A program made the position numbers and the translations under genes. Below, piece by piece: positions 1 through 64,000 of a stretch of DNA of 64,000 bases (positions within the stretch are counted from its first letter, which is position 1; each line of letters starts with the position of its first letter). Origin of the DNA: Candidatus Jettenia ecosi (GTDB lineage: Bacteria > Planctomycetota > Brocadiia > Brocadiales > Brocadiaceae); assembly GCA_005524015.1 (NCBI GenBank), contig SULG01000001.1:53263-117262 (forward strand), given 5' to 3'. Under the pieces are notes generated by a model, which saw only the letters and a list, made by a program, of their open reading frames with translations, searched no databases and was not told where the DNA came from.

Positions 1-396
1 CACTCTGCCTATCACCCGGTCAGCCCGTGCTGCGGCTTGAGCCGGTGATTCTCCTCCGGGACAGCCGTCACGGAAGACCAGCCAACCCGGGTGCCGGGCA
101 AGTATTTCGGCGGTGAGGCAACCTTCATATTCGCCGTAGTTCCATTCGACCAGGTCCTGATCGATCTCTGCCACGGCTCCGAAACCTGCTAGTTCACAAG
201 TCCGTGCAGCCCGCTGCAGCGGACTGGTAAACACCTTAGCAAAAGTTATTCCTTTTAGCCGTTCCCCAAGCCGGCGCGCATTCCGTTCGCCACGCTCGGT
301 CAACGGCAAATCGGTAAGGCCCGTATGCTGCCCCGTCAAGCTCCAGGCCGTTTCACCGTGCCTGGCGAGATAAATGACCGGAAGCTCTTCGCTCAT
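1..396 (-). CDS. Histidine phosphatase family protein (GpmB-like), 3' part outside window
   Basis: The reading frame starts with ATG at 396, behind a GGAGATATG-like leader, and is still open at base 1, giving 132 visible codons. The protein begins MSEELPVIYLARHGETAW. The RHGE phosphohistidine motif lies at about residues 12-15, followed by a histidine-phosphatase pattern with LTERGERNARRLGERL and FTSPLQRAARTCE, so it belongs to the phosphoglycerate mutase/acid phosphatase superfamily. The gene starts 20 bases after the phosphoketolase stop on the same strand, which suggests co-transcription. In a sugar-phosphate operon it may act on a sugar phosphate, but the substrate cannot be read from the sequence. 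The family call is firm; the specific role is unknown. Confidence 0.9.
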   Translation of the reverse strand, partial: MSEELPVIYLARHGETAWSLTGQHTGLTDLPLTERGERNARRLGERLKGITFAKVFTSPLQRAARTCELAGFGAVAEIDQDLVEWNYGEYEGCLTAEILARHPGWLVFRDGCPGGESPAQAAARADRVIGRV

Positions 397-416
397 GATT
401 TCATATCTCCTTCATC

Positions 417-2822
417 TTAATAGGGCCATTTCCACTGGTCGATTTCCGGCTTATCAATGCCGTGCTCATAGGCGTAGTTCTGGCACTCTATCTGCATATT
501 GCGCAGTTTCTCTTTGACGTGAGCGCCTGCCACGTGCAGCGCCGGTACACGATCGATGACGTCGATGGCCAAGCTAAATCGATCGATCTGGTTCTGGATG
601 GCCAGATCGAGCGGTGTATTGATGTTGCCTTTCTCTTTATAACCGCGCACATGCAGATTCTTGTGATTGGTGCGGCGGTAGGTAAGGCGATGAATCAGCC
701 ACGGATAGCCGTGAAAGTTAAAAATAATGGGTTTATCAACCGTGAACAGGCTGTCAAAGTCCTTGTCAGAGAGACCATGCGGGTGCTCGGTGGACGGGGT
801 GAGCTTAAACAGGTTTACCACATTGACAAAGCGTATCTTAAGGTTGGGAAAATGTTCGCGCAGGAGCACCACCGCAGCCAGCGCCTCTTTGGTGGGGATA
901 TCGCCCGCAGATGCCATCACCACATCGGGTTCTGAACCTTCATCGTTACTTGCTTTTTGCCACAAGCCGATGCCCTTGGTGCAGTGCGCTATGGCCTCGT
1001 CCATGGTCATGTATTGAAGATGTTTCTGCTTATCGCAGACGATGACGTTAATGTAGTCGGTACTCCTGAGGCAGTGATCGGCGACGCTGAGCAGACAGTT
1101 CACATCCGGCGGCAGGTAAATGCGGCACACATCCGGGCTTTTATTGCAGACCACATCCAAAAAACCCGGATCCTGGTGCGTGAAGCCGTTGTGGTCCTGG
1201 CGCCACACTGTCGAGGTGATAAGCAGATTGAGTGAAGACACAGGCGAACGCCACGACAACTGGCGGCAAATAGCAAGCCATTTTGCATGCTGGTTAAACA
1301 TCGAATCGATGACATGGACAAAGGCCTCGTAGGTGGAGAAAAATCCATGACGGCCCGAGAGCAGATATCCTTCCAGCCAGCCTTCCAGGGTGTGCTCTGA
1401 GAGCATTTCCAGAACACGGCCATCCGGCGCCAACTGCCCGCCATCTGCATCCTCCGGAAGATAACCGGCGAGCCACAACTTCTTACTGACTTCATAGATT
1501 GCATCGAGCCTGTTTGATGTATTTTCGTCAGGGCCGAAGACGCGGAAGTTTGTCATATTCTGACGCATGATATCACGCAGGAAGCAGCCAAGGGGCCGGG
1601 TATTCTCCGCCGTGCTTTGCCCCGGTTTGTCCACTTTGATAGCGTAGTTACGGAAGTCCGGTATACGCAGCGGCTTTCGCAGCAGGCCGCCGTTGGCGTG
1701 AGGATTTGCACTCATGCGACGGGTGCCTTTGGGCGCCAGCGCCTTCAATTCGGGTATCAGCCGTCCGCGTGCATCGAATAATTCTTCGGGCTTATAGCTG
1801 CGCATCCACTCTTCCAACTGTTTCAAATGAGCAGAGTTGTTGTGCATACCCGACAGTGGCACCTGATGGGCTCGCCAGAATCCTTCGACCTTGTGGCCGT
1901 CCACTTCTTTGGGACCCGTCCAGCCCTTGGGGCTGCGCAGCACAATCATAGGCCAGCGTGCCCTGTCCGGCTTGCCGCTGCTGCGTGCTTCTCGTTGAAT
2001 ACGACGGATTTCCAGAATGCAATCCTCCAGTGTCGCGGCCATCTTCTGATGCATCTCCTCAGGCTCGCTGCCTTCTACAAAATGAGGTGTCCAGCCGTAG
2101 CCCTTGAAGAGGTCTTCAAGCTCCTCATGTGAAATGCGGGCCAGCAGCGTGGGATTATTGATTTTGTAACCATTGAGGTGCAGGATGGGCAATACCGCGC
2201 CGTCTCGGATCGGATTAATATACTTGTTGGAATGCCACGAAGTTGCCAGAGGCCCTGTTTCCGATTCGCCATCGCCGACCACAACCGTTACCAGCAGGTC
2301 GGGATTGTCAAAAGCAGCACCAAAGGCATGTGAGACGCTGTAGCCCAGTTCGCCTCCCTCATGGATTGAACCCGGCGTTTCCGGCGTGCAATGGCTGCCG
2401 ATGCCGCCGGGAAAGGAAAACTCCTTGAAAAACTCATACATCCCTTCCTCGTCCTCTCCTTTGTTAGGATATACCTCCGAATACGTCCCTTCCAGATAAA
2501 CCGGCGCAAGGACGCCCGGAGCGCCGTGGCCGGGGCCAGCCAGGAAGATGGCATCAATATCATACTTGTTGATCAGGCGATTCAGATGAATGTAGCTGAA
2601 GCTCAAACCGGGACTGGCGCCCCAGTGCCCCAGCAGACGCTGCTTGATGTGTTCCGCTTTGAGCGGCTCACGCAGCAGCGGATTCGCCCGCAGATAAATC
2701 ATGCCCACCGCCAGATAATTGCAGGCACGCCAGTAAGCGTCTATCTTGAGAAGTTCTTCACGTGACAGCCTATCGGCAGTCCTTGTTGTCTTAGATTTCT
2801 CTTTGGTCACTGCAGTTGCCAT
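417..2822 (-). CDS. xfp: Xylulose-5-phosphate/fructose-6-phosphate phosphoketolase
   Basis: This thiamine-diphosphate enzyme cleaves xylulose 5-phosphate or fructose 6-phosphate with phosphate to give acetyl phosphate plus a triose or tetrose phosphate. The 801 residues match the usual family length. The N-terminal HWG segment (about 66-68), [12 protein letters not shown] (about 151-162) and the ThDP-binding [17 protein letters not shown] stretch (183-199) are all present, as is the C-terminal [11 protein letters not shown] region. The start is preceded by an AAAGGGGG ribosome site. The stop is followed 20 bases later by the histidine phosphatase gene. With acetate kinase in the same cluster, acetyl phosphate can be converted to acetate and ATP. 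GC content is well above that of the AT-rich DNA just upstream. Confidence 0.96.
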
Positions 2823-2882
2823 AATACCCCCTTTCTCTTTTGCGCTGTTTTTCCTTTTGATAGGTTACACCACGTCTATACA

Positions 2883-3239
2883 TTACTGAGGCGGCGGATA
2901 GTTTTCAAACCAGCCAAAAGTTCTTTTTACGGTCCATCGTTTCGGTAAGAATTTGATTTCTTGAGCATCGTCTGATCGTCTGCTTTTCCAGGTACCATCC
3001 CTTTCCCCGGTACTGAAATACTCATAAACAGTTTGCCATTTCGGAAAGTTATGAAGTAGAAATCTCCTTGAACATCCTGTCTTTAAAATATAAAAGTCGG
3101 ATTTGTTTGTGTTTTTATCTGTTTTGTCATAAGAGTATACAATGCAGCCATAAACTATGAGCAATATACTTGCCAAAGAGCAATATACTTGCCAAAAGAT
3201 TTTTCCAGGAAAACTTATCATAAGAATAAAATAGTACAT
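2883..3239 (-). pseudogene. Internally deleted IS5-family transposase remnant
   Basis: The 118-codon frame contains two separate pieces of an IS5-type transposase. One resembles the N-terminal domain (ILKTGC, NFPKWQTVYEYF, RDGTW). It is joined almost directly to a piece resembling the C-terminal end (FLPKRWTVKRTFGWFENY). The DDE catalytic core that should lie between them is missing, and the normal C-terminal tail after FGWF is also lost. The first 40 or so residues look like unrelated AT-rich sequence read through. This cannot be an active transposase. It may be a deletion derivative that was once mobilised in trans. I did not find clear terminal inverted repeats around it. Confidence 0.75.
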
Positions 3240-3574
3240 AACTATCAGATAATTAAAAACTTACAATAGGTGTTAATATATATTATTTATGAATAGTAGG
3301 TATTTTGTATTTTTGAGATAAGACAACTCACATTTTATGTATGAATACAAATACAACCGATTACATGTTATCTCTTAAGAGGCAGAAAATAAATTTTTAC
3401 GTCAAATTTTCTATGATCATAAAAGCATACAATAAGTAGAAAATTAACTACAGGCAGAGAGGGTAAATTCAGGGGAAAGAAGCATCTTATTAAAATTATT
3501 GTATCACGTTAATTCCTAAGCTAAACCACCCGCTTAGCGGGTGGTTTAGCTTAGGAATGAGAAAATATTTTTAA
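3240..3574. other. AT-rich non-coding stretch with one strong palindrome
   Basis: No supportable gene lies here. The base composition is very AT-rich compared with the phosphoketolase gene next to it. Its only recognisable structure is the perfect inverted repeat at 3512-3558, listed separately. It separates the transposase remnant from the radical-SAM fragment. Confidence 0.6.
3512..3558. repeat. Perfect 22-bp-arm palindrome (REP/IS200-type hairpin)
   Basis: The left arm runs from 3512 to 3533 and the right arm from 3537 to 3558. They are exact reverse complements around a TTA loop, with the inner motif CCACCCGC/GCGGGTGG. The same inner motif recurs at 6141-6159. There is no T-run after the stem on either side, so a simple intrinsic terminator is less likely than a REP-like or IS200/IS605 end hairpin, though it would still form a strong RNA stem. 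Confidence 0.8.
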
Positions 3575-3841
3575 TCCACGAAAGTTTTACTATGCTCCAT
3601 GCCTGATACAGTGCCTCAGTTCTCTGCGAAAACGTGGAGGTCTCAGGATCTGGCTATTTCTTCTATTGCTGGAAATATTCAACCGTACCACGAGGTATTC
3701 TTAGCCGATCTGATCCTTAAACGGAATACTCTCTTATCCTCAATTAAAGAGGCCATTGAAGGCTATCAGCCCGATATCGTAGGACTCAGTGCCATGATCT
3801 TTCAGTTTAATACAGATGTTTTAAAAAGGGGGGGCAAGTAG
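3575..3841 (+). pseudogene. N-terminal fragment of a B12-binding radical SAM protein
   Basis: The open frame runs from just after a TAA at 3572-3574 to a stop at 3839-3841. It reads KVLLCSMPDTVPQF, DLAISSIAGN, HEVFLADLILKR and PDIVGLSAMIFQF. These resemble the first 85 or so residues of the cobalamin-binding domain of B12-dependent radical SAM proteins. The CxxxCxxC radical SAM domain and everything after it are absent. The proper start codon is also missing; the ATG at 3599 falls inside the conserved MPDT segment. This is a truncated leftover rather than a gene. Confidence 0.65.
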
Positions 3842-3864
3842 TATGTTGTACTTTTGTGATAAGT

Positions 3865-5862
3865 TTATGCTTTAGATTTCTCCTGTTTCTTGTGATATTC
3901 TCCTGTTGGAAGAATAAGTATAACCTTAGTAAATTCTCCCTCTACACTATCAATGGTAAGTTTGCCATTATGATTAACAATAATATTGTAACTAATACTT
4001 AAACCTAACCCTGTTCCTTTACTCGTGGGTTTTGTGGTAAAAAATGGATCCATTGTTTTATCTCTTATATGAGCAGGAATACCGATGCCATGATCATAGA
4101 AAGTAATCTTTACATAAAGGTGTTCATTCATGGTTATTTTCTCACATGAGACTTCAAGGATTTTATTCTCATGTATTCCTGGATATTTTTGGTTCAGGGC
4201 GTATCGGGCATTACTGATAAAATTCATGAAGACTTGTTGAATCTCATGAGGATTTACATATATTTCCGGTAAATCTTTAGGTATATCCAACTTTACCTTG
4301 ATACCTTCTTGTCGCAATTGTGTCCCGGTAAGTATAAGGGTATCAGATAGTACTTCCTGTATATTGATTGTACTTCTTTCTTTTTTATCTCTATCCCGGG
4401 CGAAAGAAAGAAGTTTACTAACAATACTCGCTATGCGATCCCCTTCTCTGATAATTCGGCTGGCAAGGTCTTTTTCTCTGCTTCCTTCACTGTTTTTATT
4501 CAATAAAATCTGTGCACAATTAATAACACCGGTTATAGGATTATTGATTTCGTGTGCCACACCTGCCGCTAATTCACCTAAGAGTGCTAAATGCCTCGAT
4601 CGTTCTGCTTCCTTTTCCAAATTTATTTTTTCAGTAATATCTGAGAAAGAGCCTAATATACCAACACACTCACCATTCTCATTCTTTATAGGAACTTTAA
4701 CGGTATGAATAATTAATTTTTGTCCATTTCTCTTATATTCCTCTTCTATAGCCTCTATTTGTCCCGATTCCATAATCTTCCTGTCATCCGTTCTATATTT
4801 GTCAGCAAGTTCCTTAGGGAAAAAGTCATAATCTGTTTTTCCTATAACCTCTTCTGGCTTTCTATGTAAGTCCCTGGCGAAATGCTCATTACAGGCTATG
4901 TACACAGAATTTTTATCTTTGTAGAATATTCTTACAGGGAGATTATCAAGGAGAAACCGGTGCCTACGTTCACTTATACGCAGGTCTTTCTCTACTCTTG
5001 TACGCTCAATAATTTCCTGTTTCAGTTGCTCATTGAGCATTTTTAGTTCTGCAGTACGTGCTTCTACTAATTCCTCAAGATGTTTACGATATTTTTCTAA
5101 TTCTTCTTCTGCAAGTTTTTGCTGAGTAACGTTTAATCCATATAAATTGATATATGAAGTGCCGATCACTGGTACAATAGTAAAAGAGAATATTTGGTCT
5201 TTATACCTGACCTCAATATTCTCTTTTATTAATTTTGTATGAAAGGTATCAGCAACAATTTGATGTAAGAAATCAGGTGCAGATTGCCCAATCTTGCAAT
5301 TCCAATCTTGCAAAAGAGGCATACTGGACGGATTGGCATAGAGGATGGTACCATCTTGTGTAACACGAAGTAGCGGATGTGGGTTCTCATCAGAAAACTT
5401 AGCCACATCCCCAAGTTCCCTTTGCATTTGTTTCTGTTTAGTGATATCCTTCCAAACAGAAACACCTCCAACGATTGTACCATTGGGATTTCTGATTGAG
5501 CAGGCATTAACGAGTATTATAATCTTTTCTCCACCAGGTCTGCAAATAATCCACTCTTCATTTATTACCGCCTCACCATTGTTGATAACACGAGGAAGCG
5601 GTAACTCTTCAACCCTGGCAGGCGTGATACCGTCTGCATGCAGGATATTCAATTCTTTTACAGCATCTTTAAAAGAGATACCCTCAACAGTTTCTTGTGA
5701 TCGTTCAAGCAATTTCGCTCCATATTTACTAATTTTATAAATAGTAATATCTGATATATAAGCAACAACAATAGCGATAGAAATATTTTCTGTGACATAC
5801 CCCATAAGGGCATCAAGTATCCAGCGCCCGTCTTTTAATTTTTCGTTTATCTGTGCAATCAT
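3865..5862 (-). CDS. PAS-domain sensor histidine kinase
   Basis: The 665-residue protein has a hydrophobic stretch near residues 25-40, then several PAS-type sensory segments ending in DITKQKQ, NVTQQKLAEEE and SDITEKINLEKE. Between the second and third is a coiled-coil region (YRKHLEELVEARTAELKML). The kinase core has the H-box HEINNP (His at about 434), the N-box NFISNARYAL, the G1 box DHGIGI, the F box DPFFTTKP and the G2 box GTGLGLS, so it should autophosphorylate. No response regulator gene is adjacent, so it is an orphan kinase. It sits in AT-rich DNA between two GC-rich metabolic segments. The signal it senses is unknown. Confidence 0.92.
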   Translation of the reverse strand: MIAQINEKLKDGRWILDALMGYVTENISIAIVVAYISDITIYKISKYGAKLLERSQETVEGISFKDAVKELNILHADGITPARVEELPLPRVINNGEAVINEEWIICRPGGEKIIILVNACSIRNPNGTIVGGVSVWKDITKQKQMQRELGDVAKFSDENPHPLLRVTQDGTILYANPSSMPLLQDWNCKIGQSAPDFLHQIVADTFHTKLIKENIEVRYKDQIFSFTIVPVIGTSYINLYGLNVTQQKLAEEELEKYRKHLEELVEARTAELKMLNEQLKQEIIERTRVEKDLRISERRHRFLLDNLPVRIFYKDKNSVYIACNEHFARDLHRKPEEVIGKTDYDFFPKELADKYRTDDRKIMESGQIEAIEEEYKRNGQKLIIHTVKVPIKNENGECVGILGSFSDITEKINLEKEAERSRHLALLGELAAGVAHEINNPITGVINCAQILLNKNSEGSREKDLASRIIREGDRIASIVSKLLSFARDRDKKERSTINIQEVLSDTLILTGTQLRQEGIKVKLDIPKDLPEIYVNPHEIQQVFMNFISNARYALNQKYPGIHENKILEVSCEKITMNEHLYVKITFYDHGIGIPAHIRDKTMDPFFTTKPTSKGTGLGLSISYNIIVNHNGKLTIDSVEGEFTKVILILPTGEYHKKQEKSKA

Positions 5863-6007
5863 GTCTGCGCTGATTTGAGATAGTTTCTAAAAATAAAATA
5901 GGTAAAGTATCCTGAAGCAAAAGAAGTGCCATTAGATTTTTTGGAAGAGCAATTTTCTCGCAGGCTTTTCGTAAGAGTTATGTTTACTTGTTATTAATAC
6001 CTTCTGT

Positions 6008-6069
6008 ATACATAATCAATTTGAAATTGCCATACTGCATACATAATCAATTTGAAATTGCCATACTGC
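6008..6069. repeat. Two exact tandem copies of a 31-bp unit
   Basis: The unit begins ATACATAATCAATTTGAAAT. Copy one is 6008-6038 and copy two is 6039-6069, with no mismatches. Only two copies exist and there are no spacers, so this is a simple tandem duplication and not a CRISPR. Confidence 0.9.
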
Positions 6070-6093
6070 AGCCTGCTTTACATAATGTAAGTA

Positions 6094-6159
6094 ATCCCTT
6101 AAGGGATACCGGTAACAATGCCCTTATAGGGCTAATCAAGCCACCCGCTATGCGGGTGG
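6094..6159. repeat. Cluster of three palindromes (REP-like)
   Basis: The cluster holds ATCCCTTAAGGGAT at 6094-6107, GCCCTTATAGGGC at 6120-6132, and CCACCCGC-TAT-GCGGGTGG at 6141-6159. The third shares its stem with the palindrome at 3512-3558. Three hairpins in a row are typical of a dispersed repeat rather than one terminator. Confidence 0.75.
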
Positions 6160-6346
6160 TACTGACTTTTAACGTCAAATAAAAATTTAGATTACATATT
6201 CATTTTCATTTACATTCACAAACAAATAATTTGCAATCGTTAATGAAAGCTGTAAAATAAAAAATATTGATACTATAGGGCTTTTCCTCATACTTTTGAG
6301 GGAGATACGGTTCTCAATAGCCATGATACTGGAGAAAGGAGGACAC

Positions 6347-8422
6347 ATGGCGCACGCTGATACAACGAGTCGGAGTTCACCTCTCGGCGCAACTGTTCGC
6401 GAAGACGGCGTCAACTTCAGCGTTTTTTCCCGTAACGCTACAGGCATGGAACTGGTGTTCTTTGACCGCGAAGACGACAAAAAGCCGGCTCGCATTATTC
6501 AAATTGATCCCTGGTCCAGCCGCACCTATCATTACTGGCATGTCTTCGTGCCAGGCGTTCTGGCCGGACAACTTTACGGATATCGGGCACGCGGACCGTA
6601 CAAACCTGACAGGGGGATGAGATTCGATCCCGCCAAAGTTCTTCTCGATCCCTATGGCCGCGGTGTTGTTGTTCCCGGGAATTACAGCCGGGAAGTTGCA
6701 AGCAAAGCAGGCGATAATACCGCTGTGGCAATGAAAAGTGTGGTGGTGGATACCGGAAAGTATGATTGGCAAGGAGACGTCCCGCTGAAACGGCCATCAG
6801 CGCGTACGATTATTTACGAGATGCATGTGCGGGGCTTTACCCGCCATCCCAGTTCCGGCGTCTCCGAAAAGACACGAGGCACTTACGCCGGTTTGATTGA
6901 GAAGATTCCGTATCTTCAGGAACTCGGTGTTACTGCGGTCGAATTACTCCCGGTTTTCCAGTTCGATGCACAGGATTGCCCGCCGGGACTTGTCAACTAC
7001 TGGGGCTATGCGCCAATATCTTTCTTTGCTCCGCATCAGGCATACAGCTCACGTCGTTATCCGCTTGGTCCGGCAGATGAATTTCGCGATATGGTCAAGG
7101 CGTTGCACCGTGCAGACATTGAGGTCATTCTCGATGTCGTGTTCAATCATACCGCTGAAGGCGACCAATCCGGGCCAACGCTGAGTTTCCGTGGATTGGA
7201 CAACGGCATATACTACGTCCTCGAACACGATTGCTCTCACTACGCCAATTACAGCGGCACGGGAAACACCCTCAACGCGAATCATCCTATCGTGCGCCGC
7301 ATGATTGTGGATAGTCTCCGCTATTGGGTCGGGGAGATGCACGTAGACGGTTTCCGCTTTGACCTTGCATCGATCCTTGCACGCGACGTGTCAGGGAACC
7401 TGATGCCAAACCCTCCGGTGCTCTGGGATATTGAGTCGGATCCGGTTCTTGCAGGTACAAAGCTCATCGCCGAGGCATGGGATGCTGCCGGCTTATATCA
7501 GGTGGGCAGTTTTGTTGGAGATAGCTGGAAAGAGTGGAATGGACGATTTCGTGATGATGTGCGCAGCTTTTTCCTCGGACAGGATGGTTTCCTGAAGCGT
7601 TTTGCTGACCGGCTGGTGGGGAGTCCCCAAATATATGGTCATGAGAACCGCGAGGCGGAACAAAGTATCAACTTTGTGACCTGTCACGATGGTTTTACGC
7701 TCAATGACCTCGTCTCTTATAACAACAAACACAACGAAGCCAACGGCGAAGACAATCATGACGGCTCGAACGACAACCTAAGCTGGAACTGCGGCGTCGA
7801 GGGACCGTCGGATGATCCGGCAGTGGAACAACTGCGGAACCGGCAGATAAAAAACTTTTTGACGGTTACGATGATATCGCTCGGCGTGCCCATGATTCTC
7901 ATGGGCGACGAAGTGCGGCGTACCCAGAATGGCAATAATAACGCCTATTGCTTAGACAACGATACCAGTTGGTTCGACTGGACGCTGGTTACAAAACATG
8001 CCGGTCTGCACCGGTTTGTGAAATTACTTATTGCACGAAGGCGACTGCGGGACATGGATCACGAACACCGGCGCTTAAGCCTGAACCAACTGATCAGTGA
8101 GGCCAACAAGGCATGGCACGGCACGAAACTTGGTCAGCCTGACTGGGGGAATCATTCGCACAGCGTGGCATTCACTGCAGAGATAAAAAAAGAAAAGCTG
8201 TTCTTCCATATAATCATGAACGCATACTGGGAACCTCTCGACTTCGAACTGCCGCCGGCAGAGAACGGGGAAAAGAACCCCTGGCGTCGATCGATAGACA
8301 CTTCCCTCGATTCTCCAAATGATATCTCTGAATGGGAGATATCTCCACCGGTTCCAAATCATTCCTATCGGGTTGCATCACGCTCTGTGGTCGTGCTATG
8401 GAGAAATTCATCCAACGGCTAA
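6347..8422 (+). CDS. glgX: Glycogen debranching enzyme (isoamylase-type)
   Basis: The start is set at ATG 6347 because AAAGGAGG lies just upstream; the frame is open further back but has no better site. The 691-residue product has an N-terminal isoamylase beta-sandwich (LGATVREDGVNFSVFS) and a GH13 barrel. All four conserved regions are seen: DVVFNHT (about 263), GFRFDLAS with the nucleophile Asp (about 335), EAWD with the acid/base Glu (about 376) and VTCHDGF (about 446). The GEDNHDGSNDNLSWNCG segment is characteristic of GlgX. It removes alpha-1,6 branches from phosphorylase-limited glycogen in the cytoplasm. It converges on the acetate kinase gene, with 9 bases between the stops. Its GC-rich composition matches the sugar-phosphate genes around it. 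Confidence 0.95.
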   Translation: MAHADTTSRSSPLGATVREDGVNFSVFSRNATGMELVFFDREDDKKPARIIQIDPWSSRTYHYWHVFVPGVLAGQLYGYRARGPYKPDRGMRFDPAKVLLDPYGRGVVVPGNYSREVASKAGDNTAVAMKSVVVDTGKYDWQGDVPLKRPSARTIIYEMHVRGFTRHPSSGVSEKTRGTYAGLIEKIPYLQELGVTAVELLPVFQFDAQDCPPGLVNYWGYAPISFFAPHQAYSSRRYPLGPADEFRDMVKALHRADIEVILDVVFNHTAEGDQSGPTLSFRGLDNGIYYVLEHDCSHYANYSGTGNTLNANHPIVRRMIVDSLRYWVGEMHVDGFRFDLASILARDVSGNLMPNPPVLWDIESDPVLAGTKLIAEAWDAAGLYQVGSFVGDSWKEWNGRFRDDVRSFFLGQDGFLKRFADRLVGSPQIYGHENREAEQSINFVTCHDGFTLNDLVSYNNKHNEANGEDNHDGSNDNLSWNCGVEGPSDDPAVEQLRNRQIKNFLTVTMISLGVPMILMGDEVRRTQNGNNNAYCLDNDTSWFDWTLVTKHAGLHRFVKLLIARRRLRDMDHEHRRLSLNQLISEANKAWHGTKLGQPDWGNHSHSVAFTAEIKKEKLFFHIIMNAYWEPLDFELPPAENGEKNPWRRSIDTSLDSPNDISEWEISPPVPNHSYRVASRSVVVLWRNSSNG

Positions 8423-8431
8423 CGTGATGTA

Positions 8432-10117
8432 TTATCTCCTCAACGCCCGCAACGCCTCGCGCGCCATCATCCGTTCTTCATCGGTCGGCACGACCAGCAC
8501 CGTCACCTTCGAGTCGTTCGTCGAGACGCGGCATACTTCATCGAACCCGCGTGCGTCGCGGTTGTGTTGTTCATCGAGACGGATGCCCATGTAATCCAAT
8601 CCCTGCAAGGAGAGCAAGCGCACCATGGCGCTGCCTTGTCCAACGCCTCCGGTAAAGACCACGACATCCAGTCCGCCCATAGCAGCTATGTATGCGCCGA
8701 TGTATTTGCGTATGCGATAGCAGTAAGCCTTCAGCGCTACCATCGCGCGCGCCTCGCCGGCTTCGGCGGCCCTGAGGATTTCACGCATGTCGCTGGAAAT
8801 ACCCGACAACCCGAGCAGGCCGCTTTTCTTATTGATCAGCTCATCAACCTGCTGGACAGTAAGACCCGCTGTCCGTTCGAGGAAGGTGATCACGCCCGCA
8901 TCCACGTCGCCGCAGCGCGTCCCCATAATCAGCCCCTCAACCGGCGTGAATCCCATCGTGGTGTCCACCGAGCGTCCATGGTCAACGGCGCATAACGAAG
9001 AACCATTGCCGAGATGACAGCTTACGATTTCGAGTTCATTCGTCCTCCGCCCGAGGAATTGCGCCGCACGGAGGCAGACGTACGAGTGCGACATGCCGTG
9101 AAAACCGTACCGGCGCACGCCTTGCTTTTCATAAAACTCGTACGGCAGTCCGTACAGGTAGGCATACGACGGTAACGTGTGATGAAAAGCGGTATCGAAC
9201 ACCGCCACATGCGGCACGGCTGGTAACAGCCCGCGCATCTCGCGGATGCCGGCGATATTGACAGGATTGTGTAATGGAGCGAGCGGACTCAACGCATCGA
9301 GCTGCGTGAGCACGTCGTCCGTGATAAGCGTTGCTTCAGTGAATCGCTCGCCGCCGTGCACCACACGATGTGCAACAACGCTAACTTCCGGTTCGCCCCG
9401 CAACGCCTCCACCATCGCCGCCAGCGCCCCGGCAAATCCGGACCCTGGCAACTCGCGTTTGACTTCACCCTTTGACCCGCGATGAACATGGCATGTACCT
9501 TCCAGCCCGATTCGCTCGACCTGGCCGCGTACGTGCCGGCCTTCATCTTCGGTATCGTAGAAGGTGTATTTCAGCGAAGATGAACCGCAGTTGACCACGA
9601 GAATGTGTTCCGGTCGTTCTCCCTTGAGCTTAAAGCCGTAGGGATCATCGCCTTGCCGGAGGGCAGCGGCTGATTTCGCCGGGTCGGCAGCCAGTATCCT
9701 GGACCGCCCGGAAATTGTCCGTGAAATGTGCTGCATGGCCTGTGGTTCGGCAACGATGATCGACTGAAACACCGAGACTGGGATGAGCAACACCTCGCAC
9801 CGCGTCTCGGCGATGAGTTCTGCCTGAGTCTTCTCGCCCGTCGTCAACGCCAGCTCGCCAAATGTGCTTCCCGCTTCGAGCCGTCCCAACTCTAGCCGTG
9901 TACCACCGTCGGCAATCACCGACACCATTACCATACCGGTCAGGATCACGCCGAAGTGCGTAGCCTCTGTGCCGTAATGCACGATGGACTCGTTCGGTTC
10001 GAACGATACGATGCGAGAGCTGTTCGCGAGTTTATCCAGCAGTTCCTCTGAAAATTTGGCAAACAACGGGATGTCGGATTTAAGCTGACGGACTATTTCT
10101 TGCTTGGTTTTGATCAT
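8432..10117 (-). CDS. ackA: Acetate kinase with N-terminal cyclic-nucleotide-binding-like domain
   Basis: Residues 10-130 form a Crp-like cyclic-nucleotide-binding fold (LFAKFSEELLDKLA, ESIVHYGTEATHFGVILTG, FGELALTTG). In the phosphate-binding cassette the conserved Arg of the R-[ST]-A motif appears as Thr97 followed by Gln98-Ala99, so classical cAMP binding is doubtful. From about residue 170 an acetate kinase begins: VVNCGSSSLKY, AHRVVHGGERF, FDTAFHHT, RYGFHGMSH, HLGNGSS, GTRCGDVD and FTGGVGQ. Normal acetate kinases are about 400 residues, so the extra N-terminal 165 residues are a true fusion. It makes ATP and acetate from acetyl phosphate. The start lies 2 bases after the LOG gene stop, so the two form one operon. 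Confidence 0.94.
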   Translation of the reverse strand: MIKTKQEIVRQLKSDIPLFAKFSEELLDKLANSSRIVSFEPNESIVHYGTEATHFGVILTGMVMVSVIADGGTRLELGRLEAGSTFGELALTTGEKTQAELIAETRCEVLLIPVSVFQSIIVAEPQAMQHISRTISGRSRILAADPAKSAAALRQGDDPYGFKLKGERPEHILVVNCGSSSLKYTFYDTEDEGRHVRGQVERIGLEGTCHVHRGSKGEVKRELPGSGFAGALAAMVEALRGEPEVSVVAHRVVHGGERFTEATLITDDVLTQLDALSPLAPLHNPVNIAGIREMRGLLPAVPHVAVFDTAFHHTLPSYAYLYGLPYEFYEKQGVRRYGFHGMSHSYVCLRAAQFLGRRTNELEIVSCHLGNGSSLCAVDHGRSVDTTMGFTPVEGLIMGTRCGDVDAGVITFLERTAGLTVQQVDELINKKSGLLGLSGISSDMREILRAAEAGEARAMVALKAYCYRIRKYIGAYIAAMGGLDVVVFTGGVGQGSAMVRLLSLQGLDYMGIRLDEQHNRDARGFDEVCRVSTNDSKVTVLVVPTDEERMMAREALRALRR

Positions 10118-10119
10118 GA

Positions 10120-10869
10120 CTATACCTGTTCAGATATAGATTTCATATCACCACGGTGTCCAGACAGCCAAATCTGGTGGTGCTCGCGTATGAGTGCGAC
10201 TGCTTCATCGGCATTTGTCACGCAGTGCGGAATTGTTATATCCTCGGCGTTAGCCAAAGGGGGGTCGGAAGAGAGCATAGAATTGCGCGCCCACTCGATA
10301 AGGCCCGGCCACATTTTTCCTACGAGAATCAGAGGTGTGTTCCCAAGGTGATGTACCTGCAGTAACTGCCAAATCATCATAGTTTCCAGTACCGTTCCGA
10401 TTCCCCCCGGCGCAACGATGAAAGCGTCGGAGGTAAGCACGAACTGGTGCAGACGCGTAAAAAAGGTCCGATGCTCGAACGCCTGAGTAACAAATGCATT
10501 GACTTCCTGTTCAAAGGGTAAATCAACCCGGATTCCAACGGACCGGGCACGTTCCGGAGAGGTAGCCGTTCCTTCGTTGGCGGCTTGCATCAGCCCCGGA
10601 CCGCCGCCGGTGATAATATCGCAGCCCATCTTGGCCAGTGCGGCGGCAGCACGCTTGGTCTCCTCGTAACCGAACGTTCCCACCTTCGCCCGCGCTGAGC
10701 CGAAGATCGTCACACGGTAGCGGTCACGCCGGGATGGCCTGAGCCGGGTAAGATTATTGACGACATCCCAAAGGCCAAGTACTGAATTCACGAGAACTTG
10801 CTTCACCCCTTCCTCATCGGCCAGGCTGACTACATCCGTTTTTTGCTTCATTGAATCATTCGTGCTCAT
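10120..10869 (-). CDS. LOG/TIGR00730-family nucleotide 5'-monophosphate phosphoribohydrolase
   Basis: The start is placed at ATG 10869, which has GGAG seven bases upstream; the frame extends 14 codons further without a site. The 249-residue Rossmann-type protein has GSARAK, the GGGPGLMQAANEG loop and PGGIGTVLETMMIW, matching the PGGxGTxxE signature of this family, often mislabelled lysine decarboxylase. Family members hydrolyse nucleoside 5'-monophosphates to base plus ribose 5-phosphate. It is upstream of and nearly touching acetate kinase. Ribose 5-phosphate could feed the RpiB and transketolase encoded next door, but that is inference. Confidence 0.9.
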   Translation of the reverse strand: MSTNDSMKQKTDVVSLADEEGVKQVLVNSVLGLWDVVNNLTRLRPSRRDRYRVTIFGSARAKVGTFGYEETKRAAAALAKMGCDIITGGGPGLMQAANEGTATSPERARSVGIRVDLPFEQEVNAFVTQAFEHRTFFTRLHQFVLTSDAFIVAPGGIGTVLETMMIWQLLQVHHLGNTPLILVGKMWPGLIEWARNSMLSSDPPLANAEDITIPHCVTNADEAVALIREHHQIWLSGHRGDMKSISEQV

Positions 10870-11100
10870 CGTTCTGCTCCTTAAGTAATACCCAGACCGG
10901 ACACATACCAAATGTACCCGGCAATTATTAACTCCTCTTTCATATCATAAAGGGTTTTGTAGTGGCAAGGCGCGCCTTGCCACTACTGAATCGCTTTGAA
11001 ATCCTATATATTTAAATTAAGCTGCCTTTGGCAGCGACTTTTTGAATATACGGAAAATATCGGTTAAAAATAACCTCCTGACCCTCTTTACTAACAGAGA

Positions 11101-11172
11101 CAACCCCCTAGCCCCCTTTCTTAAGGGGGATTTCTTCAAGTCCCCCTTAAGAAAGGGGGATTCAGGGGGTTG
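11101..11172. repeat. Nested inverted repeat, CCCCCTTT family, copy 1
   Basis: The outer arms are CAACCCCCT (11101-11109) and AGGGGGTTG (11164-11172). Inside are two hairpin halves, 11112-11129 and 11142-11159, that are reverse complements of each other. A related element lies at 38288-38462. Confidence 0.85.
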
Positions 11173-11267
11173 TTTCGTATGCTATGATACAAACTTTGAA
11201 ATTCCTAAACATTAAAATATGCCTTCGGCAACTTTGTTTGCAGCAACACGTAGGGGCGAATGGAAAT

Positions 11268-11302
11268 GAACACTGTCAGGGTTCTCAACCCTGACAGTGT
11301 TC
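11268..11302. repeat. Perfect palindrome with 16-bp arms
   Basis: The arm GAACACTGTCAGGGTT (11268-11283) is followed by CTC and its exact reverse complement (11287-11302). No T-run follows on either side, so a dispersed repeat is preferred over a terminator. Confidence 0.8.
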
Positions 11303-11538
11303 TGTGATTTCAATAAACTTTGAAATTCTTATACATTAAACTAATCCTTTGGCGACTTGTATTTGAAATTCCTTAACATCATGTTAGTTCCTTTTACCAA
11401 AAGGGGAAACAGGGGGTTGTATTTTTTCTTTCAATAAGAATTACTTACAACTTCCTCACCGCATAGTTTATTCTCATGAGAATTTTTTACTCGTACTATC
11501 CTGAAATCCGCATAAATAAAATTCCTTATATGATCGGG

Positions 11539-14500
11539 CTACGACATCAGCGCCGCAGTAATGGCTTTTTGCAGCGTAGTCAGGCCAGCGCCGACGTCCG
11601 CTTCAAGATGAACCCGTAAGACGCGGCGGTTCCGTTCTGCCAGTACCTGGAAATCACCCCGTGCCTGGGCTGCCTTGACGATGCCAAATGTGTACTTTTG
11701 TCCCGGCACAGGCAGATCAATAGCGTCATTGCACGTGATTTGCAGGAAAACGCCCGTATTCGGCCCGCCTTTATATACCTGTCCTGTCGAGTGCAGGAAG
11801 CGAGGTCCAAATTGCAGACATGTGGCTACGCGCATGGTATCGCGAACTAAGTGGCGTATCGCCTGCAACTTGCGCTCATGCGCCTCGTTCATCTCTATAT
11901 AGGCGAGAAGCGCAAAATAGTCGCCTGCGCTAAGCCGGTTTAGATGCGCCTTGAGATACCCAGCCAGCGTCGGATTATCGTTCACCATCTTCGCTAATGC
12001 ACCTGCATTCTTCTCATCCGTGAATAGTTTAATTCCCTCCCCTGTGAAGATCGGTATCTCTTCGGGCAACGTCCCATTTCTTTCATACTCGGCGGTCAAC
12101 TTCCTCGTAGAGGCCTTGCTTGCTTCCACATCCGGTTGATCAAACGGATTAATGCCGAGGATGGAACCGGCCACTGCGGTGGCGATCTCCCATCGGAAGA
12201 ACTCCTCGCCAAGATTGTAAGGATCGTCTACCACAATGTGCACGACCGGGAGACCGGCGTGTTCCAAATCTTCAATGAATCTGTCCTGTGCGGCATCTGG
12301 TGCCGACAGCAATCTCAAATAGACAAAAATGCGGTCGCGGTCATAAACATCAGGTTTGCCGGGCGACTCGCGATCGATCGGAATCAATCCCTTGCCCTCT
12401 TTGCCCGTTGACCCGGCAACCATCTGCTCCAGCCAGGCACCAAGATCGTAAATGCCCGGCGAAGTAATGATCGTCACCTTGTCGCGGCCGAATTGGTTCG
12501 CAGCTACACCGAGGATGGTGCCGAGTATGACACCCGGGTTTTCCTCAACCGGAACCGACGGCATGCAGGCATAGACCATCTCCTCGGTCCTATCCAGAAA
12601 CTTCGCCACATCCACTCCCATGATAGCTGCAGGGACCAGCCCGAAATCGGAAAGCGCCGAGTAACGTCCGCCGATATTCGCCCAGCCGAAGAAGACGTGC
12701 CGAAATCCATCGATTTCTGCAACCTGTTGCATCTTTGAGCCGGGATCGGTGATGGTGATGAAGCGACGGCCGGCTTCTTTCATGCCAACGAGCTGCATGA
12801 CGCGGTCGAAGAAATACTGCTTAAAAATGTTGGGTTCAAGGGTCGATCCCGATTTGCTCGAGACAATGAAGAGCGTGTTTTTCAGATCAATTTTGTTCTC
12901 AAAAGTCTTCACCTGCGCCGGGTCGGTGGAATCGAGAACGTGAAGTTCCGGAAAACCACGGATCGTACCGAAGGTCGTCTTCATCACTTCAGGACAGAGG
13001 CTTGATCCCCCCATACCCAGCAACAGGACATGCGAGAACCTTGCACTCTTTGCCACTTCGGTAATACGGGCTAGGCGTTGGATGTGGGCTAATTGGCCGT
13101 TAGGGATGCCGAGCCATCCGAGCCACTGCGCCTCATCCCTGCCAGTCCACAGCGATGCATCCCGGCCCCAGAGTCTTCTGACTTTCCCCTGTGCATGCCA
13201 CTCTGCCAACGATGCTTTCACCGCATCAGCAAGGGGATCTGGTAGTTTATAAGTCAGCCGATTGATTTTTCCCTCTCCCGCTTCCTTGCTTTGTTTTTTC
13301 ACCGCCTTCAGCAGCTTATCGAAGGCATCAGAGAAGAGCTGCACGCCTTCAGCAAGCAACTTGTCGGTCACGTCTTTCATGGAGATTCCGACTTCCGCGA
13401 GCATACGCATCGTGTCACAGGCAGAATCGACGTCTTCCGTAAGACTTGCGCGCGGCCGCCCGTGGTTGCGAAACGCCCCGAAGGTAGCAGGAGGAATCGT
13501 GGTAACGGTATCAGGCCCGATCAGTTCTTCTACATATGCGACGTCACGATAGCTGGGATTCTTTGTACTCGTGCTGGCCCATAACAAGCGCTGTGCCTGT
13601 GCACCCTGGCCCGCCAGTTCCTGCCAGCGCCGGTCGCTGAAGAGTTCCTGATACCGCTGGTAGACGAGCTTGGCGTTGGCGATTGCCACCTTGCCGGTAA
13701 GGCCGCGCAGGAGGTTTTGCTCTCTTGCATTTGTCGTTACCTGCAATCGTGCCGTGATAAGCCCGTCGATAGCGCTATCGATTCGGCTGATAAAGAAACT
13801 GGCAACGCTGGCTACTCGCTCCAGGTCGCCGCCGCGGGTGGCAAATTTCTCCAGCCCCGCAATGTACGCTTCCGCCACCTGCTCGTAAGCTTCCTGCGCA
13901 AAGAGCAGCGTCACATTGACATTGATGCCCTCGCTGATGAGTTGATGGATGGCGGGAATGCCCTGTTGCGTGGCCGGAATTTTGATCATCAGATTATCGC
14001 GCCCCACTGTTTGCCATAATCGCCGCGCTTCATCCATCGTACCCGCCGTATCGTGCGCGAGGAATGGCGAGACCTCAAGACAAACGTACCCGTCGCGTTT
14101 CAAAGTCTCCTCGTACACGGGGCGGAGCGCATCGGCAGCGTGTTGAATATCGCTGACCGCGAGGTTCTCATAGAGTGTCTTCGCATCCAGCGCCCGCGTT
14201 TCCGGCGATTCGAGAATCTCCTTGTAGTCTGAACTTCCGGCGACGGCTTTTTCGAAAATCGCCGGATGAGAGGTCACGCCTCGCAGGCCGTCTTCATCAA
14301 TCAGGCGGTGCAACTCACCGCTGGTGATCAAGCTGCGGCGTATGTAATCAAGCCACACCGACTGGCCGAAGACCTGTAGCGCGCGCAACCGGTTCTCCAT
14401 CGCTGTCATCTTGGCGAGCCGGCGCAGATGACGCCCTTCGCCCGTGAAGCTTGCATTTAAAAACGCGCGTATCAGCTCGCGGGCGAGTTCAATGCCGACG

Positions 14501-14829
14501 ACACGGCCTCCGAGCACCAGCACGTTCATGCCATCATGCTCTACGCCCTGGTGTGCCGAGTAGGTGTCATGGCACAGCCCTGCGCGAATGCCGGGAATCC
14601 TATTTGCGGCCATCGATGCTCCAACGCCGCTGCCGCAAAGGATGATGCCGCGTTCGGCCCGGCGTTCGCGCAGGGCTGTGCCGACGGCTTCGGCGTAGTC
14701 GGGATAGTCTACGGGATCCTTGCTGTAGGTGCCTACATCGAGGACGTCGCGGTTCTCCTCGATCAAAAAGGCTTTCACCGCCTCCTTCAACTCGAATCCG
14801 GCATGATCTGAACCTATTACGATGCGCAT
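11539..14829 (-). CDS. Trifunctional fusion: ribose-5-phosphate isomerase B - transaldolase - glucose-6-phosphate isomerase
   Basis: Residues 1-145 are RpiB: GSDHAG at 6-11, [15 protein letters not shown] with Cys65, and CHDTYSA. Residues 147-505 are transaldolase: [13 protein letters not shown], the Schiff-base Lys283 in MIKIPAT, and NVNVTLLFA. The usual GVTSNP reads GVTSHP (His188). Residues from about 535 to 1096 are glucose-6-phosphate isomerase: [31 protein letters not shown] and the [13 protein letters not shown]-terminus. Transaldolase-PGI fusions are known; the extra RpiB module is unusual. It would interconvert ribose/ribulose 5-phosphate, shuffle pentose, tetrose and hexose phosphates, and link fructose 6-phosphate to glucose 6-phosphate. 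It starts 3 bases after the transketolase stop. No stop or frameshift separates the modules. Confidence 0.94.
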
Positions 14830-14832
14830 AGA

Positions 14833-16899
14833 TTACCTCACTTTAGCAATCTGTTCCCTGGCTGCTACGATGATGTTCTCGGGAATAAAGCCGAACTTCT
14901 TCTGCAGTTCTTTCAGCGGCGCCGACGCCCCGAAAGTCTCCATGCCGATGCTATGGCCGCCGATGCCGACATAGCGTGTCCAGCCGAGGGTGGATGCTTT
15001 CTCAACCGAGACGCGCGCAGTGACAGCCTGAGGCAGAACCTGTTCGCGATAGTCAGGACGTTCGCGACAGTAACGTTCGAAGATTTCCCATGACGGCATG
15101 CTCACCACCCGGGCCTTGATACCATCGGCCTTGAGTTTTTCATATGTCTCTATACAAAGCGAGACTTCGCTGCCAGTCGCGAGCAATAACACCTCGGGTT
15201 TGCCGTCATCAGCGTCTGCAAGAATATACGCTCCGCGTCGTACGCCTTCTGCACCGGCGTATTTCGTGCGGTTCAAGGTTGGCAGCGCTTGCCGTGTTAA
15301 AATTAGTACCACCGGCTCATGGCGGAACTGCATGATAACACGCCAGGCTTCGACTGCCTCATTGGCATCCGCCGGCCGCAGGGTGACTAATCCGGGGATA
15401 GCGCGCAGGGACGCTAACTGTTCCACCGGCTGGTGTGTTGGCCCGTCTTCTCCCACTCCGATCGAATCATGCGTAAAAATATGGATTACCGGTAATTCCA
15501 TGAGCGCACTCAAACGAATGGCTGGTCGGGCATAGTCGCTGAAGATCAGGAATCCTGATCCATAGGGTCGAATCTTAGACAGTGATAGCCCGTTAAGAAT
15601 AGCGGCCATGGCGTGTTCCCGGATACCAAAATGGAGATTCCGTCCGGCGGGATTCCCTGCGCTGAAATCCCCGGCTCCTTCAAAGGTCAGGCGCGTCTTG
15701 CACGAAGGTCCGAGATCCGCCGAACCGCCAAGCAGCCAGGGTAGGTTCCTGGCAAGCGCGTTCAGTGTCTGGCCTGAAGCGTCCCGGGTTGCAATACCTT
15801 TACTGTCCGCAGGAAAAACCGGTAATCCCTTATCCCAGCCTTCCGCCAGCTCGCGGCGCTGCATGCGATATGCATGGTCGGCGAGTTCGGGGTACTGGCG
15901 TTTATATGCCTCAAACTTAGTCCACCAGGCGTCACGCAGCGCCCGCCCGCGTGCGTTGATGCCTGCCTGGAAAAGCTCGCGCACCCCTTCGGGGACGAGG
16001 AACTCAGCATCTTCCGGCCAGCCGTAATGACGCTTGGCTAGCTTAATTTCTTCCTTGCCCAACGGTTCACCATGAGCCGCGCACGTATCCTGTTTGTGCG
16101 GCGCGCCGTAGGCGATGTGGCTGTCAACAATAATCAGGGTTGGTCGATCGGTCGTATTTTTAAATGTTGTAAAGGCACGCTCAAGCATCTCCAAATCGTT
16201 GGCGTCGCCCACCCGTGTGACGTTCCAGCCGTAACCGATAAAGCGCGTGGCCACGTCATCGCTGTAAGCCAGCGCCGTGTTTCCTTCGATAGTGATGTGG
16301 TTGTTGTCGTAGATCCAACAGAGGTTGGCGAGTTTGAGGTGTCCTGCCAATGATGCGGCCTCTCCGGAGATCCCTTCCATCATGCAGCCGTCGCCGCACA
16401 GGGCGTAAATGTTATAGTCGAAAAGGTCGAACCCCGGGCGATTGAAGTAGCTCGCCAACCAGCGTTCGGCGATGGCCATGCCGACACTCGTTGCCACCCC
16501 CTGTCCTAATGGACCAGACGTCGTCTCAACACCCGAAGTCCATCGGTATTCAGGGTGGCCTGGGCATTTGCTGTCAATCTGCCGAAAGCGCTTGATATCC
16601 TCCAGCGTTACGGATAAATGTCCGGGCGTTTCGTATTCGGGATTGACCGCTTTTACCCCGGTCAGGTGCAGCATGGCATAGAGCAGCATAGAGGCATGTC
16701 CCACCGACAACACGAAGCGGTCGCGGTTGGGCCAGATTGGATGGCCAGGATCGAAGCGTAAAAAACGTTGCCACAGACAATAAACCACCGGCGCCAGCGC
16801 CATCGGCGTTCCCGGGTGACCGGAATTTGCCTGTTGCACGGCATCCATCGCCAGAGTGCGGATGGTGTTCACGCATAATTCGTCCATTGTGTTGTTCAT
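14833..16899 (-). CDS. tkt: Transketolase
   Basis: This 688-residue thiamine-diphosphate enzyme is of standard length. Visible motifs are NSGHPGTPMALAPV, GPLGQGVATSVGMAIAE, the ThDP/metal motif GDGCMMEGISGEA, NHITIEG, HFGIREHAM and the catalytic-Glu region DSIGVGEDGPTHQPVEQL, followed by ATGSEVSL near the C-terminus. It moves two-carbon units between ketose and aldose phosphates. With the RpiB-TAL-PGI fusion 3 bases downstream it makes up the reversible pentose-phosphate branch. It is probably the first gene of that transcript. The start ATG is preceded by GAGAGG about 11 bases upstream. It marks the upstream edge of the GC-rich block. Confidence 0.96.
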   Translation of the reverse strand: MNNTMDELCVNTIRTLAMDAVQQANSGHPGTPMALAPVVYCLWQRFLRFDPGHPIWPNRDRFVLSVGHASMLLYAMLHLTGVKAVNPEYETPGHLSVTLEDIKRFRQIDSKCPGHPEYRWTSGVETTSGPLGQGVATSVGMAIAERWLASYFNRPGFDLFDYNIYALCGDGCMMEGISGEAASLAGHLKLANLCWIYDNNHITIEGNTALAYSDDVATRFIGYGWNVTRVGDANDLEMLERAFTTFKNTTDRPTLIIVDSHIAYGAPHKQDTCAAHGEPLGKEEIKLAKRHYGWPEDAEFLVPEGVRELFQAGINARGRALRDAWWTKFEAYKRQYPELADHAYRMQRRELAEGWDKGLPVFPADSKGIATRDASGQTLNALARNLPWLLGGSADLGPSCKTRLTFEGAGDFSAGNPAGRNLHFGIREHAMAAILNGLSLSKIRPYGSGFLIFSDYARPAIRLSALMELPVIHIFTHDSIGVGEDGPTHQPVEQLASLRAIPGLVTLRPADANEAVEAWRVIMQFRHEPVVLILTRQALPTLNRTKYAGAEGVRRGAYILADADDGKPEVLLLATGSEVSLCIETYEKLKADGIKARVVSMPSWEIFERYCRERPDYREQVLPQAVTARVSVEKASTLGWTRYVGIGGHSIGMETFGASAPLKELQKKFGFIPENIIVAAREQIAKVR

Positions 16900-17091
16900 C
16901 GTTTTAATATCCTCTCGTTACTGTTCTAACGCATGGGTGCTTGCTCGTGCGCCACATGTGCTGCCCGGATATTTTGGTTAAATCGCTGAGCCGGTCAAAC
17001 GCAGGGTAGATGATAAGAAATTGTTTTTTACTTTGAGGTTATAATTCATGGAAGCAAAAAATGGAGGTAATTGCAAGTATTTTTAATTTTT

Positions 17092-17777
17092 TCAGCAGAT
17101 TTGTTTCATGAGTCGTACCGCAGTATTTTGAGACCGGCGTTGAAATATTTTTCGATTAACAGGAATCTGCTCTCCGCTGATATTATCCGGATAACCTCCG
17201 CCCGAATATTTTTCGTGATGGTACTTAATTACATCGTAACTACTCAAAATAAGGTGTAAAATTAAATCTGCAAATCATAAAACCTTTGCACTTTCCCATA
17301 AACAAGGCAAACACAAGGTTTGCCCCTCCTATAACCCAACAGTATTTTGAGTAACTACATTACATCAATGCTGTCATGCAGCCATGAAGAACGTCCTGCA
17401 ATTTCGACTCCCTGGTTTACATGGGTCTGCATAACCTTGAACTCAAATTTATCAAGACGTGCAGGCTTCAGCAGAATGTTGTCTGGTATGCCGACCTTGC
17501 CAACATCATGGAGAAATGAACCTTTTATGAGGGATCTCATTTCAGATGCGTTCAGTCCCACAGTTTCACCAATGCGGGCAGCGTAGAGGGTTACCCGGTA
17601 ATTATGGGCATCGGTATCGCTGTCACGCCTGGCAATGGCACTGCCAGGCACCGAGATGGTTTCGGGATTTGCATCGAGAAGGTTTGTAGAATAGTCAGCA
17701 AGCCGACGCATGAGATGGATGATAACCGGATAGAGGAGGGCGGTGACAAGGAAAACAATAGCGACAACGATAATCAT
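17092..17777 (-). pseudogene. HD-GYP phosphodiesterase gene interrupted by a MITE
   Basis: The upstream part (17777 to 17359) encodes a membrane anchor, RRDSDTDAHNYRVTLYAARIG and FLHDVGKVGIPDNILLKP, then stops in the inserted element with SIDVM. Beyond the element, the same strand reads KYHHEKYSGGGYPDNISGE, the HD-GYP signature with HHE and GYP. Removing the 123-bp insertion and one 8-bp duplicate joins the two in frame as HDSIDVIKYHHEKYS. The C-terminus is also lost: after IPVNRKIF the frame becomes unrelated and ends at 17092. The intact ancestor would have degraded cyclic di-GMP. The present gene is not expected to work. Confidence 0.88.
17236..17358. mobile_element. 123-bp MITE with 8-bp target-site duplication
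   Basis: The ends read GTAACTACTCAAAATA inward from 17236 and GTAGTTACTCAAAATA inward from 17358 on the other strand, an imperfect 16-bp terminal inverted repeat. The element is flanked by exact ATTACATC copies at 17228-17235 and 17359-17366. It has no gene. The 8-bp duplication and GTAA-type ends would fit mobilisation by an IS66-like transposase, which is an inference. It interrupts the HD-GYP gene. Confidence 0.88.
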
Positions 17778-18016
17778 ATTACGGCGATATTACAACAGGA
17801 ATGAAAGAGATTGCAAGTTTTTTTTGATTTTTTCGGCAAAAATTGATACAAAATAATAAGATTGCTTTTTTGTCCTGAACAGGGAAATTTAAGAAAGAGG
17901 TTAATTTAGTGCATACAGGATGATCATACCCTGGCCAATCATCGGTGAAGAATATTATATACTCAAGATGCTCGTAAAATGTGAATTTTAAAGGGTAAAG
18001 GAATAAGGTGATATCT

Positions 18017-18373
18017 ATGCCATTTGAAGTTATCAGTTCATCAGGCAATCTGATAAGCATCAGGATAACGGGTGAATTAAAAAAAGCAGAGTCGGACCGG
18101 ATGCAAACAGTTGCCGCAGAAGTTATAAAAAGAGAAGGAAAGATAAAGATACTGGTGTTCCTGCAGAACTTTCTCGGATGGGAGAAAGGAGCTGATTGGG
18201 AGGATACCAGTTTTCAAGTAAAACACGATAGTGATATTGAAAAAATTGCCATTGTTGGAGATGAAAAGTGGAGAAATCTGGTATTAGCGTTTACCGGGAA
18301 ACCTTTCCGGTCAGTTGAAACAGAGTATTTTACTCCTTCACAACTTGAGCAGGCGCGTGCCTGGATTGCATGA
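18017..18373 (+). CDS. STAS/SpoIIAA-like domain protein
   Basis: The start is taken at ATG 18017 with AAGG eight bases upstream; an in-frame GTG at 18008 is the alternative. The 118-residue protein has the alternating pattern of the SpoIIAA-like family related to SEC14/STAS folds: NLISIRITGELKKAES, KIKILVFLQNFLGWEKGADWED and KIAIVGDEKWRNLVLAFTG, ending AWIA. There is no membrane segment. Members are thought to bind small lipophilic ligands or partner proteins, but the ligand is unknown. It stands alone, divergent from the HD-GYP pseudogene. Confidence 0.85.
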   Translation: MPFEVISSSGNLISIRITGELKKAESDRMQTVAAEVIKREGKIKILVFLQNFLGWEKGADWEDTSFQVKHDSDIEKIAIVGDEKWRNLVLAFTGKPFRSVETEYFTPSQLEQARAWIA

Positions 18374-18488
18374 GCAAAAGGAACCATAGTTCCGCCCGGT
18401 GCTTGTTATCGTAGTACAATGTGTGAATAATTATTTCCTGATAAAGTGAAGGGTGGAGACCACTCTTATTTCGATGTTTCTGCGTGTC

Positions 18489-18601
18489 CCTCTCACGCCG
18501 AGACCCACTATCGGTGACCCCAGGTTCGTTTCGGCGATGGGGTTTAATTCTTGTTTCGGTGAGAGGACTCACTGAGACATCTGATGAAAGGAGTCGTATC
18601 T
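18489..18601 (+). promoter_or_regulatory. Candidate structured 5' leader with sequestered ribosome site
   Basis: A long-range stem CCTCTCAC (18489-18496) / GTGAGAGG (18559-18566) encloses about 60 bases with further complementary pieces. Directly after it, GACTC (18566-18570) can pair with GAGTC (18591-18595), which overlaps the AAAGGAG ribosome site of the following lipoprotein gene. This could be a cis-regulatory RNA. I do not recognise it as a named riboswitch class. Confidence 0.35.
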
Positions 18602-18824
18602 ATGAAAAGACATTTGGTATGGTGCTGTATGATAGCCTATTTTGCCTGTTGCATTCATCTTATCGGCTGTGGGAGGGGGTGGAACAGAGATTAAACAGAC
18701 AACAACGAATTCCAGTCTGGGACAAGAATTACAGGATCTCGATGCAGCATATCAGAAGAAGATAATAACAGAGAAAGAATACAAAAATGCAAAAGAAAAA
18801 TTGCTAAAAAAGTATGCAAAATAG
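18602..18824 (+). pseudogene. SHOCT-domain lipoprotein with a +1 frameshift in a G-rich run
   Basis: ATG 18602 has an ideal AAAGGAG site eight bases upstream. It starts MKRHLVWCCMIAYFACC and reaches a lipobox-like LIGC. That frame stops soon after. The next frame continues GGGTEIKQTTTNSS and then gives the SHOCT-type helical tail LGQELQDLDAAYQKKIITEKEYKNAKEKL, ending at 18824. Dropping one G from the TGTGGGAGGGGG stretch would fuse signal and domain. It is either a real frameshift or an assembly error. If intact it would be a lipid-anchored small protein of unknown role. Confidence 0.65.
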
Positions 18825-19103
18825 AAAAGGGAAAAAATTGATGAATTTTATCGTCTGGAATATCAGTAGTATTATGCAGATTGTTGACGGGATTGGTGGT
18901 TATGGGAAGAGGTTTTGGTATTAAAGGAGGATTTGACTGTTAGATTATTGGGGGGGGCTTGTTGCGGTTGCATTACTAACCTTTATTGGGCATGTTACCT
19001 TTCATAATCTTGGGGAATGTTGTTATTGCGGTAGTTAACTGAGTAATACTTGTTTCAATTATTCGCTAATGTTATATTAAAAAATGACAAAAGGAGGAAA
19101 CCA

Positions 19104-19595
19104 ATGAATATAAGAAGTAAAAATAAACTCTTATGTATAGGATTTGTTGCGATCATGACATTGGCCGTTACTGCGTCTGCGCAGGATAAACCGGCGGACA
19201 ACATGCAAATAGTCATCGAGAAGGTACGCGCAGACAAGAAGCTCCTTGTTGCGGATAACATGCAGCTTACGGAGGCTGAGGCGAAGGCCTTCTGGCCTGT
19301 CTATAATCAGTATCAGAATGAATTATTCCTTCTTCGCGTACGCACCGCGAAATTGATCGGGGACTATAGGGATGCCTATGACAAGATGACCAATGATACT
19401 GCCAAAAAATTGCTTGATGAGTATATAAACATCGAGACGCTGGCGCTGAAGCTCCGCAAGGTGTATCTCCCCAAGTTCCGCGAGGTATTGCCTGATGCCA
19501 AGGTGGTACGCTACTACCAGATTGAGAACAAGATATATGCGGCGCTGGTTTATGAAATTGCTGTGAACATACCTCTCATAAAAACGGATAAGTAA
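19104..19595 (+). CDS. Exported hypothetical protein
   Basis: The start is ATG 19104, ten bases after an AAAGGAGG site. The 163-residue product has a clear signal peptide (LLCIGFVAIMTLAVTASAQ) with probable cleavage after ASA. The mature part is helical and charged, with LTEAEAKAFWPVYNQYQNEL and KVYLPKFREVLPDAKVVRYYQIENK. This pattern recurs in small periplasmic proteins of unknown function that loosely resemble CpxP/Spy-like helical proteins. It lies 24 bases before the YSC84 gene on the same strand, so the two are probably co-transcribed. The function is not known. Confidence 0.8.
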   Translation: MNIRSKNKLLCIGFVAIMTLAVTASAQDKPADNMQIVIEKVRADKKLLVADNMQLTEAEAKAFWPVYNQYQNELFLLRVRTAKLIGDYRDAYDKMTNDTAKKLLDEYINIETLALKLRKVYLPKFREVLPDAKVVRYYQIENKIYAALVYEIAVNIPLIKTDK

Positions 19596-19619
19596 TCATT
19601 CAAAAAGGAGAATATAATT

Positions 19620-20177
19620 ATGAGACACATTCATTTGACAGTCATTCTTTTCATACTTGCATTCACTACGGGCATAGTTATGTGTGAAAATCCAGCCGGA
19701 GCGGCTACCGCGGAGGAAATTGACCGTAAAGTCAAAAACACCCTGGAGAATTTGTATTCGAAATCTCCGGCAGCTAAGGCGCTGGGAGAAAAGGCAAGTG
19801 GTATTCTCGTCTTTCCGAGCGTTGTCAAAGGGGGGTTTATTGTAGGTGGACAATATGGAGAGGGCGCTCTCCTTAAGGGTGGAAATACTGCCGGATATTA
19901 CAATACTGTTCAGCTTTCGTATGGACTGCAAGCAGGCGCACAGAAATATGGATATGTGCTGTTTTTCATGAGCGACTCTGCAATGTCCTGGCTCGACAGG
20001 AGTGACGGCTGGGAGCTTGGGGTTGGCCCGAGCATCGTAGTTATGGATATAGGTGCAGCCAAAGCGATGACAACCACAACTTTACAATCACAGATATATG
20101 CGTTTTTCATCGATCAGAAGGGATTGATGGCAGGTATTGGCTTGCAGGGCACAAAAGTCACAAAAATAAACAAGTAA
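19620..20177 (+). CDS. YSC84/SYLF-domain exported protein
   Basis: A signal peptide (residues 1-28, ending AGAA) is followed by a SYLF/Ysc84-type lipid-binding domain: KALGEKASGILVFPSVVKGGFIVGGQYGEGALL, YYNTVQLSYGLQAGAQKYGYVLFFMS, and WELGVGPSIVVMDIGAAK. The 185-residue length is typical of bacterial members such as BPSL1445. These proteins are periplasmic or envelope-associated and are thought to bind lipids. The ribosome site AAAAAGGAG precedes the start. It follows the exported helical protein gene closely. Its physiological role here is unknown. Confidence 0.9.
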   Translation: MRHIHLTVILFILAFTTGIVMCENPAGAATAEEIDRKVKNTLENLYSKSPAAKALGEKASGILVFPSVVKGGFIVGGQYGEGALLKGGNTAGYYNTVQLSYGLQAGAQKYGYVLFFMSDSAMSWLDRSDGWELGVGPSIVVMDIGAAKAMTTTTLQSQIYAFFIDQKGLMAGIGLQGTKVTKINK

Positions 20178-20340
20178 TTGTGAAACTTTTCAGATTTCAT
20201 GCTTCGGATTTTGTCTCTCCCGGCTCGTTCGGGTTAGGTGTTAAAAAAATAGGAAGATTGGGAGAAGAGGAGAAAATAACGATGTGCTTTTTGTTGTCAT
20301 ATTCTTAACAATACGGTAAACAGTAAGAAAGGAGTTAACG

Positions 20341-20907
20341 ATGATCAGAAAGATACTTATAGGAATATTCTTTGCTTTGGCAATAATAGCGCCGACACAG
20401 GCAAAGGAAATCGGCGGTATGAACTTGCCTGACACGATCATGGCAGGTAAGGAAGATCTCAATTTGAACGGGGCAGGGCTGCGCAAAAAATATTTTGTGA
20501 AGGTTTATGCAGGAGGGCTTTATCTCAGAAACAAAGAAAGTGATGCGAAAAAGATTGTCAATGCTGATGAGCCTATGGCAATCCGGATGCAGTTTATCTA
20601 TGATGGAGTTTCCGGCAAAGAACTGGTTGATGCGTGGAACGAAGGATTTGCTAATGCCACCATGGGGAACCTTGACCCTATCAAGGAAGGCATTGATACA
20701 TTTAATTCTTTCTTCACAGAAGAAGTCCGAAAAGGGGATATTTATGATATTATCTACGCTCCGGGAGAAGGAGTACACGTATATAGGAAAGGAAAACCGA
20801 TGGGAACAATCAGCGGACTTGATTTTAAAAAGGCCTTGTTTGCCATCTGGCTAGGGGAAAAGCCCGCTGATAATTCACTCAAACAGGGTATGCTAGGAAA
20901 AAAATAG
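20341..20907 (+). CDS. Chalcone-isomerase-like periplasmic protein
   Basis: The 188-residue protein begins with a signal peptide (ILIGIFFALAIIAPTQAKE) and then matches the bacterial chalcone isomerase-like family: GMNLPDTIMAGKEDLNLNGAGLRKKYFVKVYAGGLYL, a central DAWNEGFAN, and GEGVHVYRKGKPMGTISGLDFKKALFAIWLG near the end. Bacterial members lack a proven chalcone isomerase role and are probably fatty-acid or small-ligand binding proteins. AAGAAAGGAG lies upstream of the ATG. It follows the YSC84 gene after about 160 bases on the same strand. Confidence 0.88.
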   Translation: MIRKILIGIFFALAIIAPTQAKEIGGMNLPDTIMAGKEDLNLNGAGLRKKYFVKVYAGGLYLRNKESDAKKIVNADEPMAIRMQFIYDGVSGKELVDAWNEGFANATMGNLDPIKEGIDTFNSFFTEEVRKGDIYDIIYAPGEGVHVYRKGKPMGTISGLDFKKALFAIWLGEKPADNSLKQGMLGKK

Positions 20908-20944
20908 AACCTGCTGAAATTCCTGGAATGGCGCAAGACGATAA

Positions 20945-21010
20945 TAAGTACCAGATCACAAGTTTTTTTACATTTCCCTTTATCAGGAGAATACAGAATT
21001 CAGAAGCCAG
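20945..21010 (+). repeat. TAAGTACC-family MITE, half copy
   Basis: The sequence begins TAAGTACCAGATCACAAGTT and continues with an A-rich stretch and GAATTCAGAAGCCAGAATAC, matching one end of the 169-bp element at 56027-56195. No matching right end is visible nearby, so it is a truncated copy. Confidence 0.65.
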
Positions 21011-21167
21011 AATACAGGAGACAGCTTATTGTGTATCATGTATCCCATAAACTGAATTTGCACCATCTTTGCCCGTTATTGTGGGGGCTTTTTCCAAAGC
21101 AACCTCTTGTGGAAATGCTAGAATGAACAACCCTCTTTGTCTCCCTTTGATAAGGGGAGTTACTTCG

Positions 21168-21195
21168 GTAGAGACGTAAGATTTTACGTCTCTAC
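21168..21195. repeat. GTAGAGAC-family inverted repeat, copy 1
   Basis: The arms GTAGAGACGTAA (21168-21179) and TTACGTCTCTAC (21184-21195) are exact reverse complements around four bases. Related palindromes occur at 22210, 22453, 22558 and 31992. Confidence 0.8.
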
Positions 21196-21501
21196 TCTTG
21201 CAATGACAAGATATTGCTCTCTTTTGAGATAATCCTGTGTTACTCCATGGTACGGATAGAAGTGCGGGTAAGAATGAGTTCTGAAGGAAGAAGAAATATA
21301 GTAAAGTATGCAAATATTTCTGTACAGATAACTTGAGACCGTTGTTGGACAAACTGGGAAGCAACCAAGGGCGTTATGGTGTATAAAGTTAACCTTTCGT
21401 GATAAGAGATTCAAACCATCGTGACAGAAGCGATTTTGGAAAAGCACTTATAAAATAAGGATAATTTTTCATGTGATAAGTTTTCGGACGACGAGGTTAT
21501 T

Positions 21502-22152
21502 ATGGCAAGAGACCAAATACCTGATAAAAAAGAACGCTTCAAACATTTTATTGAGCTGGCGACAACAGTTATTATCGCCCTTGCGACACTATCTTCAGCA
21601 TGGTGCACCTATCAGGCTACAAAGTGGGGAGGGATTCAGATATTTCGATTGAGTGAAGTAAATGACTTAGGACGCAGGAGTTCAGAAAAAACGGCGCATG
21701 CCGGACAAATGCGCATGATAGATGGGATACTCTTTGTTGAGTATCTTAAAGCCAACAGCCGTAACCAAAAATCTCTTGCTGACTTCTTTTATCAACGTTT
21801 CAGACCCGAAGCAAAACGGGCAACTGATGCATGGCTTGCTACCAGACCAATCGAGAATCCCCGGGCGCCGTCGCATCCTTTTATGATGGAGGAATACAGA
21901 CTTGAACCGGAACAAGAAGCAAAACGGCTGAACGAAGAATCGGCACAGAAGCATGAGGAAGCCAGACAAGCTAACCAAAATTCCGATAATTACATTATGC
22001 TTACGGTACTCTTTGCGTCCGTCATGTTCTTTGGTGGTATCTCAACGCAGTTTGACATTCTCAGGTATAGAATTACGTTGACAGTCATTAGTGGAATACT
22101 ACTTTGTGCAGCCCTCGGAATGTTGTGTACGAACCCTATCGCATTTGAGTAA
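21502..22152 (+). CDS. Membrane protein of unknown function
   Basis: The 216-residue protein has one hydrophobic segment near residues 20-38 (TTVIIALATLSSAWCTYQA), a long charged middle with coiled-coil character (EYRLEPEQEAKRLNEESAQKH), and two more membrane segments near the C-terminus (YIMLTVLFASVMFFGGIST and LTVISGILLCAALGML). This layout resembles small DUF4337-like bacterial membrane proteins, but the match is weak. No catalytic motif is visible. It stands alone between two repeat-rich gaps. Confidence 0.7.
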   Translation: MARDQIPDKKERFKHFIELATTVIIALATLSSAWCTYQATKWGGIQIFRLSEVNDLGRRSSEKTAHAGQMRMIDGILFVEYLKANSRNQKSLADFFYQRFRPEAKRATDAWLATRPIENPRAPSHPFMMEEYRLEPEQEAKRLNEESAQKHEEARQANQNSDNYIMLTVLFASVMFFGGISTQFDILRYRITLTVISGILLCAALGMLCTNPIAFE

Positions 22153-22209
22153 AGAATAGTGTCAGGTTAGCCATTCCATGTATGGATGTTTTGGTTGTGA
22201 TGTAAGCTA

Positions 22210-22240
22210 TGGAGAGACAGGTTTAAAACCTGTCTCTCCA
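22210..22240. repeat. GAGAGACAGGTTT palindrome, 15-bp arms
   Basis: TGGAGAGACAGGTTT (22210-22224), one A, then its exact reverse complement (22226-22240). It is related in sequence to the palindrome at 22558-22586. Confidence 0.85.
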
Positions 22241-22299
22241 CTAGGAGTTCAACGGTGCGATTCATCTTGCAAGACTAAATCAACCGTGTAGTAAGAGAA

Positions 22300-22450
22300 C
22301 CCCGAAGGGGAAACATGATTATAGAAAATACGGTAAACAACACCTAATCCCGAAGGGATGACATCTCAACGCAGATATCCTATGTCACCCCTTTGGGGTT
22401 CAAAATCCTTTTCTCTCTCGTTTGCTATAATCATGACATCCCTACGGGAT
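22300..22450. repeat. CCCGAAGGG/TATAATCAT element, copy 1
   Basis: The left end CCCCGAAGGGG is followed by AAACATGATTATAG; the right end is CTATAATCATGACATC followed by CCTACGGGAT. The ends are inverted repeats of about 24 bases. An inner pair (TCCCGAAGGGA and ACCCCTTTGGGGT) is nested inside. The same layout recurs at 31621-31815. Confidence 0.7.
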
Positions 22451-22452
22451 TA

Positions 22453-22480
22453 GTAGAGACGCAACATCTTGCGTCTGTAC
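22453..22480. repeat. GTAGAGAC-family inverted repeat, copy 2
   Basis: GTAGAGACGCAA and TTGCGTCTGTAC form arms with one mismatch, around CATC. It directly follows the CCCGAAGGG element. Confidence 0.75.
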
Positions 22481-22557
22481 CATTGCACAATCTTGCGTCT
22501 CCAGAATCTTGCATCTGTACCATTGCACAATCTTGTGTTTCTCCGCGTGTTTCAGGT

Positions 22558-22586
22558 GTAGAGACAGGTTTCAAACCTGTCTCTAT
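22558..22586. repeat. GTAGAGAC-family inverted repeat, copy 3
   Basis: TAGAGACAGGTTT and AAACCTGTCTCTA are perfect 13-base arms around one C. It shares its core with the palindrome at 22210-22240. Confidence 0.8.
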
Positions 22587-22756
22587 GGTAAAGATTGATC
22601 ACTCTAACGGAGTGCATGTGGTTTACAAAACTTCGTCGTCGGCATATACTGTCCGGTTTCAGTCGTTGATCAATATAGCTGCGGCTTGATTTGTTATGTT
22701 TTCCATTGCTATATTATTACACTACTATTTACAGACAGAAGGGAGGAGTTACGAGT

Positions 22757-24712
22757 ATGAAAGTAGTACAGCTTTGTAACGTGATATTTACCGGTTTTCT
22801 CTGTACTGGCATAGCGCTGGCGGGATACGCTGCTGAAAACGTTACTACGGACGTCGGCACATTCCATAAAGAAGCCGCCGAGAAGGCATTTCCCAAGCGG
22901 CCATACTCACCTTACGCAGGCCGCAATTTCCCGACGCGGCCGTTTTTCGGCGATACGCACCTGCACACCTCATTCTCGTTTGACGCAGGCGCATTCGGCT
23001 GCCGCCTTTCCCCGAAGGACGCATACCGCTTAGCCAAAGGCGAGGATATCATGGCTTCCAGCGGCCAGCATGTAAAGCTGTCCCGGCCGCTTGACTTTCT
23101 CGTGGTTGCCGACCACTCTGATAATATGGGTTTTTTCCCGCAACTATTGAGGGGCAATCCTAATGTACTGGCAGACCCACAAGGCCGGAAATGGTATGAG
23201 ATGATCCAGAATGGCAAGGGCGCTGATGCAGCGGTCGAGATGATCATTGCTTTCTCCCAGGGAACATTCCCGAAGGCCCTGCTTTCTTTCCCCGGCACTG
23301 CGACCTACCGCTCGGCCTGGCGGGAAACAATCAATGCAGCAGAAGAGGCGAACGATTCCGGTCGCTTTACTGCCTTCATTGGCTACGAGTGGACATCTAA
23401 CACCGGCGGGAACAACCTGCACCGCAATGTGATCTTCCGCGATAGCGGCGCAAAGGCAGGACTGGTTGAGCCTTTCATCACGATGAAACCATACGGCAGC
23501 GATAATCCCCGTGACCTGTGGAAATGGATGGCTGCTTACGAAAAGAAGACCGGCGGCGACGTGCTTGCCATTGCACACAACGGCAACCTGAGCAACGGAC
23601 GCATGTTCCCGATTATTGAGTCATTTACCGGTAAGCCGATTGACTACGAGTATGCCAGGAACAGGACACGCTGGGAGCGCCTCTACGAGGCCACGCAGAT
23701 AAAGGGTGACGGTGAGGCGCATCCATTTCTTTCTCCAAACGACGAGTTTGCCAATTTCGAGCGTTGGGACAAGGGCAATCTGGACCTCAGCGAACTTAAA
23801 AAGCCGGAGATGCTGGAGTTCGAGTATGCCCGTTCGGCGCTGAAAAACGGCCTTAAGATTGAGCAACAGCTCGGCATCAATCCATATAAGTTTGGGATGA
23901 TAGGTTCGACGGATGCACATACTGGACTCGCAGCGATCGAAGAGGAGAATTTCTTTGGGAAAACGTCCAGTTCAGAACCAAGTTCGACTCGTGCTAATCA
24001 TCCGTTTATAAAGACGGAAAAGGCTACCATTATGGGTTGGGAACAGACCGCTTCCGGCTACGCCGCTGTATGGGCGACTGAAAACACCCGCGAATCGCTC
24101 TTTGATGCCATGGAGCGCCGCGAGACTTATGCCACCACTGGTCCTCGTATGATTGTGCGCTTCTTTGGCGGATGGGAATTTGATGCGAAGGACGCGCAGA
24201 CGCGCAATCCCGGCGCCATAGGTTACACGAAGGGTGTCCCGATGGGGGGAGACCTTAGCGTGGCGCCTACCGACAAGTCTCCAACATTCCTTGTCGCAGC
24301 ACTTAAAGACCCCATCGGCGCTAACCTTGACCGCATCCAGATTATCAAAGGCTGGCTCGATGAGAAAGGTGAAGTACACGAGAAAATATACGACGTGGTA
24401 TGGAGCGATACCAACGGACGCAAAACGGATACTGAAACAGGAAAGATTCTACCCGTGGGAAATACTGTTGATATTCAGAATGCTACCTGGACAAATACAA
24501 TTGGCGATCCGGAGCTGATCACCGTATGGAAGGATCCGGACTTCAATCCAAAACATCGGGCATTCTACTATGCGCGCGTGATCGAAATCCCGACACCCCG
24601 ATGGACAACGTATGATGCTAAGAGATTTGGTATTGAACTATCAAAGGAAGCCCCCATGACCACTCAGGAAAGGGCATATACATCACCTATTTGGTATACG
24701 CCAGGGAAATAA
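22757..24712 (+). CDS. DUF3604 domain protein, exported
   Basis: The start is ATG 22757, behind GGGAGG; the frame is open 22 codons further without a site. The 651-residue protein has a signal peptide (about 1-24, FLCTGIALAGYAAE). It then matches the DUF3604 family over its length: RPFFGDTHLHTSFSFDAGAFG, DFLVVADHSDNMGF, GYEWTS, IAHNGNLSNG, GMIGSTDAHTGLA and the YATTGPRM segment. The HLHTS, ADHSD, HNGN and DAH motifs resemble a PHP-type metal-hydrolase site, so a metal-dependent hydrolase is a fair guess, but no activity is established. It overlaps or abuts a PpiC-type isomerase gene and a HupE-like gene downstream. GC content is higher than in the flanking repeats. Confidence 0.9.
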   Translation: MKVVQLCNVIFTGFLCTGIALAGYAAENVTTDVGTFHKEAAEKAFPKRPYSPYAGRNFPTRPFFGDTHLHTSFSFDAGAFGCRLSPKDAYRLAKGEDIMASSGQHVKLSRPLDFLVVADHSDNMGFFPQLLRGNPNVLADPQGRKWYEMIQNGKGADAAVEMIIAFSQGTFPKALLSFPGTATYRSAWRETINAAEEANDSGRFTAFIGYEWTSNTGGNNLHRNVIFRDSGAKAGLVEPFITMKPYGSDNPRDLWKWMAAYEKKTGGDVLAIAHNGNLSNGRMFPIIESFTGKPIDYEYARNRTRWERLYEATQIKGDGEAHPFLSPNDEFANFERWDKGNLDLSELKKPEMLEFEYARSALKNGLKIEQQLGINPYKFGMIGSTDAHTGLAAIEEENFFGKTSSSEPSSTRANHPFIKTEKATIMGWEQTASGYAAVWATENTRESLFDAMERRETYATTGPRMIVRFFGGWEFDAKDAQTRNPGAIGYTKGVPMGGDLSVAPTDKSPTFLVAALKDPIGANLDRIQIIKGWLDEKGEVHEKIYDVVWSDTNGRKTDTETGKILPVGNTVDIQNATWTNTIGDPELITVWKDPDFNPKHRAFYYARVIEIPTPRWTTYDAKRFGIELSKEAPMTTQERAYTSPIWYTPGK

Positions 24713-24717
24713 CGCCA

Positions 24718-25692
24718 ATGAACAATAACCTGGAAGGAGCGGATGCCCTCGAAAGGGGGCGCCCGCTTTCACAAACACCACACGTGATGAGCGAGGTTGA
24801 TAATTGTTGTGGTACTACTTCAAAACTACTGCTCATGATTTCCCGTCTGTTGCGTGAACCTTTGGTTCATTTCCTGATACTCGGCGCTGTACTTTTTTGT
24901 ATCTCCATTATGGTTAACCAGGGCGATAATAAGGAGAAAGAAGATGTCCCGGTGGCCATAACACACGGGCGCATCCGGCAACTGCGTGAAACGTTTACGG
25001 CGCAGAGGGGGCGCTCACCCACAGAGGAAGAACTGCATGAAATCGTCGAAGATCGTATCCGGGAGGAAATCCTTTACCGTGAAGCCATGCATCTGGGACT
25101 GGATCGTGACGATACTATTATACGGCGTCGGCTTGCCCAGAAGATGCAGTTTTTATACGAAGACCTGCTGACAGTAAAAGACCCAACTGACTCTGAGTTG
25201 CAGCAATATTTCACAGCGCATGCTGACTGCTATCGTCAGCCGGACCGAGTTAGCTTTGCTCATATCTATTTTAGCACAGACCGTCGTGGTATTGTCGAGA
25301 CGGAGAAGACTGCACAGGCATTGCTGAGCGATTTACGGAAAGAATCAATTTCTTTTGAGCCGTCCGATCTCGGTGATCCTTTTCTCCTGCAGTACGATTA
25401 CCAGCAGTATTCCGAACAAGAAGTTGCAGAACTTTTTGGGAATGACTTTGCCAGAGCGGTGTTTTCTCTGAAGACGGGCGAGTGGGAAGGTCCTGTGCTA
25501 TCCAGTTACGGCATCCATCTGGTCAGGGTTTTCGAACGTCTGGAAGGCCGGATGCCATCGCTGGCAGATATACGCAGTGAGGTCGAGAATGATTGGCGGT
25601 ACGCACGGCGTCAGGAAACAAACGTCGCGGCATATCAACGCCTTCGTGAACGGTATGAGGTAGTATTTGAAAAGGGGGAATCTGCACCGTGA
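24718..25692 (+). CDS. Membrane-anchored parvulin-type peptidyl-prolyl isomerase
   Basis: The start is uncertain; ATG 24718 is six bases after the DUF3604 stop, but 24691 and 24787 are also in frame and none has a strong ribosome site. One membrane segment (EPLVHFLILGAVLFCISIMV) is followed by a SurA/PpiC-like chaperone part (GRIRQLRETF, EEELHEIVEDRIREEILYREA) and a parvulin-like region (RVSFAHIYFS, GEWEGPVLSSYGIHLVRVFER). It is predicted to help fold exported proteins. It sits between DUF3604 and HupE-like genes and overlaps the latter by 4 bases, so the three are one operon. Such PpiC genes recur next to DUF3604 genes, which suggests the isomerase serves that partner. Confidence 0.87.
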   Translation: MNNNLEGADALERGRPLSQTPHVMSEVDNCCGTTSKLLLMISRLLREPLVHFLILGAVLFCISIMVNQGDNKEKEDVPVAITHGRIRQLRETFTAQRGRSPTEEELHEIVEDRIREEILYREAMHLGLDRDDTIIRRRLAQKMQFLYEDLLTVKDPTDSELQQYFTAHADCYRQPDRVSFAHIYFSTDRRGIVETEKTAQALLSDLRKESISFEPSDLGDPFLLQYDYQQYSEQEVAELFGNDFARAVFSLKTGEWEGPVLSSYGIHLVRVFERLEGRMPSLADIRSEVENDWRYARRQETNVAAYQRLRERYEVVFEKGESAP

Positions 25693-26714
25693 AGAGCAAA
25701 AGGCTCTTTATTTTTATCCTTTGTGTTCAAATCTCCTTTTTGTCTTTTTGGAGTTTTTTGGTAACCTCACGACTCGAAGCTCATGAGGTGCGGCCGGCAT
25801 ACCTCCAATTGACAGAGATGCAGCCAGGCCGGTATGCTGTGCTTTGGAAGGTACCTGCACGCGGAGATATGGTACTGCACCTGGAGCCGGAACTGCCTGT
25901 TCAATGCAAAATGGTCGGTGTGCCTCAGAGAGAATTTACAACTGGCGCCAGGGTTATGCGTTGGACTATAGATTGCGGCCTACAAGGACTTACGAATGGT
26001 ACCATTTCTATTCATGGGCTTCGCAAAACGATGACGGACGTCCTGGTACAAATAGAGCGTCTGGATGGATCATCTCAAACAACGATCTTACAGCCTGAAT
26101 CACCCTCGCTTGACCTGAATGCTGAATCGCTTGCATCTATTCCTGTAGTGGGTTACTTAAAGTTAGGTATAGAACACATCCTCTTGGGAATAGATCATTT
26201 ACTCTTTATTCTTGGATTAATTCTTATCGTAGGCAGACGGTGGAGACTCCTTGTCAAGACTATTACTTCTTTTACCGCTGCTCATAGCATTACCCTTGCA
26301 CTGGCAATGCTTAACGTAGTACGGGTACCTCAGGCCCCTGTAGAAGCGGTTATTGCATTGAGCATCATGTTTGTTGCCGCAGAGGCGCTCCATATACGTC
26401 AAGGGAGGCATAGTCTGGCAATGCGTTCACCCTGGATTGTTGCCTTTATCTTTGGTCTACTCCATGGGTTTGGATTTGCAGGCGCCCTGTCAGAGATTGG
26501 TTTGCCTCAGGATTCAGTTGCGTTAGCGCTGCTTTTTTTCAACATCGGAGTTGAAATCGGTCAGCTCTTATTCGTTATTACGATAAAATTGATAATAAAA
26601 GCCTTGAAGCAAATCCCTGTGAATTGGCCAACATGGGCTGAACTGGTACCACCATATATGATCGGCGGGTTAGCAGCCTTCTGGACGATTCAGCGTGTTG
26701 TGTCTTTTCTGTAA
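25689..26714 (+). CDS. HupE/UreJ-family membrane protein
   Basis: The start is GTG 25689, overlapping the stop of the preceding gene (GTGA). After a signal-like segment the 341-residue protein has a soluble N-terminal domain beginning HEVRPAYLQLTEMQPGRYAVLWKVP. It then has a six- to seven-helix membrane domain with GIEHILLGIDHLLFILGLIL, SFTAAHSITLALA and FGLLHGFGFAGALSEIGLP. The histidine-rich helices (GIDHLLF, HSITL, LLHGFGFA) are typical of HupE/UreJ proteins, some of which carry nickel or cobalt. The metal here is not known. It is the last gene of the DUF3604-PpiC-HupE group. Confidence 0.9.
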   Translation: MKSKRLFIFILCVQISFLSFWSFLVTSRLEAHEVRPAYLQLTEMQPGRYAVLWKVPARGDMVLHLEPELPVQCKMVGVPQREFTTGARVMRWTIDCGLQGLTNGTISIHGLRKTMTDVLVQIERLDGSSQTTILQPESPSLDLNAESLASIPVVGYLKLGIEHILLGIDHLLFILGLILIVGRRWRLLVKTITSFTAAHSITLALAMLNVVRVPQAPVEAVIALSIMFVAAEALHIRQGRHSLAMRSPWIVAFIFGLLHGFGFAGALSEIGLPQDSVALALLFFNIGVEIGQLLFVITIKLIIKALKQIPVNWPTWAELVPPYMIGGLAAFWTIQRVVSFL

Positions 26715-26826
26715 CGATAAAGAAAGGAAATATGTTGAATCCGAACCGTGAATTTGTCAACAAAGCTTTGATATATCCTTTGTGAACTACAACCTGCAAT
26801 TTTTTGGAGAAGACTAAAATTTTTTA

Positions 26827-27888
26827 TTATATATTTGGCTCTGATACTCCTGCTTCTTGAAATGTAGCCATTTCGTTTAATAGTTTTACACTCGCTTCTA
26901 TCAGATTTATACCTAATGCAGCGCCAGTTCCTTCGCCTAATCTCAGGTTTAAATCCAGGAGAGGAATTTTATCCAATAATTGTAACATAAGCTTATGCCC
27001 CTTTTCTGCAGATATATGGGAAGCAATGAGATATCCCTTTATTTTTGGTTCGATTGCATGAGCAATCAGGGCGCCTGCTGTTGAAATAAAACCATCCAGA
27101 ACTATGGGAATACGGCGCCGTGCGGCGCCTAAACATAAACCAGCGATACCTCCGATTTCGTAACCACCTACCTTTGCTAATACGCCGATCGGGTCGTTGG
27201 GATCAGGTTGATTAACCTGAATTGCTTTTTTTATTACAGAGATCTTTCTTTGCAAGGCATCTCCGTCTAATCCTGTTCCTCGTCCCGTAGCCATATCTAC
27301 ATCCAGTTTTCCCAAAACAGCAAGAATAGCACTGCTTGGGGTGGTATTAGCTATTCCCATATCTCCTACGCCGATAATATCAAGCCCTTCTTTGAGTTCT
27401 TCTTCGAGTAACTCAATACCAGCCTCAAGGGAGTGAATGGCATCTTCCCTCGACATTGCAGGACCTTTTACCATATTCTTTGTACCCAGGCCAATTTTCC
27501 TTATCTGAAAATGGGGACCCGTTAATTCAAGATGCGAGGCGACTCCACAGTCAACCACAATTACCTTTGCGCCAATATGGCGTGCAAGGACGTTAATGGC
27601 AGCACCTCCACTGAGAAAATTTTTAACCATTTCTCTGGTAACTTGCTGTGGAAAAGCGCTTACGCCTTCTTCAACGACCCCGTGGTCTCCTGCCATCGTA
27701 AATATCGTTTTGTGTTTTATTGTGCAATTTACACTATCTCTGATAGAGGTATAAACTGTTGCCAACTCTTCCAGCCTTCCCAGACTGCCGCCGGGAATGG
27801 CAAGCGCATTAAATTTTGCTTTAATATCACCATAGGGGTCTATCACGACCTCTTGTATATGTTCTGTAGTATGTTTTAATAATTTCAT
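26827..27888 (-). CDS. cobT: Nicotinate-nucleotide-dimethylbenzimidazole phosphoribosyltransferase
   Basis: The 353-residue protein matches CobT over its full length: IPGGSLGRLEELA, TMAGDHGVVEEGVSAFPQQVT, MVKNFLSGGAAINVLAR, GVGDMGIANTTPSSAI, KVGGYEIGGIAGL and the catalytic-Glu region LGEGTGAALG near residue 315. It transfers phosphoribose to the lower-ligand base for the nucleotide loop of cobalamin. No other cobalamin gene lies nearby and I see no cobalamin riboswitch upstream. It converges with the HupE-like gene, about 110 bases apart, and diverges from the secretion ATPase operon. Confidence 0.96.
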   Translation of the reverse strand: MKLLKHTTEHIQEVVIDPYGDIKAKFNALAIPGGSLGRLEELATVYTSIRDSVNCTIKHKTIFTMAGDHGVVEEGVSAFPQQVTREMVKNFLSGGAAINVLARHIGAKVIVVDCGVASHLELTGPHFQIRKIGLGTKNMVKGPAMSREDAIHSLEAGIELLEEELKEGLDIIGVGDMGIANTTPSSAILAVLGKLDVDMATGRGTGLDGDALQRKISVIKKAIQVNQPDPNDPIGVLAKVGGYEIGGIAGLCLGAARRRIPIVLDGFISTAGALIAHAIEPKIKGYLIASHISAEKGHKLMLQLLDKIPLLDLNLRLGEGTGAALGINLIEASVKLLNEMATFQEAGVSEPNI

Positions 27889-28002
27889 ATATTAATGGTT
27901 TATAAGTATTGCAATATGCTACGAGTTTTACTATAGTATGTAAACTTTAAAAGGGAACAAAATTTTAATATATCTTAATCATATAATTCAAGCAAATTAA
28001 GT

Positions 28003-29718
28003 ATGAAAGATTTTGTATACCAATTAGAAGAAGCCTTGTTAAAAAGAGGCATGAAAAAAGAGCAGTTAGATAGTGCAAAAGAGCTTCAGAAGAAGGAATG
28101 TATTCAACTGGAGGAAGCACTTGTCAGGCTTGGATATCTGACATATCAGGAAATAATTCAATACCTCGCCGCACTCTACGACATGCCGGTAATTGATCTG
28201 GATAAAATTACTATTTCACCAGAAGCCATTCATTCACTGCCGGTACATCTGGTCAAAAAGCACAATATCATACCCATATCAAAAAATAACGGTACTATCA
28301 CCATTGCCGTAAGCAATCCGCCTAGCCTTGGATTTATCGATAACCTGCGCTTTATGCTTAACGCAGATATCAAATGTGTATTTGCCACACCGGAGAATAT
28401 AAAGAAGATTATTCATAAATATTACGAGCTTGAACCTACGGAAACCGTTGATACCTTATTAAAAGAGCTTAAGACCCCAAAGTCCTCTCTCCGGGAAATA
28501 GCCGTTGAAGAGGGTGAAGATTCTTACGGTGAGGCAAAGGCTATAGAAGATGAAGGTCCAATTATACAACTCGTCTCATTGATCATCAATAAGGCGATTG
28601 TTTCCCGGACTAGTGATATTCATATGGAGCCTCTTTCCAATAGATTACGTATACGATATCGGGTTGATGGGGTATGCCAGGAAGCAGATGTGCTACCCAA
28701 ACGGTTGCAGGATCCTATTATTTCCAGGATTAAGATACTTGCCAATATTGATATTGCTGAAAAGAGGAGGCCTCAGGATGGGCGTATTAGTCTAAAATAT
28801 TCAGGCAAAGAATTCGATATCCGGGTTTCCTGCCTGCCCTCTATTTATGGAGAGAGTGTGGTTATGCGTCTTCTGGAAAAATCGGCTGCCATGATAAACC
28901 TTCAAAATCTTGGCTTCTACGAAAACGACTATAAGCGTTTTTACTCTATAATTAAAAGACCAAATGGCATATTCCTGATTACCGGCCCTACAGGAAGTGG
29001 TAAAACAACTACTTTATATGCGGCTATTAATGAGTTGAATAAGATAGATACAAAGATTATTACCGCAGAAGATCCTATAGAGTATACCCTTCGTGGTGTT
29101 AATCAAAGTGAAATAAACGAGAAAATCGGGTTTAATTTTCCTGCAATCCTGAGGTCTATGCTTCGTCAAGACCCGAATGTTATCCTTGTGGGAGAGATCC
29201 GGGATGCTGAAACAGCGGATACTGCGGTTGCTGCTGCCTTGACAGGGCATCTTGTTTTGAGCACCCTTCATACGAATGATGCTCCTTCAGCTATCACGAG
29301 ATTGATTGATATGGGGGTAAAACCCTTTCTCATTGCTACTTCACTGCAAGGGATAATGGCGCAGCGGCTCGTCAGGATGATCTGTACAGGTTGTAAAGAA
29401 CCTGTTACATATCACCCTGAAAAGCTATTAGAGATGCGGTATGACATAGAAACATTAAAAGATTTTTCCTTTTATAAGGGAAAAGGCTGCAAGAATTGTA
29501 ATAATGTTGGGTATCGTGGCAGACTAGGTATTTATGAACTCTTAGATATGAATGAGACCCTGCGCGATATGACCTATCGCATGGCTGCTACTGACGAGAT
29601 AAGAGAAGCTGCAAGAAATATGGGAATGACTACATTAAAAGAAGATGGATTAAGAAAGGCAAAAGATGGCAAAACGACCCTGGAAGAGGTCGTTATGGTT
29701 ACAGGGATAGAAGACTAA
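28003..29718 (+). CDS. gspE: Type II secretion/type IV pilus assembly ATPase, first copy
   Basis: This 571-residue GspE/PilB-type ATPase has an N-terminal MshEN-like domain (GYLTYQEIIQYLAALYDMPVIDL, HNIIPISKNNGTITIAVSNP). The core has SDIHMEP, RRPQDGRI, the Walker A motif GPTGSGKTTTLY (about 327-338), the Asp box ITAEDPIEY, Walker B NVILVGEIRD and the His box GHLVLSTLHTNDA. A four-cysteine zinc motif follows (CTGC and CKNC before NVGYRGR). It powers pseudopilus or pilus assembly from the cytoplasmic face. A second ATPase of the same family follows 51 bases later, so this operon has two. Confidence 0.94.
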   Translation: MKDFVYQLEEALLKRGMKKEQLDSAKELQKKECIQLEEALVRLGYLTYQEIIQYLAALYDMPVIDLDKITISPEAIHSLPVHLVKKHNIIPISKNNGTITIAVSNPPSLGFIDNLRFMLNADIKCVFATPENIKKIIHKYYELEPTETVDTLLKELKTPKSSLREIAVEEGEDSYGEAKAIEDEGPIIQLVSLIINKAIVSRTSDIHMEPLSNRLRIRYRVDGVCQEADVLPKRLQDPIISRIKILANIDIAEKRRPQDGRISLKYSGKEFDIRVSCLPSIYGESVVMRLLEKSAAMINLQNLGFYENDYKRFYSIIKRPNGIFLITGPTGSGKTTTLYAAINELNKIDTKIITAEDPIEYTLRGVNQSEINEKIGFNFPAILRSMLRQDPNVILVGEIRDAETADTAVAAALTGHLVLSTLHTNDAPSAITRLIDMGVKPFLIATSLQGIMAQRLVRMICTGCKEPVTYHPEKLLEMRYDIETLKDFSFYKGKGCKNCNNVGYRGRLGIYELLDMNETLRDMTYRMAATDEIREAARNMGMTTLKEDGLRKAKDGKTTLEEVVMVTGIED

Positions 29719-29769
29719 AGGATTAAAGAACAAAAAACTTTGTAATACCATTTTGCTTTAAAGCTTTTT

Positions 29770-31518
29770 ATGCAGATGAAAGAAAAAACAAAAGTAAGTT
29801 TAAAGACTGAAGCAAAGAGGAAACTCTTTGGACAAATATTGAAAGATAAAGGCTTAATTACCGAAGACCAAATTCAGGAAGCTCTGGCAATCCAAAGGCG
29901 GAAAGGCGGTTTACTTGGCGATATTTTGACAAATCTTCATTACGTAACGAGCAAACAGATTATGCAAGCCCTGAGTGATTATCTGGGATTAGAGATAGTA
30001 ACGATTGAAGATATGGATATATCACCCGAAATCATTGCTATGGTACCGGCAGCTATTGCACAATTATATCGCATTATCCCCGTTAGCAATAAAAATGGCA
30101 TTCTTGCCATTGTCCAGGCAGATGCCTTAAATTTTGAGACCCTGGATGATTTAAGATTGCTCCTGAAACATTCTATAAAATTGATGCTTTGCCAAAAGGA
30201 TGAAGTCGTCCGCGCCATAGAAAAATATTATCCGAAAAAGCATGAATCTGTTGAACAGCTATTATTGGAATTCAAAGAGGATACATCTTATAACGGATTT
30301 ATCAAGGGAGAGTGTATCGATATTGAAGAGTTAAAAAAGATGGCCGCTACGACTCCTGTGAAAAAATGGGTTAATCTTATGTTTCTGAATGCTATCCTGG
30401 ATAAGGCCAGCGATATACATGTAGAACCATTCGAAGATGAATGTAAAATCCGGTTTCGCATTGATGGCGTGCTGTACGAAAAGATATCTCCGCCAAAACA
30501 GTTAGGAATACCTATTGCCTCACGAATAAAGCTTATATCCGGTATGGATATTTCAGAACGGAGATTGCCGCAGGATGGACGCATTCAATTAAACGTTGGG
30601 GGAACACTTATCGATTTACGTGTTTCTACACTTCCCACGAAATATGGGGAAAGCATTGTTATGCGCTTGTTGAATAAGTCTGTTATGTCTGTCAATTTAA
30701 ATGTATTAGGGTTTCGCCCGGACGAGTTAAAATCGATACACCAATTATTGAATAAACCGAATGGAATAATCCTTGTTACCGGCCCGACAGGTTCCGGAAA
30801 AACAACAACTCTGTATGCGGCGCTCAGTTATTTAAATGATATTGGCACAAAAATTATTACTACTGAAGATCCTGTTGAATATGATATTGACGGACTTATT
30901 CAGGTCCAGATAAACCCATCTATTGACGTGACCTTTGCAAATTGTTTAAGGGCTATTTTACGACAAGATCCTGATATTATTCTTGTCGGTGAAATACGGG
31001 ATGAAGAAACAGCTAAAATTGCCATACAAGCCTCGTTGACTGGGCATTTAGTTTTTAGTACACTGCATACCAATGATGCCCCTACTACGATAACACGTCT
31101 CGTTGACATGGACATTAAGCCGTATCTGATCGCTTCTACGGTAGAAGTAGTTATTAGCCAAAGATTGGTACGTAAAATATGCGTTTCATGTAAAGAAGAA
31201 TATATGCCTTCCGAAGAATCTTTGATGGAATTAAACCTTACACGGGAAGAGGTAAAAGAGAAACAGTTTTTTCGGGGCAAAGGCTGCAATACCTGTCGCA
31301 ATATAGGATATAAGGGACGTATGGGAATATATGAGATTATGGTTATGAATGAAGAGATACGGCGATTAACAATCGAACAGGCGCACACAAATGTAATCAG
31401 GTCAGTTGCAAAAAGGAATGGAATGAATACCTTAAGAGATAGTGGATTAACGGCAGTATACGATGGATTAACGACAATCGAAGAAGTTATGAGAGAAACA
31501 ATGTTGGTAAGTACCTGA
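29770..31518 (+). CDS. gspE: Type II secretion/type IV pilus assembly ATPase, second copy
   Basis: This 582-residue paralog of the preceding ATPase has its own MshEN-like domain (KLFGQILKDKGLITEDQIQEAL, DYLGLEIVTIEDMDI). It has SDIHVEPF, RRLPQDGRIQL, Walker A GPTGSGKTTTLY (about 337-348), ITTEDPVEY, Walker B DIILVGEIRD and the cysteine pairs CVSC and CNTC. No ribosome site is obvious before its ATG. Its last three codons and TGA (31508-31518) lie inside a TAAGTACC repeat element, so the element supplies the stop codon. The two ATPases may have separate roles, such as assembly on different platforms, or one may be a spare. Retraction ATPases (PilT) look different. Confidence 0.93.
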   Translation: MQMKEKTKVSLKTEAKRKLFGQILKDKGLITEDQIQEALAIQRRKGGLLGDILTNLHYVTSKQIMQALSDYLGLEIVTIEDMDISPEIIAMVPAAIAQLYRIIPVSNKNGILAIVQADALNFETLDDLRLLLKHSIKLMLCQKDEVVRAIEKYYPKKHESVEQLLLEFKEDTSYNGFIKGECIDIEELKKMAATTPVKKWVNLMFLNAILDKASDIHVEPFEDECKIRFRIDGVLYEKISPPKQLGIPIASRIKLISGMDISERRLPQDGRIQLNVGGTLIDLRVSTLPTKYGESIVMRLLNKSVMSVNLNVLGFRPDELKSIHQLLNKPNGIILVTGPTGSGKTTTLYAALSYLNDIGTKIITTEDPVEYDIDGLIQVQINPSIDVTFANCLRAILRQDPDIILVGEIRDEETAKIAIQASLTGHLVFSTLHTNDAPTTITRLVDMDIKPYLIASTVEVVISQRLVRKICVSCKEEYMPSEESLMELNLTREEVKEKQFFRGKGCNTCRNIGYKGRMGIYEIMVMNEEIRRLTIEQAHTNVIRSVAKRNGMNTLRDSGLTAVYDGLTTIEEVMRETMLVST

Positions 31519-31580
31519 CCACAAATTTTTGTACATTCTTTTTGTCAACAGAATAGAGAATTCAGAAGACAGAATCCAAA
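31508..31580 (+). repeat. TAAGTACC-family MITE, half copy forming the gspE stop
   Basis: The element begins TAAGTACCTGACCACAAATT at 31508, continues GTCAACAGAATAGAG and GAATTCAGAAGACAGAATCC, and matches one arm of the complete copy at 56027-56195. The ATPase stop TGA (31516-31518) is within its terminal repeat. No partner right end was found. Confidence 0.75.
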
Positions 31581-31620
31581 GAAACGGTGTGACAGAGTAT
31601 CAAGGTGTTTTTGTCTCATA

Positions 31621-31815
31621 ATCCCGAAGGGATGGTATGATTATAGCAAAAGAGCAGAAGAAAGGGTTTGAACCCCGAAGGGGTGGCATGGAAAACCCGT
31701 GTATACCGGTCATTGCCTGGGAATTTGCCGTTGTTTTCTGATAAGTATTTCACCCCTTCAGGGTTATTGATTTTGCGGTTATTCATTATCTATAATCATG
31801 ACAGCCCTTCGGGCT
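31621..31815. repeat. CCCGAAGGG/TATAATCAT element, copy 2
   Basis: The left end ATCCCGAAGGGATGG is followed by TATGATTATAG; the right end is CTATAATCATGACA followed by GCCCTTCGGGC. A nested pair (ACCCCGAAGGGGT and ACCCCTTCAGGGT) lies inside. The layout equals that of the copy at 22300-22450, though the middle differs. Confidence 0.7.
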
Positions 31816-31838
31816 TGAAATAGAGATCATCTTCATGG

Positions 31839-31921
31839 TAAGTACCTGACCACAAATTTTTGTACCTGTATCTTTGTATACAGGGGTTTTCAGTATGCAA
31901 ATATTTATGTTCAGGTACTTA
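31839..31921. repeat. TAAGTACC-family short MITE, complete 83-bp copy
   Basis: Perfect 11-base ends TAAGTACCTGA (31839-31849) and TCAGGTACTTA (31911-31921) flank an internal non-coding piece. The first 27 or so bases match the half copy at 31508. TA at both tips would fit TA-target insertion as by IS630/mariner-type transposases, an inference. Confidence 0.75.
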
Positions 31922-31991
31922 TAACCGGATGATAAGAGAATTTTCATCTTTTTTCGTTCAGCAATAAATCAACACACCTCTGGCTTTAATT

Positions 31992-32019
31992 GTAGAGACG
32001 CAAGATTTTGCGTCTCTAC
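31992..32019. repeat. GTAGAGAC-family inverted repeat, copy 4
   Basis: GTAGAGACGCAA (31992-32003), GATT, then the exact reverse complement (32008-32019). It lies about 100 bases before gspF. Confidence 0.85.
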
Positions 32020-32117
32020 AGGGTAAAAGGAGCAGGTAAGAGGGATGGGTAAGAGAGGTAAGTAAAAAGAAAATTTGTTGAGTTTTATCTTGTAAAATTC
32101 AATCTAAGGTAACATTT

Positions 32118-33377
32118 ATGTCTATTTTTCAATACAGCGCTGTTGATAAAAAGGGACATACCATAAAAGATAAACTTGAGGCATCTGGTTCAGATGATGC
32201 CGTTGCAAAGATACGTGCTCTCGGCTATTTTCCAACAAGCATCAAAGAGGTTTCTTTTCGTCAAAAAGGAAAAGAACTGCCCGTTTCATCCGATAGAGCC
32301 TTAGAAAAACATACCGGAATATCCATCTCTTTTGGCAGGGTCAAATCGAAAGAACTTACGGTATTCACACGGCAACTCGCAACACTTCAGGATGCAGGAC
32401 TCCCTATCATACGAGGGTTAAAAATACTCTCATCTCAAATGAAAAAAGGACTATTTAAAAGAACAATACTGAAAGTTATTGAGGATATTGAGGGTGGAAG
32501 TACGCTTTCCGGAGCTTTTGTAAAACATCCAAGGGTCTTTGATACGTTATATGTTAGCATTGTAAGGGCAGGTGAAGTGAGCGGTACCCTGGATATTATT
32601 TTACAGCGCTTAGCCGATTTTCGGGAAAAGATGGAGCGGCTTATCAGAAAAATAATTAGCGCTATGATTTATCCTGTTGTCGTTATGGTTGTTGCAATAG
32701 GCATTCTTATAGGTCTTATGATTTTCATCGTTCCAAATTTTGCCAAAATATTTGAAGAGTTGGGTCTGGAGTTGCCAGTTCCTACTAAAATGCTTATTCT
32801 GTTCAGTACTATCTTAAAAACGCAATGGATGTGTATTCCTTCCGTACCGGTAGGAGGTTTCATTCTTTATAAATGCCTGGGGAAAATAAAAAAGATGAGG
32901 TTGCTGATAGATAAGACCAAATTTAAATTGCCAATCTTCGGTAATATTATCAATAAATCTACCATATCGAGATTTACCCGCACCCTTGCGACCCTGATAT
33001 CCAGTGGAGTACCAATCTTAGATGCCCTGAATAACGCCAAAGAATCTACCGGGAATGCAGCTATGGCTCAGGCAATCCAGCATATTCATGATAGCATAAG
33101 AGGGGGAGAGAGTATAACGAAGCCTCTGAGAGCCTCTAAAATATGTGATGAAATGGTAGTTAATATGGTGGAGGTCGGAGAGGAAACAGGAGGACTGGAT
33201 GCTATGCTTAATAAGGTAGCAGATAATTATGATGATGAAGTAGATAGGGCAGTGGAGGCTATGGTCAGCTTGATAGAACCTATAATGATTGTATTTCTGG
33301 GAGGTTCAGTTGGTTTTATTGTAATCGCCATGTTTGTGCCACTCATAAAATTAATGCAGGGTATTGGTGGTCAATAA
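32118..33377 (+). CDS. gspF: Type II secretion system inner-membrane platform protein GspF
   Basis: This 419-residue polytopic protein opens with the typical FQYSAVDKKGHTIKDKLEASG segment. It then has two T2SSF domains, the first with TVFTRQLATLQDAGLPIIRGL and VKHPRVFDTLYVSIVRAGEVSG, the second with ISRFTRTLATLISSGVPILDAL and ICDEMVVNMVEVGEETGGLDAML. Membrane segments lie at about 190-215, 240-255 and near the C-terminus (IEPIMIVFLGGSVGFIVIAMFVPL). It forms the inner-membrane platform that couples the ATPases to pseudopilus growth. It is separated from the second ATPase by 599 bases of repeats, which is unusual within such an operon. Confidence 0.95.
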   Translation: MSIFQYSAVDKKGHTIKDKLEASGSDDAVAKIRALGYFPTSIKEVSFRQKGKELPVSSDRALEKHTGISISFGRVKSKELTVFTRQLATLQDAGLPIIRGLKILSSQMKKGLFKRTILKVIEDIEGGSTLSGAFVKHPRVFDTLYVSIVRAGEVSGTLDIILQRLADFREKMERLIRKIISAMIYPVVVMVVAIGILIGLMIFIVPNFAKIFEELGLELPVPTKMLILFSTILKTQWMCIPSVPVGGFILYKCLGKIKKMRLLIDKTKFKLPIFGNIINKSTISRFTRTLATLISSGVPILDALNNAKESTGNAAMAQAIQHIHDSIRGGESITKPLRASKICDEMVVNMVEVGEETGGLDAMLNKVADNYDDEVDRAVEAMVSLIEPIMIVFLGGSVGFIVIAMFVPLIKLMQGIGGQ

Positions 33378-33425
33378 TCTGGTTTGCCAAACTACATTCA
33401 ATGGGGCTGCCTTTGGCGGCAACGC

Positions 33426-33983
33426 ATGAAAAAATATAAAATTTCTGTAGGGCGAGACTTTAGCCTTGTCAGGCAACTTAACAACCGGCTGGGGTTTTTC
33501 GGTAAAAACAAAGGCTTTACCCTGGTAGAACTGATTATTGTTCTGTCTGTTATCGGAATTCTAACAGGTATAATACTTCCTGTTTTTCTGCATGGCGGAC
33601 TTGATGGATCTGTCAGTACATTACGGAGCAGTGTATTTTCTGCAAAGACCCTTGCTATAACGAAACGAAAACCTTGTAGACTGATCTTGAATGCCGATTA
33701 TTATACGAATCCTGATTTCTCACCCTGCACACTCATTGTGGAAGACACAGAAGAGACGTTTAAAAAAAGGTATCAACTTCCGCGGTATATAAGATTTTGG
33801 CAATATAATGCTACGGATTTTACCAGTGGGACAAAAACTATTTACTTCGAGCCTCATGGTATTTCTCATAACGTGGCCAATAATAACGTCCCGCAAGATA
33901 CTATTATTACCTTAAAAGATGTAAAGACGGGGGTAATAACTACCCGGACAATTATTGGTAATACTTGTCAGATGAAAAAATAA
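33426..33983 (+). CDS. Type II secretion pseudopilin (GspH-like)
   Basis: The start is taken at ATG 33426; no strong ribosome site exists and the frame is open to 33384. The prepilin cleavage site is KNKG/FTLVELIIVLSVIGILTG, with Glu at position +5 of the mature protein. The leader before it is about 31 residues, unusually long. Its codons (33445-33480) overlap a dispersed repeat of the TGTAGGGC...TTTAGCCTTG type, so the true leader may have been altered. The mature globular part (YRLPRYIRFWQYNATDF, TIITLKDVKTGVIT) resembles GspH minor pseudopilins. It lies between gspF and a GspI/PilV-like gene. Confidence 0.82.
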   Translation: MKKYKISVGRDFSLVRQLNNRLGFFGKNKGFTLVELIIVLSVIGILTGIILPVFLHGGLDGSVSTLRSSVFSAKTLAITKRKPCRLILNADYYTNPDFSPCTLIVEDTEETFKKRYQLPRYIRFWQYNATDFTSGTKTIYFEPHGISHNVANNNVPQDTIITLKDVKTGVITTRTIIGNTCQMKK

Positions 33984-33998
33984 CAATCGATTTTACGT

Positions 33999-34703
33999 AT
34001 GTTCCCACGATCAAAAAATAAAGAACAAAAGGAACAGGGGTTTACCCTCATTGAGATCCTTGTTGCCATCTTTGTGCTGGTGATTGGCATATTTGGTGTT
34101 ATGGCGCTATTTCCGGTAGGCATACAGAAAACCGGTAAAATTGCGAAGACAACTCTCGGTGCCATTTCAGCCGAGGTTCCCCTTGCTTATGCATCGTATA
34201 AGTATCCGGAGAATTCAGGAGGTCCGGATTATCATATTCAGGATATTGTAAACCTTATATCAGGAACAAATACCCCTGCCTGTTATTTTTATCCAGGTAC
34301 AGGTGTTATTACAATACCAGGTAATTCCCTGTACGGATGGAATACAGTCCTTGTCCCTGTAGATATGAGTACTCCTGGCAATGGGACTGCAACATCGATA
34401 GCAGAAACCTATCTTTTCAGACAACAAACTGCCGTGTACAAGAATTATACAACCAATAATGGCACGGCCACTTTTACGTATAATAGTACGATAGTATCTA
34501 ACGTCTCAAATATCAATACGATTTCGGTCAATCATTTTATCTGCAATATCCAAAATCACATCTGGTATCGTGTAGTAGATGTTAATGAATTGGCGGGTAG
34601 TATAACAATTAAATATCCCTATGAATATGAGACTACAAGCGCTGCTTATATTTCTACAAATACTATTGTGGGTCTCTATAATACCATGCTTACTTCACAT
34701 TAA
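33999..34703 (+). CDS. Minor pseudopilin (GspI/PilV-like)
   Basis: The 234-residue protein has a class III prepilin signal: basic leader MFPRSKNKEQKEQG, then FTLIEILVAIFVLVIGIFGVMALFP with Glu5. The following globular domain is rich in Thr, Asn and Tyr. The VLVIGIFGVMALFPVGIQ helix and the gene order (after GspH-like, before GspJ-like) point to the GspI/PilV group. The leader would be removed by a prepilin peptidase, which is not in this window. Its closest role is as a minor pseudopilus tip or priming subunit. Confidence 0.85.
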   Translation: MFPRSKNKEQKEQGFTLIEILVAIFVLVIGIFGVMALFPVGIQKTGKIAKTTLGAISAEVPLAYASYKYPENSGGPDYHIQDIVNLISGTNTPACYFYPGTGVITIPGNSLYGWNTVLVPVDMSTPGNGTATSIAETYLFRQQTAVYKNYTTNNGTATFTYNSTIVSNVSNINTISVNHFICNIQNHIWYRVVDVNELAGSITIKYPYEYETTSAAYISTNTIVGLYNTMLTSH

Positions 34704-34751
34704 TCTCTCGTGCAATATCTTTATATACATATAAGCAAACGTTAAATCGCT

Positions 34752-35423
34752 ATGGAAAAAAGACGTAATGGTTTTACCTTGCTGGAGTTGTTAATTGTTA
34801 TAGCTCTCATGGCTGTTCTGTGGGGTGTGGCTTATACCCTGTTGTATCAGTCTAAAAAGGTATTTTCTCTATCGGAAAATAAACTGGAAATGTATCAATA
34901 TGCAAGGATAGCCATAAGCGACATTTCCCGAAACCTGAAGGGGGCTATACTGAAAGATACCGTGGATTATTTTAAATCTTTTACCCCGTTGGAAGCAACC
35001 GGACTTACTCCCCCGCCGAAAGACAATAGCAGTATCCTTACCTTTCTATCACTGACGCCGAATGGCTCCTCTACACCAGTTACCCTTATTACCTATTACG
35101 TAAATAACGTAGACGAGTTGATGCTGGCACACTATAATGACGCCTCTTATATCTATGGAAATGTGTCGGGCTTTGATCCTCATGATGCTACATTCTATAA
35201 ACTGGCGGCGAATATAAACTATTTCAACCTCGCATACGGTATTGGAAATACCTGGGTAAATACCTGGGTAAATACCTGGAATAGTACCGATGGAACTACA
35301 ACTGGTCGCTTGCCCGATTCGGTTAAAGTAACATTACAGATATATGGTACAGGCACCGGCGGTATGATGGAAATAGGTACTTTTACCACGGAAATCATGA
35401 TTCCTTGCCGTGTAACGCATTAA
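34752..35423 (+). CDS. Minor pseudopilin (GspJ-like)
   Basis: The 223-residue protein has a short leader MEKRRNG followed by FTLLELLIVIALMAVLWGVAYTLL, a standard prepilin helix with Glu5. The sequence after the helix (YQYARIAISDISRNLKGAIL) matches the GspJ pattern of a helix then a beta-rich domain. A 12-base unit (AATACCTGGGTA) is repeated near 35248-35280, giving NTWVNTWVNTW in the protein. It lies between the GspI-like and GspK-like genes, which is the usual order. Confidence 0.83.
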   Translation: MEKRRNGFTLLELLIVIALMAVLWGVAYTLLYQSKKVFSLSENKLEMYQYARIAISDISRNLKGAILKDTVDYFKSFTPLEATGLTPPPKDNSSILTFLSLTPNGSSTPVTLITYYVNNVDELMLAHYNDASYIYGNVSGFDPHDATFYKLAANINYFNLAYGIGNTWVNTWVNTWNSTDGTTTGRLPDSVKVTLQIYGTGTGGMMEIGTFTTEIMIPCRVTH

Positions 35424-35477
35424 ATCAGATCTTTGGAGACTTTTTTGTATCCCTGTTATCTCTTATTACGATGTAGG

Positions 35478-35495
35478 GCAAGGCTTTAGCCTTGC
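35478..35495. repeat. GCAAGGC-TTTA-GCCTTGC hairpin
   Basis: A small perfect 7-bp-arm stem (35478-35495) follows TGTAGG. A similar TGTAGGGCGAGACTTTAGCC sequence lies in the coding part of the GspH-like gene. There is no T-run, so it is likely a dispersed repeat between the pseudopilin and GspK-like genes. Confidence 0.6.
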
Positions 35496-35577
35496 TCCCC
35501 GCTTAAATACGTACACGGGGAATAGTAACCAGAAAAGGTTGCCCTACACAATGAAATTTAAAATAAAGTAAACTCGT

Positions 35578-38166
35578 ATGGACAATAAAGACGATAAAAA
35601 AAATGCAGGGTATGTCATCATTGTTGTGGCAGTTATTCTGGTAGCCATTTCTCTTATGGGGATGGTATTTTTGAACCTTACGAGCATCGATTTTGCAGCC
35701 ACCGATAATTATGTCAACGGTGTTCAGGCGGAAATGGCTGCCCATGCCGGACTTGAATATGCCATGTACGTGTTAAAAATGGATAAGTATGGCACGGATA
35801 CTATGGTTTATAACGGTAATAATTATTGTTACATTGGTACAACAACGCTGGGTTACGATGAAAATTATGATGCGTACACGGAAGAATGGCTGGGTACGGG
35901 AACGGGCAAGATATTTTGTAATACTACGGCTGCCAGCAATGATGTTGATAATAATGGAGATGGCGTCCTGGATTCTCAATGGATAGATGCCCCTTTTTCC
36001 TTAGATAAAAAGGTAAAGGCACAATATGCCATTCTTATCGAGGATACCGGAGAATCGCGGATTAATGTCAATGTGACGGGGAATATTGTAGGGGCAACGG
36101 GAGCCTTTCTCTACGGTACAGGTGCAACCACCTATGATATAAGATTACAAGATATTCTTACTGACAGTATAGCAAAAGATATCATCGGAACGAGCACTGG
36201 CCGGTGTGGCGCCGATGGTATACCGGGTAATACAGGCACAACAGCAGCTCAGTTACAAGTTCGTAATCCCATGGGTGACGACCGTCCATTTAACATGCTG
36301 GATGCTGTTGATGTATGCTTTGGGACGTATACATCGTCTGCGATCTATCAATCAAGATTACGCAATATTATCAACAATAAAACCCTTTTCCAAAATATAA
36401 GAAATAGCCTTACCATGTATTCTTTCGATGATATTATAACTCCCACTGGTACGCTGAGTGCTTTGCAGATGGGAAGTAATTATTACCGTCTGAATATCAA
36501 TACTGCATCCGTTGCCGACATTTCTACACAATTGAAGCATTGTGTGTTTGGTACAGATACCTTAACGGCAGATCAGATTGCAACCCATATCGAAGATTAT
36601 AGAGATGCGGATGACAGCATCACAATCTATAATGGCAGATATGGCTTAGAGGCCCACCCGTTTATCAACGAGCTTTATTATGCCACTGCTACAGCATACC
36701 ATAGAGTTGAACTCGTAAATCCATTTAATCGCAGTATTGATATTGGAGGCTGGAATCTTATCGTCAACAGGGGAGGGACGGTTACCGTATACACGTTAGG
36801 CGCTGCAACGATAAGCGCCGCGCCTTCTGCCTTAAACCCTGTATACTATGTGTTAGGTGACAATGCAGCAGCCACCCTTACAACAAACCTTATGGTAAGT
36901 AGTCCTGGTCCTCTTAATATTTATGATTATGATAGTGATGGTATTCCGATAGAAGTTACTGTTACCCTGCAAGAGCCCACGCACAATGTTATCGTAGATC
37001 AGGCATATCCAAGCGCCTATATTAATACCGTTAGTATCCTTGGTCTTATTGATGCTCTTATACAAAAAGTGCTGGCATGTGGAGTTCCGCCTGAAGGCGG
37101 CCTTTTAACGAAATTGTATAATGCAAGAGGCGATTTGGCGGTAACACCGCCTGATTGTGACGCTGCTGAACCTAATCTGAATTCCTTTATTCATATGGTT
37201 GATGGTTTGAAAGGGGGAAAAAGTCCAGCATGGAAGGAATGTATTAATATCAATGGCGATGAATTTATGAGCCGTGCACAATATATTATCGATACCTGTG
37301 CAAATCCACCTTCAGCAAGAGCGTCCATTGGTCAAAGAAAAATTTCGATCATAGAACGTTCCGATAACTGGTCAGGTTTACCTGCGAACAAAACCATAGG
37401 CGCTAACAATGTAAATTTTACCAATACCCGGCAACTGGTAATCGCTAACAAGGACTTTATTTCACCTGGTGAGTTAGGTTATTTGCTAACGGTAGGTTAT
37501 AATACTAATTACTCTTACACGATGGATGCATCGTATGCTACATCCACGAATTATGTTGATAATGCGAAGATAAATCTTTTTGGTGGTACCTATACTACTG
37601 TTCAGGAGTATTTTACCATAGCAGACCCAAGAGATGATACTATTGACGATGATGCCGATGGCGCTATTGGCACCGATACCGGTAACCAGTCTGGTGATAT
37701 TGACGGTCCTGAAATTCAGGTACCTGGTCGTATCAATATCAACACTGCGCTATCTGATGTATTAGCAGCCTTACCGGGTACCAGCACAAATACTTCTATG
37801 GGCACATGGAGTGCATTAATCCAGTCTGAAATGGGATATTCCCTGATAAACAATATCATAAATGCGCGTCCGTTTAGTACTGTTGGGCAGATAACAAGTG
37901 TTACCGGGATGGATTATTTTTCGAACGATACTATGGATAATGACGGTGATGGATTTGTTGATGACAAAGATGAAAAAGACCTTATATTTACCTCCGTTTC
38001 AAATCTTCTTACCACCCACACCAATGTATTTACTGTGTACGTTACCGCTCGCATTGTTAACGCTGACGCATCTCAGACATTGGCTGAAAAAAAGTTAGTG
38101 GCAATTGTTGATCGGTCTGTTACCCCTATTAAAATACGGTATTTCCGATGGATGACCGAATGGTGA
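35578..38166 (+). CDS. Very large GspK-like minor pseudopilin
   Basis: The 862-residue protein has a prepilin-like start (NAGYVIIVVAVILVAISLMGMVFL), in which a conventional Glu5 is absent, as in many GspK. It then has QAEMAAHAGLEYAMYVLKMD and, further on, helix-hairpin-helix pieces with NINTASVADI and GRININTALSDVLAALPG, the GspK hallmark. Typical GspK is about 320 residues; this one is more than double. Extra pieces include a stretch resembling a lamin-tail-like fold (RVELVNPFNRSIDIGGWNLIV) and Asp-rich calcium-loop-like repeats (DNNGDGVLD, DDDADGAIG, DNDGDGFVDDKDEKD). It would cap the pseudopilus. No GspD, GspL or GspM gene follows in this window. Confidence 0.85.
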   Translation: MDNKDDKKNAGYVIIVVAVILVAISLMGMVFLNLTSIDFAATDNYVNGVQAEMAAHAGLEYAMYVLKMDKYGTDTMVYNGNNYCYIGTTTLGYDENYDAYTEEWLGTGTGKIFCNTTAASNDVDNNGDGVLDSQWIDAPFSLDKKVKAQYAILIEDTGESRINVNVTGNIVGATGAFLYGTGATTYDIRLQDILTDSIAKDIIGTSTGRCGADGIPGNTGTTAAQLQVRNPMGDDRPFNMLDAVDVCFGTYTSSAIYQSRLRNIINNKTLFQNIRNSLTMYSFDDIITPTGTLSALQMGSNYYRLNINTASVADISTQLKHCVFGTDTLTADQIATHIEDYRDADDSITIYNGRYGLEAHPFINELYYATATAYHRVELVNPFNRSIDIGGWNLIVNRGGTVTVYTLGAATISAAPSALNPVYYVLGDNAAATLTTNLMVSSPGPLNIYDYDSDGIPIEVTVTLQEPTHNVIVDQAYPSAYINTVSILGLIDALIQKVLACGVPPEGGLLTKLYNARGDLAVTPPDCDAAEPNLNSFIHMVDGLKGGKSPAWKECININGDEFMSRAQYIIDTCANPPSARASIGQRKISIIERSDNWSGLPANKTIGANNVNFTNTRQLVIANKDFISPGELGYLLTVGYNTNYSYTMDASYATSTNYVDNAKINLFGGTYTTVQEYFTIADPRDDTIDDDADGAIGTDTGNQSGDIDGPEIQVPGRININTALSDVLAALPGTSTNTSMGTWSALIQSEMGYSLINNIINARPFSTVGQITSVTGMDYFSNDTMDNDGDGFVDDKDEKDLIFTSVSNLLTTHTNVFTVYVTARIVNADASQTLAEKKLVAIVDRSVTPIKIRYFRWMTEW

Positions 38167-38615
38167 TACAACGATTGGAATTTCGGTAGTTACACAAAAT
38201 AATATTGGGTTGTAAGGATGTTATGGATAAGGGTTGTCTAAAATGGAGATGTCATGTCATTGTGAAGAGGGAGTGACTGAAGCGCCTAATCCCCCTTGAT
38301 CCCCCTTTAAAAAAGGGGGAAATGTGGTTATTTCTTTTGTTTAGGAGGCAGGAATGGAAATGAACAATTCCTGTATTTCCCCTTTAATAAGGCTTCCCAA
38401 GTCCCTCTTTTCTAAAATACTCACAGATTTCCCCCTTTTTTAAAGGGGGACTAAGGGGGATTACTTCTCCTCTATTTTGCTCCGGGCTTTGGTTTGTTCG
38501 CAATGACCGTTAAAAGATAACCTTTTTGGATACTTTCCAGATCTGGTTTGCACCTTATTTTAAGTAATTATAAATTTTGTTTACTTCTGGCTTGTCCAGC
38601 TTGGGAGGTGCTTTT
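38167..38615. other. Intergenic region with nested CCCCCTTT inverted repeat
   Basis: No gene is supported between the GspK-like and Nudix genes. Most of the space is taken by the inverted repeat 38288-38462. The outer arms are AATCCCCCTT and AAGGGGGATT, with hairpin halves at 38301-38319 and 38431-38449. It could stop transcription of the pilus operon, but it lacks a clear T-run after the stem. Confidence 0.6.
38288..38462. repeat. Nested inverted repeat, CCCCCTTT family, copy 2
   Basis: The outer arms AATCCCCCTT (38288-38297) and AAGGGGGATT (38453-38462) enclose two internal hairpins made of CCCCCTTT and AAAGGGGG. The same design, with different spacing, is seen at 11101-11172, so it is a dispersed family. 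Confidence 0.8.
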
Positions 38616-39110
38616 GTGATTATTTATTCTGGTAAAAAAATACAGGTTCGAAAGGACGAGATTATCTTAGACGATGGGAGAAAGGCGATGAGGGAAACCG
38701 TAGAGCATCCGGGTTCAGCCGCTATTATCCCTTTTGTTTCGGAACATGAAATTCTTCTTATCCAGCAATACAGACATGCCATCAAAGAAACAATTTACGA
38801 GATTCCTGCCGGCACTCTTGATAAGGGTGAGATCTTTTATACGTGTGCGGAGCGTGAATTGGAAGAAGAGACAGGCTATAGAGCCGGTATACTGGAGCCG
38901 CTTATAATTCTCTATCCCTCTCCGGGCATTCTCAGTGAAACTATGCATCTCTTTAAAGCAACAAAGCTCATAAAAACTCAAACGAATTATCAGGTAGATG
39001 AATCAATTAAGGGTATTGTACAAGTTACATTGAGTGAGGCATTCGATATGATAAAGAAAGGCATAATAAAAGATGCAAAAACAGTGTGCAGTATCTTACT
39101 CTGTAAATAG
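38616..39110 (+). CDS. Nudix hydrolase, ADP-ribose pyrophosphatase type
   Basis: The start is set at GTG 38616 because GGGAGGTG lies five bases upstream; a TTG-started frame from 38577 lacks any site. The 164-residue protein has VIIYSGKKIQVRKDEIILDDG and EHPGSAAIIPFV. The Nudix box is G-TLDKGEIFYTCA-ERELEEETGY, with the REXXEE glutamates that bind metal. The region after the box (YPSPGILSETMHLFKA) matches ADP-ribose pyrophosphatases. It hydrolyses ADP-ribose or similar nucleotide sugars to AMP plus sugar phosphate. It stands alone. Confidence 0.92.
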   Translation: MIIYSGKKIQVRKDEIILDDGRKAMRETVEHPGSAAIIPFVSEHEILLIQQYRHAIKETIYEIPAGTLDKGEIFYTCAERELEEETGYRAGILEPLIILYPSPGILSETMHLFKATKLIKTQTNYQVDESIKGIVQVTLSEAFDMIKKGIIKDAKTVCSILLCK

Positions 39111-39197
39111 GCGTCCTTATTTACTTCTATAGAATTGAAACCATCTAAAGATATTATCTAATTTTATCGATACAACCAGGTGAAATTATATGCTCTC

Positions 39198-40048
39198 CTA
39201 AACGGGATCTATATGTACAAATGCCTTATGAATGCTTTCAATACTCTCAACCGTCCTTTGTACTTTCTTTCCAATATCATGTGCCTGTGTCAGCGTTAAA
39301 TGCTGATCTAAGGATATGTGAATTTCAACATGAATATAATGGCCTACATAATGTGCACGGACATCATGGATCCCAATAACACCGGAAACGGCTTCAGATT
39401 TTTTTTTATTTCTTCCATAATATTTGGTTCAGGCTGCTTGCCCATAAGGTAATCAATATTTTGCACACCAATCTTATATCCTGCATAAATAATCCAAAAA
39501 CTAATAAGGATCGCAGAGATATCATCCATTTGCGGATACCCAAAAAATCCGCAGATGACTCCCACCATAGCGGCAAGAGACACATATACATCATTCCTGC
39601 TATCAATGGAACTTGCCATGAGGGCGGGGCTATTGATATCATGACTTATCTTTTTGAAATATTTAGACATGACAAATTTCATACTTATTGATATAACGAG
39701 CACGACAATCGTATAAGAGCCGATTTTATGTTCATGTGCTTTTACCAGATTAAGCGTAGATGTATGTAACATCTCGAAGCCCAGGATACCGGCAAAGATC
39801 GCAACAATTAAACCCGCGATCGGCTCTGCCCGGTGATGACCAAAAGGATGTCCTTCATCCGCCTGTTTCGAAGAAGTCTTTACAGCAAAGAAAATGATTA
39901 CTGAAGAAATGACATCAGTAACCGAATTCACAGCATCAGAAATAACCGCCAAACTATTCGACATGAGACCGGCTGTAATCTTAATACCGAATAGAAAGGC
40001 GTTACTAGCGATCATGAAAATAGTTGCGTTACGGCCTTTATAGTTCAT
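39198..40048 (-). pseudogene. Cation diffusion facilitator transporter, frameshifted in an A9 run
   Basis: The first frame (40048 to 39344) carries the CDF membrane domain: SNSLAVISDAVNSVTDVISS with the Asp metal ligand, DEGHPFGHHRAEPIAGL, and SSIDSRNDVYVSLAAM with the second site. It goes astray after NIMEEIKK. The C-terminal cytoplasmic domain continues in the next frame: SEAVSGVIGIHDVRAHYVGHY and HVEIHISLDQHLTLTQAHDIG, ending at 39198. The shift lies in a run of nine A. Ten would restore EEIKKKSEAVSG. It is either a pseudogene, a slippage site or a sequencing error. If intact it would export divalent metal ions. Confidence 0.85.
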
Positions 40049-40318
40049 ATTTGAGGTATTTTAATGTTTAGGAATTTCGAAGTCTAGTGTAAATGATCTA
40101 AGGATTATAATATCTTTCGCTCGTTCCTTCAAAAATACTCCCTTTTGTTGTAAAATTTAGCGGATATAATGCAGATATAATTAGGTGATAATCTATCATG
40201 TAATCTGGTATACTATCTCTACAGTCTCTGGCATAAAAATTATAAGGCAGGTGAGGTAACACTTGCGAAAAGTTTTGCAAGATAATAATAGCAATCTGAT
40301 ATTTCACGGAGGTGAAAA

Positions 40319-41662
40319 ATGATGATCTGTCTCTTACAATTCAGAGTTAAATCTGTAGAACTTCTTGCGTTCGTTGTCTCTTTTACCGGACTATTCTTGC
40401 TTACAGGTTGTACAACGCAAAAGGAGATAGTAACTACTTCCCATTCCCATAAAGAGGCAACTCCTGAGCCGATTGTAACAATGAAGATTGAACGGGGAAT
40501 TACCGATGAGTCCTTAAGATGCATAACATGTCATGAGGAGCGAGGTGTAACCCACGGCTGGGTTGCTGATTGGGAGGCTAGCGCCCATGCCAGGAATGGT
40601 GTGGGATGTGAGGCATGCCATATTAACCCTGAGAGAGAACCATGGATACAAGATGCCGTTGAACTGGAATATCTCCGGACCGATGGAAGTAATTGTGATG
40701 ATAAGAGGGTGCATCTCCGGGTTGTTGCCGGTAACTGTGGAAAATGTCATACCAAACAGTACCAAGAATTCATGAAGAGCCGCCATTCTATCGGCTGGGA
40801 GAGGATGTTAGAGTATGGCCATGATACAGGGCTTTCTAAAGATATCCGTTTAGCCAGATGCGAGCAGTGCCATAATATTCAATTTAAGTGTGATTCGTGC
40901 CACACCAGACATACCTTTAGTGCCCTTGAGGCAAAAACTCCTGAGGTCTGCCGGACGTGTCATACGGGGCAGGACCATCCTCATTATGATATGTACATTT
41001 CTTCTAAACACGGGGCCGTATATACTGCAACTCAAACCAATATATTAAAAGAATCCCAATCAGTCAAGGCATTACGTGCGCCGGTGTGTATTACCTGTCA
41101 TATGTCCGAGGGCAATCATGATATCAGTTTTGGACTTGCCTATGCACCAGTAGGAGGCGGTTTATCTTATAGTAACCGGGAAGGTATTCCTGTCGGCAAG
41201 AACGAGTTAACGAAAAGACGCAATGATATGTTGTCTGTTTGCAATACCTGTCATTCACCGAGTTTTGCTGAGAAAACATTAATGAAGGCTGACACCGTTC
41301 ATGAGAAGGTAAATGCCGTTATGGATGAGGCAAAGAATACTATTCTTGAATTGGAGAAAGAAGGACTTATCTATTTATCGAATATTAAGAATGTCAAGAT
41401 GATTGATACCACATCTCCTGTTCATGCCCTTATTCTTGGGTCTCCGCAATTATATAGTGGATCAGGAATAGAGCGTTTATTTCTCGATATAATTTGTAAC
41501 GCCGCTGTTGCCTCGAAAGGGGCATACCACATGAATCCTAATTATACATACCTGTATGGACTTGCAGAGATGCAGAAAGGTATGAGTGATATGAAAGAAG
41601 AGGCAAAGAAGCTACGGGAAGAAGCAGAATTCAAGAGAAAGATGGGTAGTAAATTGAGATAA
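40319..41662 (+). CDS. Octaheme c-type cytochrome, hydroxylamine-oxidoreductase-like lipoprotein
   Basis: Eight CXXCH motifs start at residues 68, 97, 140, 181, 191, 211, 257 and 308, and the spacing including CEQCH...CDSCH matches the octaheme HAO family. A lipobox LTGC (Cys31) follows a hydrophobic signal, so the protein should be lipid-anchored outside the membrane. A helical C-terminal part (RLFLDIICNAAVASKGAYHMNPNYTYLYGLAEMQKG) is also HAO-like. GGAGGTG precedes the ATG pair at 40319/40322. Anammox genomes encode many HAO paralogs; some oxidise hydroxylamine or hydrazine and some reduce nitrite. Which this is depends on the crosslinking tyrosine, which I cannot assign without an alignment. 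Confidence 0.93.
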   Translation: MMICLLQFRVKSVELLAFVVSFTGLFLLTGCTTQKEIVTTSHSHKEATPEPIVTMKIERGITDESLRCITCHEERGVTHGWVADWEASAHARNGVGCEACHINPEREPWIQDAVELEYLRTDGSNCDDKRVHLRVVAGNCGKCHTKQYQEFMKSRHSIGWERMLEYGHDTGLSKDIRLARCEQCHNIQFKCDSCHTRHTFSALEAKTPEVCRTCHTGQDHPHYDMYISSKHGAVYTATQTNILKESQSVKALRAPVCITCHMSEGNHDISFGLAYAPVGGGLSYSNREGIPVGKNELTKRRNDMLSVCNTCHSPSFAEKTLMKADTVHEKVNAVMDEAKNTILELEKEGLIYLSNIKNVKMIDTTSPVHALILGSPQLYSGSGIERLFLDIICNAAVASKGAYHMNPNYTYLYGLAEMQKGMSDMKEEAKKLREEAEFKRKMGSKLR

Positions 41663-41664
41663 AT

Positions 41665-41747
41665 GCCGAAGAGGGGAGTTGAACCCCTACAGTGTTGCCA
41701 CTACTAGACCCTGAATCTAGCGCGTCTGCCAATTCCGCCACTTCGGC
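41665..41747 (-). tRNA. tRNA-Leu (anticodon CAG)
   Basis: Read on the minus strand the 83 bases fold as a class II tRNA. The acceptor arms are GCCGAAG and CTTCGGC, and the D-arm region is TGGCGGAATTGGCAGACGC. The anticodon stem is CTAGA/TCTAG with loop TTCAGGG, so the anticodon is CAG. A long variable arm and the T-arm GGGGTTCAACTCCCC complete the fold. The long variable arm and the anticodon both point to leucine. The 3' CCA is not encoded. It converges with the cytochrome gene, whose stop is only two bases away. Confidence 0.95.
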
Positions 41748-41756
41748 TAACGCTAA

Positions 41757-41785
41757 ATTTTAAAGAATATGGAGAATCAAGTCAA
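41757..41785 (-). promoter_or_regulatory. Promoter of the tRNA-Leu gene
   Basis: On the minus strand a TTGACT -35 box (41785-41780) and a TAAAAT -10 box (41762-41757) are 17 bases apart. The expected start point is about three bases before the tRNA, leaving almost no leader. Confidence 0.75.
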
Positions 41786-41935
41786 GGATTTTAATAAATT
41801 GGCCTTGCATTCATGTTTGCAATCTGTTACTATTTCTAGGTCATATTTAACTATTGAGTTTTCATTACGCTCGGTTTTTTTGCTCATATATTTGGGATAT
41901 AACCCTAATTAAGTGGATTATTATATACAATATAC

Positions 41936-42373
41936 ATGGAAATTATCGCCAAGAATAGGAAAGCATATTTCGAATATGAGATCCTGGAGAAGATCGAAGC
42001 GGGTATTGTGCTTACTGGTACCGAAGTTAAGTCAATCCGGAATAGAGATGTAAGTATCAATGAGAGTTTTGCTCTTCTTGATAATGGTGAAATTCATATG
42101 TATGAGATGCATATTGGGCAATATAAGCAGGGAAATCGACAGAACCATGACCCTAAAAGGGTTAGAAAACTTCTTCTCCATAAGAAGGAGATAAGCAAGA
42201 TAGCCGGGAAGATCAAACAAAAAGGATATACCATGATTCCTTTATCACTATATTTTAAAGAAGGTCTCGTTAAGATAGAGCTTGCGCTTGCCAGAGGAAA
42301 GGCGAAAGTTGATAAGCGTGAGGATCTGAAAAAACGTGCCATTGAGAGGGAAATCCAGAGGGCTATGAGATAA
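41936..42373 (+). CDS. smpB: SsrA-binding protein
   Basis: The 145-residue protein matches SmpB throughout: IAKNRKAYFEYEILEKIEAGIVLTGTEVKSIR, the RDVSINESFALLDNGEI core, LLLHKKEI and the C-terminal GLVKIELALARGKAKVDKREDLKKR. It binds tmRNA and brings it to stalled ribosomes. No tmRNA gene is seen in this window. The gene is convergent with nothing nearby and starts about 190 bases beyond the tRNA-Leu gene on the opposite strand. Confidence 0.97.
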   Translation: MEIIAKNRKAYFEYEILEKIEAGIVLTGTEVKSIRNRDVSINESFALLDNGEIHMYEMHIGQYKQGNRQNHDPKRVRKLLLHKKEISKIAGKIKQKGYTMIPLSLYFKEGLVKIELALARGKAKVDKREDLKKRAIEREIQRAMR

Positions 42374-42491
42374 TTTTAGAAATTTCTGTAAGTATAGGTA
42401 TTTTCATTCTCTATTATGGCTAAATTAACGTAAAGTATTTTGTATACTTTACCTTGCATAATAATCCACAAAAGAACATGAAAGGGATACT

Positions 42492-42911
42492 ATGCCTTCT
42501 GCAAGGATATTAATTGTAGAGGATGAACGGCAAACTGTAGATACGCTGAGAGATTTATTTGAGCAGCATGGCTACGAAACTGAGGTTGCCTTAAATAAAC
42601 AAGTAGCACTGGCTATTCTCCAGGAAAGAAAGATGGATCTTTTAATTTTAAGCACAACAGTTCAGGAGAACCTCGGGATAGAGATCTTACAGGAAATAAG
42701 AAAAATGAGTCCGAGTTTACCAGCTATCATGATTAGTGACCAGAAATCAAAACGTGTTGAATCTTCCTCCGCAAAAGCTGGCGCAAATATTTTTATTGTT
42801 AAACCTTTCGATGATGAGCTTATTCTGCACACAGTTGAGAATTTGTTAGAATCTCGGTTTGACATTCCGGTATCGAAGAAAACAAAAACATATCCCAAAG
42901 GCAAGAAATAA
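42492..42911 (+). CDS. Atypical response-regulator receiver protein lacking the phospho-acceptor Asp
   Basis: The 139-residue protein is a stand-alone receiver domain: ILIVEDERQTVDTLRDLFEQHGY with the acidic pocket, IPVSKK tail, and VKPFDDELI with the conserved Lys. At the position of the phosphorylated Asp the sequence reads LLILSTTVQ, so Ser replaces Asp. The switch Thr/Ser appears as Ser in MISDQ. Such receivers cannot be phosphorylated in the usual way and often work by protein contacts. A short basic tail (KKTKTYPKGKK) follows the domain. The next gene, dacB, begins close downstream. Confidence 0.87.
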   Translation: MPSARILIVEDERQTVDTLRDLFEQHGYETEVALNKQVALAILQERKMDLLILSTTVQENLGIEILQEIRKMSPSLPAIMISDQKSKRVESSSAKAGANIFIVKPFDDELILHTVENLLESRFDIPVSKKTKTYPKGKK

Positions 42912-42940
42912 TCTCTTTGGTTTCTCTGCTAACAAGATTT

Positions 42941-44440
42941 ATGAGTTTTTTCAGGTTTACAGTAAGAGTATATCCTTACATTGGTATATTCTTTCTCATT
43001 ATTTTCAATATATTCCTTCCTGGAATATTTTTTGCCACAAACCTGGAAGCAAACACAAATAATTTAAACAAACAAATTCAAACCCTATTAAAAAATCTCG
43101 ATCTGAAACAGGTATCATGTGGTATTAGCGTTGTATCTCTTAAAAAGAATGTGTCGGTATATAATTACCGAAGCAACAATTTATTTAGTGTTGCCTCAAA
43201 TATGAAGCTTCTCACTACTGCCGCGGCTTTAGATTACTTAGGGCCAAATTTTACCTATGAAACAAGCATTGAAGCTAACGGTGTAATAACGGATTCAGGG
43301 AAACTCAAGGGTGATATTATCTTGAAAGGGAGCGGCGATCCCAACCTTTCAGGTAGATTTTATCATGGTAATATTTTAGCTGTTCCTGAATCCTGGGCGA
43401 GTGCTCTCAGAAGCAGGGGAATTTCCAGGATTACCGGTGATATTATAGCAGACGATACAATCTTCGACCGTATCTATACCCATCCTGCATGGTCAAAAAA
43501 TCAATTGTCAGCATGGTATTGTGCTCCAAGCTGTGGATTATCATTTAACGATAATTGTGTCGATATAACGCTCATTTCCAGTAAAAAACCAGGAAATGCT
43601 GTAATTCTGTTAATAAATCCGGATACATCGTATTTTACTATTTTTAATAACTGTATAGGTACGTCTGATAAAAAGGAACATGCTTATTCAATGTATCGCG
43701 AGCCCGAGACTAATCGGATATTTATCACCGGTAAGTTTTGGATTAATGCATCCCCGAAAAGGGAGTGGGTGACTGTGTATAATCCGGCTCTTTACCTTGC
43801 AACGGTCTTTAAAGAAGTTTTAGAAAAGTATGGAATTCTCGTTGATGGAACTGCCCGCTTAATTGATAAAACAGATGTTGCTGATGCCCATAGGGAAAGG
43901 ATTACACAAACTACTTCTACTATGGGACAAACTATTTCGGTAACCAATAAACGTAGCCAGAACTTTTATGCTGAACAGATACTAAAAACTTTAGGGGCGC
44001 ATGTTAATGGAGAGGGTAGCACTAAGTCGGGGATAGATATCCTGCATAATTTTATGAATAAACTGGGTTTTCATCCCGACGAATATCAAATTGAAGATGG
44101 TTCAGGATTATCGAGAGGTAACAGGTTCTCTCCGCATATGATAACGTCTCTTCTGACATATATGTATAAACATCCCCATGGTAAAGTATTGTACGATTCT
44201 TTACCTGTATCAGGAAAGGATGGGGGATTAAAAGATCGAATGGTTTCTCCGCAATACAAGAATAGAGTACATGCGAAGACAGGGTATATTGCAAAAGTTT
44301 CCACACTTTCCGGATACATAAATACCCCCAATGGAGATGTGATTGCTTTTTCGATTTTAATGAATAATTTTAATAATTTACGTAGTATCCATAAAGTACA
44401 AGATGATATTTGCCGGACATTAATAAACTATTATAATTAA
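42941..44440 (+). CDS. dacB: D-alanyl-D-alanine carboxypeptidase/endopeptidase, PBP4 type
   Basis: The start is placed at ATG 42941; an in-frame TTG at 42917 is possible and neither has a clear ribosome site. A signal or anchor segment (IGIFFLIIFNIFLPGIFFA) precedes a peptidase S13 domain. The active-site triad motifs are SNMK (about 85-88), SQN (about 338) and KTG (about 445), in the standard order. KGDIILKGSGDPNLS and DGSGLSRGNRFSP are typical of PBP4. It trims or cleaves peptide crosslinks in the cell wall. It fits with the L,D-transpeptidase elsewhere in the window and with anammox cells having peptidoglycan. Confidence 0.93.
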   Translation: MSFFRFTVRVYPYIGIFFLIIFNIFLPGIFFATNLEANTNNLNKQIQTLLKNLDLKQVSCGISVVSLKKNVSVYNYRSNNLFSVASNMKLLTTAAALDYLGPNFTYETSIEANGVITDSGKLKGDIILKGSGDPNLSGRFYHGNILAVPESWASALRSRGISRITGDIIADDTIFDRIYTHPAWSKNQLSAWYCAPSCGLSFNDNCVDITLISSKKPGNAVILLINPDTSYFTIFNNCIGTSDKKEHAYSMYREPETNRIFITGKFWINASPKREWVTVYNPALYLATVFKEVLEKYGILVDGTARLIDKTDVADAHRERITQTTSTMGQTISVTNKRSQNFYAEQILKTLGAHVNGEGSTKSGIDILHNFMNKLGFHPDEYQIEDGSGLSRGNRFSPHMITSLLTYMYKHPHGKVLYDSLPVSGKDGGLKDRMVSPQYKNRVHAKTGYIAKVSTLSGYINTPNGDVIAFSILMNNFNNLRSIHKVQDDICRTLINYYN

Positions 44441-44450
44441 AATACCTTAT

Positions 44451-45074
44451 ATGAGTGAACATATCAAAAGAGTATATTCGCTTTATGCATGGATTTATGA
44501 TGGCTTCTTTGGAAAAATATTTGAGCAGGGAAGGTATGCTGCTTTTCATATGATGAATGTAAAACCCAATGAGACTATCCTCGAAGTCGGTTTGGGGACT
44601 GGGCTATCATTACCCTTATACCCAAAAAGTGCTCACGTGATTGGGATTGACATTAGTCAAGAGATGTTAAATAAAGCCGAGGTTAAAAAACAATATTATA
44701 CTTTATCAAATGTGACTTTGTATAACATGGATGCATCATCTATGACCTTTGCGGATAACACCTTCGATAAAGTCATTGCATCTCATGTTATCACCGTAGT
44801 TCCCGACCCACTACGTATTTTACATGAGATAAAAAGGGTATGCAAAAAGGATGGAGAGATTTTTATTTTAAATTATGCTGGTTGTAATAACTGGCTTATA
44901 TCCCGTTTCGAAAAATTTATTTCCCCATGTAGAGATAAATTAGGTTTGGGAAAGCATATAGACCTTGATGAGTTACTCAGAGGCGCTCACCTTTCAGTCA
45001 TACACGAGCAACGTGTGAATTTTTTCGGTATGTGCCGACTAATAAAATGTAAAAATAATCCTGTTCTTATATAA
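44451..45074 (+). CDS. Class I SAM methyltransferase, PmtA-like
   Basis: The 207-residue protein has the SAM-binding sequence ILEVGLGTGLSLPLYP, the acidic loop VIGIDISQEML, the MDASSMTFADNTFDKVIASHVITVVPDP segment and KRVCKKDGEIFILNYAG. The N-terminal YSLYAWIYDGFFGKIFEQGRYAAF pattern resembles PmtA-type phosphatidylethanolamine N-methyltransferases of bacteria. That substrate is plausible but not proven. The start lies 10 bases after the dacB stop, so the two may be co-transcribed. A weak hairpin at 45171-45209 followed by a T-run lies after the gene. Confidence 0.86.
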   Translation: MSEHIKRVYSLYAWIYDGFFGKIFEQGRYAAFHMMNVKPNETILEVGLGTGLSLPLYPKSAHVIGIDISQEMLNKAEVKKQYYTLSNVTLYNMDASSMTFADNTFDKVIASHVITVVPDPLRILHEIKRVCKKDGEIFILNYAGCNNWLISRFEKFISPCRDKLGLGKHIDLDELLRGAHLSVIHEQRVNFFGMCRLIKCKNNPVLI

Positions 45075-45165
45075 GGATAACGGTTCTGAGAGAGGACAGA
45101 GTATCCTTCTCTACCCTATCGAGATTGCTGCTTAATATCTCATGTAACGTTTCTTTTAGAAAATA

Positions 45166-45213
45166 AAAAAGCAGTAAAGAAAGATGCCCCACACATCAAT
45201 CATTACTGCTTTT
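45166..45213. terminator. Candidate weak bidirectional terminator
   Basis: GCAGTAA (45171-45177) and TTACTGC (45203-45209) can pair around a 25-base loop, flanked by AAAAA on the left and TTTT on the right. The genes on either side converge on it. The stem is short, so confidence is limited. Confidence 0.4.
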
Positions 45214-45237
45214 AAAAACGTAAAAAATGGTATTTTC

Positions 45238-45969
45238 TTATTGCAGAGGATTTGCTATGAGCTTTGTGCCAAAGGCATGAGCTGTCTTTCCAATCCGGTA
45301 TTCACCATCTACTGATACAATAACCTCTTTAACCATACTGTTGGCCGATACTTTTTCAGGCTCATTATCACAAAGTATAACATCATAGGATAAAGACCAG
45401 TCTTTTATATCTTTATCAAGATCAACAAACCGGGATCCTATATGTTTCGATAACTCATTGATTTCCGGAGTTACAAAGGTAAGCCGAATATTATTAAGGT
45501 TAATTAAACGTTCCTGGTAAACTTTAGCTTTTCCATACGCTGGTTTGAACTCTGGTACCAAATCAACAACCTTTCCAAGGGAAACCGGACCATCAAGGAA
45601 TTTTATAAAATATTCCTTTACACGCCATACTTTTTGTCCATCAATCGTATCTTCGCCATAATAAAATCTGAACTCACAATTACTTCCATTCCTTTTCAAA
45701 TAATAGAAATCATGGACGGAAACATCGTATAAGAATTGTGCTCTCAGGATATTTTCCTCTTCCGGTGTTACCATTGCGTATCGTCTGAAAGGTTCTTCTT
45801 CACAATATAAGTAGGTTGGTTTCCCAAATTTTTCATTAACTTCTGCTTTTGTTAAACCAATAATACCATCTTCTAAAGCCTCTTTAGCAGAGAGGTTATT
45901 GTTTATAAAAAGACCTATTCCCAATAAACACATAAATGGTAGCGTTACTGAAATCAATTTACTTCTCAT
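45238..45969 (-). CDS. Exported protein of unknown function
   Basis: Three in-frame ATGs (45987, 45978, 45969) are possible; 45969 is chosen because AAAGGG lies nine bases upstream. A signal peptide (LISVTLPFMCLLGIGLFINNNLSA) is followed by about 215 residues with DGIIGLTKAEVNEKFGKPTYLYCEEEPFRRY. That segment loosely resembles SmpA/OmlA-like leads (GLTKAEVxxxFGKPT). The rest (FRFYYGEDTIDGQKVWRVKEY, VVDLVPEFKPAYG) has no known match to me. It stands alone, convergent with the methyltransferase gene. The location is probably periplasmic. Confidence 0.75.
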   Translation of the reverse strand: MRSKLISVTLPFMCLLGIGLFINNNLSAKEALEDGIIGLTKAEVNEKFGKPTYLYCEEEPFRRYAMVTPEEENILRAQFLYDVSVHDFYYLKRNGSNCEFRFYYGEDTIDGQKVWRVKEYFIKFLDGPVSLGKVVDLVPEFKPAYGKAKVYQERLINLNNIRLTFVTPEINELSKHIGSRFVDLDKDIKDWSLSYDVILCDNEPEKVSANSMVKEVIVSVDGEYRIGKTAHAFGTKLIANPLQ

Positions 45970-46408
45970 AACTTCCATCCCTTTCATTTTACCTTGTACT
46001 TATAGTATAGAATTATGCTTAAACAGCATTACAATTATGAAAAAATTTAAGAATGTAGTATATAGATTACTATAATATTTGTCAATTAATTATTATCTAA
46101 AAGAAAATGAGGTAAGACCCGTGAGAATTTGAGAATTGAAAACAACGTTTTAAGTTTTAGATTGATTTAAATCCAAAACCTGCTAAAAATGAAATATGTT
46201 ACGGTAAAGGTAAACCTTGAGAGTAATCAAGAAAGTGCTAAGTACGTAAACAGTGTTAGTAAACAGTATCAATATTAAGTAACAGATACTTACACCTATA
46301 ACTGACACGGTAGAAATAAGATAGCCTTACTGCCGAAGATGTTTTCCATGAATATCTTTGCAGGGGAAATTTTTGTTTTAAAGGATGCTATGCATGGAGG
46401 TAAAAGAT
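45970..46408. other. AT-rich intergenic region, no feature seen
   Basis: Roughly 440 bases separate the exported protein gene from the small cysteine protein gene. The sequence is AT-rich with short direct repeats such as GTAAACAGT. I find no RNA, hairpin or coding frame that I would support; a promoter for the following operon may lie within. Confidence 0.4.
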
Positions 46409-46591
46409 ATGTGTTATGAATGTGGATGTGGTAACGAGAATAGTGTTATGAGTCCTGATAGTATTACAGGAAAAACTTTTGAGCAGGCAGCAAAGGGTTC
46501 TGGTATAACAAAGAGGCAAGCTATGGAAAATACTTTTACACTTCTCAAGAAGGTATTAGGAAAAAGTGAAACTTTAGATAAAGGAAGATAA
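46409..46591 (+). CDS. Small CYECGCG protein, first gene of a hemerythrin operon
   Basis: ATG 46409 has GGAGG ten bases upstream; an earlier in-frame ATG is unlikely. The 60-residue product begins MCYECGCGNENSVMSPDSI and continues with a helical ITKRQAMENTFTLLKKVLGK. The N-terminal cysteines (CYECGCG) suggest a metal site. I do not recognise a characterised family. It lies five bases before the hemerythrin gene, which points to a shared role in sensing or handling oxygen, NO or iron. Confidence 0.75.
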   Translation: MCYECGCGNENSVMSPDSITGKTFEQAAKGSGITKRQAMENTFTLLKKVLGKSETLDKGR

Positions 46592-46596
46592 ATGAG

Positions 46597-47079
46597 ATGG
46601 TAAAATTAGATCCAATTACAGAATTCAGAGAAGATCACCGGAAGGTAAGGGATAGGTTACTTGAATTAATAGCTGCCTTACAATCAAAAGATGTTGTTAA
46701 GGCAAGAAAAATACTTGGCAAGATAAATGTGCTTGTTGGTCCACATTTTCGATATGAAGAAGAGACCCTTTATCCTGCGCTTCGCGTATTACTGGGTGAG
46801 CATGTTGACCAGCTGCTCAAAGAACATGACGGGGTAATAGCTACTGCCCGGTCTTGTGCTGAGCTATTAGAGAAGGATAATCTTACCGATGAAGAATCAA
46901 AGCAGGCCGCCATGGCAGCAAGATCGCTCCTGATCCATGTCTCAAATTGCGACGGATTGTCTATACTTTCTGAAAGATTGAACAAAAAAGAACTTGATAA
47001 TTTAGGAGAGAAACTTGCTGTTGCAAGGAAGTCAGGCGTATCTTTATTAGATTGGGCAGAAACCATAAGAAATAAGTAA
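46597..47079 (+). CDS. Hemerythrin-domain protein
   Basis: The 160-residue protein is a helical HHE-cation-binding domain. The ligand pattern is visible: REDHRKVRD, GPHFRYEEETLYPAL, LLKEHDGVI and HVSNCDGLS. The His and Glu residues could hold a diiron centre that binds oxygen or NO. The start lies five bases after the small CYECGCG gene and the stop is 8 bases before the DsrE-like gene. This tight spacing indicates one operon. The exact role (oxygen storage, sensing, iron repair) is not fixed by the sequence. Confidence 0.88.
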   Translation: MVKLDPITEFREDHRKVRDRLLELIAALQSKDVVKARKILGKINVLVGPHFRYEEETLYPALRVLLGEHVDQLLKEHDGVIATARSCAELLEKDNLTDEESKQAAMAARSLLIHVSNCDGLSILSERLNKKELDNLGEKLAVARKSGVSLLDWAETIRNK

Positions 47080-47087
47080 AATAAGCC

Positions 47088-47501
47088 ATGGAAACTGATA
47101 AGAGAGGTTTGTCAATAATATTTCATAGCGGTTCTTACGATCGCATCTATCACGGTTTCTCTATTGTCCTTGTGACCTTAGCGCTCGGCAGAGAGGTAAG
47201 GTGCTTTTTTACCTATTGGGCATTACCATATTTGGTGAAAGGAAAACCAGCTTTCCAGCTTAATGAAGAAGGCCGAATTCATCAGCAAATATTAGAGGAA
47301 CATATGAGAAAAGGTCATATGCAGGAAATATCTGAACTTTTAACACCGGCGAAGGCTATGGGTGCAAAGTTTTTTGTTTGCACCAATTCTATGGGCTTAT
47401 TAAATATATCCCGGGAAGAACTTGCAAAAGAAGTCGACAAGAGTATGGGATTAACTACATTTCTGGCAGAGACTGGCCAGGAACAAATTCTCTTTATTTA
47501 A
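47088..47501 (+). CDS. DsrE/DsrF-like family protein
   Basis: The 137-residue protein has the DsrE-superfamily layout: a beta strand (GLSIIFHSGSYDRIYHGFSIVLVTLALGREVRCFFTYWA), a helix-rich middle and a second strand (GAKFFVCTNSMGLLNI). Members include sulfur-relay TusBCD subunits and peroxiredoxin-like proteins. A cysteine (FVCTNSMG) sits at the position typical of the family. It is the third gene of the CYECGCG-hemerythrin-DsrE operon. Its partner and substrate are not known. Confidence 0.86.
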   Translation: METDKRGLSIIFHSGSYDRIYHGFSIVLVTLALGREVRCFFTYWALPYLVKGKPAFQLNEEGRIHQQILEEHMRKGHMQEISELLTPAKAMGAKFFVCTNSMGLLNISREELAKEVDKSMGLTTFLAETGQEQILFI

Positions 47502-47558
47502 ATTTCTACCTATTAACCAATTCAATACGTAAGTGTGTTCTTGAAAGGAATGTAAAAG

Positions 47559-48284
47559 ATGTTGAAGAAAATATCTCTATTGATACTTGCTTTATTCATT
47601 GTTTCAAAGGCCTCGCATGCTTTTGAAAGTGGCACTCTCCGTGGTCGTATTGTGGATGGTTTTGGCAAACCTCTTTCTTTTGCTGATGTCACGTCTGTAT
47701 CTAACGGATCGAAGTTGAGGGCGTCTTCCGATTCAACAGGTAATTTTTCTATTAGTTACCATCCTGGCAATATTAAACTGACCTTTGATAAAGGCGGGTA
47801 TATCCCTTTATATATACCGTTATCGCTTGATGAGACAACCGATCTCTCGATTGGCGATATTACCTTGTGGAAAATACCTCCGAAAGGGGGGCTGTTTGTT
47901 GTAGGTGATAACGCCTATGGGGAAATTAATAACGCTGAGTACTATTCTGAAAGTACTAGTAAAGAAAAGCGTTTTTATGCAAAAGGTTCACCGACAAAGA
48001 TTAAAGGTCGGGAACTTAAACTTATTGATTTTCAAACCGATAATCCTCTGGTAATAGGGAAGACGCTTTACCGTGTTGATTCAAATAATTCGTTAGGAAG
48101 TATTGTCTTTTACCCCACACAGAGTTACGTTTTAAATAAAGAAAAAGATGCGTACACAAAGATTGCTGATAATGTTGGTATGCGGAAATTAGAATTGCCA
48201 CCAGGCCGCTATTTCTATTGTGTAGGAGAAATAACGATACGGTCGAAGGTTGGACCTGGGTTCTTTTTTGAGGTATCTTCTTAA
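47559..48284 (+). CDS. Exported protein with carboxypeptidase-regulatory-like domain
   Basis: A signal peptide (LLILALFIVSKASHAFE) is followed by a CarboxypepD_reg-like beta-sandwich: TLRGRIVDGFGKPLSFADVTSVSNGSKLRASSDSTGNFSISYHPG. The remaining 150 residues (GGLFVVGDNAYGEI, FYPTQSYVLNKEKDAYTKI, LELPPGRYFYCVGEI) have no clear match. Such domains occur in surface or periplasmic proteins and may bind carbohydrates or partners. It converges on the ftsH pseudogene and the two stops overlap by 4 bases. Confidence 0.8.
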   Translation: MLKKISLLILALFIVSKASHAFESGTLRGRIVDGFGKPLSFADVTSVSNGSKLRASSDSTGNFSISYHPGNIKLTFDKGGYIPLYIPLSLDETTDLSIGDITLWKIPPKGGLFVVGDNAYGEINNAEYYSESTSKEKRFYAKGSPTKIKGRELKLIDFQTDNPLVIGKTLYRVDSNNSLGSIVFYPTQSYVLNKEKDAYTKIADNVGMRKLELPPGRYFYCVGEITIRSKVGPGFFFEVSS

Positions 48285-50114
48285 AGAGTGTTATTTTTTG
48301 GATCGGGGAGGTTGTGAGATATAATTTCCCTCAGTTCTTCACCCTCAATGACCTCCTTCTCCAGAAGTCGTTTTGCAAGAACTTGTAAACGACCTTTGTT
48401 TTCCAAAAGTATATTTTTTACTCTTGCGTAGGAGTCGAAGATGATTTTTTTGACTTCATTATCAATTTCTTTTGAAATCTCTTCGCTTGATTCACGGCCC
48501 GAGTATCCAAACTCCAGGAATTGTGATTTTCTTTTTTGAAATGTCATAGGACCAATTTTTTCGCTCATGCCATATTCTTTGACCATACTCATTGCAATCT
48601 CTGTCGCCCGCTCCAGGTGCCCGCCCGCCGAGGAGTACGGCAAGCCGGTCCAATAATTCTGATCGTGTTAACAAGTACCGGTCTTCAGTAGGCAACTGGA
48701 GTGTATATCCCAATGCAGCAATACCGCGTGGAATAATGGAAATTCTATGGACTTTGTCAGCGCCCGGAACTGATTCTGCAACTAAAGCATGGCCTGACTC
48801 GTGATAAGCAATGATCTCCAACTCCTTTTTGCTCATAACTCTTTTTTTCTTTTCTAATCCGGCAACTACCCGGTTAATCGATTCTTCAAAATTTTCCATA
48901 TCCACAGACTCTTTTCCCGTTCGTGCAGCAAGAAGCGCTGCCTCGTTGACGACATTGGCAAGATCTGCCCCGACAAAGCCTGGTGTTCGTGCAGCAATAA
49001 TTTTTATATCTACAGCCTTGCCAACCTTCACATTTTTGCAATGAACCTGTAATATTTCTTCGCGCCCTTTGATGTCGGGCCTGTCTACCAGGATATGCCT
49101 GTCAAACCTTCCGGGCCTCAATAAAGCTGGGTCCAGAATCTCTGGCCTGTTTGTTGCCGCCATGATAATTACCCCTTTCCGGGTATCAAATCCGTCCATT
49201 TCTATAAGAAGTTGATTTAAAGTATTTTCTCGTTCTTCGTGACCACCTGAAATAGGCGCTGCTGCACGTATTTTTCCCAAAGCGTCAACTTCATCAATAA
49301 ATATAATACAAGGGGCCTTTTCCTGTGCCTGTCCAAAGAGATCGCGCACTCGCGCAGCTCCTACTCCAACAAACATCTCGACAAATCCTGATCCACTCAT
49401 AGAGAAAAAAGGCACTTTCGCTTCACCTGCGACTGCTTTAGCTAGCAATGTCTTACCCGTGCCGGTAGGTCCCACAAGCAGCACCCCTTTGGGTATCTTT
49501 CCACCCAATCTCTGGTATTTTTGTGGATTTTGGAGATAATCGATAATCTCTTTTAACTCCTCCTTTGCTTCATCAACGCCGGCTACATCATCAAAAGTAA
49601 CACCGGTATTCTTGTCGATGTAAAGGCTAGCCCGGCTTTTCCCGATGGACATAAGTCCTGCTCCGGTTGCTCCACGCCTGACCCGTGATATCATAATGAG
49701 AAAAATTATCATAGGGATAAACCAGAGTAAAAACAGACTGCCACGCCATCCTCCGCCTTCGAGTGCAGAAAATTTTATATTATGCGCAACAAGTTCTTTT
49801 ACCAGAGCCGGGTCTTCTACCTTGACCGTTGTTACACCCCTCTTACCTTTTTGTTCTGCTTCGGCCTTTAAAATTCCTCTGATCGTTGTCGGATAGAAGA
49901 TTACCTCTTCCAGTTTATTTTCCTGTATTAATTTCCGGAATTCACTATAAGGAATATTTTCTGTTTTTACGAAGTCAGCCTTTGCAATACGATGCAGGGT
50001 GAAAATTGATAGAAAGAGGAGAAATACTACAGATATTTTACAGAAATATTTTTGTGTCATTCTCACTAACCTCATGTTATTTTGAGAGTAAACCTTTACG
50101 ATCCTTTGGCTCAT
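48281..50114 (-). pseudogene. ftsH: FtsH-type membrane metalloprotease with internal deletion and frameshift
   Basis: The first frame (50114 to about 48630) has two membrane segments, an AAA domain with Walker A GPTGTGKT (about 214) and [10 protein letters not shown], the SRH region [11 protein letters not shown], and the zinc motif HESGH (about 436). After [13 protein letters not shown] it runs into the wrong frame. The second frame (48643 to 48281) resumes with [23 protein letters not shown] and the normal C-terminus. About 15 residues expected between GGRA and DLERAT, which include a metal-ligand Asp, are missing. The junction is GGCGGGCGGGCAC, a short GC repeat that could have recombined. 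This FtsH would be inactive unless it is an assembly error. Confidence 0.87.
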
Positions 50115-50310
50115 AAAAAGGTGGGAAGACTCTGTGCCGGAGGTCCTTGTGGCCTGCCTAAATTATATTACAAAGTATCTACTACTTTGGCAACCTATAA
50201 TTTGGATGCTGATCTGCATGTCTGATTTTTTGCATAGTATTCTCTTTTCTGATATTAATTATTGACTCACATGATTACAGGCCATAAAATTGATTTTAAT
50301 TTATTTCGTT

Positions 50311-51546
50311 ATGGCAGATAGATATGATCTCATCGTTATTGGTGGAGGGCCGGCCGGTATGGTTGCTGCCGGTCGTGCTGGAGAACGGGGAAAGAAGGTT
50401 ATACTTCTTGAAAAGACAAATCACCTGGGCAAAAAACTCCTCATGTGTGCTGCCGGCCGGTGTAATGTAACCAATACTGCCCCATTAGATATATTTGTAA
50501 AGGCATACGGGAAGGGAGGCCCTTTCCTTCGCACAGCATTGGAAATATTTGATAATGAGAGATTACGATCATTCTTTACATCGTACGGTATCGAAACAGT
50601 TGTAGAAAATAAAGGCCGTGTCTTTCCGAAAAGCCAAAGGGCGGACTCTATCCTGAAAGCGCTTGAGGCTTACCTGTATGATCACAAAGTAACAATCCAG
50701 ACTGGTTCGCCTGTCCTGCGAATACAAGCAGAAGGCAATTGTATACGAGGGGTAGAAACAAACCGGGGGGATATTTTTGGACGGAATGTTTTAATTGCAA
50801 CAGGGGGGCTTAGTTATCCTGCTACGGGGAGTATGGGAGATGGCTATAGATTCGCCTCGTCGGTAGATCATACAATTTCACCACTATACCCGGCTATCAT
50901 TGCCTTTGAGACGGCAGAAACGTGGGTAAAATCTGTACAGGGAACTCCCATGAAAAATGTAAGTATTGCAGCCTGTCAACAGGGTAAAAAGATTGTTGAA
51001 CATTTTGGTGAGGCGCTTTTTACTCATTATGGTATTTCCGGACCAGCCATTCTTGATATGAGCAAACGGCTTGTTGAGCGTCTGCCAGAAGGACCCATAC
51101 GAATACACATAGATTTTAAACCGAATCACGCATTCCATGAACTTGACATCCTTCTGCTAGACCAGATGAAACGGCATGGTAGTAAAGCAATCAAATCCTG
51201 CTTAACTTCTCTTATTCCGGAAAAATTGGTTTCTATCCTTCTGCATCTCTGTGATATTGAGCTACAAAAAAAGGCAGCACAAATAACTGCATCGGAGAGG
51301 AAGAAAATACTGAAACAACTCAAGGGACTATCTCTTACCCTCGTTCGTCATCGTCCGGTTGAGGAGGCTATCGTAATGGCAGGTGGTATAAATTTGCATG
51401 AAGTTGATATAAAGACAATGAGATCTAAACTCCGGGAAGGATTGTATTTTGCGGGAGAGGTGCTTGATATAGATGGTCCTACCGGCGGGTTCAATCTCCA
51501 GGCGGCATTTTCTACCGGATATCTTGCGGGGGATTCAATAATTTAG
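50311..51546 (+). CDS. NAD(P)/FAD-dependent oxidoreductase, HI0933/BaiN family
   Basis: ATG 50311 begins MADRYDLIVIGGGPAGMVAAGRAGERGKKVILLEK, a full dinucleotide-binding fold. The in-frame TTG at 50290 is judged too far upstream. The 411-residue protein has the family's KKLLMCAAGRCNVTN, GRVFPKSQRADSIL, VLIATGGLSYPATGSMGDGY, FTHYGISGPAILDMS and GEVLDIDGPTGGFNLQAAFSTG motifs. It is an FAD flavoprotein whose substrate in most organisms is unknown; some relatives act on bile acids. It diverges from the ftsH pseudogene and precedes the beta-barrel gene. Confidence 0.93.
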   Translation: MADRYDLIVIGGGPAGMVAAGRAGERGKKVILLEKTNHLGKKLLMCAAGRCNVTNTAPLDIFVKAYGKGGPFLRTALEIFDNERLRSFFTSYGIETVVENKGRVFPKSQRADSILKALEAYLYDHKVTIQTGSPVLRIQAEGNCIRGVETNRGDIFGRNVLIATGGLSYPATGSMGDGYRFASSVDHTISPLYPAIIAFETAETWVKSVQGTPMKNVSIAACQQGKKIVEHFGEALFTHYGISGPAILDMSKRLVERLPEGPIRIHIDFKPNHAFHELDILLLDQMKRHGSKAIKSCLTSLIPEKLVSILLHLCDIELQKKAAQITASERKKILKQLKGLSLTLVRHRPVEEAIVMAGGINLHEVDIKTMRSKLREGLYFAGEVLDIDGPTGGFNLQAAFSTGYLAGDSII

Positions 51547-51651
51547 AAAAGCCGTTTGATTTTTATTCCATGATATGATATTTACTTAAACTTTCAGGCA
51601 TACAGAGAGTTCTTCAAAATATTTTGATATACTTTAAAAGGAGTAGAGGCT

Positions 51652-52587
51652 ATGCATCGCGGTATTCTGATTATTGTCTATCTTCTCAGCTTATTATTGT
51701 TTACTCAAATACCCCAGAGTTTTGCAAATGACGAAAAGGTACAAAATATCACAGGAAATACTTCTCTCAGCGAAAACGGATTAAAACATCACGGTCTGCA
51801 AAGAAACCTTGGGTTTTCAAACTTCCTTGAAGGATGGTTAACACCCTGGGAGAAGTACGAAGAAAGTGAAACTCAAGCGCACAGAGTACCTCTCTTACGT
51901 ATTGTGCCTGCATTCTTTAAGAGAGAAGTTCGTTTTAATTATATTTACATAGATGATGAAGATGGTGGAGAGTTGGATGTTCATGAGTGGGGGTTAGCAT
52001 TAGAGCTTCCTCTTACCCTGCGTATTAAGCTCGATGTAGAGACAAAAGTATTATATACGAGTGGAGATACCGAAAATGTTGGAGTTGGAGACACAAGATT
52101 TGCCTTAAGAGCCATGCTCCTGGAATCGAATACCTTCTCATTATCAACAGGTTCCATTATTGATGTTCCCATAGGTGATGAGGACCGGCATCTGGGTAGC
52201 GGGGTAACAACTCTTGGTCAGCAACTTGCGTTTTGGATGGATATGGGACATCGCATAAGCCTGCATTCCTTTTTAGGTGTTGATGTCCCTACCGGTGGAG
52301 ATCACAAAGAAGATGCCAATGTAGATTTTCTTTATGGTGTGGCATTATCAAAAACCTTTACTATGGAAAATGTTCCAGCCCTGGAAGGTATTACACCATT
52401 TATTGAATTGAATGGCCAAAAAGGGTTTGGATTGGAAGAGGATGAAGAATACCGTGTAGATATCCTTCCAGGCATGCGTTGGGATCTTTCTCGCGAACTG
52501 TATGTTATGCATGGTATTGAAATTCCTTTGAATGGAACAGAAGAGTTTGATAAACGGGTTTGGTTCAGTGTTATCAAAGATTTTTAA
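51652..52587 (+). CDS. Outer-membrane beta-barrel-like protein
   Basis: ATG 51652 is preceded by AAAAGGAG. A signal peptide (ILIIVYLLSLLLFTQIPQSFA) is followed by about 285 residues rich in alternating hydrophobic strands and aromatic residues (VRFNYIYIDDED, LPLTLRIKLDVETKVLYTSG, TFSLSTGSIIDVPIG), ending with a Phe (VIKDF). This is typical of an outer-membrane barrel and resembles the phenol-degradation MetA-type transporter family. The substrate is unknown. It converges with the SGNH/LamG gene, 37 bases apart. Confidence 0.8.
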   Translation: MHRGILIIVYLLSLLLFTQIPQSFANDEKVQNITGNTSLSENGLKHHGLQRNLGFSNFLEGWLTPWEKYEESETQAHRVPLLRIVPAFFKREVRFNYIYIDDEDGGELDVHEWGLALELPLTLRIKLDVETKVLYTSGDTENVGVGDTRFALRAMLLESNTFSLSTGSIIDVPIGDEDRHLGSGVTTLGQQLAFWMDMGHRISLHSFLGVDVPTGGDHKEDANVDFLYGVALSKTFTMENVPALEGITPFIELNGQKGFGLEEDEEYRVDILPGMRWDLSRELYVMHGIEIPLNGTEEFDKRVWFSVIKDF

Positions 52588-52624
52588 TTTCAAAGGAACG
52601 CACAAAAAGAACAACAATAAAATA

Positions 52625-54877
52625 CTAATAACTCGTATATAATTCTTGTACTTCCGTATCGGTTAAAGCCCGGTCGTAAAGACGAATATCATCGATAATT
52701 CCTTGAAAATAGCCGTTATTAACCCTTGAATATCCAATTCTCATATCAGGGTACGATGTTAACGGTACTATGGTATTTCCCGCAGGGTGGGTCCGTGTAT
52801 GGGCCAACAGTCCATTGACATACAATTTTTGTTCTCCCGTCGTTTTGTTGTAGGCGCCTACAACATGGAACCAGCTACCTACCGAATTCGTTAAATTCTT
52901 TTGGGTAGTTTTTATACTTCTGATTCCGCCAACATCTTTTGTTATTACGATAAACTGAAGTGTATCAGGATCGCTTTTGTAAAACCGTAAATCAAAACCC
53001 TGCTGAAGCTGGGCATCTGAATTCCACTTATATCCGCCGAATAGAGCATCAGCATAGGTTGTATCATTGGTGTTTTTATAGAACCAGGCAGAAATTGAAA
53101 TCTCATCGTAATTCATACGGGGAACGGATACGGAATCATCAATCCCATCAAAGCTTAATCCACCTCCGGTTTTACCGGTTGTCCATATGGCGCCATTGAT
53201 GGCGCCATGCATACCGTTACCGGAAGAATCGGTGGCAGTGATTCCTGTTCCCTCGTTTAATGTATAAAGAGCTTTTAAGTCGCTGGAAGTGCCTGTAACA
53301 AATGTGGCAGTTACCGCTTTATTACTAGTCATGGTCAATGTCGTGGGATTGTTGCTTCCTGATAAATCGCCACTCCAATGATTAAAAATCCATCCCTGAT
53401 CGGCTTTTGCTGCCAAAGTAACTATCTGACCAGACGTATAAGGCGGGTTTGGATCAGTTGATACTGAACCGCTGCCCACAGTTGTTATTGTTAGGCTAAG
53501 GCCAGGCGTTACCCCTTTATACAGATTTTCAACCTCAATAGTACTCAACGCCCGGTTATAAAGGCGGACTTCATCTATAATACCGTTAAAATAACCATTA
53601 TTAGATCTCGAATATCCTATTCTCATGTCAGAATAATATGCCAGAGGCATGACAGTGTTTCCTGCCGGATGTGTTTGTGTGTTAACTAACTTTCCGTCTA
53701 TATAAAGTTTTTGTTCTCCTGTTGTTTTCTTATAGGTACCTGCAACATGATACCAATTACCAACGGAATTATTAAATTTATATTTTGCCGTCTTGCCTGT
53801 TATAACTCCATTTCTATCTCTCGTAAACAGAATAAATTCAAGGGTATTAGGAGAATAACGATGGAATCGTACATCAAAACCTTCCTTAACTCCGACCCAC
53901 CTTGATCCCCCAAATATGGCGTCAGCGTTTGTTGTATCATTGGCATTTTTATAGAACCATGCAGAAATTGACATCTCGTCATTATTCATACGGGGAATCA
54001 ATACATAATCATCAACCCCATCAAAACTTAGCCCATTCCCGCTTCTGCCTGCTATCCATACAGCCCCGTTAACAGCGCCATTCCTCTTGTAGGTTGACGA
54101 GTCAATAGCAACTGTTCCAGACCCATTATTAAAAGCATAATAAGCCTGGAGGGCTGGACCTGAAACCGGAGGAGTACAGGGAGGAGGCTGGTATGAGTCT
54201 GTCAGGATTTGTTCTACGGCAGGAAACCAAACATCAGCCATCTTGATATAACCGTTAGAGTTTGGATGCAAATTATCATCCATATCGTTCTGATAATTCA
54301 AGGCATTTTCCATATCGACAATAATAATTTTATCACAATGGGCAATCCGTGCCTCCGCCATAGCCCGAATATTATTGTTAAACTGTGTTATTAATGGATT
54401 ATAGGTCTTATTATTGATTATAAGAGCCAAAACTACGATAATATCTTTACTATACTTATCAATTTCATCAAGAATAAGCGCTACATCATCGGGGCTTGTA
54501 TTGAAATCATTCGTTCCAATGTGAAGCAGGATGATATCGGCTGGATTGGCAACGAGCCAGGTATATATCTGCCCGGCTATTTCATTATCACTCCAACCAC
54601 CGTGTCCTTCGTGGTTATAATCAAAACCCGGATTTGCAAGAATACCGTGACTCAAACTCCCTACAAAATCGACATCGTAGCCAGCATCTTTTAAATCAAG
54701 ATAAAGCTTTTGCCGGTAACCTACCCTATAATCTTCTGGTATATTCTTTACAAAACCCTGGGTAATTGAATCACCAAGGGGCATAATTTTTGTGCTGGCA
54801 GACGCTGCTTTGATTATGGTTATGTATAGAAAGATGATATAAGTTATTATAGTAAAAGCAACTATAGTTTTTTTCAT
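52625..54877 (-). CDS. Secreted SGNH hydrolase with two LamG-type domains
   Basis: The start is set at ATG 54877, which has GGAGAGG upstream; an earlier ATG at 54895 overlaps that site. A signal peptide (TIVAFTIITYIIFLYITIIKAASA) is followed by an SGNH/GDSL-type esterase: block I LGDSITQG (about 35), HGGWSD, IGTNDFN and the DNLHPN block with the catalytic Asp-His. Next are a LamG/concanavalin-like domain (255-445), an InlB-type repeat (GSVSTDPNPPYTSGQIVTLAAKAD, WSGDLSGSNNPTTLTMTSNK) and a second LamG domain (555-750). The two LamG domains are closely similar, so they arose by duplication. It probably acts on an external polysaccharide or sugar ester. Confidence 0.9.
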   Translation of the reverse strand: MKKTIVAFTIITYIIFLYITIIKAASASTKIMPLGDSITQGFVKNIPEDYRVGYRQKLYLDLKDAGYDVDFVGSLSHGILANPGFDYNHEGHGGWSDNEIAGQIYTWLVANPADIILLHIGTNDFNTSPDDVALILDEIDKYSKDIIVVLALIINNKTYNPLITQFNNNIRAMAEARIAHCDKIIIVDMENALNYQNDMDDNLHPNSNGYIKMADVWFPAVEQILTDSYQPPPCTPPVSGPALQAYYAFNNGSGTVAIDSSTYKRNGAVNGAVWIAGRSGNGLSFDGVDDYVLIPRMNNDEMSISAWFYKNANDTTNADAIFGGSRWVGVKEGFDVRFHRYSPNTLEFILFTRDRNGVITGKTAKYKFNNSVGNWYHVAGTYKKTTGEQKLYIDGKLVNTQTHPAGNTVMPLAYYSDMRIGYSRSNNGYFNGIIDEVRLYNRALSTIEVENLYKGVTPGLSLTITTVGSGSVSTDPNPPYTSGQIVTLAAKADQGWIFNHWSGDLSGSNNPTTLTMTSNKAVTATFVTGTSSDLKALYTLNEGTGITATDSSGNGMHGAINGAIWTTGKTGGGLSFDGIDDSVSVPRMNYDEISISAWFYKNTNDTTYADALFGGYKWNSDAQLQQGFDLRFYKSDPDTLQFIVITKDVGGIRSIKTTQKNLTNSVGSWFHVVGAYNKTTGEQKLYVNGLLAHTRTHPAGNTIVPLTSYPDMRIGYSRVNNGYFQGIIDDIRLYDRALTDTEVQELYTSY

Positions 54878-55491
54878 GCGTATTTTCCTCTCCATAATTT
54901 TATAGCAACGTATCTATTGAAATCCTTATGGAATATTTTGAGCAAAAAATATTCCATAAAAGTAAAACTTATTTTCCTATACGAGCGAAGTGTTTTATCG
55001 TAAGGATAGAAAGAGAACGAGATGGTAAGGAATGAAAATAGAAAAAAACGTGACATGTCACAGAGGTGTGATAGGCACAGAAGTGCGACATGTCACAAAA
55101 GGGGATAATAGTTTAAAAATGAGGCGGAGAGGAGGGGTGTTTTACTATAGTACTTCAAGGATGAAACCGAACACATCCTCAACAGAGGAAAGACTACCCT
55201 GCCAGTCATTGCGAGGGTCTTATCCGAAGCAATCCTTTGCATGGTTCAGAAGAGATTGCTTCGGAAAAAACCCTCGCAATGACATGTTGAGAGATTCCGT
55301 AACGTTCCCTCTACCAGCATACAACCAAAGACCTATGCATCACATTTTGTTCGATTTAATCTATTAGATGCTATAATTAGGCGCTATTATAATATTCGTT
55401 GTATTTTATAAAAGTAATGATATTATACATAAAATTGATTATGGAACTTTAGTCTTGAATTATGTAAGAAGGAAAATAAGGGATTTTGTAT
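54878..55491. other. Intergenic region with two inverted repeats
   Basis: No gene is supported in about 610 bases. It holds two copies of GACATGTCAC (55052-55061 and 55088-55097), the first within a GTGACATGTCAC palindrome, and a large inverted repeat at 55205-55283. A 111-codon frame across them is rejected. Confidence 0.6.
55205..55283. repeat. GTCATTGCGAGGG inverted repeat
   Basis: GTCATTGCGAGGG (55205-55217) and its exact reverse complement (55271-55283) flank inner arms CCGAAGCAATC and GATTGCTTCGG. The motif is a common dispersed repeat in many bacterial genomes. Confidence 0.85.
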
Positions 55492-55956
55492 ATGAATAGT
55501 CGGATATTGGATAAAAACAGAAATACTCAGGGTGATCCTTCGCCGTGGTTCAAAGAAGGATTAAGATTTGAATGCCAGCGGTGTGGCAGATGTTGTCGGG
55601 GTGAGCCCGGGGTAGTATGGGTTAACGAGACTGAAATAAAGAAAATATCATCATTTCTCGGTATAAGTGGGGCAGTATTTACCAGAAATTATTTAAGGAG
55701 TATCAATGGCCGATTAAGTCTTTTGGAATACGGTAATGGCGACTGTATTATGTATCAGGATGGATGCAAGATATACGCAGAAAGACCTTGCCAATGCAGG
55801 ACGTTTCCATTCTGGACATCAAATTTGGAAGCGATATCGGAGTGGGAAAAATTAAAGAAGACCTGTCCGGGTATAGATAAAGGAAAATTACATACTATGA
55901 AGGATATACAGGATAGTTTACAGATATATGAGGGGCGATTTGGTAATACGGCGTAA
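55492..55956 (+). CDS. YkgJ-family cysteine-cluster protein
   Basis: The start is ATG 55492 (an in-frame TTG at 55486 is less likely). The 154-residue protein has a CxxCxxCC cluster (CQRCGRCCRGEPG) and further cysteines in CIMYQDGCKIYAERPCQCRTFPFW. These match the YkgJ family, where the cysteines are thought to hold zinc or an iron-sulfur cluster. There is no signal peptide. It is followed by a MITE (56027-56195) and then a second YkgJ-type gene in the same direction, and after that by the iron uptake operon. Confidence 0.87.
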   Translation: MNSRILDKNRNTQGDPSPWFKEGLRFECQRCGRCCRGEPGVVWVNETEIKKISSFLGISGAVFTRNYLRSINGRLSLLEYGNGDCIMYQDGCKIYAERPCQCRTFPFWTSNLEAISEWEKLKKTCPGIDKGKLHTMKDIQDSLQIYEGRFGNTA

Positions 55957-56026
55957 TCGCGTATAGTTATACAAATAAAATACGGGATGGCAGTATTATA
56001 AGCGCCCAAAGATTCCATGAGGGAGG

Positions 56027-56195
56027 TAAGTACCTGACTATAAGTTTTTGTATATTCCTCGTCATCAACAGAAGCCAGAAGATAGAATGTCGTGCATCAA
56101 GCATTGTGTATCCTATCTTCTGGATTCTGTCTTCTGAATTCTATATTATATTCTGTTGACAAAGAGAATATAAAAAAACTTGTGGTCGGTACTTA
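56027..56195. mobile_element. TAAGTACC-family MITE, complete 169-bp copy
   Basis: The left end TAAGTACCTGACTATAAGTT and the right end (minus strand) TAAGTACCGACCACAAGTTT continue as matching arms with TGTATATTC and CAACAGAA over about 50 bases. The inside is non-coding with GAATTCAGAAGACAGAATCC. Related pieces lie at 20945, 31508 and 31839. It separates the two YkgJ genes. Confidence 0.82.
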
Positions 56196-56234
56196 TTTAT
56201 ACACGTATCGGATTTTTAAGAAAGCATATTTTGC

Positions 56235-56723
56235 ATGAAAACACAAAGAGTATTGAATGATAACGTTTATTCAGAATTGGTAATTATCTATCGGCAGTTA
56301 GAACAAGAGTTAACTCAGCTCAATCCTGGCTGCGACAGATGCGGCACGTGTTGTAATTTTAATACCTTTGACCATGTCCTTTATGCAAGTAGTATAGAAG
56401 TTAGTTTTATCGCGCAACACAGAGAAGTACCTGACAGGAGTAATATCTCAAATAACATATGTCCTTTTCTTAAAGATAATCAATGCAGTATCCGGGATTT
56501 TCGGATGCTTGGATGTCGTGTTTTTTATTGTAATGCCCATTATCAGGAAATTTCCCATGATGTGTATGAAAAATATTATCGTATGATTAAGGATTTAAGT
56601 ATAAAGTATAATGTTCAATGGAAGTATTCACCTTTTCTCGAACAACTTGCTGAGTTCAAATCAATATCATCGGCGCTTGCCAATACCTTATATCCAGACC
56701 CATCTCCATCCATCCATTCTTGA
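56235..56723 (+). CDS. YkgJ-family cysteine-cluster protein
   Basis: The 162-residue protein has CDRCGTCCNF (CxxCxxCC), CPFLKDNQCSIRDFRMLGCRVFYC, and a C-terminal region typical of this family. It is a cytoplasmic protein of unknown function, probably with a metal or iron-sulfur site. It lies 40 bases beyond the MITE and 112 bases before feoB, in the same direction. The AGACTCAAT/ATTGAGTCT palindrome after it could double as a terminator stem. It differs in sequence from the first YkgJ, so they are not recent duplicates. Confidence 0.87.
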   Translation: MKTQRVLNDNVYSELVIIYRQLEQELTQLNPGCDRCGTCCNFNTFDHVLYASSIEVSFIAQHREVPDRSNISNNICPFLKDNQCSIRDFRMLGCRVFYCNAHYQEISHDVYEKYYRMIKDLSIKYNVQWKYSPFLEQLAEFKSISSALANTLYPDPSPSIHS

Positions 56724-56740
56724 GATTTACGGGAAATATT

Positions 56741-56768
56741 TTGACTTACATTACAAAAATACTATAAT
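56741..56768 (+). promoter_or_regulatory. Sigma-70-type promoter of the feo operon
   Basis: TTGACT (56741-56746) and a perfect TATAAT (56763-56768) are 16 bases apart. The expected start point near 56775 lies at the left edge of the palindrome 56775-56800. Confidence 0.75.
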
Positions 56769-56774
56769 TTAATG

Positions 56775-56800
56775 AGACTCAATTTCAATAGATTGAGTCT
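56775..56800. promoter_or_regulatory. Palindrome at the feo transcription start: candidate DtxR operator
   Basis: AGACTCAAT (56775-56783) and ATTGAGTCT (56792-56800) are exact reverse complements around eight bases. The site begins where the promoter should start transcription, so a bound repressor would block it. The operon's own DtxR-family regulator is the natural candidate. The stem followed by TTT could instead end transcription from upstream. Confidence 0.5.
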
Positions 56801-56835
56801 TTTACATAGTTATGTAACATGGCGGGGTTAAATAC

Positions 56836-59103
56836 ATGTCGCAAAAAGCAGCGGATATCTATAAAGTTGCATTAGTAGGAAACCCAAATGTTGGAAAAAG
56901 TGTAATATTTGGTCTTTTGACAGGAAAGTATGTGACCGTATCCAATTATCCGGGGACAACGGTTGAGGTTTCTAAGGGCATTTGCAAGGGACTGGATGGC
57001 AGCGTAGAAATTGTAGATACGCCGGGAGCAAATAGTTTAATCCCGCTTTCAGAGGATGAGCGGGTAGCGCGCGATATGCTCCTGGAAGAGTATGATAAGC
57101 ATATAGTCCAGGTAATGGACGCAAAGAATCTGCGCAGGGGGTTATTGATTACCACGCAGATTGCGGAGATGGGCCTACCGGTAGTATTAGTCTTGAATAT
57201 GTGGGATGAACTCTTAGACCGGGGTATGAACATCGACATTGTTGCCCTGCAAAAAATAGTAAATGTGCCTGTCATAAAAGCCATTGCTACCCACAGGATA
57301 GGGGTAAGTGCATTGCTGGGTGCTATACCATCTGCAAAAGTACCCAATCTTTCTATTGATTACGGGATTTTGATCGAAGAAGGTATTTCAAAGATAGAAA
57401 AAGTATTAACTATGGATGCGCGGATACATAAACGTGCGTTGGCCATTATGCTCTTATCACGGGATGAGGCGCTCGAGGATAATTTAAGAAATAAACTTAC
57501 CCATGAGACTCTTGTGGAAATTCAAGACATTCGGGATGATATTCAAAAACATTTTAGTAATCCGTTAAGTTATGTAATCAATATAAAGCGCGCGAGCTTT
57601 GTCGATAAACTCACGAAAAAGGTCTCAATAGCCCATATCCAGAAAAAAGAGACACATCCTCTTATACGCGGTGTATTCTTCTATTTCCTCGTGCCATTAG
57701 TATCTTTTCTCGTAGGATATAAGCTTATGGCGCTTATAATGTACCTGATTTCTGCAGGATTTCAGACCAGTGATGTTTTTAGTCTTGCTGTATCACTTAT
57801 CGCAGGTGGTATATCAGCATCTTACTTTTCATCATCTGTATACCTGAAAAATCGCAAAGCAAAACTTACTATATCGGAGATATTAGGCAGTATCACTATG
57901 CATCCGTTAGCCGCCTTTCCGATACTTATTATTATATTATGGATTGTTTATAAATTAGTGGGAGAATTTGGAGCGGGGACGTGTGTTGATTTTTTTGAAA
58001 ACAAGATATTTGGTAATTCTCTGAATCCATCAGGTGGTTTTGATATAGCTCTCTCTATCCCTTTTATCCAAAAGTCGTATCATGTTTTACATGTGGACTT
58101 TCAGGGATTTAACTATTATTTAGGGTTGCTTACGCAGAAAGTAATAAGTAAGGATAATATCATATTTGAGTTGTTCTTTAATGAACAGTCAGGATTGATA
58201 CAGGTTGGGCTTACCTATGCGATTGCCATTGTATTTCCCATTGTAGGGTTTTTCTTCCTGGCGTTTGGTATTATGGAAGATAGCGGATATCTTCCGCGTC
58301 TTGCAGTTATGGTAGACAAGGTATTTAAACAAATAGGGTTAAACGGGAAGGCTATTTTACCGATGGTGCTGGGTTTGGGTTGCGATACTATGGCAACTTT
58401 GACAACCCGTATCCTGAATACGAAAAAGGAAAGGATCATTGCTACCTTGCTCCTGGCGTTGGCTATTCCCTGTTCGGCGCAATTGGGCGTTATTGCCGGT
58501 GTACTGGGCCGGATTTCGGGAATATACTTTGCCCTATACGCCTTCATCATTTGCACACAACTTCTCTTTGTTGGTTATTTGTCATCAAAGGTGTTGCCCG
58601 GTGATCCTTCTGATTTTTTAATGGAGCTTCCTCCCTTTCGCATGCCGAAGCTATCAAATATCTTTATTAAGACATTCTACAGGGTTCACTGGTTTTTAAA
58701 GGAAGCTGTCCCATTGTTTATGATTGGTACTCTCGCTCTGTTTATCGCGACTAAATTGGGGGTACTGTCTTTTGTGGAAAAAATGGGCGCCCCGGTTATT
58801 AAAAATTTTCTGGGATTGCCTGTTGAGACAACGCACGGTTTTATTTTGGGGTTTTTACGGAGGGATTACGGCGCTGTAAGTATCTTCGATACCCTTCAGG
58901 AAAAAGGGGGGGACGCAGGCATAGATCCCAAACAACTCTTAGTTTCCTTAGTTGTAATTACGTTATTTATCCCATGCCTTGCAAATTTTTTTGTGATGAT
59001 TAAAGAACAGGGTGCGAAGAATGCATTTCTTATGTTTGCATTTATCTTGCCGTATTCAATCCTTATTGGGGGGATTCTCAGGATTATTTTACAGCAGTTC
59101 TAA
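56836..59103 (+). CDS. feoB: Ferrous iron transport protein B
   Basis: The 755-residue protein begins with a G domain: GNPNVGKS (about 15-22), NYPGTTVEVSKG, DTPGANSLIPLSEDE and the G4 motif NMWD. It is followed by the GDI-like region and a polytopic membrane core with Gate-type segments (FPIVGFFFLAFGIMEDSGYLPRLAVMVDKV, LPMVLGLGCDTMATLTTRIL, IPCSAQLGVIAGVLGRISG, PLFMIGTLALFIATKLG). It imports Fe(II) using GTP. The next gene, rseC-like, starts 3 bases after the stop and the DtxR-like gene follows, so this is a three-gene iron operon. No separate feoA is seen, but the regulator has a FeoA-like domain. Confidence 0.96.
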   Translation: MSQKAADIYKVALVGNPNVGKSVIFGLLTGKYVTVSNYPGTTVEVSKGICKGLDGSVEIVDTPGANSLIPLSEDERVARDMLLEEYDKHIVQVMDAKNLRRGLLITTQIAEMGLPVVLVLNMWDELLDRGMNIDIVALQKIVNVPVIKAIATHRIGVSALLGAIPSAKVPNLSIDYGILIEEGISKIEKVLTMDARIHKRALAIMLLSRDEALEDNLRNKLTHETLVEIQDIRDDIQKHFSNPLSYVINIKRASFVDKLTKKVSIAHIQKKETHPLIRGVFFYFLVPLVSFLVGYKLMALIMYLISAGFQTSDVFSLAVSLIAGGISASYFSSSVYLKNRKAKLTISEILGSITMHPLAAFPILIIILWIVYKLVGEFGAGTCVDFFENKIFGNSLNPSGGFDIALSIPFIQKSYHVLHVDFQGFNYYLGLLTQKVISKDNIIFELFFNEQSGLIQVGLTYAIAIVFPIVGFFFLAFGIMEDSGYLPRLAVMVDKVFKQIGLNGKAILPMVLGLGCDTMATLTTRILNTKKERIIATLLLALAIPCSAQLGVIAGVLGRISGIYFALYAFIICTQLLFVGYLSSKVLPGDPSDFLMELPPFRMPKLSNIFIKTFYRVHWFLKEAVPLFMIGTLALFIATKLGVLSFVEKMGAPVIKNFLGLPVETTHGFILGFLRRDYGAVSIFDTLQEKGGDAGIDPKQLLVSLVVITLFIPCLANFFVMIKEQGAKNAFLMFAFILPYSILIGGILRIILQQF

Positions 59104-59106
59104 GAA

Positions 59107-59514
59107 ATGGAAATAAGAGGAAAGATAGTATCCATTCATGGTAATAGTGCTGAAGTGTGTATTATCCTGGAAAATAAAGCATGCGGAAGTTGTTCTGCAT
59201 GCCCAAAAAAGATGGGTGTACAGGATATTGTGCAGGTAGCTGTGATAGAAGGAGTTCAGGTTGGACAAGAGGTTGTATTGCGCAGCAATAAAAATTGGTT
59301 TACTAAAAATACATGGATTATTATAGTGATTGCCTTTGTGCTGGGATTGATAATAACAGAGGCAATATCTATGGCCGTATCATTCGGCGCTTACCGTAAA
59401 AATATTGATATACTCGGAGCCAGTATCGTTACGGTAATTGTTTCGATTATCGTATGGTTGAAGAGGCCGCAATATCTTTTTAGAATAGAATTGACAAAAA
59501 GGGGAAAAACGTAG
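59107..59514 (+). CDS. RseC-like SoxR-reducing-system protein, linked to feoB
   Basis: The 135-residue protein has a soluble N-terminal piece EIRGKIVSIHGNSAEVCIILENKACGSCSACPKKMG, with a CxxCxxC cysteine cluster. Two membrane helices follow (NTWIIIVIAFVLGLIITEAISMAV and ILGASIVTVIVSIIVWL). This matches RseC-type proteins, parts of the SoxR-reducing system that may hold an iron-sulfur cluster. It lies 3 bases after feoB and 2 bases before the DtxR gene. In this setting it may assist iron uptake or electron transfer to the transporter. That link is inference. Confidence 0.86.
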   Translation: MEIRGKIVSIHGNSAEVCIILENKACGSCSACPKKMGVQDIVQVAVIEGVQVGQEVVLRSNKNWFTKNTWIIIVIAFVLGLIITEAISMAVSFGAYRKNIDILGASIVTVIVSIIVWLKRPQYLFRIELTKRGKT

Positions 59515-59516
59515 TT

Positions 59517-60167
59517 ATGGCTGATACCTATCAGGAAGAGATTCTTGAGTTGATATGGACAATAGAAGAAGAAAATGACAAAGTTGACAAAGATGTATTA
59601 CTGAAAAAAGTAGATATTCCCGATGCAGAACGTCATATAAAAGCCCTCGTTGAAGAGAGCTATATTATTATAACCAATAAAAAAGTACAGCTTACTAAAA
59701 AAGGAAGGGTTGACGCCCGCTTAATTATCAGAAGACATCGCCTTGCTGAAAGATTATTACATGACGTCCTGGAAGTAAAAGAAGATACCATGGATTCCAG
59801 CGCATGTAAGTTTGAGCATTTCCTGGATGAAGAAGTCACGGCCAGTATATGCACATTGCTGGGTCACCCGGTAAGCTGTCCTCATGGAAAGGCTATCCCG
59901 TCGGGCGATTGCTGTGAGAAAGCAAATAAGGAGATAAGACCAGTTGTAATGCCATTAACAGAGTTAAGGTCCGGAGATGAAGCAAGGATATCTTATATCG
60001 TGACAAAATATCATCAACGGTTAGATAAGCTTTCATCAATGGGTTTAGTACCCGGAGTTCAAATCCGGCTTCATCAAAGGCAACCAACTTATGTTATCCA
60101 GATGGGTGAGACACAAATTGCACTCGATAGCGCTATTGCACAAAGTATTTACGTTCGCCTTGTTTAA
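59517..60167 (+). CDS. DtxR-family metal-dependent regulator with FeoA-like domain
   Basis: The 216-residue protein has an N-terminal winged helix (ILELIWTIEEENDKVDKDVLLKKV, VEESYIIITNKKVQLTKKGR). The metal-binding dimerisation region reads RHRLAERLLHDVLEV, CKFEHFLDEEV, and LGHPVSCPHGKAIPSGDC. A C-terminal SH3-like FeoA domain follows (LTELRSGDEARISYIV, LSSMGLVPGVQIRLHQR). It should repress transcription when iron is bound. It is the last gene of the feoB-rseC-dtxR operon and probably controls it through the palindrome at 56775-56800. Confidence 0.93.
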   Translation: MADTYQEEILELIWTIEEENDKVDKDVLLKKVDIPDAERHIKALVEESYIIITNKKVQLTKKGRVDARLIIRRHRLAERLLHDVLEVKEDTMDSSACKFEHFLDEEVTASICTLLGHPVSCPHGKAIPSGDCCEKANKEIRPVVMPLTELRSGDEARISYIVTKYHQRLDKLSSMGLVPGVQIRLHQRQPTYVIQMGETQIALDSAIAQSIYVRLV

Positions 60168-60187
60168 TCTTGTTTTTGCCTTTTGAC

Positions 60188-60216
60188 TTGACAATATCGT
60201 ATAGGTTTGATATTAA
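60188..60216 (+). promoter_or_regulatory. Promoter giving a near-leaderless L,D-transpeptidase transcript
   Basis: TTGACA (60188-60193) and TATTAA (60211-60216) are 17 bases apart. The expected start near 60223 is only about three bases before the ATG at 60226, and no ribosome site is visible, which fits a leaderless mRNA. Confidence 0.6.
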
Positions 60217-60225
60217 TTCCACACC

Positions 60226-61212
60226 ATGAAGACAATAAAAAACGCTTGTATGCTTATCTTTTGTGTATGTTTTCTTTTTATATCCGAAGGCTATAGAGCT
60301 ACTTTCGCTGTTGGGATACAACAACCGATTGTGCCTGCAAACCCTAATTCTAATCAAAAATCACTTCTTTTTGCAACAAAAGAAGCGGATAATAGTGTTG
60401 TTTACAGAAAAGATATAATTGCTCATTCTGCTGAACTGAAAAAAGAATTAAAAGCAGATGAAGAAGGGTTCAAAACGGTTGAAAATACCGTAATAAAAAG
60501 CCAGGAGAAACCGAACTTAGAGGTTGTTCATACCTGTATAAGAGAGGGAAAAAAAGATGAAGCCAGAAATATTCTCTCTGAGATTTTTATGAATAAACAG
60601 ATACCGGAAAAGCAGAACGAAATAAAGGAGTTATTGGACAAACTCAACGAAGCATTGATCTTTTCTCCTTCATCTTCTTCTGATGCTGTCCTGTATACAG
60701 TCCAGTCTGGGGATGTTCTTGCAAAGATTGCAAAGAAATTTACTACAAATTATGAATTAATTATGAGAATCAATGGTAAACCTACAACGAGATTAAATAT
60801 AGGGGAAAGGCTAAAGATACTTACGGGAAAGACAAAAATACTCGTTAGTAAGAGTGATTTTACCCTTACCTTGTTACTCAATAACCATTATGTAAAACAG
60901 TATAGAATCTGTATAGGGAAAGACGATAAAACCCCTGTTGGAATGTTTGAAGTAAAAAACAAGATGAAAGAACCTACCTGGTACTCACCACAGGGTGGGG
61001 TGTTTCCTTACGGGCATAAAGAAAATATTCTCGGTACACGATGGATAGGTTTTAAAGATAAACCCAATCTCTATGGTTTTGGGATTCATGGCACAACGCT
61101 TCCTGAATCAATTGGCACGGCAGCATCAAACGGTTGTGTGAGAATGGTGAATAGTGATGTGGAAGAATTATATGATTTTGTAACACAAGATACTGAAATC
61201 ATCATTCAGTGA
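60226..61212 (+). CDS. L,D-transpeptidase with LysM domain
   Basis: The 328-residue protein has a signal segment (CMLIFCVCFLFISEGYRATFA), a linker of about 100 residues rich in Lys and Glu, and a LysM domain (YTVQSGDVLAKIAKKFTTNY, about 157-205). The YkuD domain ends with the catalytic motif HGTTLPES (about 287) and SNGCVRM (Cys at about 304). It crosslinks peptidoglycan stems through 3-3 links. Together with DacB it supports peptidoglycan in this organism. No ribosome site precedes the ATG; see the near-leaderless promoter. Confidence 0.93.
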   Translation: MKTIKNACMLIFCVCFLFISEGYRATFAVGIQQPIVPANPNSNQKSLLFATKEADNSVVYRKDIIAHSAELKKELKADEEGFKTVENTVIKSQEKPNLEVVHTCIREGKKDEARNILSEIFMNKQIPEKQNEIKELLDKLNEALIFSPSSSSDAVLYTVQSGDVLAKIAKKFTTNYELIMRINGKPTTRLNIGERLKILTGKTKILVSKSDFTLTLLLNNHYVKQYRICIGKDDKTPVGMFEVKNKMKEPTWYSPQGGVFPYGHKENILGTRWIGFKDKPNLYGFGIHGTTLPESIGTAASNGCVRMVNSDVEELYDFVTQDTEIIIQ

Positions 61213-61281
61213 TATGGTCTTGTGTTGAGAAACAAACCGAAAGGCAAAGAAACAATACAGTAGTATCTTAAAACAAATACC

Positions 61282-61794
61282 ATGGAATGGAAGATAAACA
61301 GGGGTTCGAAAGGGTGTATCATGTGCGATAAGAAATTTTCTGATGATGAAGAATATTACTCTGCTCTTTTCGATGAAAATAATACTTTTACCCGTAAAGA
61401 TTTTTGTATCGCATGTTGGGATAAAGATAAACAAGAGTATCTTTTCTCTTTTTGGAAAACGAAAGTACCAAAAAAGGATAAACCCGCTCAAAGATTTATC
61501 AGTACGGAAGTGTTGCTCGATATGTTTAGCAGGTTAGAAGGAAGTAACGAAATCCATCAGAGGAATCTGCGATATGTATTAGCCTTGTACCTGATACGGA
61601 AAAAGCTATTTAAAATAAGATCTTTTCATAAGCAAAATGAGGAAGAATATATTATTCTTTATTATCCGAAAGAAGACCGGGAATTTAATGTATTTAATCC
61701 CGATTTAAAAGAGGAAGAGATTGAGTCTATCACATCCGAAATGAGCCAACTCCTGAACTATCCCTACCTGGAACAAGCAAGTGACGTGAAGTAA
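61282..61794 (+). CDS. Conserved cytoplasmic protein with two CxxC pairs
   Basis: The 170-residue protein begins MEWKINRGSKGCIMCDKKFSDDEEYYSALFDE, and has a second cysteine pair at FCIACWDKD. The two pairs could form a zinc ribbon. The middle (STEVLLDMFSRLEGSNEIHQRNLRYVLALYLIRKKLFKI) is helical. I recall similar small proteins from planctomycetes, but no function is established. It follows the L,D-transpeptidase gene by 69 bases on the same strand. There is no signal peptide. Confidence 0.78.
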   Translation: MEWKINRGSKGCIMCDKKFSDDEEYYSALFDENNTFTRKDFCIACWDKDKQEYLFSFWKTKVPKKDKPAQRFISTEVLLDMFSRLEGSNEIHQRNLRYVLALYLIRKKLFKIRSFHKQNEEEYIILYYPKEDREFNVFNPDLKEEEIESITSEMSQLLNYPYLEQASDVK

Positions 61795-61868
61795 GGAATC
61801 ATGAATTGCTGCGGTAACTGATTCTGGATAATGGTGTTGGAGATAACATAACATTACTTTGTTAAAAA

Positions 61869-62075
61869 TTAAGCAGTCAATTTTTTCTTGAGTCGCTTAG
61901 ATTTAACTTTTAAGTAATCGTTGTCAAGTGATCTGTTCTTTGATAAAGTAGGAACACCACAATCTTTCCGCTTTGCCTCAAATGAATAGGTTTTATGTGA
62001 AACTTCAGAGCCATCCGTAGTTTGATACTTGACAGTTTTGGTTTTGCCCCGATAATGCTTTTTGATGAGGGTCAC
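61869..62075 (-). CDS. Short hypothetical ORF beside the integron remnant
   Basis: A 68-codon minus-strand frame starts at an ATG but has no clear ribosome site. It reads MTLIKKHYRGKTKTVKYQTT and ends with basic KVKSKRLKKKLTA; the open frame also continues upstream as CIKPDELV. It may be the end of a longer gene cut by the integrase remnant, or simply chance. I do not recognise the product. Codon usage is AT-rich like the neighbouring planctomycete genes. Confidence 0.35.
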   Translation of the reverse strand: MTLIKKHYRGKTKTVKYQTTDGSEVSHKTYSFEAKRKDCGVPTLSKNRSLDNDYLKVKSKRLKKKLTA

Positions 62076-62085
62076 GAGTTCGTCT

Positions 62086-62393
62086 GGTTTAATACAGCGC
62101 TTGGTTCTTTATCAATGGAAAAAGGACATTGACTTTGCGCGGAACGAGATCACTGTTCATGGCGGCAAGGGAGCAAAAGATTGGGTCACCATGCTTCCCG
62201 TATCACTCAAGAAAGCGGGTGTTGTCAAGCACGTTGGTAGTCACACATTCCGTCCTCCTTTGCTACGCACTTGCTTGAGGCCGGTTATGATATTCGCACC
62301 ATCCAGGACTTCTTGGCCAGCACAACTATGATATACACCCATGTCTTGAACAATGGCGATCATGGTGTCCGAAGTCTCGTCGACAGGTTGTAG
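62086..62393 (+). pseudogene. Integron-integrase-like tyrosine recombinase remnant
   Basis: The first frame reads KDIDFARNEITVHGGKGAKDWVTMLPVSLKK, the region around the first catalytic Arg of integrases. It jumps after SLKKAG straight to [11 protein letters not shown], so the central part, including the integron-specific patch, is deleted. At CGTCCTCCTTT one base is missing; restoring it gives [24 protein letters not shown]. The last part again lacks a few residues ([14 protein letters not shown]) but ends [10 protein letters not shown], as integron integrases do. Its strand matches the cassettes, as in planctomycete-type reverse integrons. It cannot be active. Confidence 0.82.
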
Positions 62394-62397
62394 GTCG

Positions 62398-62418
62398 GTT
62401 TATACAGTCTGTATAAAC
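62398..62418. promoter_or_regulatory. Perfect 21-bp palindrome, TATACAG type, site 1
   Basis: GTTTATACAG (62398-62407), a central T, then CTGTATAAAC (62409-62418). It starts five bases after the integrase stop. The same core recurs 117 bases later, so a dimeric protein may bind both. Confidence 0.65.
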
Positions 62419-62534
62419 TGGAATAGTTGATTAGAGAAAAACACGTAACAGCTTTGTAGGATATAAGTTATACAATGCGTGATAAGAAGCACAGCGACCT
62501 CTTGTATATATTGAAACAGTCTGTGTTTGCCGTT

Positions 62535-62551
62535 TTATACAGACTGTATAA
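62535..62551. promoter_or_regulatory. Perfect 17-bp palindrome, TATACAG type, site 2
   Basis: TTATACAG (62535-62542), a central A, then CTGTATAA (62544-62551). It ends six bases before the cassette boundary GTTAGCC and may lie in the attI region or its promoter. Confidence 0.6.
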
Positions 62552-62587
62552 TCATTGTTAGCCGTCATACATCCATTGGAGTAGTGC

Positions 62588-63232
62588 ATGGCCGTGTTTC
62601 CGGCAATCTGCGATCGGTGTGGCGTGCTGTTTCCCGGTGCCGGATCCATTTGACGGCTTCGCTCACATCACCATGGTTGGGAATGCTGCCGGCCCGTGCC
62701 CCGTATGTGGCGGTTACGGACACATCCCCGATGGGATGTACGATTTCGTTAATCGCTCCATCGAGCTGATTCGGAACTCACGCAGGAGCGCGACCGACCT
62801 GCAAGAGGCTGCGTGCCGCGCTGCAGGTTGCAGGTCGGTCGTGAGCATGCGGCTGATGCAACCCAAGTTCGAGAGACGATCCGTCGTACTGCACTGGAAC
62901 TCGTTTCTCTAGGCGACGCATTGCCACGAACGAGGCAGGAGCTATACGCGTTTCTGAGCTTGATAGTAGCAATCTGGACACTGACACTGGTGATCATGGC
63001 TCTTCAGTCGGGGTCAGAACCGAAAGTTGAGATACACCAGGTCTTCAACATGGCGATGGCGGAGCAACAGCATGTGCCATCGGCGTCGCAAGCAAGTCCG
63101 TCTCAGGATGTCCGCCGACCAGCTTCAGAGACCAGCAAAGCTCAAGGCGGAAGAGGAAAGGTGGGGCGTAACGATCCGTGCCCATGCGGGAGTGGGAAGA
63201 AATACAAGAAGTGCCACTTCGCACGCCCATGA
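62588..63232 (+). pseudogene. Cassette 1 gene: zinc-ribbon/SEC-C protein, several frameshifts
   Basis: ATG 62588 opens MAVFPAICDRCGVLFPGAG; the next frame continues GFAHITMVGNAAGPCPVCGGYGHIPDGMYDF, with a second zinc-ribbon pair. Then RLRAALQV and [21 protein letters not shown] follow in other frames. The tail has one membrane-like helix ([18 protein letters not shown]) and the SEC-C motif [18 protein letters not shown]. At least two, probably three, frame changes are needed to join them. The intact gene would be a small metal-binding protein of unknown role. It occupies the body of an integron cassette that starts at GTTAGCC (62557) and ends with the attC site. Confidence 0.72.
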
Positions 63233-63233
63233 C

Positions 63234-63332
63234 GGCTAACGAATTGTTGCGTCTGACGTGGGCGCGTGAGGTCCTAGCCGCATCCATATCTCCCGCAACG
63301 CGTGTCCACACAGATGAACTCTAGCGTTGGGA
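63234..63332 (+). repeat. Integron attC recombination site of cassette 1
   Basis: R'' is GGCTAAC (63234-63240) and R' is GTTGGGA (63326-63332). Between them TTGCG/CGCAA and TCTGACGTGG/CCACACAGA pair imperfectly, giving the usual hairpin. The cassette's first bases, GTTAGCC at 62557-62563, are the exact reverse complement of this R'', which is what a cassette inserted by G|TT recombination requires. Confidence 0.75.
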
Positions 63333-63384
63333 GCATAATGACAGACGGCTTTGATAGAGCAAACTGTAAATAAGGAGACATAAA

Positions 63385-63966
63385 GTGGTTAGAAGAAAGA
63401 CCCCCTCAATGGATACAGTGTATCAGCTCAAAATCACCTTGAAACACAGCCAACCCCCCATTTGGAGGCGAATACAAGTTCGTGCCAATATAAACCTTCA
63501 CGACTTGCATTGGGTGATTCAAGTGGTCATGGGATGGACCAATTCTCATCTCCATCAATTTATTGTGCATGGCATCTATTATGGAGATGATGATCCGGAT
63601 TTTGGGTTAGGATCAGGACTGGAGTTTATTAGCGAACACGAAATAGGGCTAGATCAAATTGTAAGCCAGGAAAAAGAGAAGTTTATTTATGAGTATGATT
63701 TCGGGGATGGCTGGGAACATCAGATCGTTGTTGAGAAGATACTTCAACCCGAGTCCACAAGGAGCTATCCTATTTGCTTAACTGGAAAACGAGCTTGTCC
63801 TCCCGAAGACGTAGGAGGTGTGTGGGGATATGATAGTTTTGTTGAGATTATCAGGGACAAGGAACATCCTGAACATAAGGCAATGCTTGAATGGGTTGGA
63901 GGTGACTTTGATCCAGAAGAGTTCGACCTGGAAGCGGTTAATGAAACCCTGAAAAATTTTCAATGA
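63385..63966 (+). CDS. Cassette 2 gene: plasmid pRiA4b ORF-3 family protein
   Basis: The start is GTG 63385, seven bases after AAGGAG. The 193-residue protein matches the pRiA4b ORF-3/IS1096-TnpR-like family: VYQLKITLKHSQPPIWRRIQV, LHDLHWVIQVVMGWTNSHLHQF, YEYDFGDGWEHQIVVEKIL and CPPEDVGGVWGY, ending GGDFDPEEFDLEAVN. Its function is not known. It lies in the cassette that begins at GTTGGGA (63326). The matching attC would be beyond the window end. Its frame is intact, unlike cassette 1. Confidence 0.9.
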   Translation: MVRRKTPSMDTVYQLKITLKHSQPPIWRRIQVRANINLHDLHWVIQVVMGWTNSHLHQFIVHGIYYGDDDPDFGLGSGLEFISEHEIGLDQIVSQEKEKFIYEYDFGDGWEHQIVVEKILQPESTRSYPICLTGKRACPPEDVGGVWGYDSFVEIIRDKEHPEHKAMLEWVGGDFDPEEFDLEAVNETLKNFQ

Positions 63967-64000
63967 AAGTGTTCGCAAAGACTGCAGGGGGGGTTGGGCT

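Follow-up and report, generated by a model that had tools for sequence, protein, structure and literature searches.

The evidence on balance favours the view that a horizontally acquired island in the genome of Jettenia ecosi encodes a redox-neutral route from glycogen to acetate and ATP, which would likely serve as an emergency supply at low ATP. The proposed function of the module is well supported by gene context, and the island itself is real and very probably transferred. Anammox bacteria are usually thought of as nitrite-dependent autotrophs; if the view is correct, a patchily distributed, transferred island would allow some of them to subsist on stored glycogen when nitrite is lacking and could explain their uneven survival of starvation.

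The J. ecosi assembly comprises 223 contigs and 3,864,554 bases, and the island occupies approximately 40 kb of contig 1. Its right half lies in the window, by which the whole analysed stretch of 64,000 nucleotides is meant, and about 18.5 kb more lies to the left (negative coordinates). Alignment of contig 1 to the two other Jettenia genomes searched, G001 and G002, located both junctions, the right one at 21473..21478 (no strand) and the left one beyond the window, around -18,550 to -18,517. In these genomes -18,550/-18,517 joins 21,473/21,478 after roughly 0.2 kb of other sequence, so that an empty site is present in both. This, together with the atypical codon usage described below, identifies the region as a genomic island. 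The marks of an integrative element were not observed: the ends carried no tRNA and no shared 14-mer or direct repeat, and no integrase was found among the ORFs scanned, which took in only part of the small ones. Repeats close to the right end, at 17.3 and 21.0 kb, were considered as island ends and rejected, having many matching sites in Jettenia genomes; as these matches fall both in and outside the island, the repeats do not mark its ends. A 40-kb J. ecosi fragment, JETT_0044-JETT_0074, with FBA, PGI and AckA among its contents, is described in PMC6828613, and the agreement in genome, size and gene content makes it very likely that this is the same island. The island is partly in print already, as a gene-content difference, and phosphoketolase is mentioned nowhere in the main text of that paper.

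Codon usage was evaluated for 17 island ORFs of at least 200 aa against 209 ORFs taken from 19 contig starts of the J. ecosi genome. The phosphatase, XFP, GlgX, AckA, LOG, RpiB-TAL-PGI and Tkt genes had a GC of 0.52–0.58 compared to a mean of 0.40 in the sampled ORFs. Per-gene GC and codon usage, a comparison proposed in a preliminary description of this DNA, proved atypical rather than normal in 13 of the 17, with GC3 values of 0.51–0.68 against 0.361 ± 0.051 for the sample (GlgP, PGI, FBA, XFP, GlgX, AckA, LOG, RpiB-TAL-PGI, Tkt, HlyD, NodT, RbbA and a permease). Eleven of these exceeded every sampled ORF, including XFP, GlgX, AckA, LOG, RpiB-TAL-PGI and Tkt, while NodT was reached by one and FBA by two. 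The other four were less atypical or not atypical, namely MBL and two left-end genes (0.48, 0.48 and 0.50) and a histidine kinase (0.29). The preliminary description had placed a GC-rich module at 1..16899. The high GC was borne out, but the module neither starts at the window edge, as it runs on to the left, nor is it uninterrupted: GC falls to 0.33–0.37 at 3.0–6.0 kb, and the right 4.5 kb of the island has a GC of 0.40–0.44. Two genes outside the island, one in the flank at -23,036 and the DUF3604 gene at 22,691, likewise have a high GC3 (0.57–0.58), and since these values are equally high, GC alone is a weaker argument for transfer than had been suggested. The proposal of transfer is supported by codon usage, the empty site in both Jettenia genomes and a separate origin of XFP relative to five Brocadia blocks.

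The genes originally reported, tkt, the RpiB-TAL-PGI fusion, LOG, ackA, xfp and a phosphatase on one strand with glgX opposite, were confirmed in place. From the left these begin with a histidine phosphatase (1..396, minus strand; PF00300, E 7e-36) that is cut by the window edge and forms a 204-aa open frame in the genome, followed by the 801-aa XFP phosphoketolase (417..2822, minus; NF003617, 1576 bits, cut-off 1143). An IS5-type transposase fragment (2883..3239, minus; NF033580, 34 bits, below the cut-off of 110) and a PAS sensor histidine kinase (3865..5862, minus; Pfam PAS/HisKA/HATPase), whose codon usage resembles that of the host, come next and interrupt the GC-rich stretch. The kinase gene lies between glgX and xfp, two genes pointing away from each other, and the gap between open frames is here about 3.4 kb compared to 0.2 kb in G009, corresponding to an insert of roughly 3 kb. 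The glycogen debranching enzyme GlgX (6296..8422, plus; TIGR02100, 721 bits, cut-off 641) is followed by a 561-aa protein with a cNMP-binding-type domain and acetate kinase (8432..10117, minus; PF00027 and PF00871; TIGR00016, 469 bits, cut-off 293) and by a LOG-family protein (10120..10911, minus) that scored above the cut-off for PF03641 and below that for TIGR00730 (70.7 bits, cut-off 96). The latter, in which the motif PGGIGTVLE was found in all five block copies examined, is possibly a nucleotide phosphoribohydrolase. The 1096-aa RpiB-transaldolase-PGI fusion (11539..14829, minus; TIGR01120, 163 bits, cut-off 139; NF007080, 1441 bits, cut-off 712) precedes an uninterrupted transketolase (14833..16899, minus; TIGR00232, 800 bits, cut-off 682), a gene that was seen intact in none of the other six blocks retrieved, being interrupted, reduced to a remnant or not found. 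What is left of an HD-domain gene (17355..18060, minus) is a 140-aa and a 93-aa frame, only the former matching HD; the gene for a 446-aa HD protein adjoins the same block in Brocadia pituitae. Signs of decay, which count against the favoured view, were seen in a deleted PduL domain, the broken HD gene, the insert of about 3 kb between glgX and xfp, the out-of-frame start of the fused kinase in Brocadia carolinensis, and a transketolase that is interrupted, a remnant or not found in 6/7 blocks.

Beyond the left edge of the window the same strand carries GlgP, a full-length PGI, a class II aldolase (FBA), an MBL/beta-CASP gene and an HlyD-NodT-RbbA-permease exporter; GlgP, PGI and FBA score above curated cut-offs. 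Ribulose-phosphate epimerase, glycogen phosphorylase and phosphoglucomutase had been noted as missing and are indeed outside the window, but they are encoded in the genome: GlgP just to the left, Rpe on contig 13 and, as candidates for phosphoglucomutase, three genes of the PGM/PMM family (contigs 21, 73 and 6). A second TAL-PGI on contig 2, matched without the RpiB part at 43% identity, is also represented in the two other Jettenia genomes. For J. ecosi, PMC6828613 reports fructose bisphosphatase and the full EMP pathway.

In the proposed pathway, GlgP and GlgX would release glucose 1-phosphate from glycogen, from which phosphoglucomutase and PGI would make fructose 6-phosphate. XFP would then split fructose 6-phosphate and xylulose 5-phosphate to acetyl phosphate, with transaldolase, transketolase, RpiB, Rpe, aldolase and fructose bisphosphatase recycling the rest, and acetate kinase would convert acetyl phosphate to acetate and ATP, by stoichiometry giving up to three ATP per glucosyl unit. 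With aldolase and bisphosphatase, one fructose 6-phosphate would yield three acetyl phosphates in a redox-neutral manner. The LOG protein may add ribose 5-phosphate from AMP, as its position in one block with RpiB suggests; this feed is a weak lead, in effect a guess, as LOG falls below its NCBIfam cut-off.

The low-ATP component of this proposal originates from XFP, which contains the XFP_N, XFP and XFP_C domains and scores above the subfamily cut-off. Starting at residue 707 it carries all eight residues of PWX2HX3YRX7HXRX31R, a motif that PMC10365998 connects with ATP inhibition of phosphoketolase. The motif was complete in the XFPs of all seven blocks tested (the one in the window included) and in 111 of the best 120 listed homologues (again including the window's own), and it occurred in 0/2000 shuffles. 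Inhibition by ATP is predicted on this basis, in which case the enzyme would be closed at high ATP, opened at low ATP and work only in the latter state. As the motif is frequent in homologues, such a gate is a family trait and not an invention of the island.

The gene described initially as ackA does encode an acetate kinase, with an Acetokinase domain above cut-off and conservation of the residues that we take to be those of the active site, but its N-terminal cNMP-binding-type domain (PF00027) had been overlooked. In relatives the kinase spans about 765 aa and consists of a cNMP-binding-type domain, acetate kinase and PduL. All three Pfam domains were present in every one of the best 120 of 7996 scored homologues, which are named, where a name is given, only as acetate kinase or acetate/propionate family kinase, and among these 120 metagenome proteins are frequent. 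No study of a fusion of a cNMP-type domain, acetate kinase and phosphotransacylase was found in the open-licence literature. Out of 23 kinase and PduL positions checked over 46 aligned rows, 20 were fixed, and both PduL His pairs were fixed in all 45 rows with PduL.

The first domain has the CNB fold by sequence, matching PF00027, CRP and PKA. The arginine at column 97, presumably the phosphate-binding-cassette arginine of cAMP/cGMP-binding domains, was present in 0/46 rows, and column 100 held D or E in 46/46. A pattern check of 118 of the 120 listed homologues found the arginine at this place in none and one position earlier in four. The absence of the cassette arginine and the acidic residue at column 100 indicate that the domain probably does not bind the canonical ligand; next to the predicted ATP gate on XFP it may sense a second, non-canonical ligand. 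It is not always kept, as two planctomycete loci match from the kinase onward only, without the first domain, and the fused kinase of Brocadia carolinensis has its first 51 residues out of frame. A structure prediction of the three-domain protein of Brocadia pituitae based on the 46-row alignment was rejected (mean pLDDT 59.6, pTM 0.48). A three-domain sensor, kinase and phosphotransacylase would constitute a control point of acetyl phosphate.

Where PduL is still fused to the kinase, as in the relatives, acetyl phosphate would have a second way out, to acetyl-CoA, and the main purpose of the module could then be a carbon-conserving supply of acetyl-CoA from acetyl phosphate and not ATP. PduL is kept in 6/7 fused copies of the anammox family, its His pairs are fixed as described above, and Pta is present in G017, all of which fit such a purpose. 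The one copy without PduL is that of J. ecosi, where a stop codon and a short relic at 8423..8434 (minus) run straight into glgX and mark the site of the deleted domain. The PTAC domain of PduL, present in relatives, was found in neither the window nor the genome, nor was Pta found in the genome. J. ecosi has kept the rest of the module nonetheless, and because PduL and Pta are lacking only the ATP exit would be left there. This renders acetyl-CoA supply rather doubtful as the main purpose, in favour of ATP supply.

The distribution of the block was investigated in 59 genomes, 33 of which belong to the anammox family. Full-length XFP was found in 8/33 family genomes, with a fragment in a ninth (G011), and acetate kinase at E 1e-60 or better in the same eight (G000, G009, G017, G020, G022, G024, G029 and G031). 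The search for the same gene block in other genomes, as had been proposed, was in this sense positive; these eight genomes do not count as independent cases, since a large part of one block is common to them. Neither XFP nor AckA was found in G005 and G012, which make up the sister genus g4 of Jettenia in the RpoB tree, or in either of the two congeners examined.

Such a patchy pattern could also result if the block were ancestral in Jettenia and Brocadia and had disappeared from J. caeni and many further genomes without any recent transfer. PMC6828613 puts the 40-kb difference down to loss in J. caeni, based on collinear flanks. The fused kinase, whose anammox copies group in a single clade (100% SH-aLRT, 49 rows), and the HD gene beside the block that is common to Brocadia pituitae are also in line with loss. 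Against it stand the atypical codon usage and the lack of XFP and AckA hits in g4 and in both other Jettenia genomes, and block proteins are moreover closer than the genomes that carry them. Between J. ecosi and G009 they are 81–96% identical, with a median of 85.7% (13 proteins) compared to 75.8% for sampled reciprocal best hits (13/28 kept at ≥60% identity, the 15 lower ones having been dropped as doubtful orthologues), and for G020 the medians are 87.1% (9 proteins, including XFP at 72% and MBL at 49%) and 78.9% (13/28). RpoB of G009 is distant from that of J. ecosi (86%), and the RpiB-TAL-PGI tree pairs G009 with G022 whereas RpoB places G009 far away; only this pairing was used, as anammox rows in that tree mix with unlabelled, possibly anammox, proteins. 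XFP in the anammox blocks has two origins. In a tree with 19 outside rows chosen from the 120 closest to the window's XFP, plus the two planctomycete loci, the XFPs of J. ecosi, Jettenia sp. CY-1 and G009 nest among non-anammox proteins, apart from those of five Brocadia blocks, to which they are 72% identical and with which they were united in 0/200 bootstrap trees. Loss without recent transfer is consequently judged unlikely, and we read the history as acquisition and exchange among anammox bacteria with gene replacement, perhaps with loss in some lineages. No donor could be named, the homologues listed for XFP, RpiB-TAL-PGI and the fused kinase being mostly unnamed metagenome proteins.

That the island serves no purpose in J. 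ecosi today and is a passenger undergoing decay seems quite improbable, as in spite of the PduL deletion, the broken HD gene and the two intrusions between glgX and xfp (IS5 fragment, host-type kinase gene), the frames of XFP, AckA, RpiB-TAL-PGI, Tkt, GlgX, GlgP, PGI and FBA are uninterrupted, and XFP and RpiB-TAL-PGI are full length in Jettenia sp. CY-1 at 96% and 93% identity.

The ATP-supply function proposed for the island was evaluated further through other gene contexts. One contig of G017 carries XFP-MBL-RpiB-TAL-PGI-LOG-HisPhos-GlgP-PGI with no fused kinase. On another contig, beside RbbA-permease genes, are GlgP (46% identical to the window's), GlgX (66%), Pta and AckA (45%), which come from other lineages and form a cluster unrelated to that of the window. 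Glycogen breakdown has apparently been tied to acetate kinase twice, and of all the results this speaks most strongly for the function proposed. Among 13 loci examined in non-anammox genomes (some on short contigs; L011 was left out), two have XFP next to the fused kinase, one with a partial LOG between them and one also with PPK2. At other loci the fused kinase has neighbours that include pyruvate kinase, lactate dehydrogenase, serine deaminase or pyruvate formate-lyase, which point to general acetate fermentation and count against the module reading. A more far-reaching version of the proposal is put forward only tentatively, and we would sooner expect it to fail in some part than to hold throughout: anammox bacteria would exchange a natural non-oxidative glycolysis island in which an ATP-gated XFP turns glycogen and AMP ribose (through LOG and RpiB) entirely into acetate and ATP with no electron acceptor, and the fused kinase would exert a second control as a new class of sensor enzyme with a ligand other than a cyclic nucleotide.

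The bifid shunt is the fructose 6-phosphate phosphoketolase pathway of Bifidobacterium and replaces aldolase-based glycolysis. Its gene set of XFP, Tal, Tkt, Rpi, Rpe and AckA is entirely encoded in J. ecosi, and the island resembles it in combining XFP, transaldolase, transketolase, ribose-phosphate isomerase and acetate kinase towards acetate and ATP. It differs in adding glycogen phosphorylase, a debranching enzyme and a class II aldolase, in having no lactate dehydrogenase seen in the block, and in lying on an island in an anammox autotroph. The bifid-shunt-like route of the preliminary description therefore holds in gene content, in the joint occurrence of XFP and AckA in the same 8/33 genomes and in the G017 cluster; with the aldolase in the block and a full EMP pathway reported, aldolase-based glycolysis is not replaced, and the aldolase brings the route closer to non-oxidative glycolysis than to a strict bifid shunt. 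Non-oxidative glycolysis, reportedly due to Bogorad in 2013, likewise combines XFP, aldolase, transaldolase/transketolase and isomerases to give acetyl phosphate without a redox step. XFP, FBA, Tal/Tkt and Rpi/Rpe were all found in J. ecosi; for the bisphosphatase and TPI that the scheme also requires, the source is the bisphosphatase and EMP pathway reported in PMC6828613. The scheme is called synthetic in PMC10365998, whereas the one proposed here would run from a natural gene block, with the epimerase encoded elsewhere. The fragment JETT_0044-JETT_0074 was read as loss in J. caeni in PMC6828613, unlike the acquisition favoured here. The PduL phosphotransacylase (PDB 5cuo/5cup) corresponds to the C-terminal domain of the fused kinase of relatives, where it is placed behind acetate kinase and a cNMP-type domain, and has been lost in J. 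ecosi. Finally, the window's XFP shares all eight motif residues with the ATP-sensitive phosphoketolase of Synechococcus elongatus, which according to PMC10365998 brakes the Calvin cycle in a phototroph, whereas the J. ecosi enzyme sits together with glycogen breakdown and acetate kinase.

Toward the right end of the island, short repeats lie at window 17300-17361 and 20944-21213, and many copies of these were found both in other Jettenia genomes and in the sampled part of the J. ecosi genome. Genes for a Ysc84-like and a chalcone-isomerase-like protein (window 19620-20907) are located at the same end. Outside the island, window 22691-26711 carries further GC-rich genes, encoding DUF3604, rotamase and HupE/UreJ-like proteins, and the island is therefore not marked by high GC3 alone. 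When this segment was aligned to the two other Jettenia genomes, G002 was mostly collinear with it and no long match was obtained in G001 ahead of position 26639.

Within the island, glgX and xfp are divergently oriented, and between them lie an IS5 fragment (window 2883-3239) and a PAS histidine kinase gene with host-like codons (window 3865-5862). In the distant relative G009 the glgX and xfp open frames are separated by just ~0.2 kb. These insertions may have changed how the xfp operon is regulated.

Left of the window, a predicted HlyD-NodT-RbbA exporter is encoded at positions 2910-9860 of the fetched stretch L003. Its genes accompany the block in six of the seven fetched copies; they were not found in the remaining one, the G020 stretch. 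The adjacent MBL/beta-CASP protein (L003:9929-11320) shares just 49-53% identity with its counterparts in four other blocks and, judged from this divergence, seems to have been replaced by that of a different lineage, in parallel to XFP.

Phosphoketolase genes also occur as remnants in relatives, namely an additional, broken copy in the AMX3 genome (stretches L043, L045 and L046; G059/G031 contig 1) and a fragment on contig 3 of G009 (L123). In G017, an unrelated GlgP-GlgX-Pta-AckA cluster (L214:3315-11657) adjoins RbbA-permease genes and apparently takes the place of the fused kinase.
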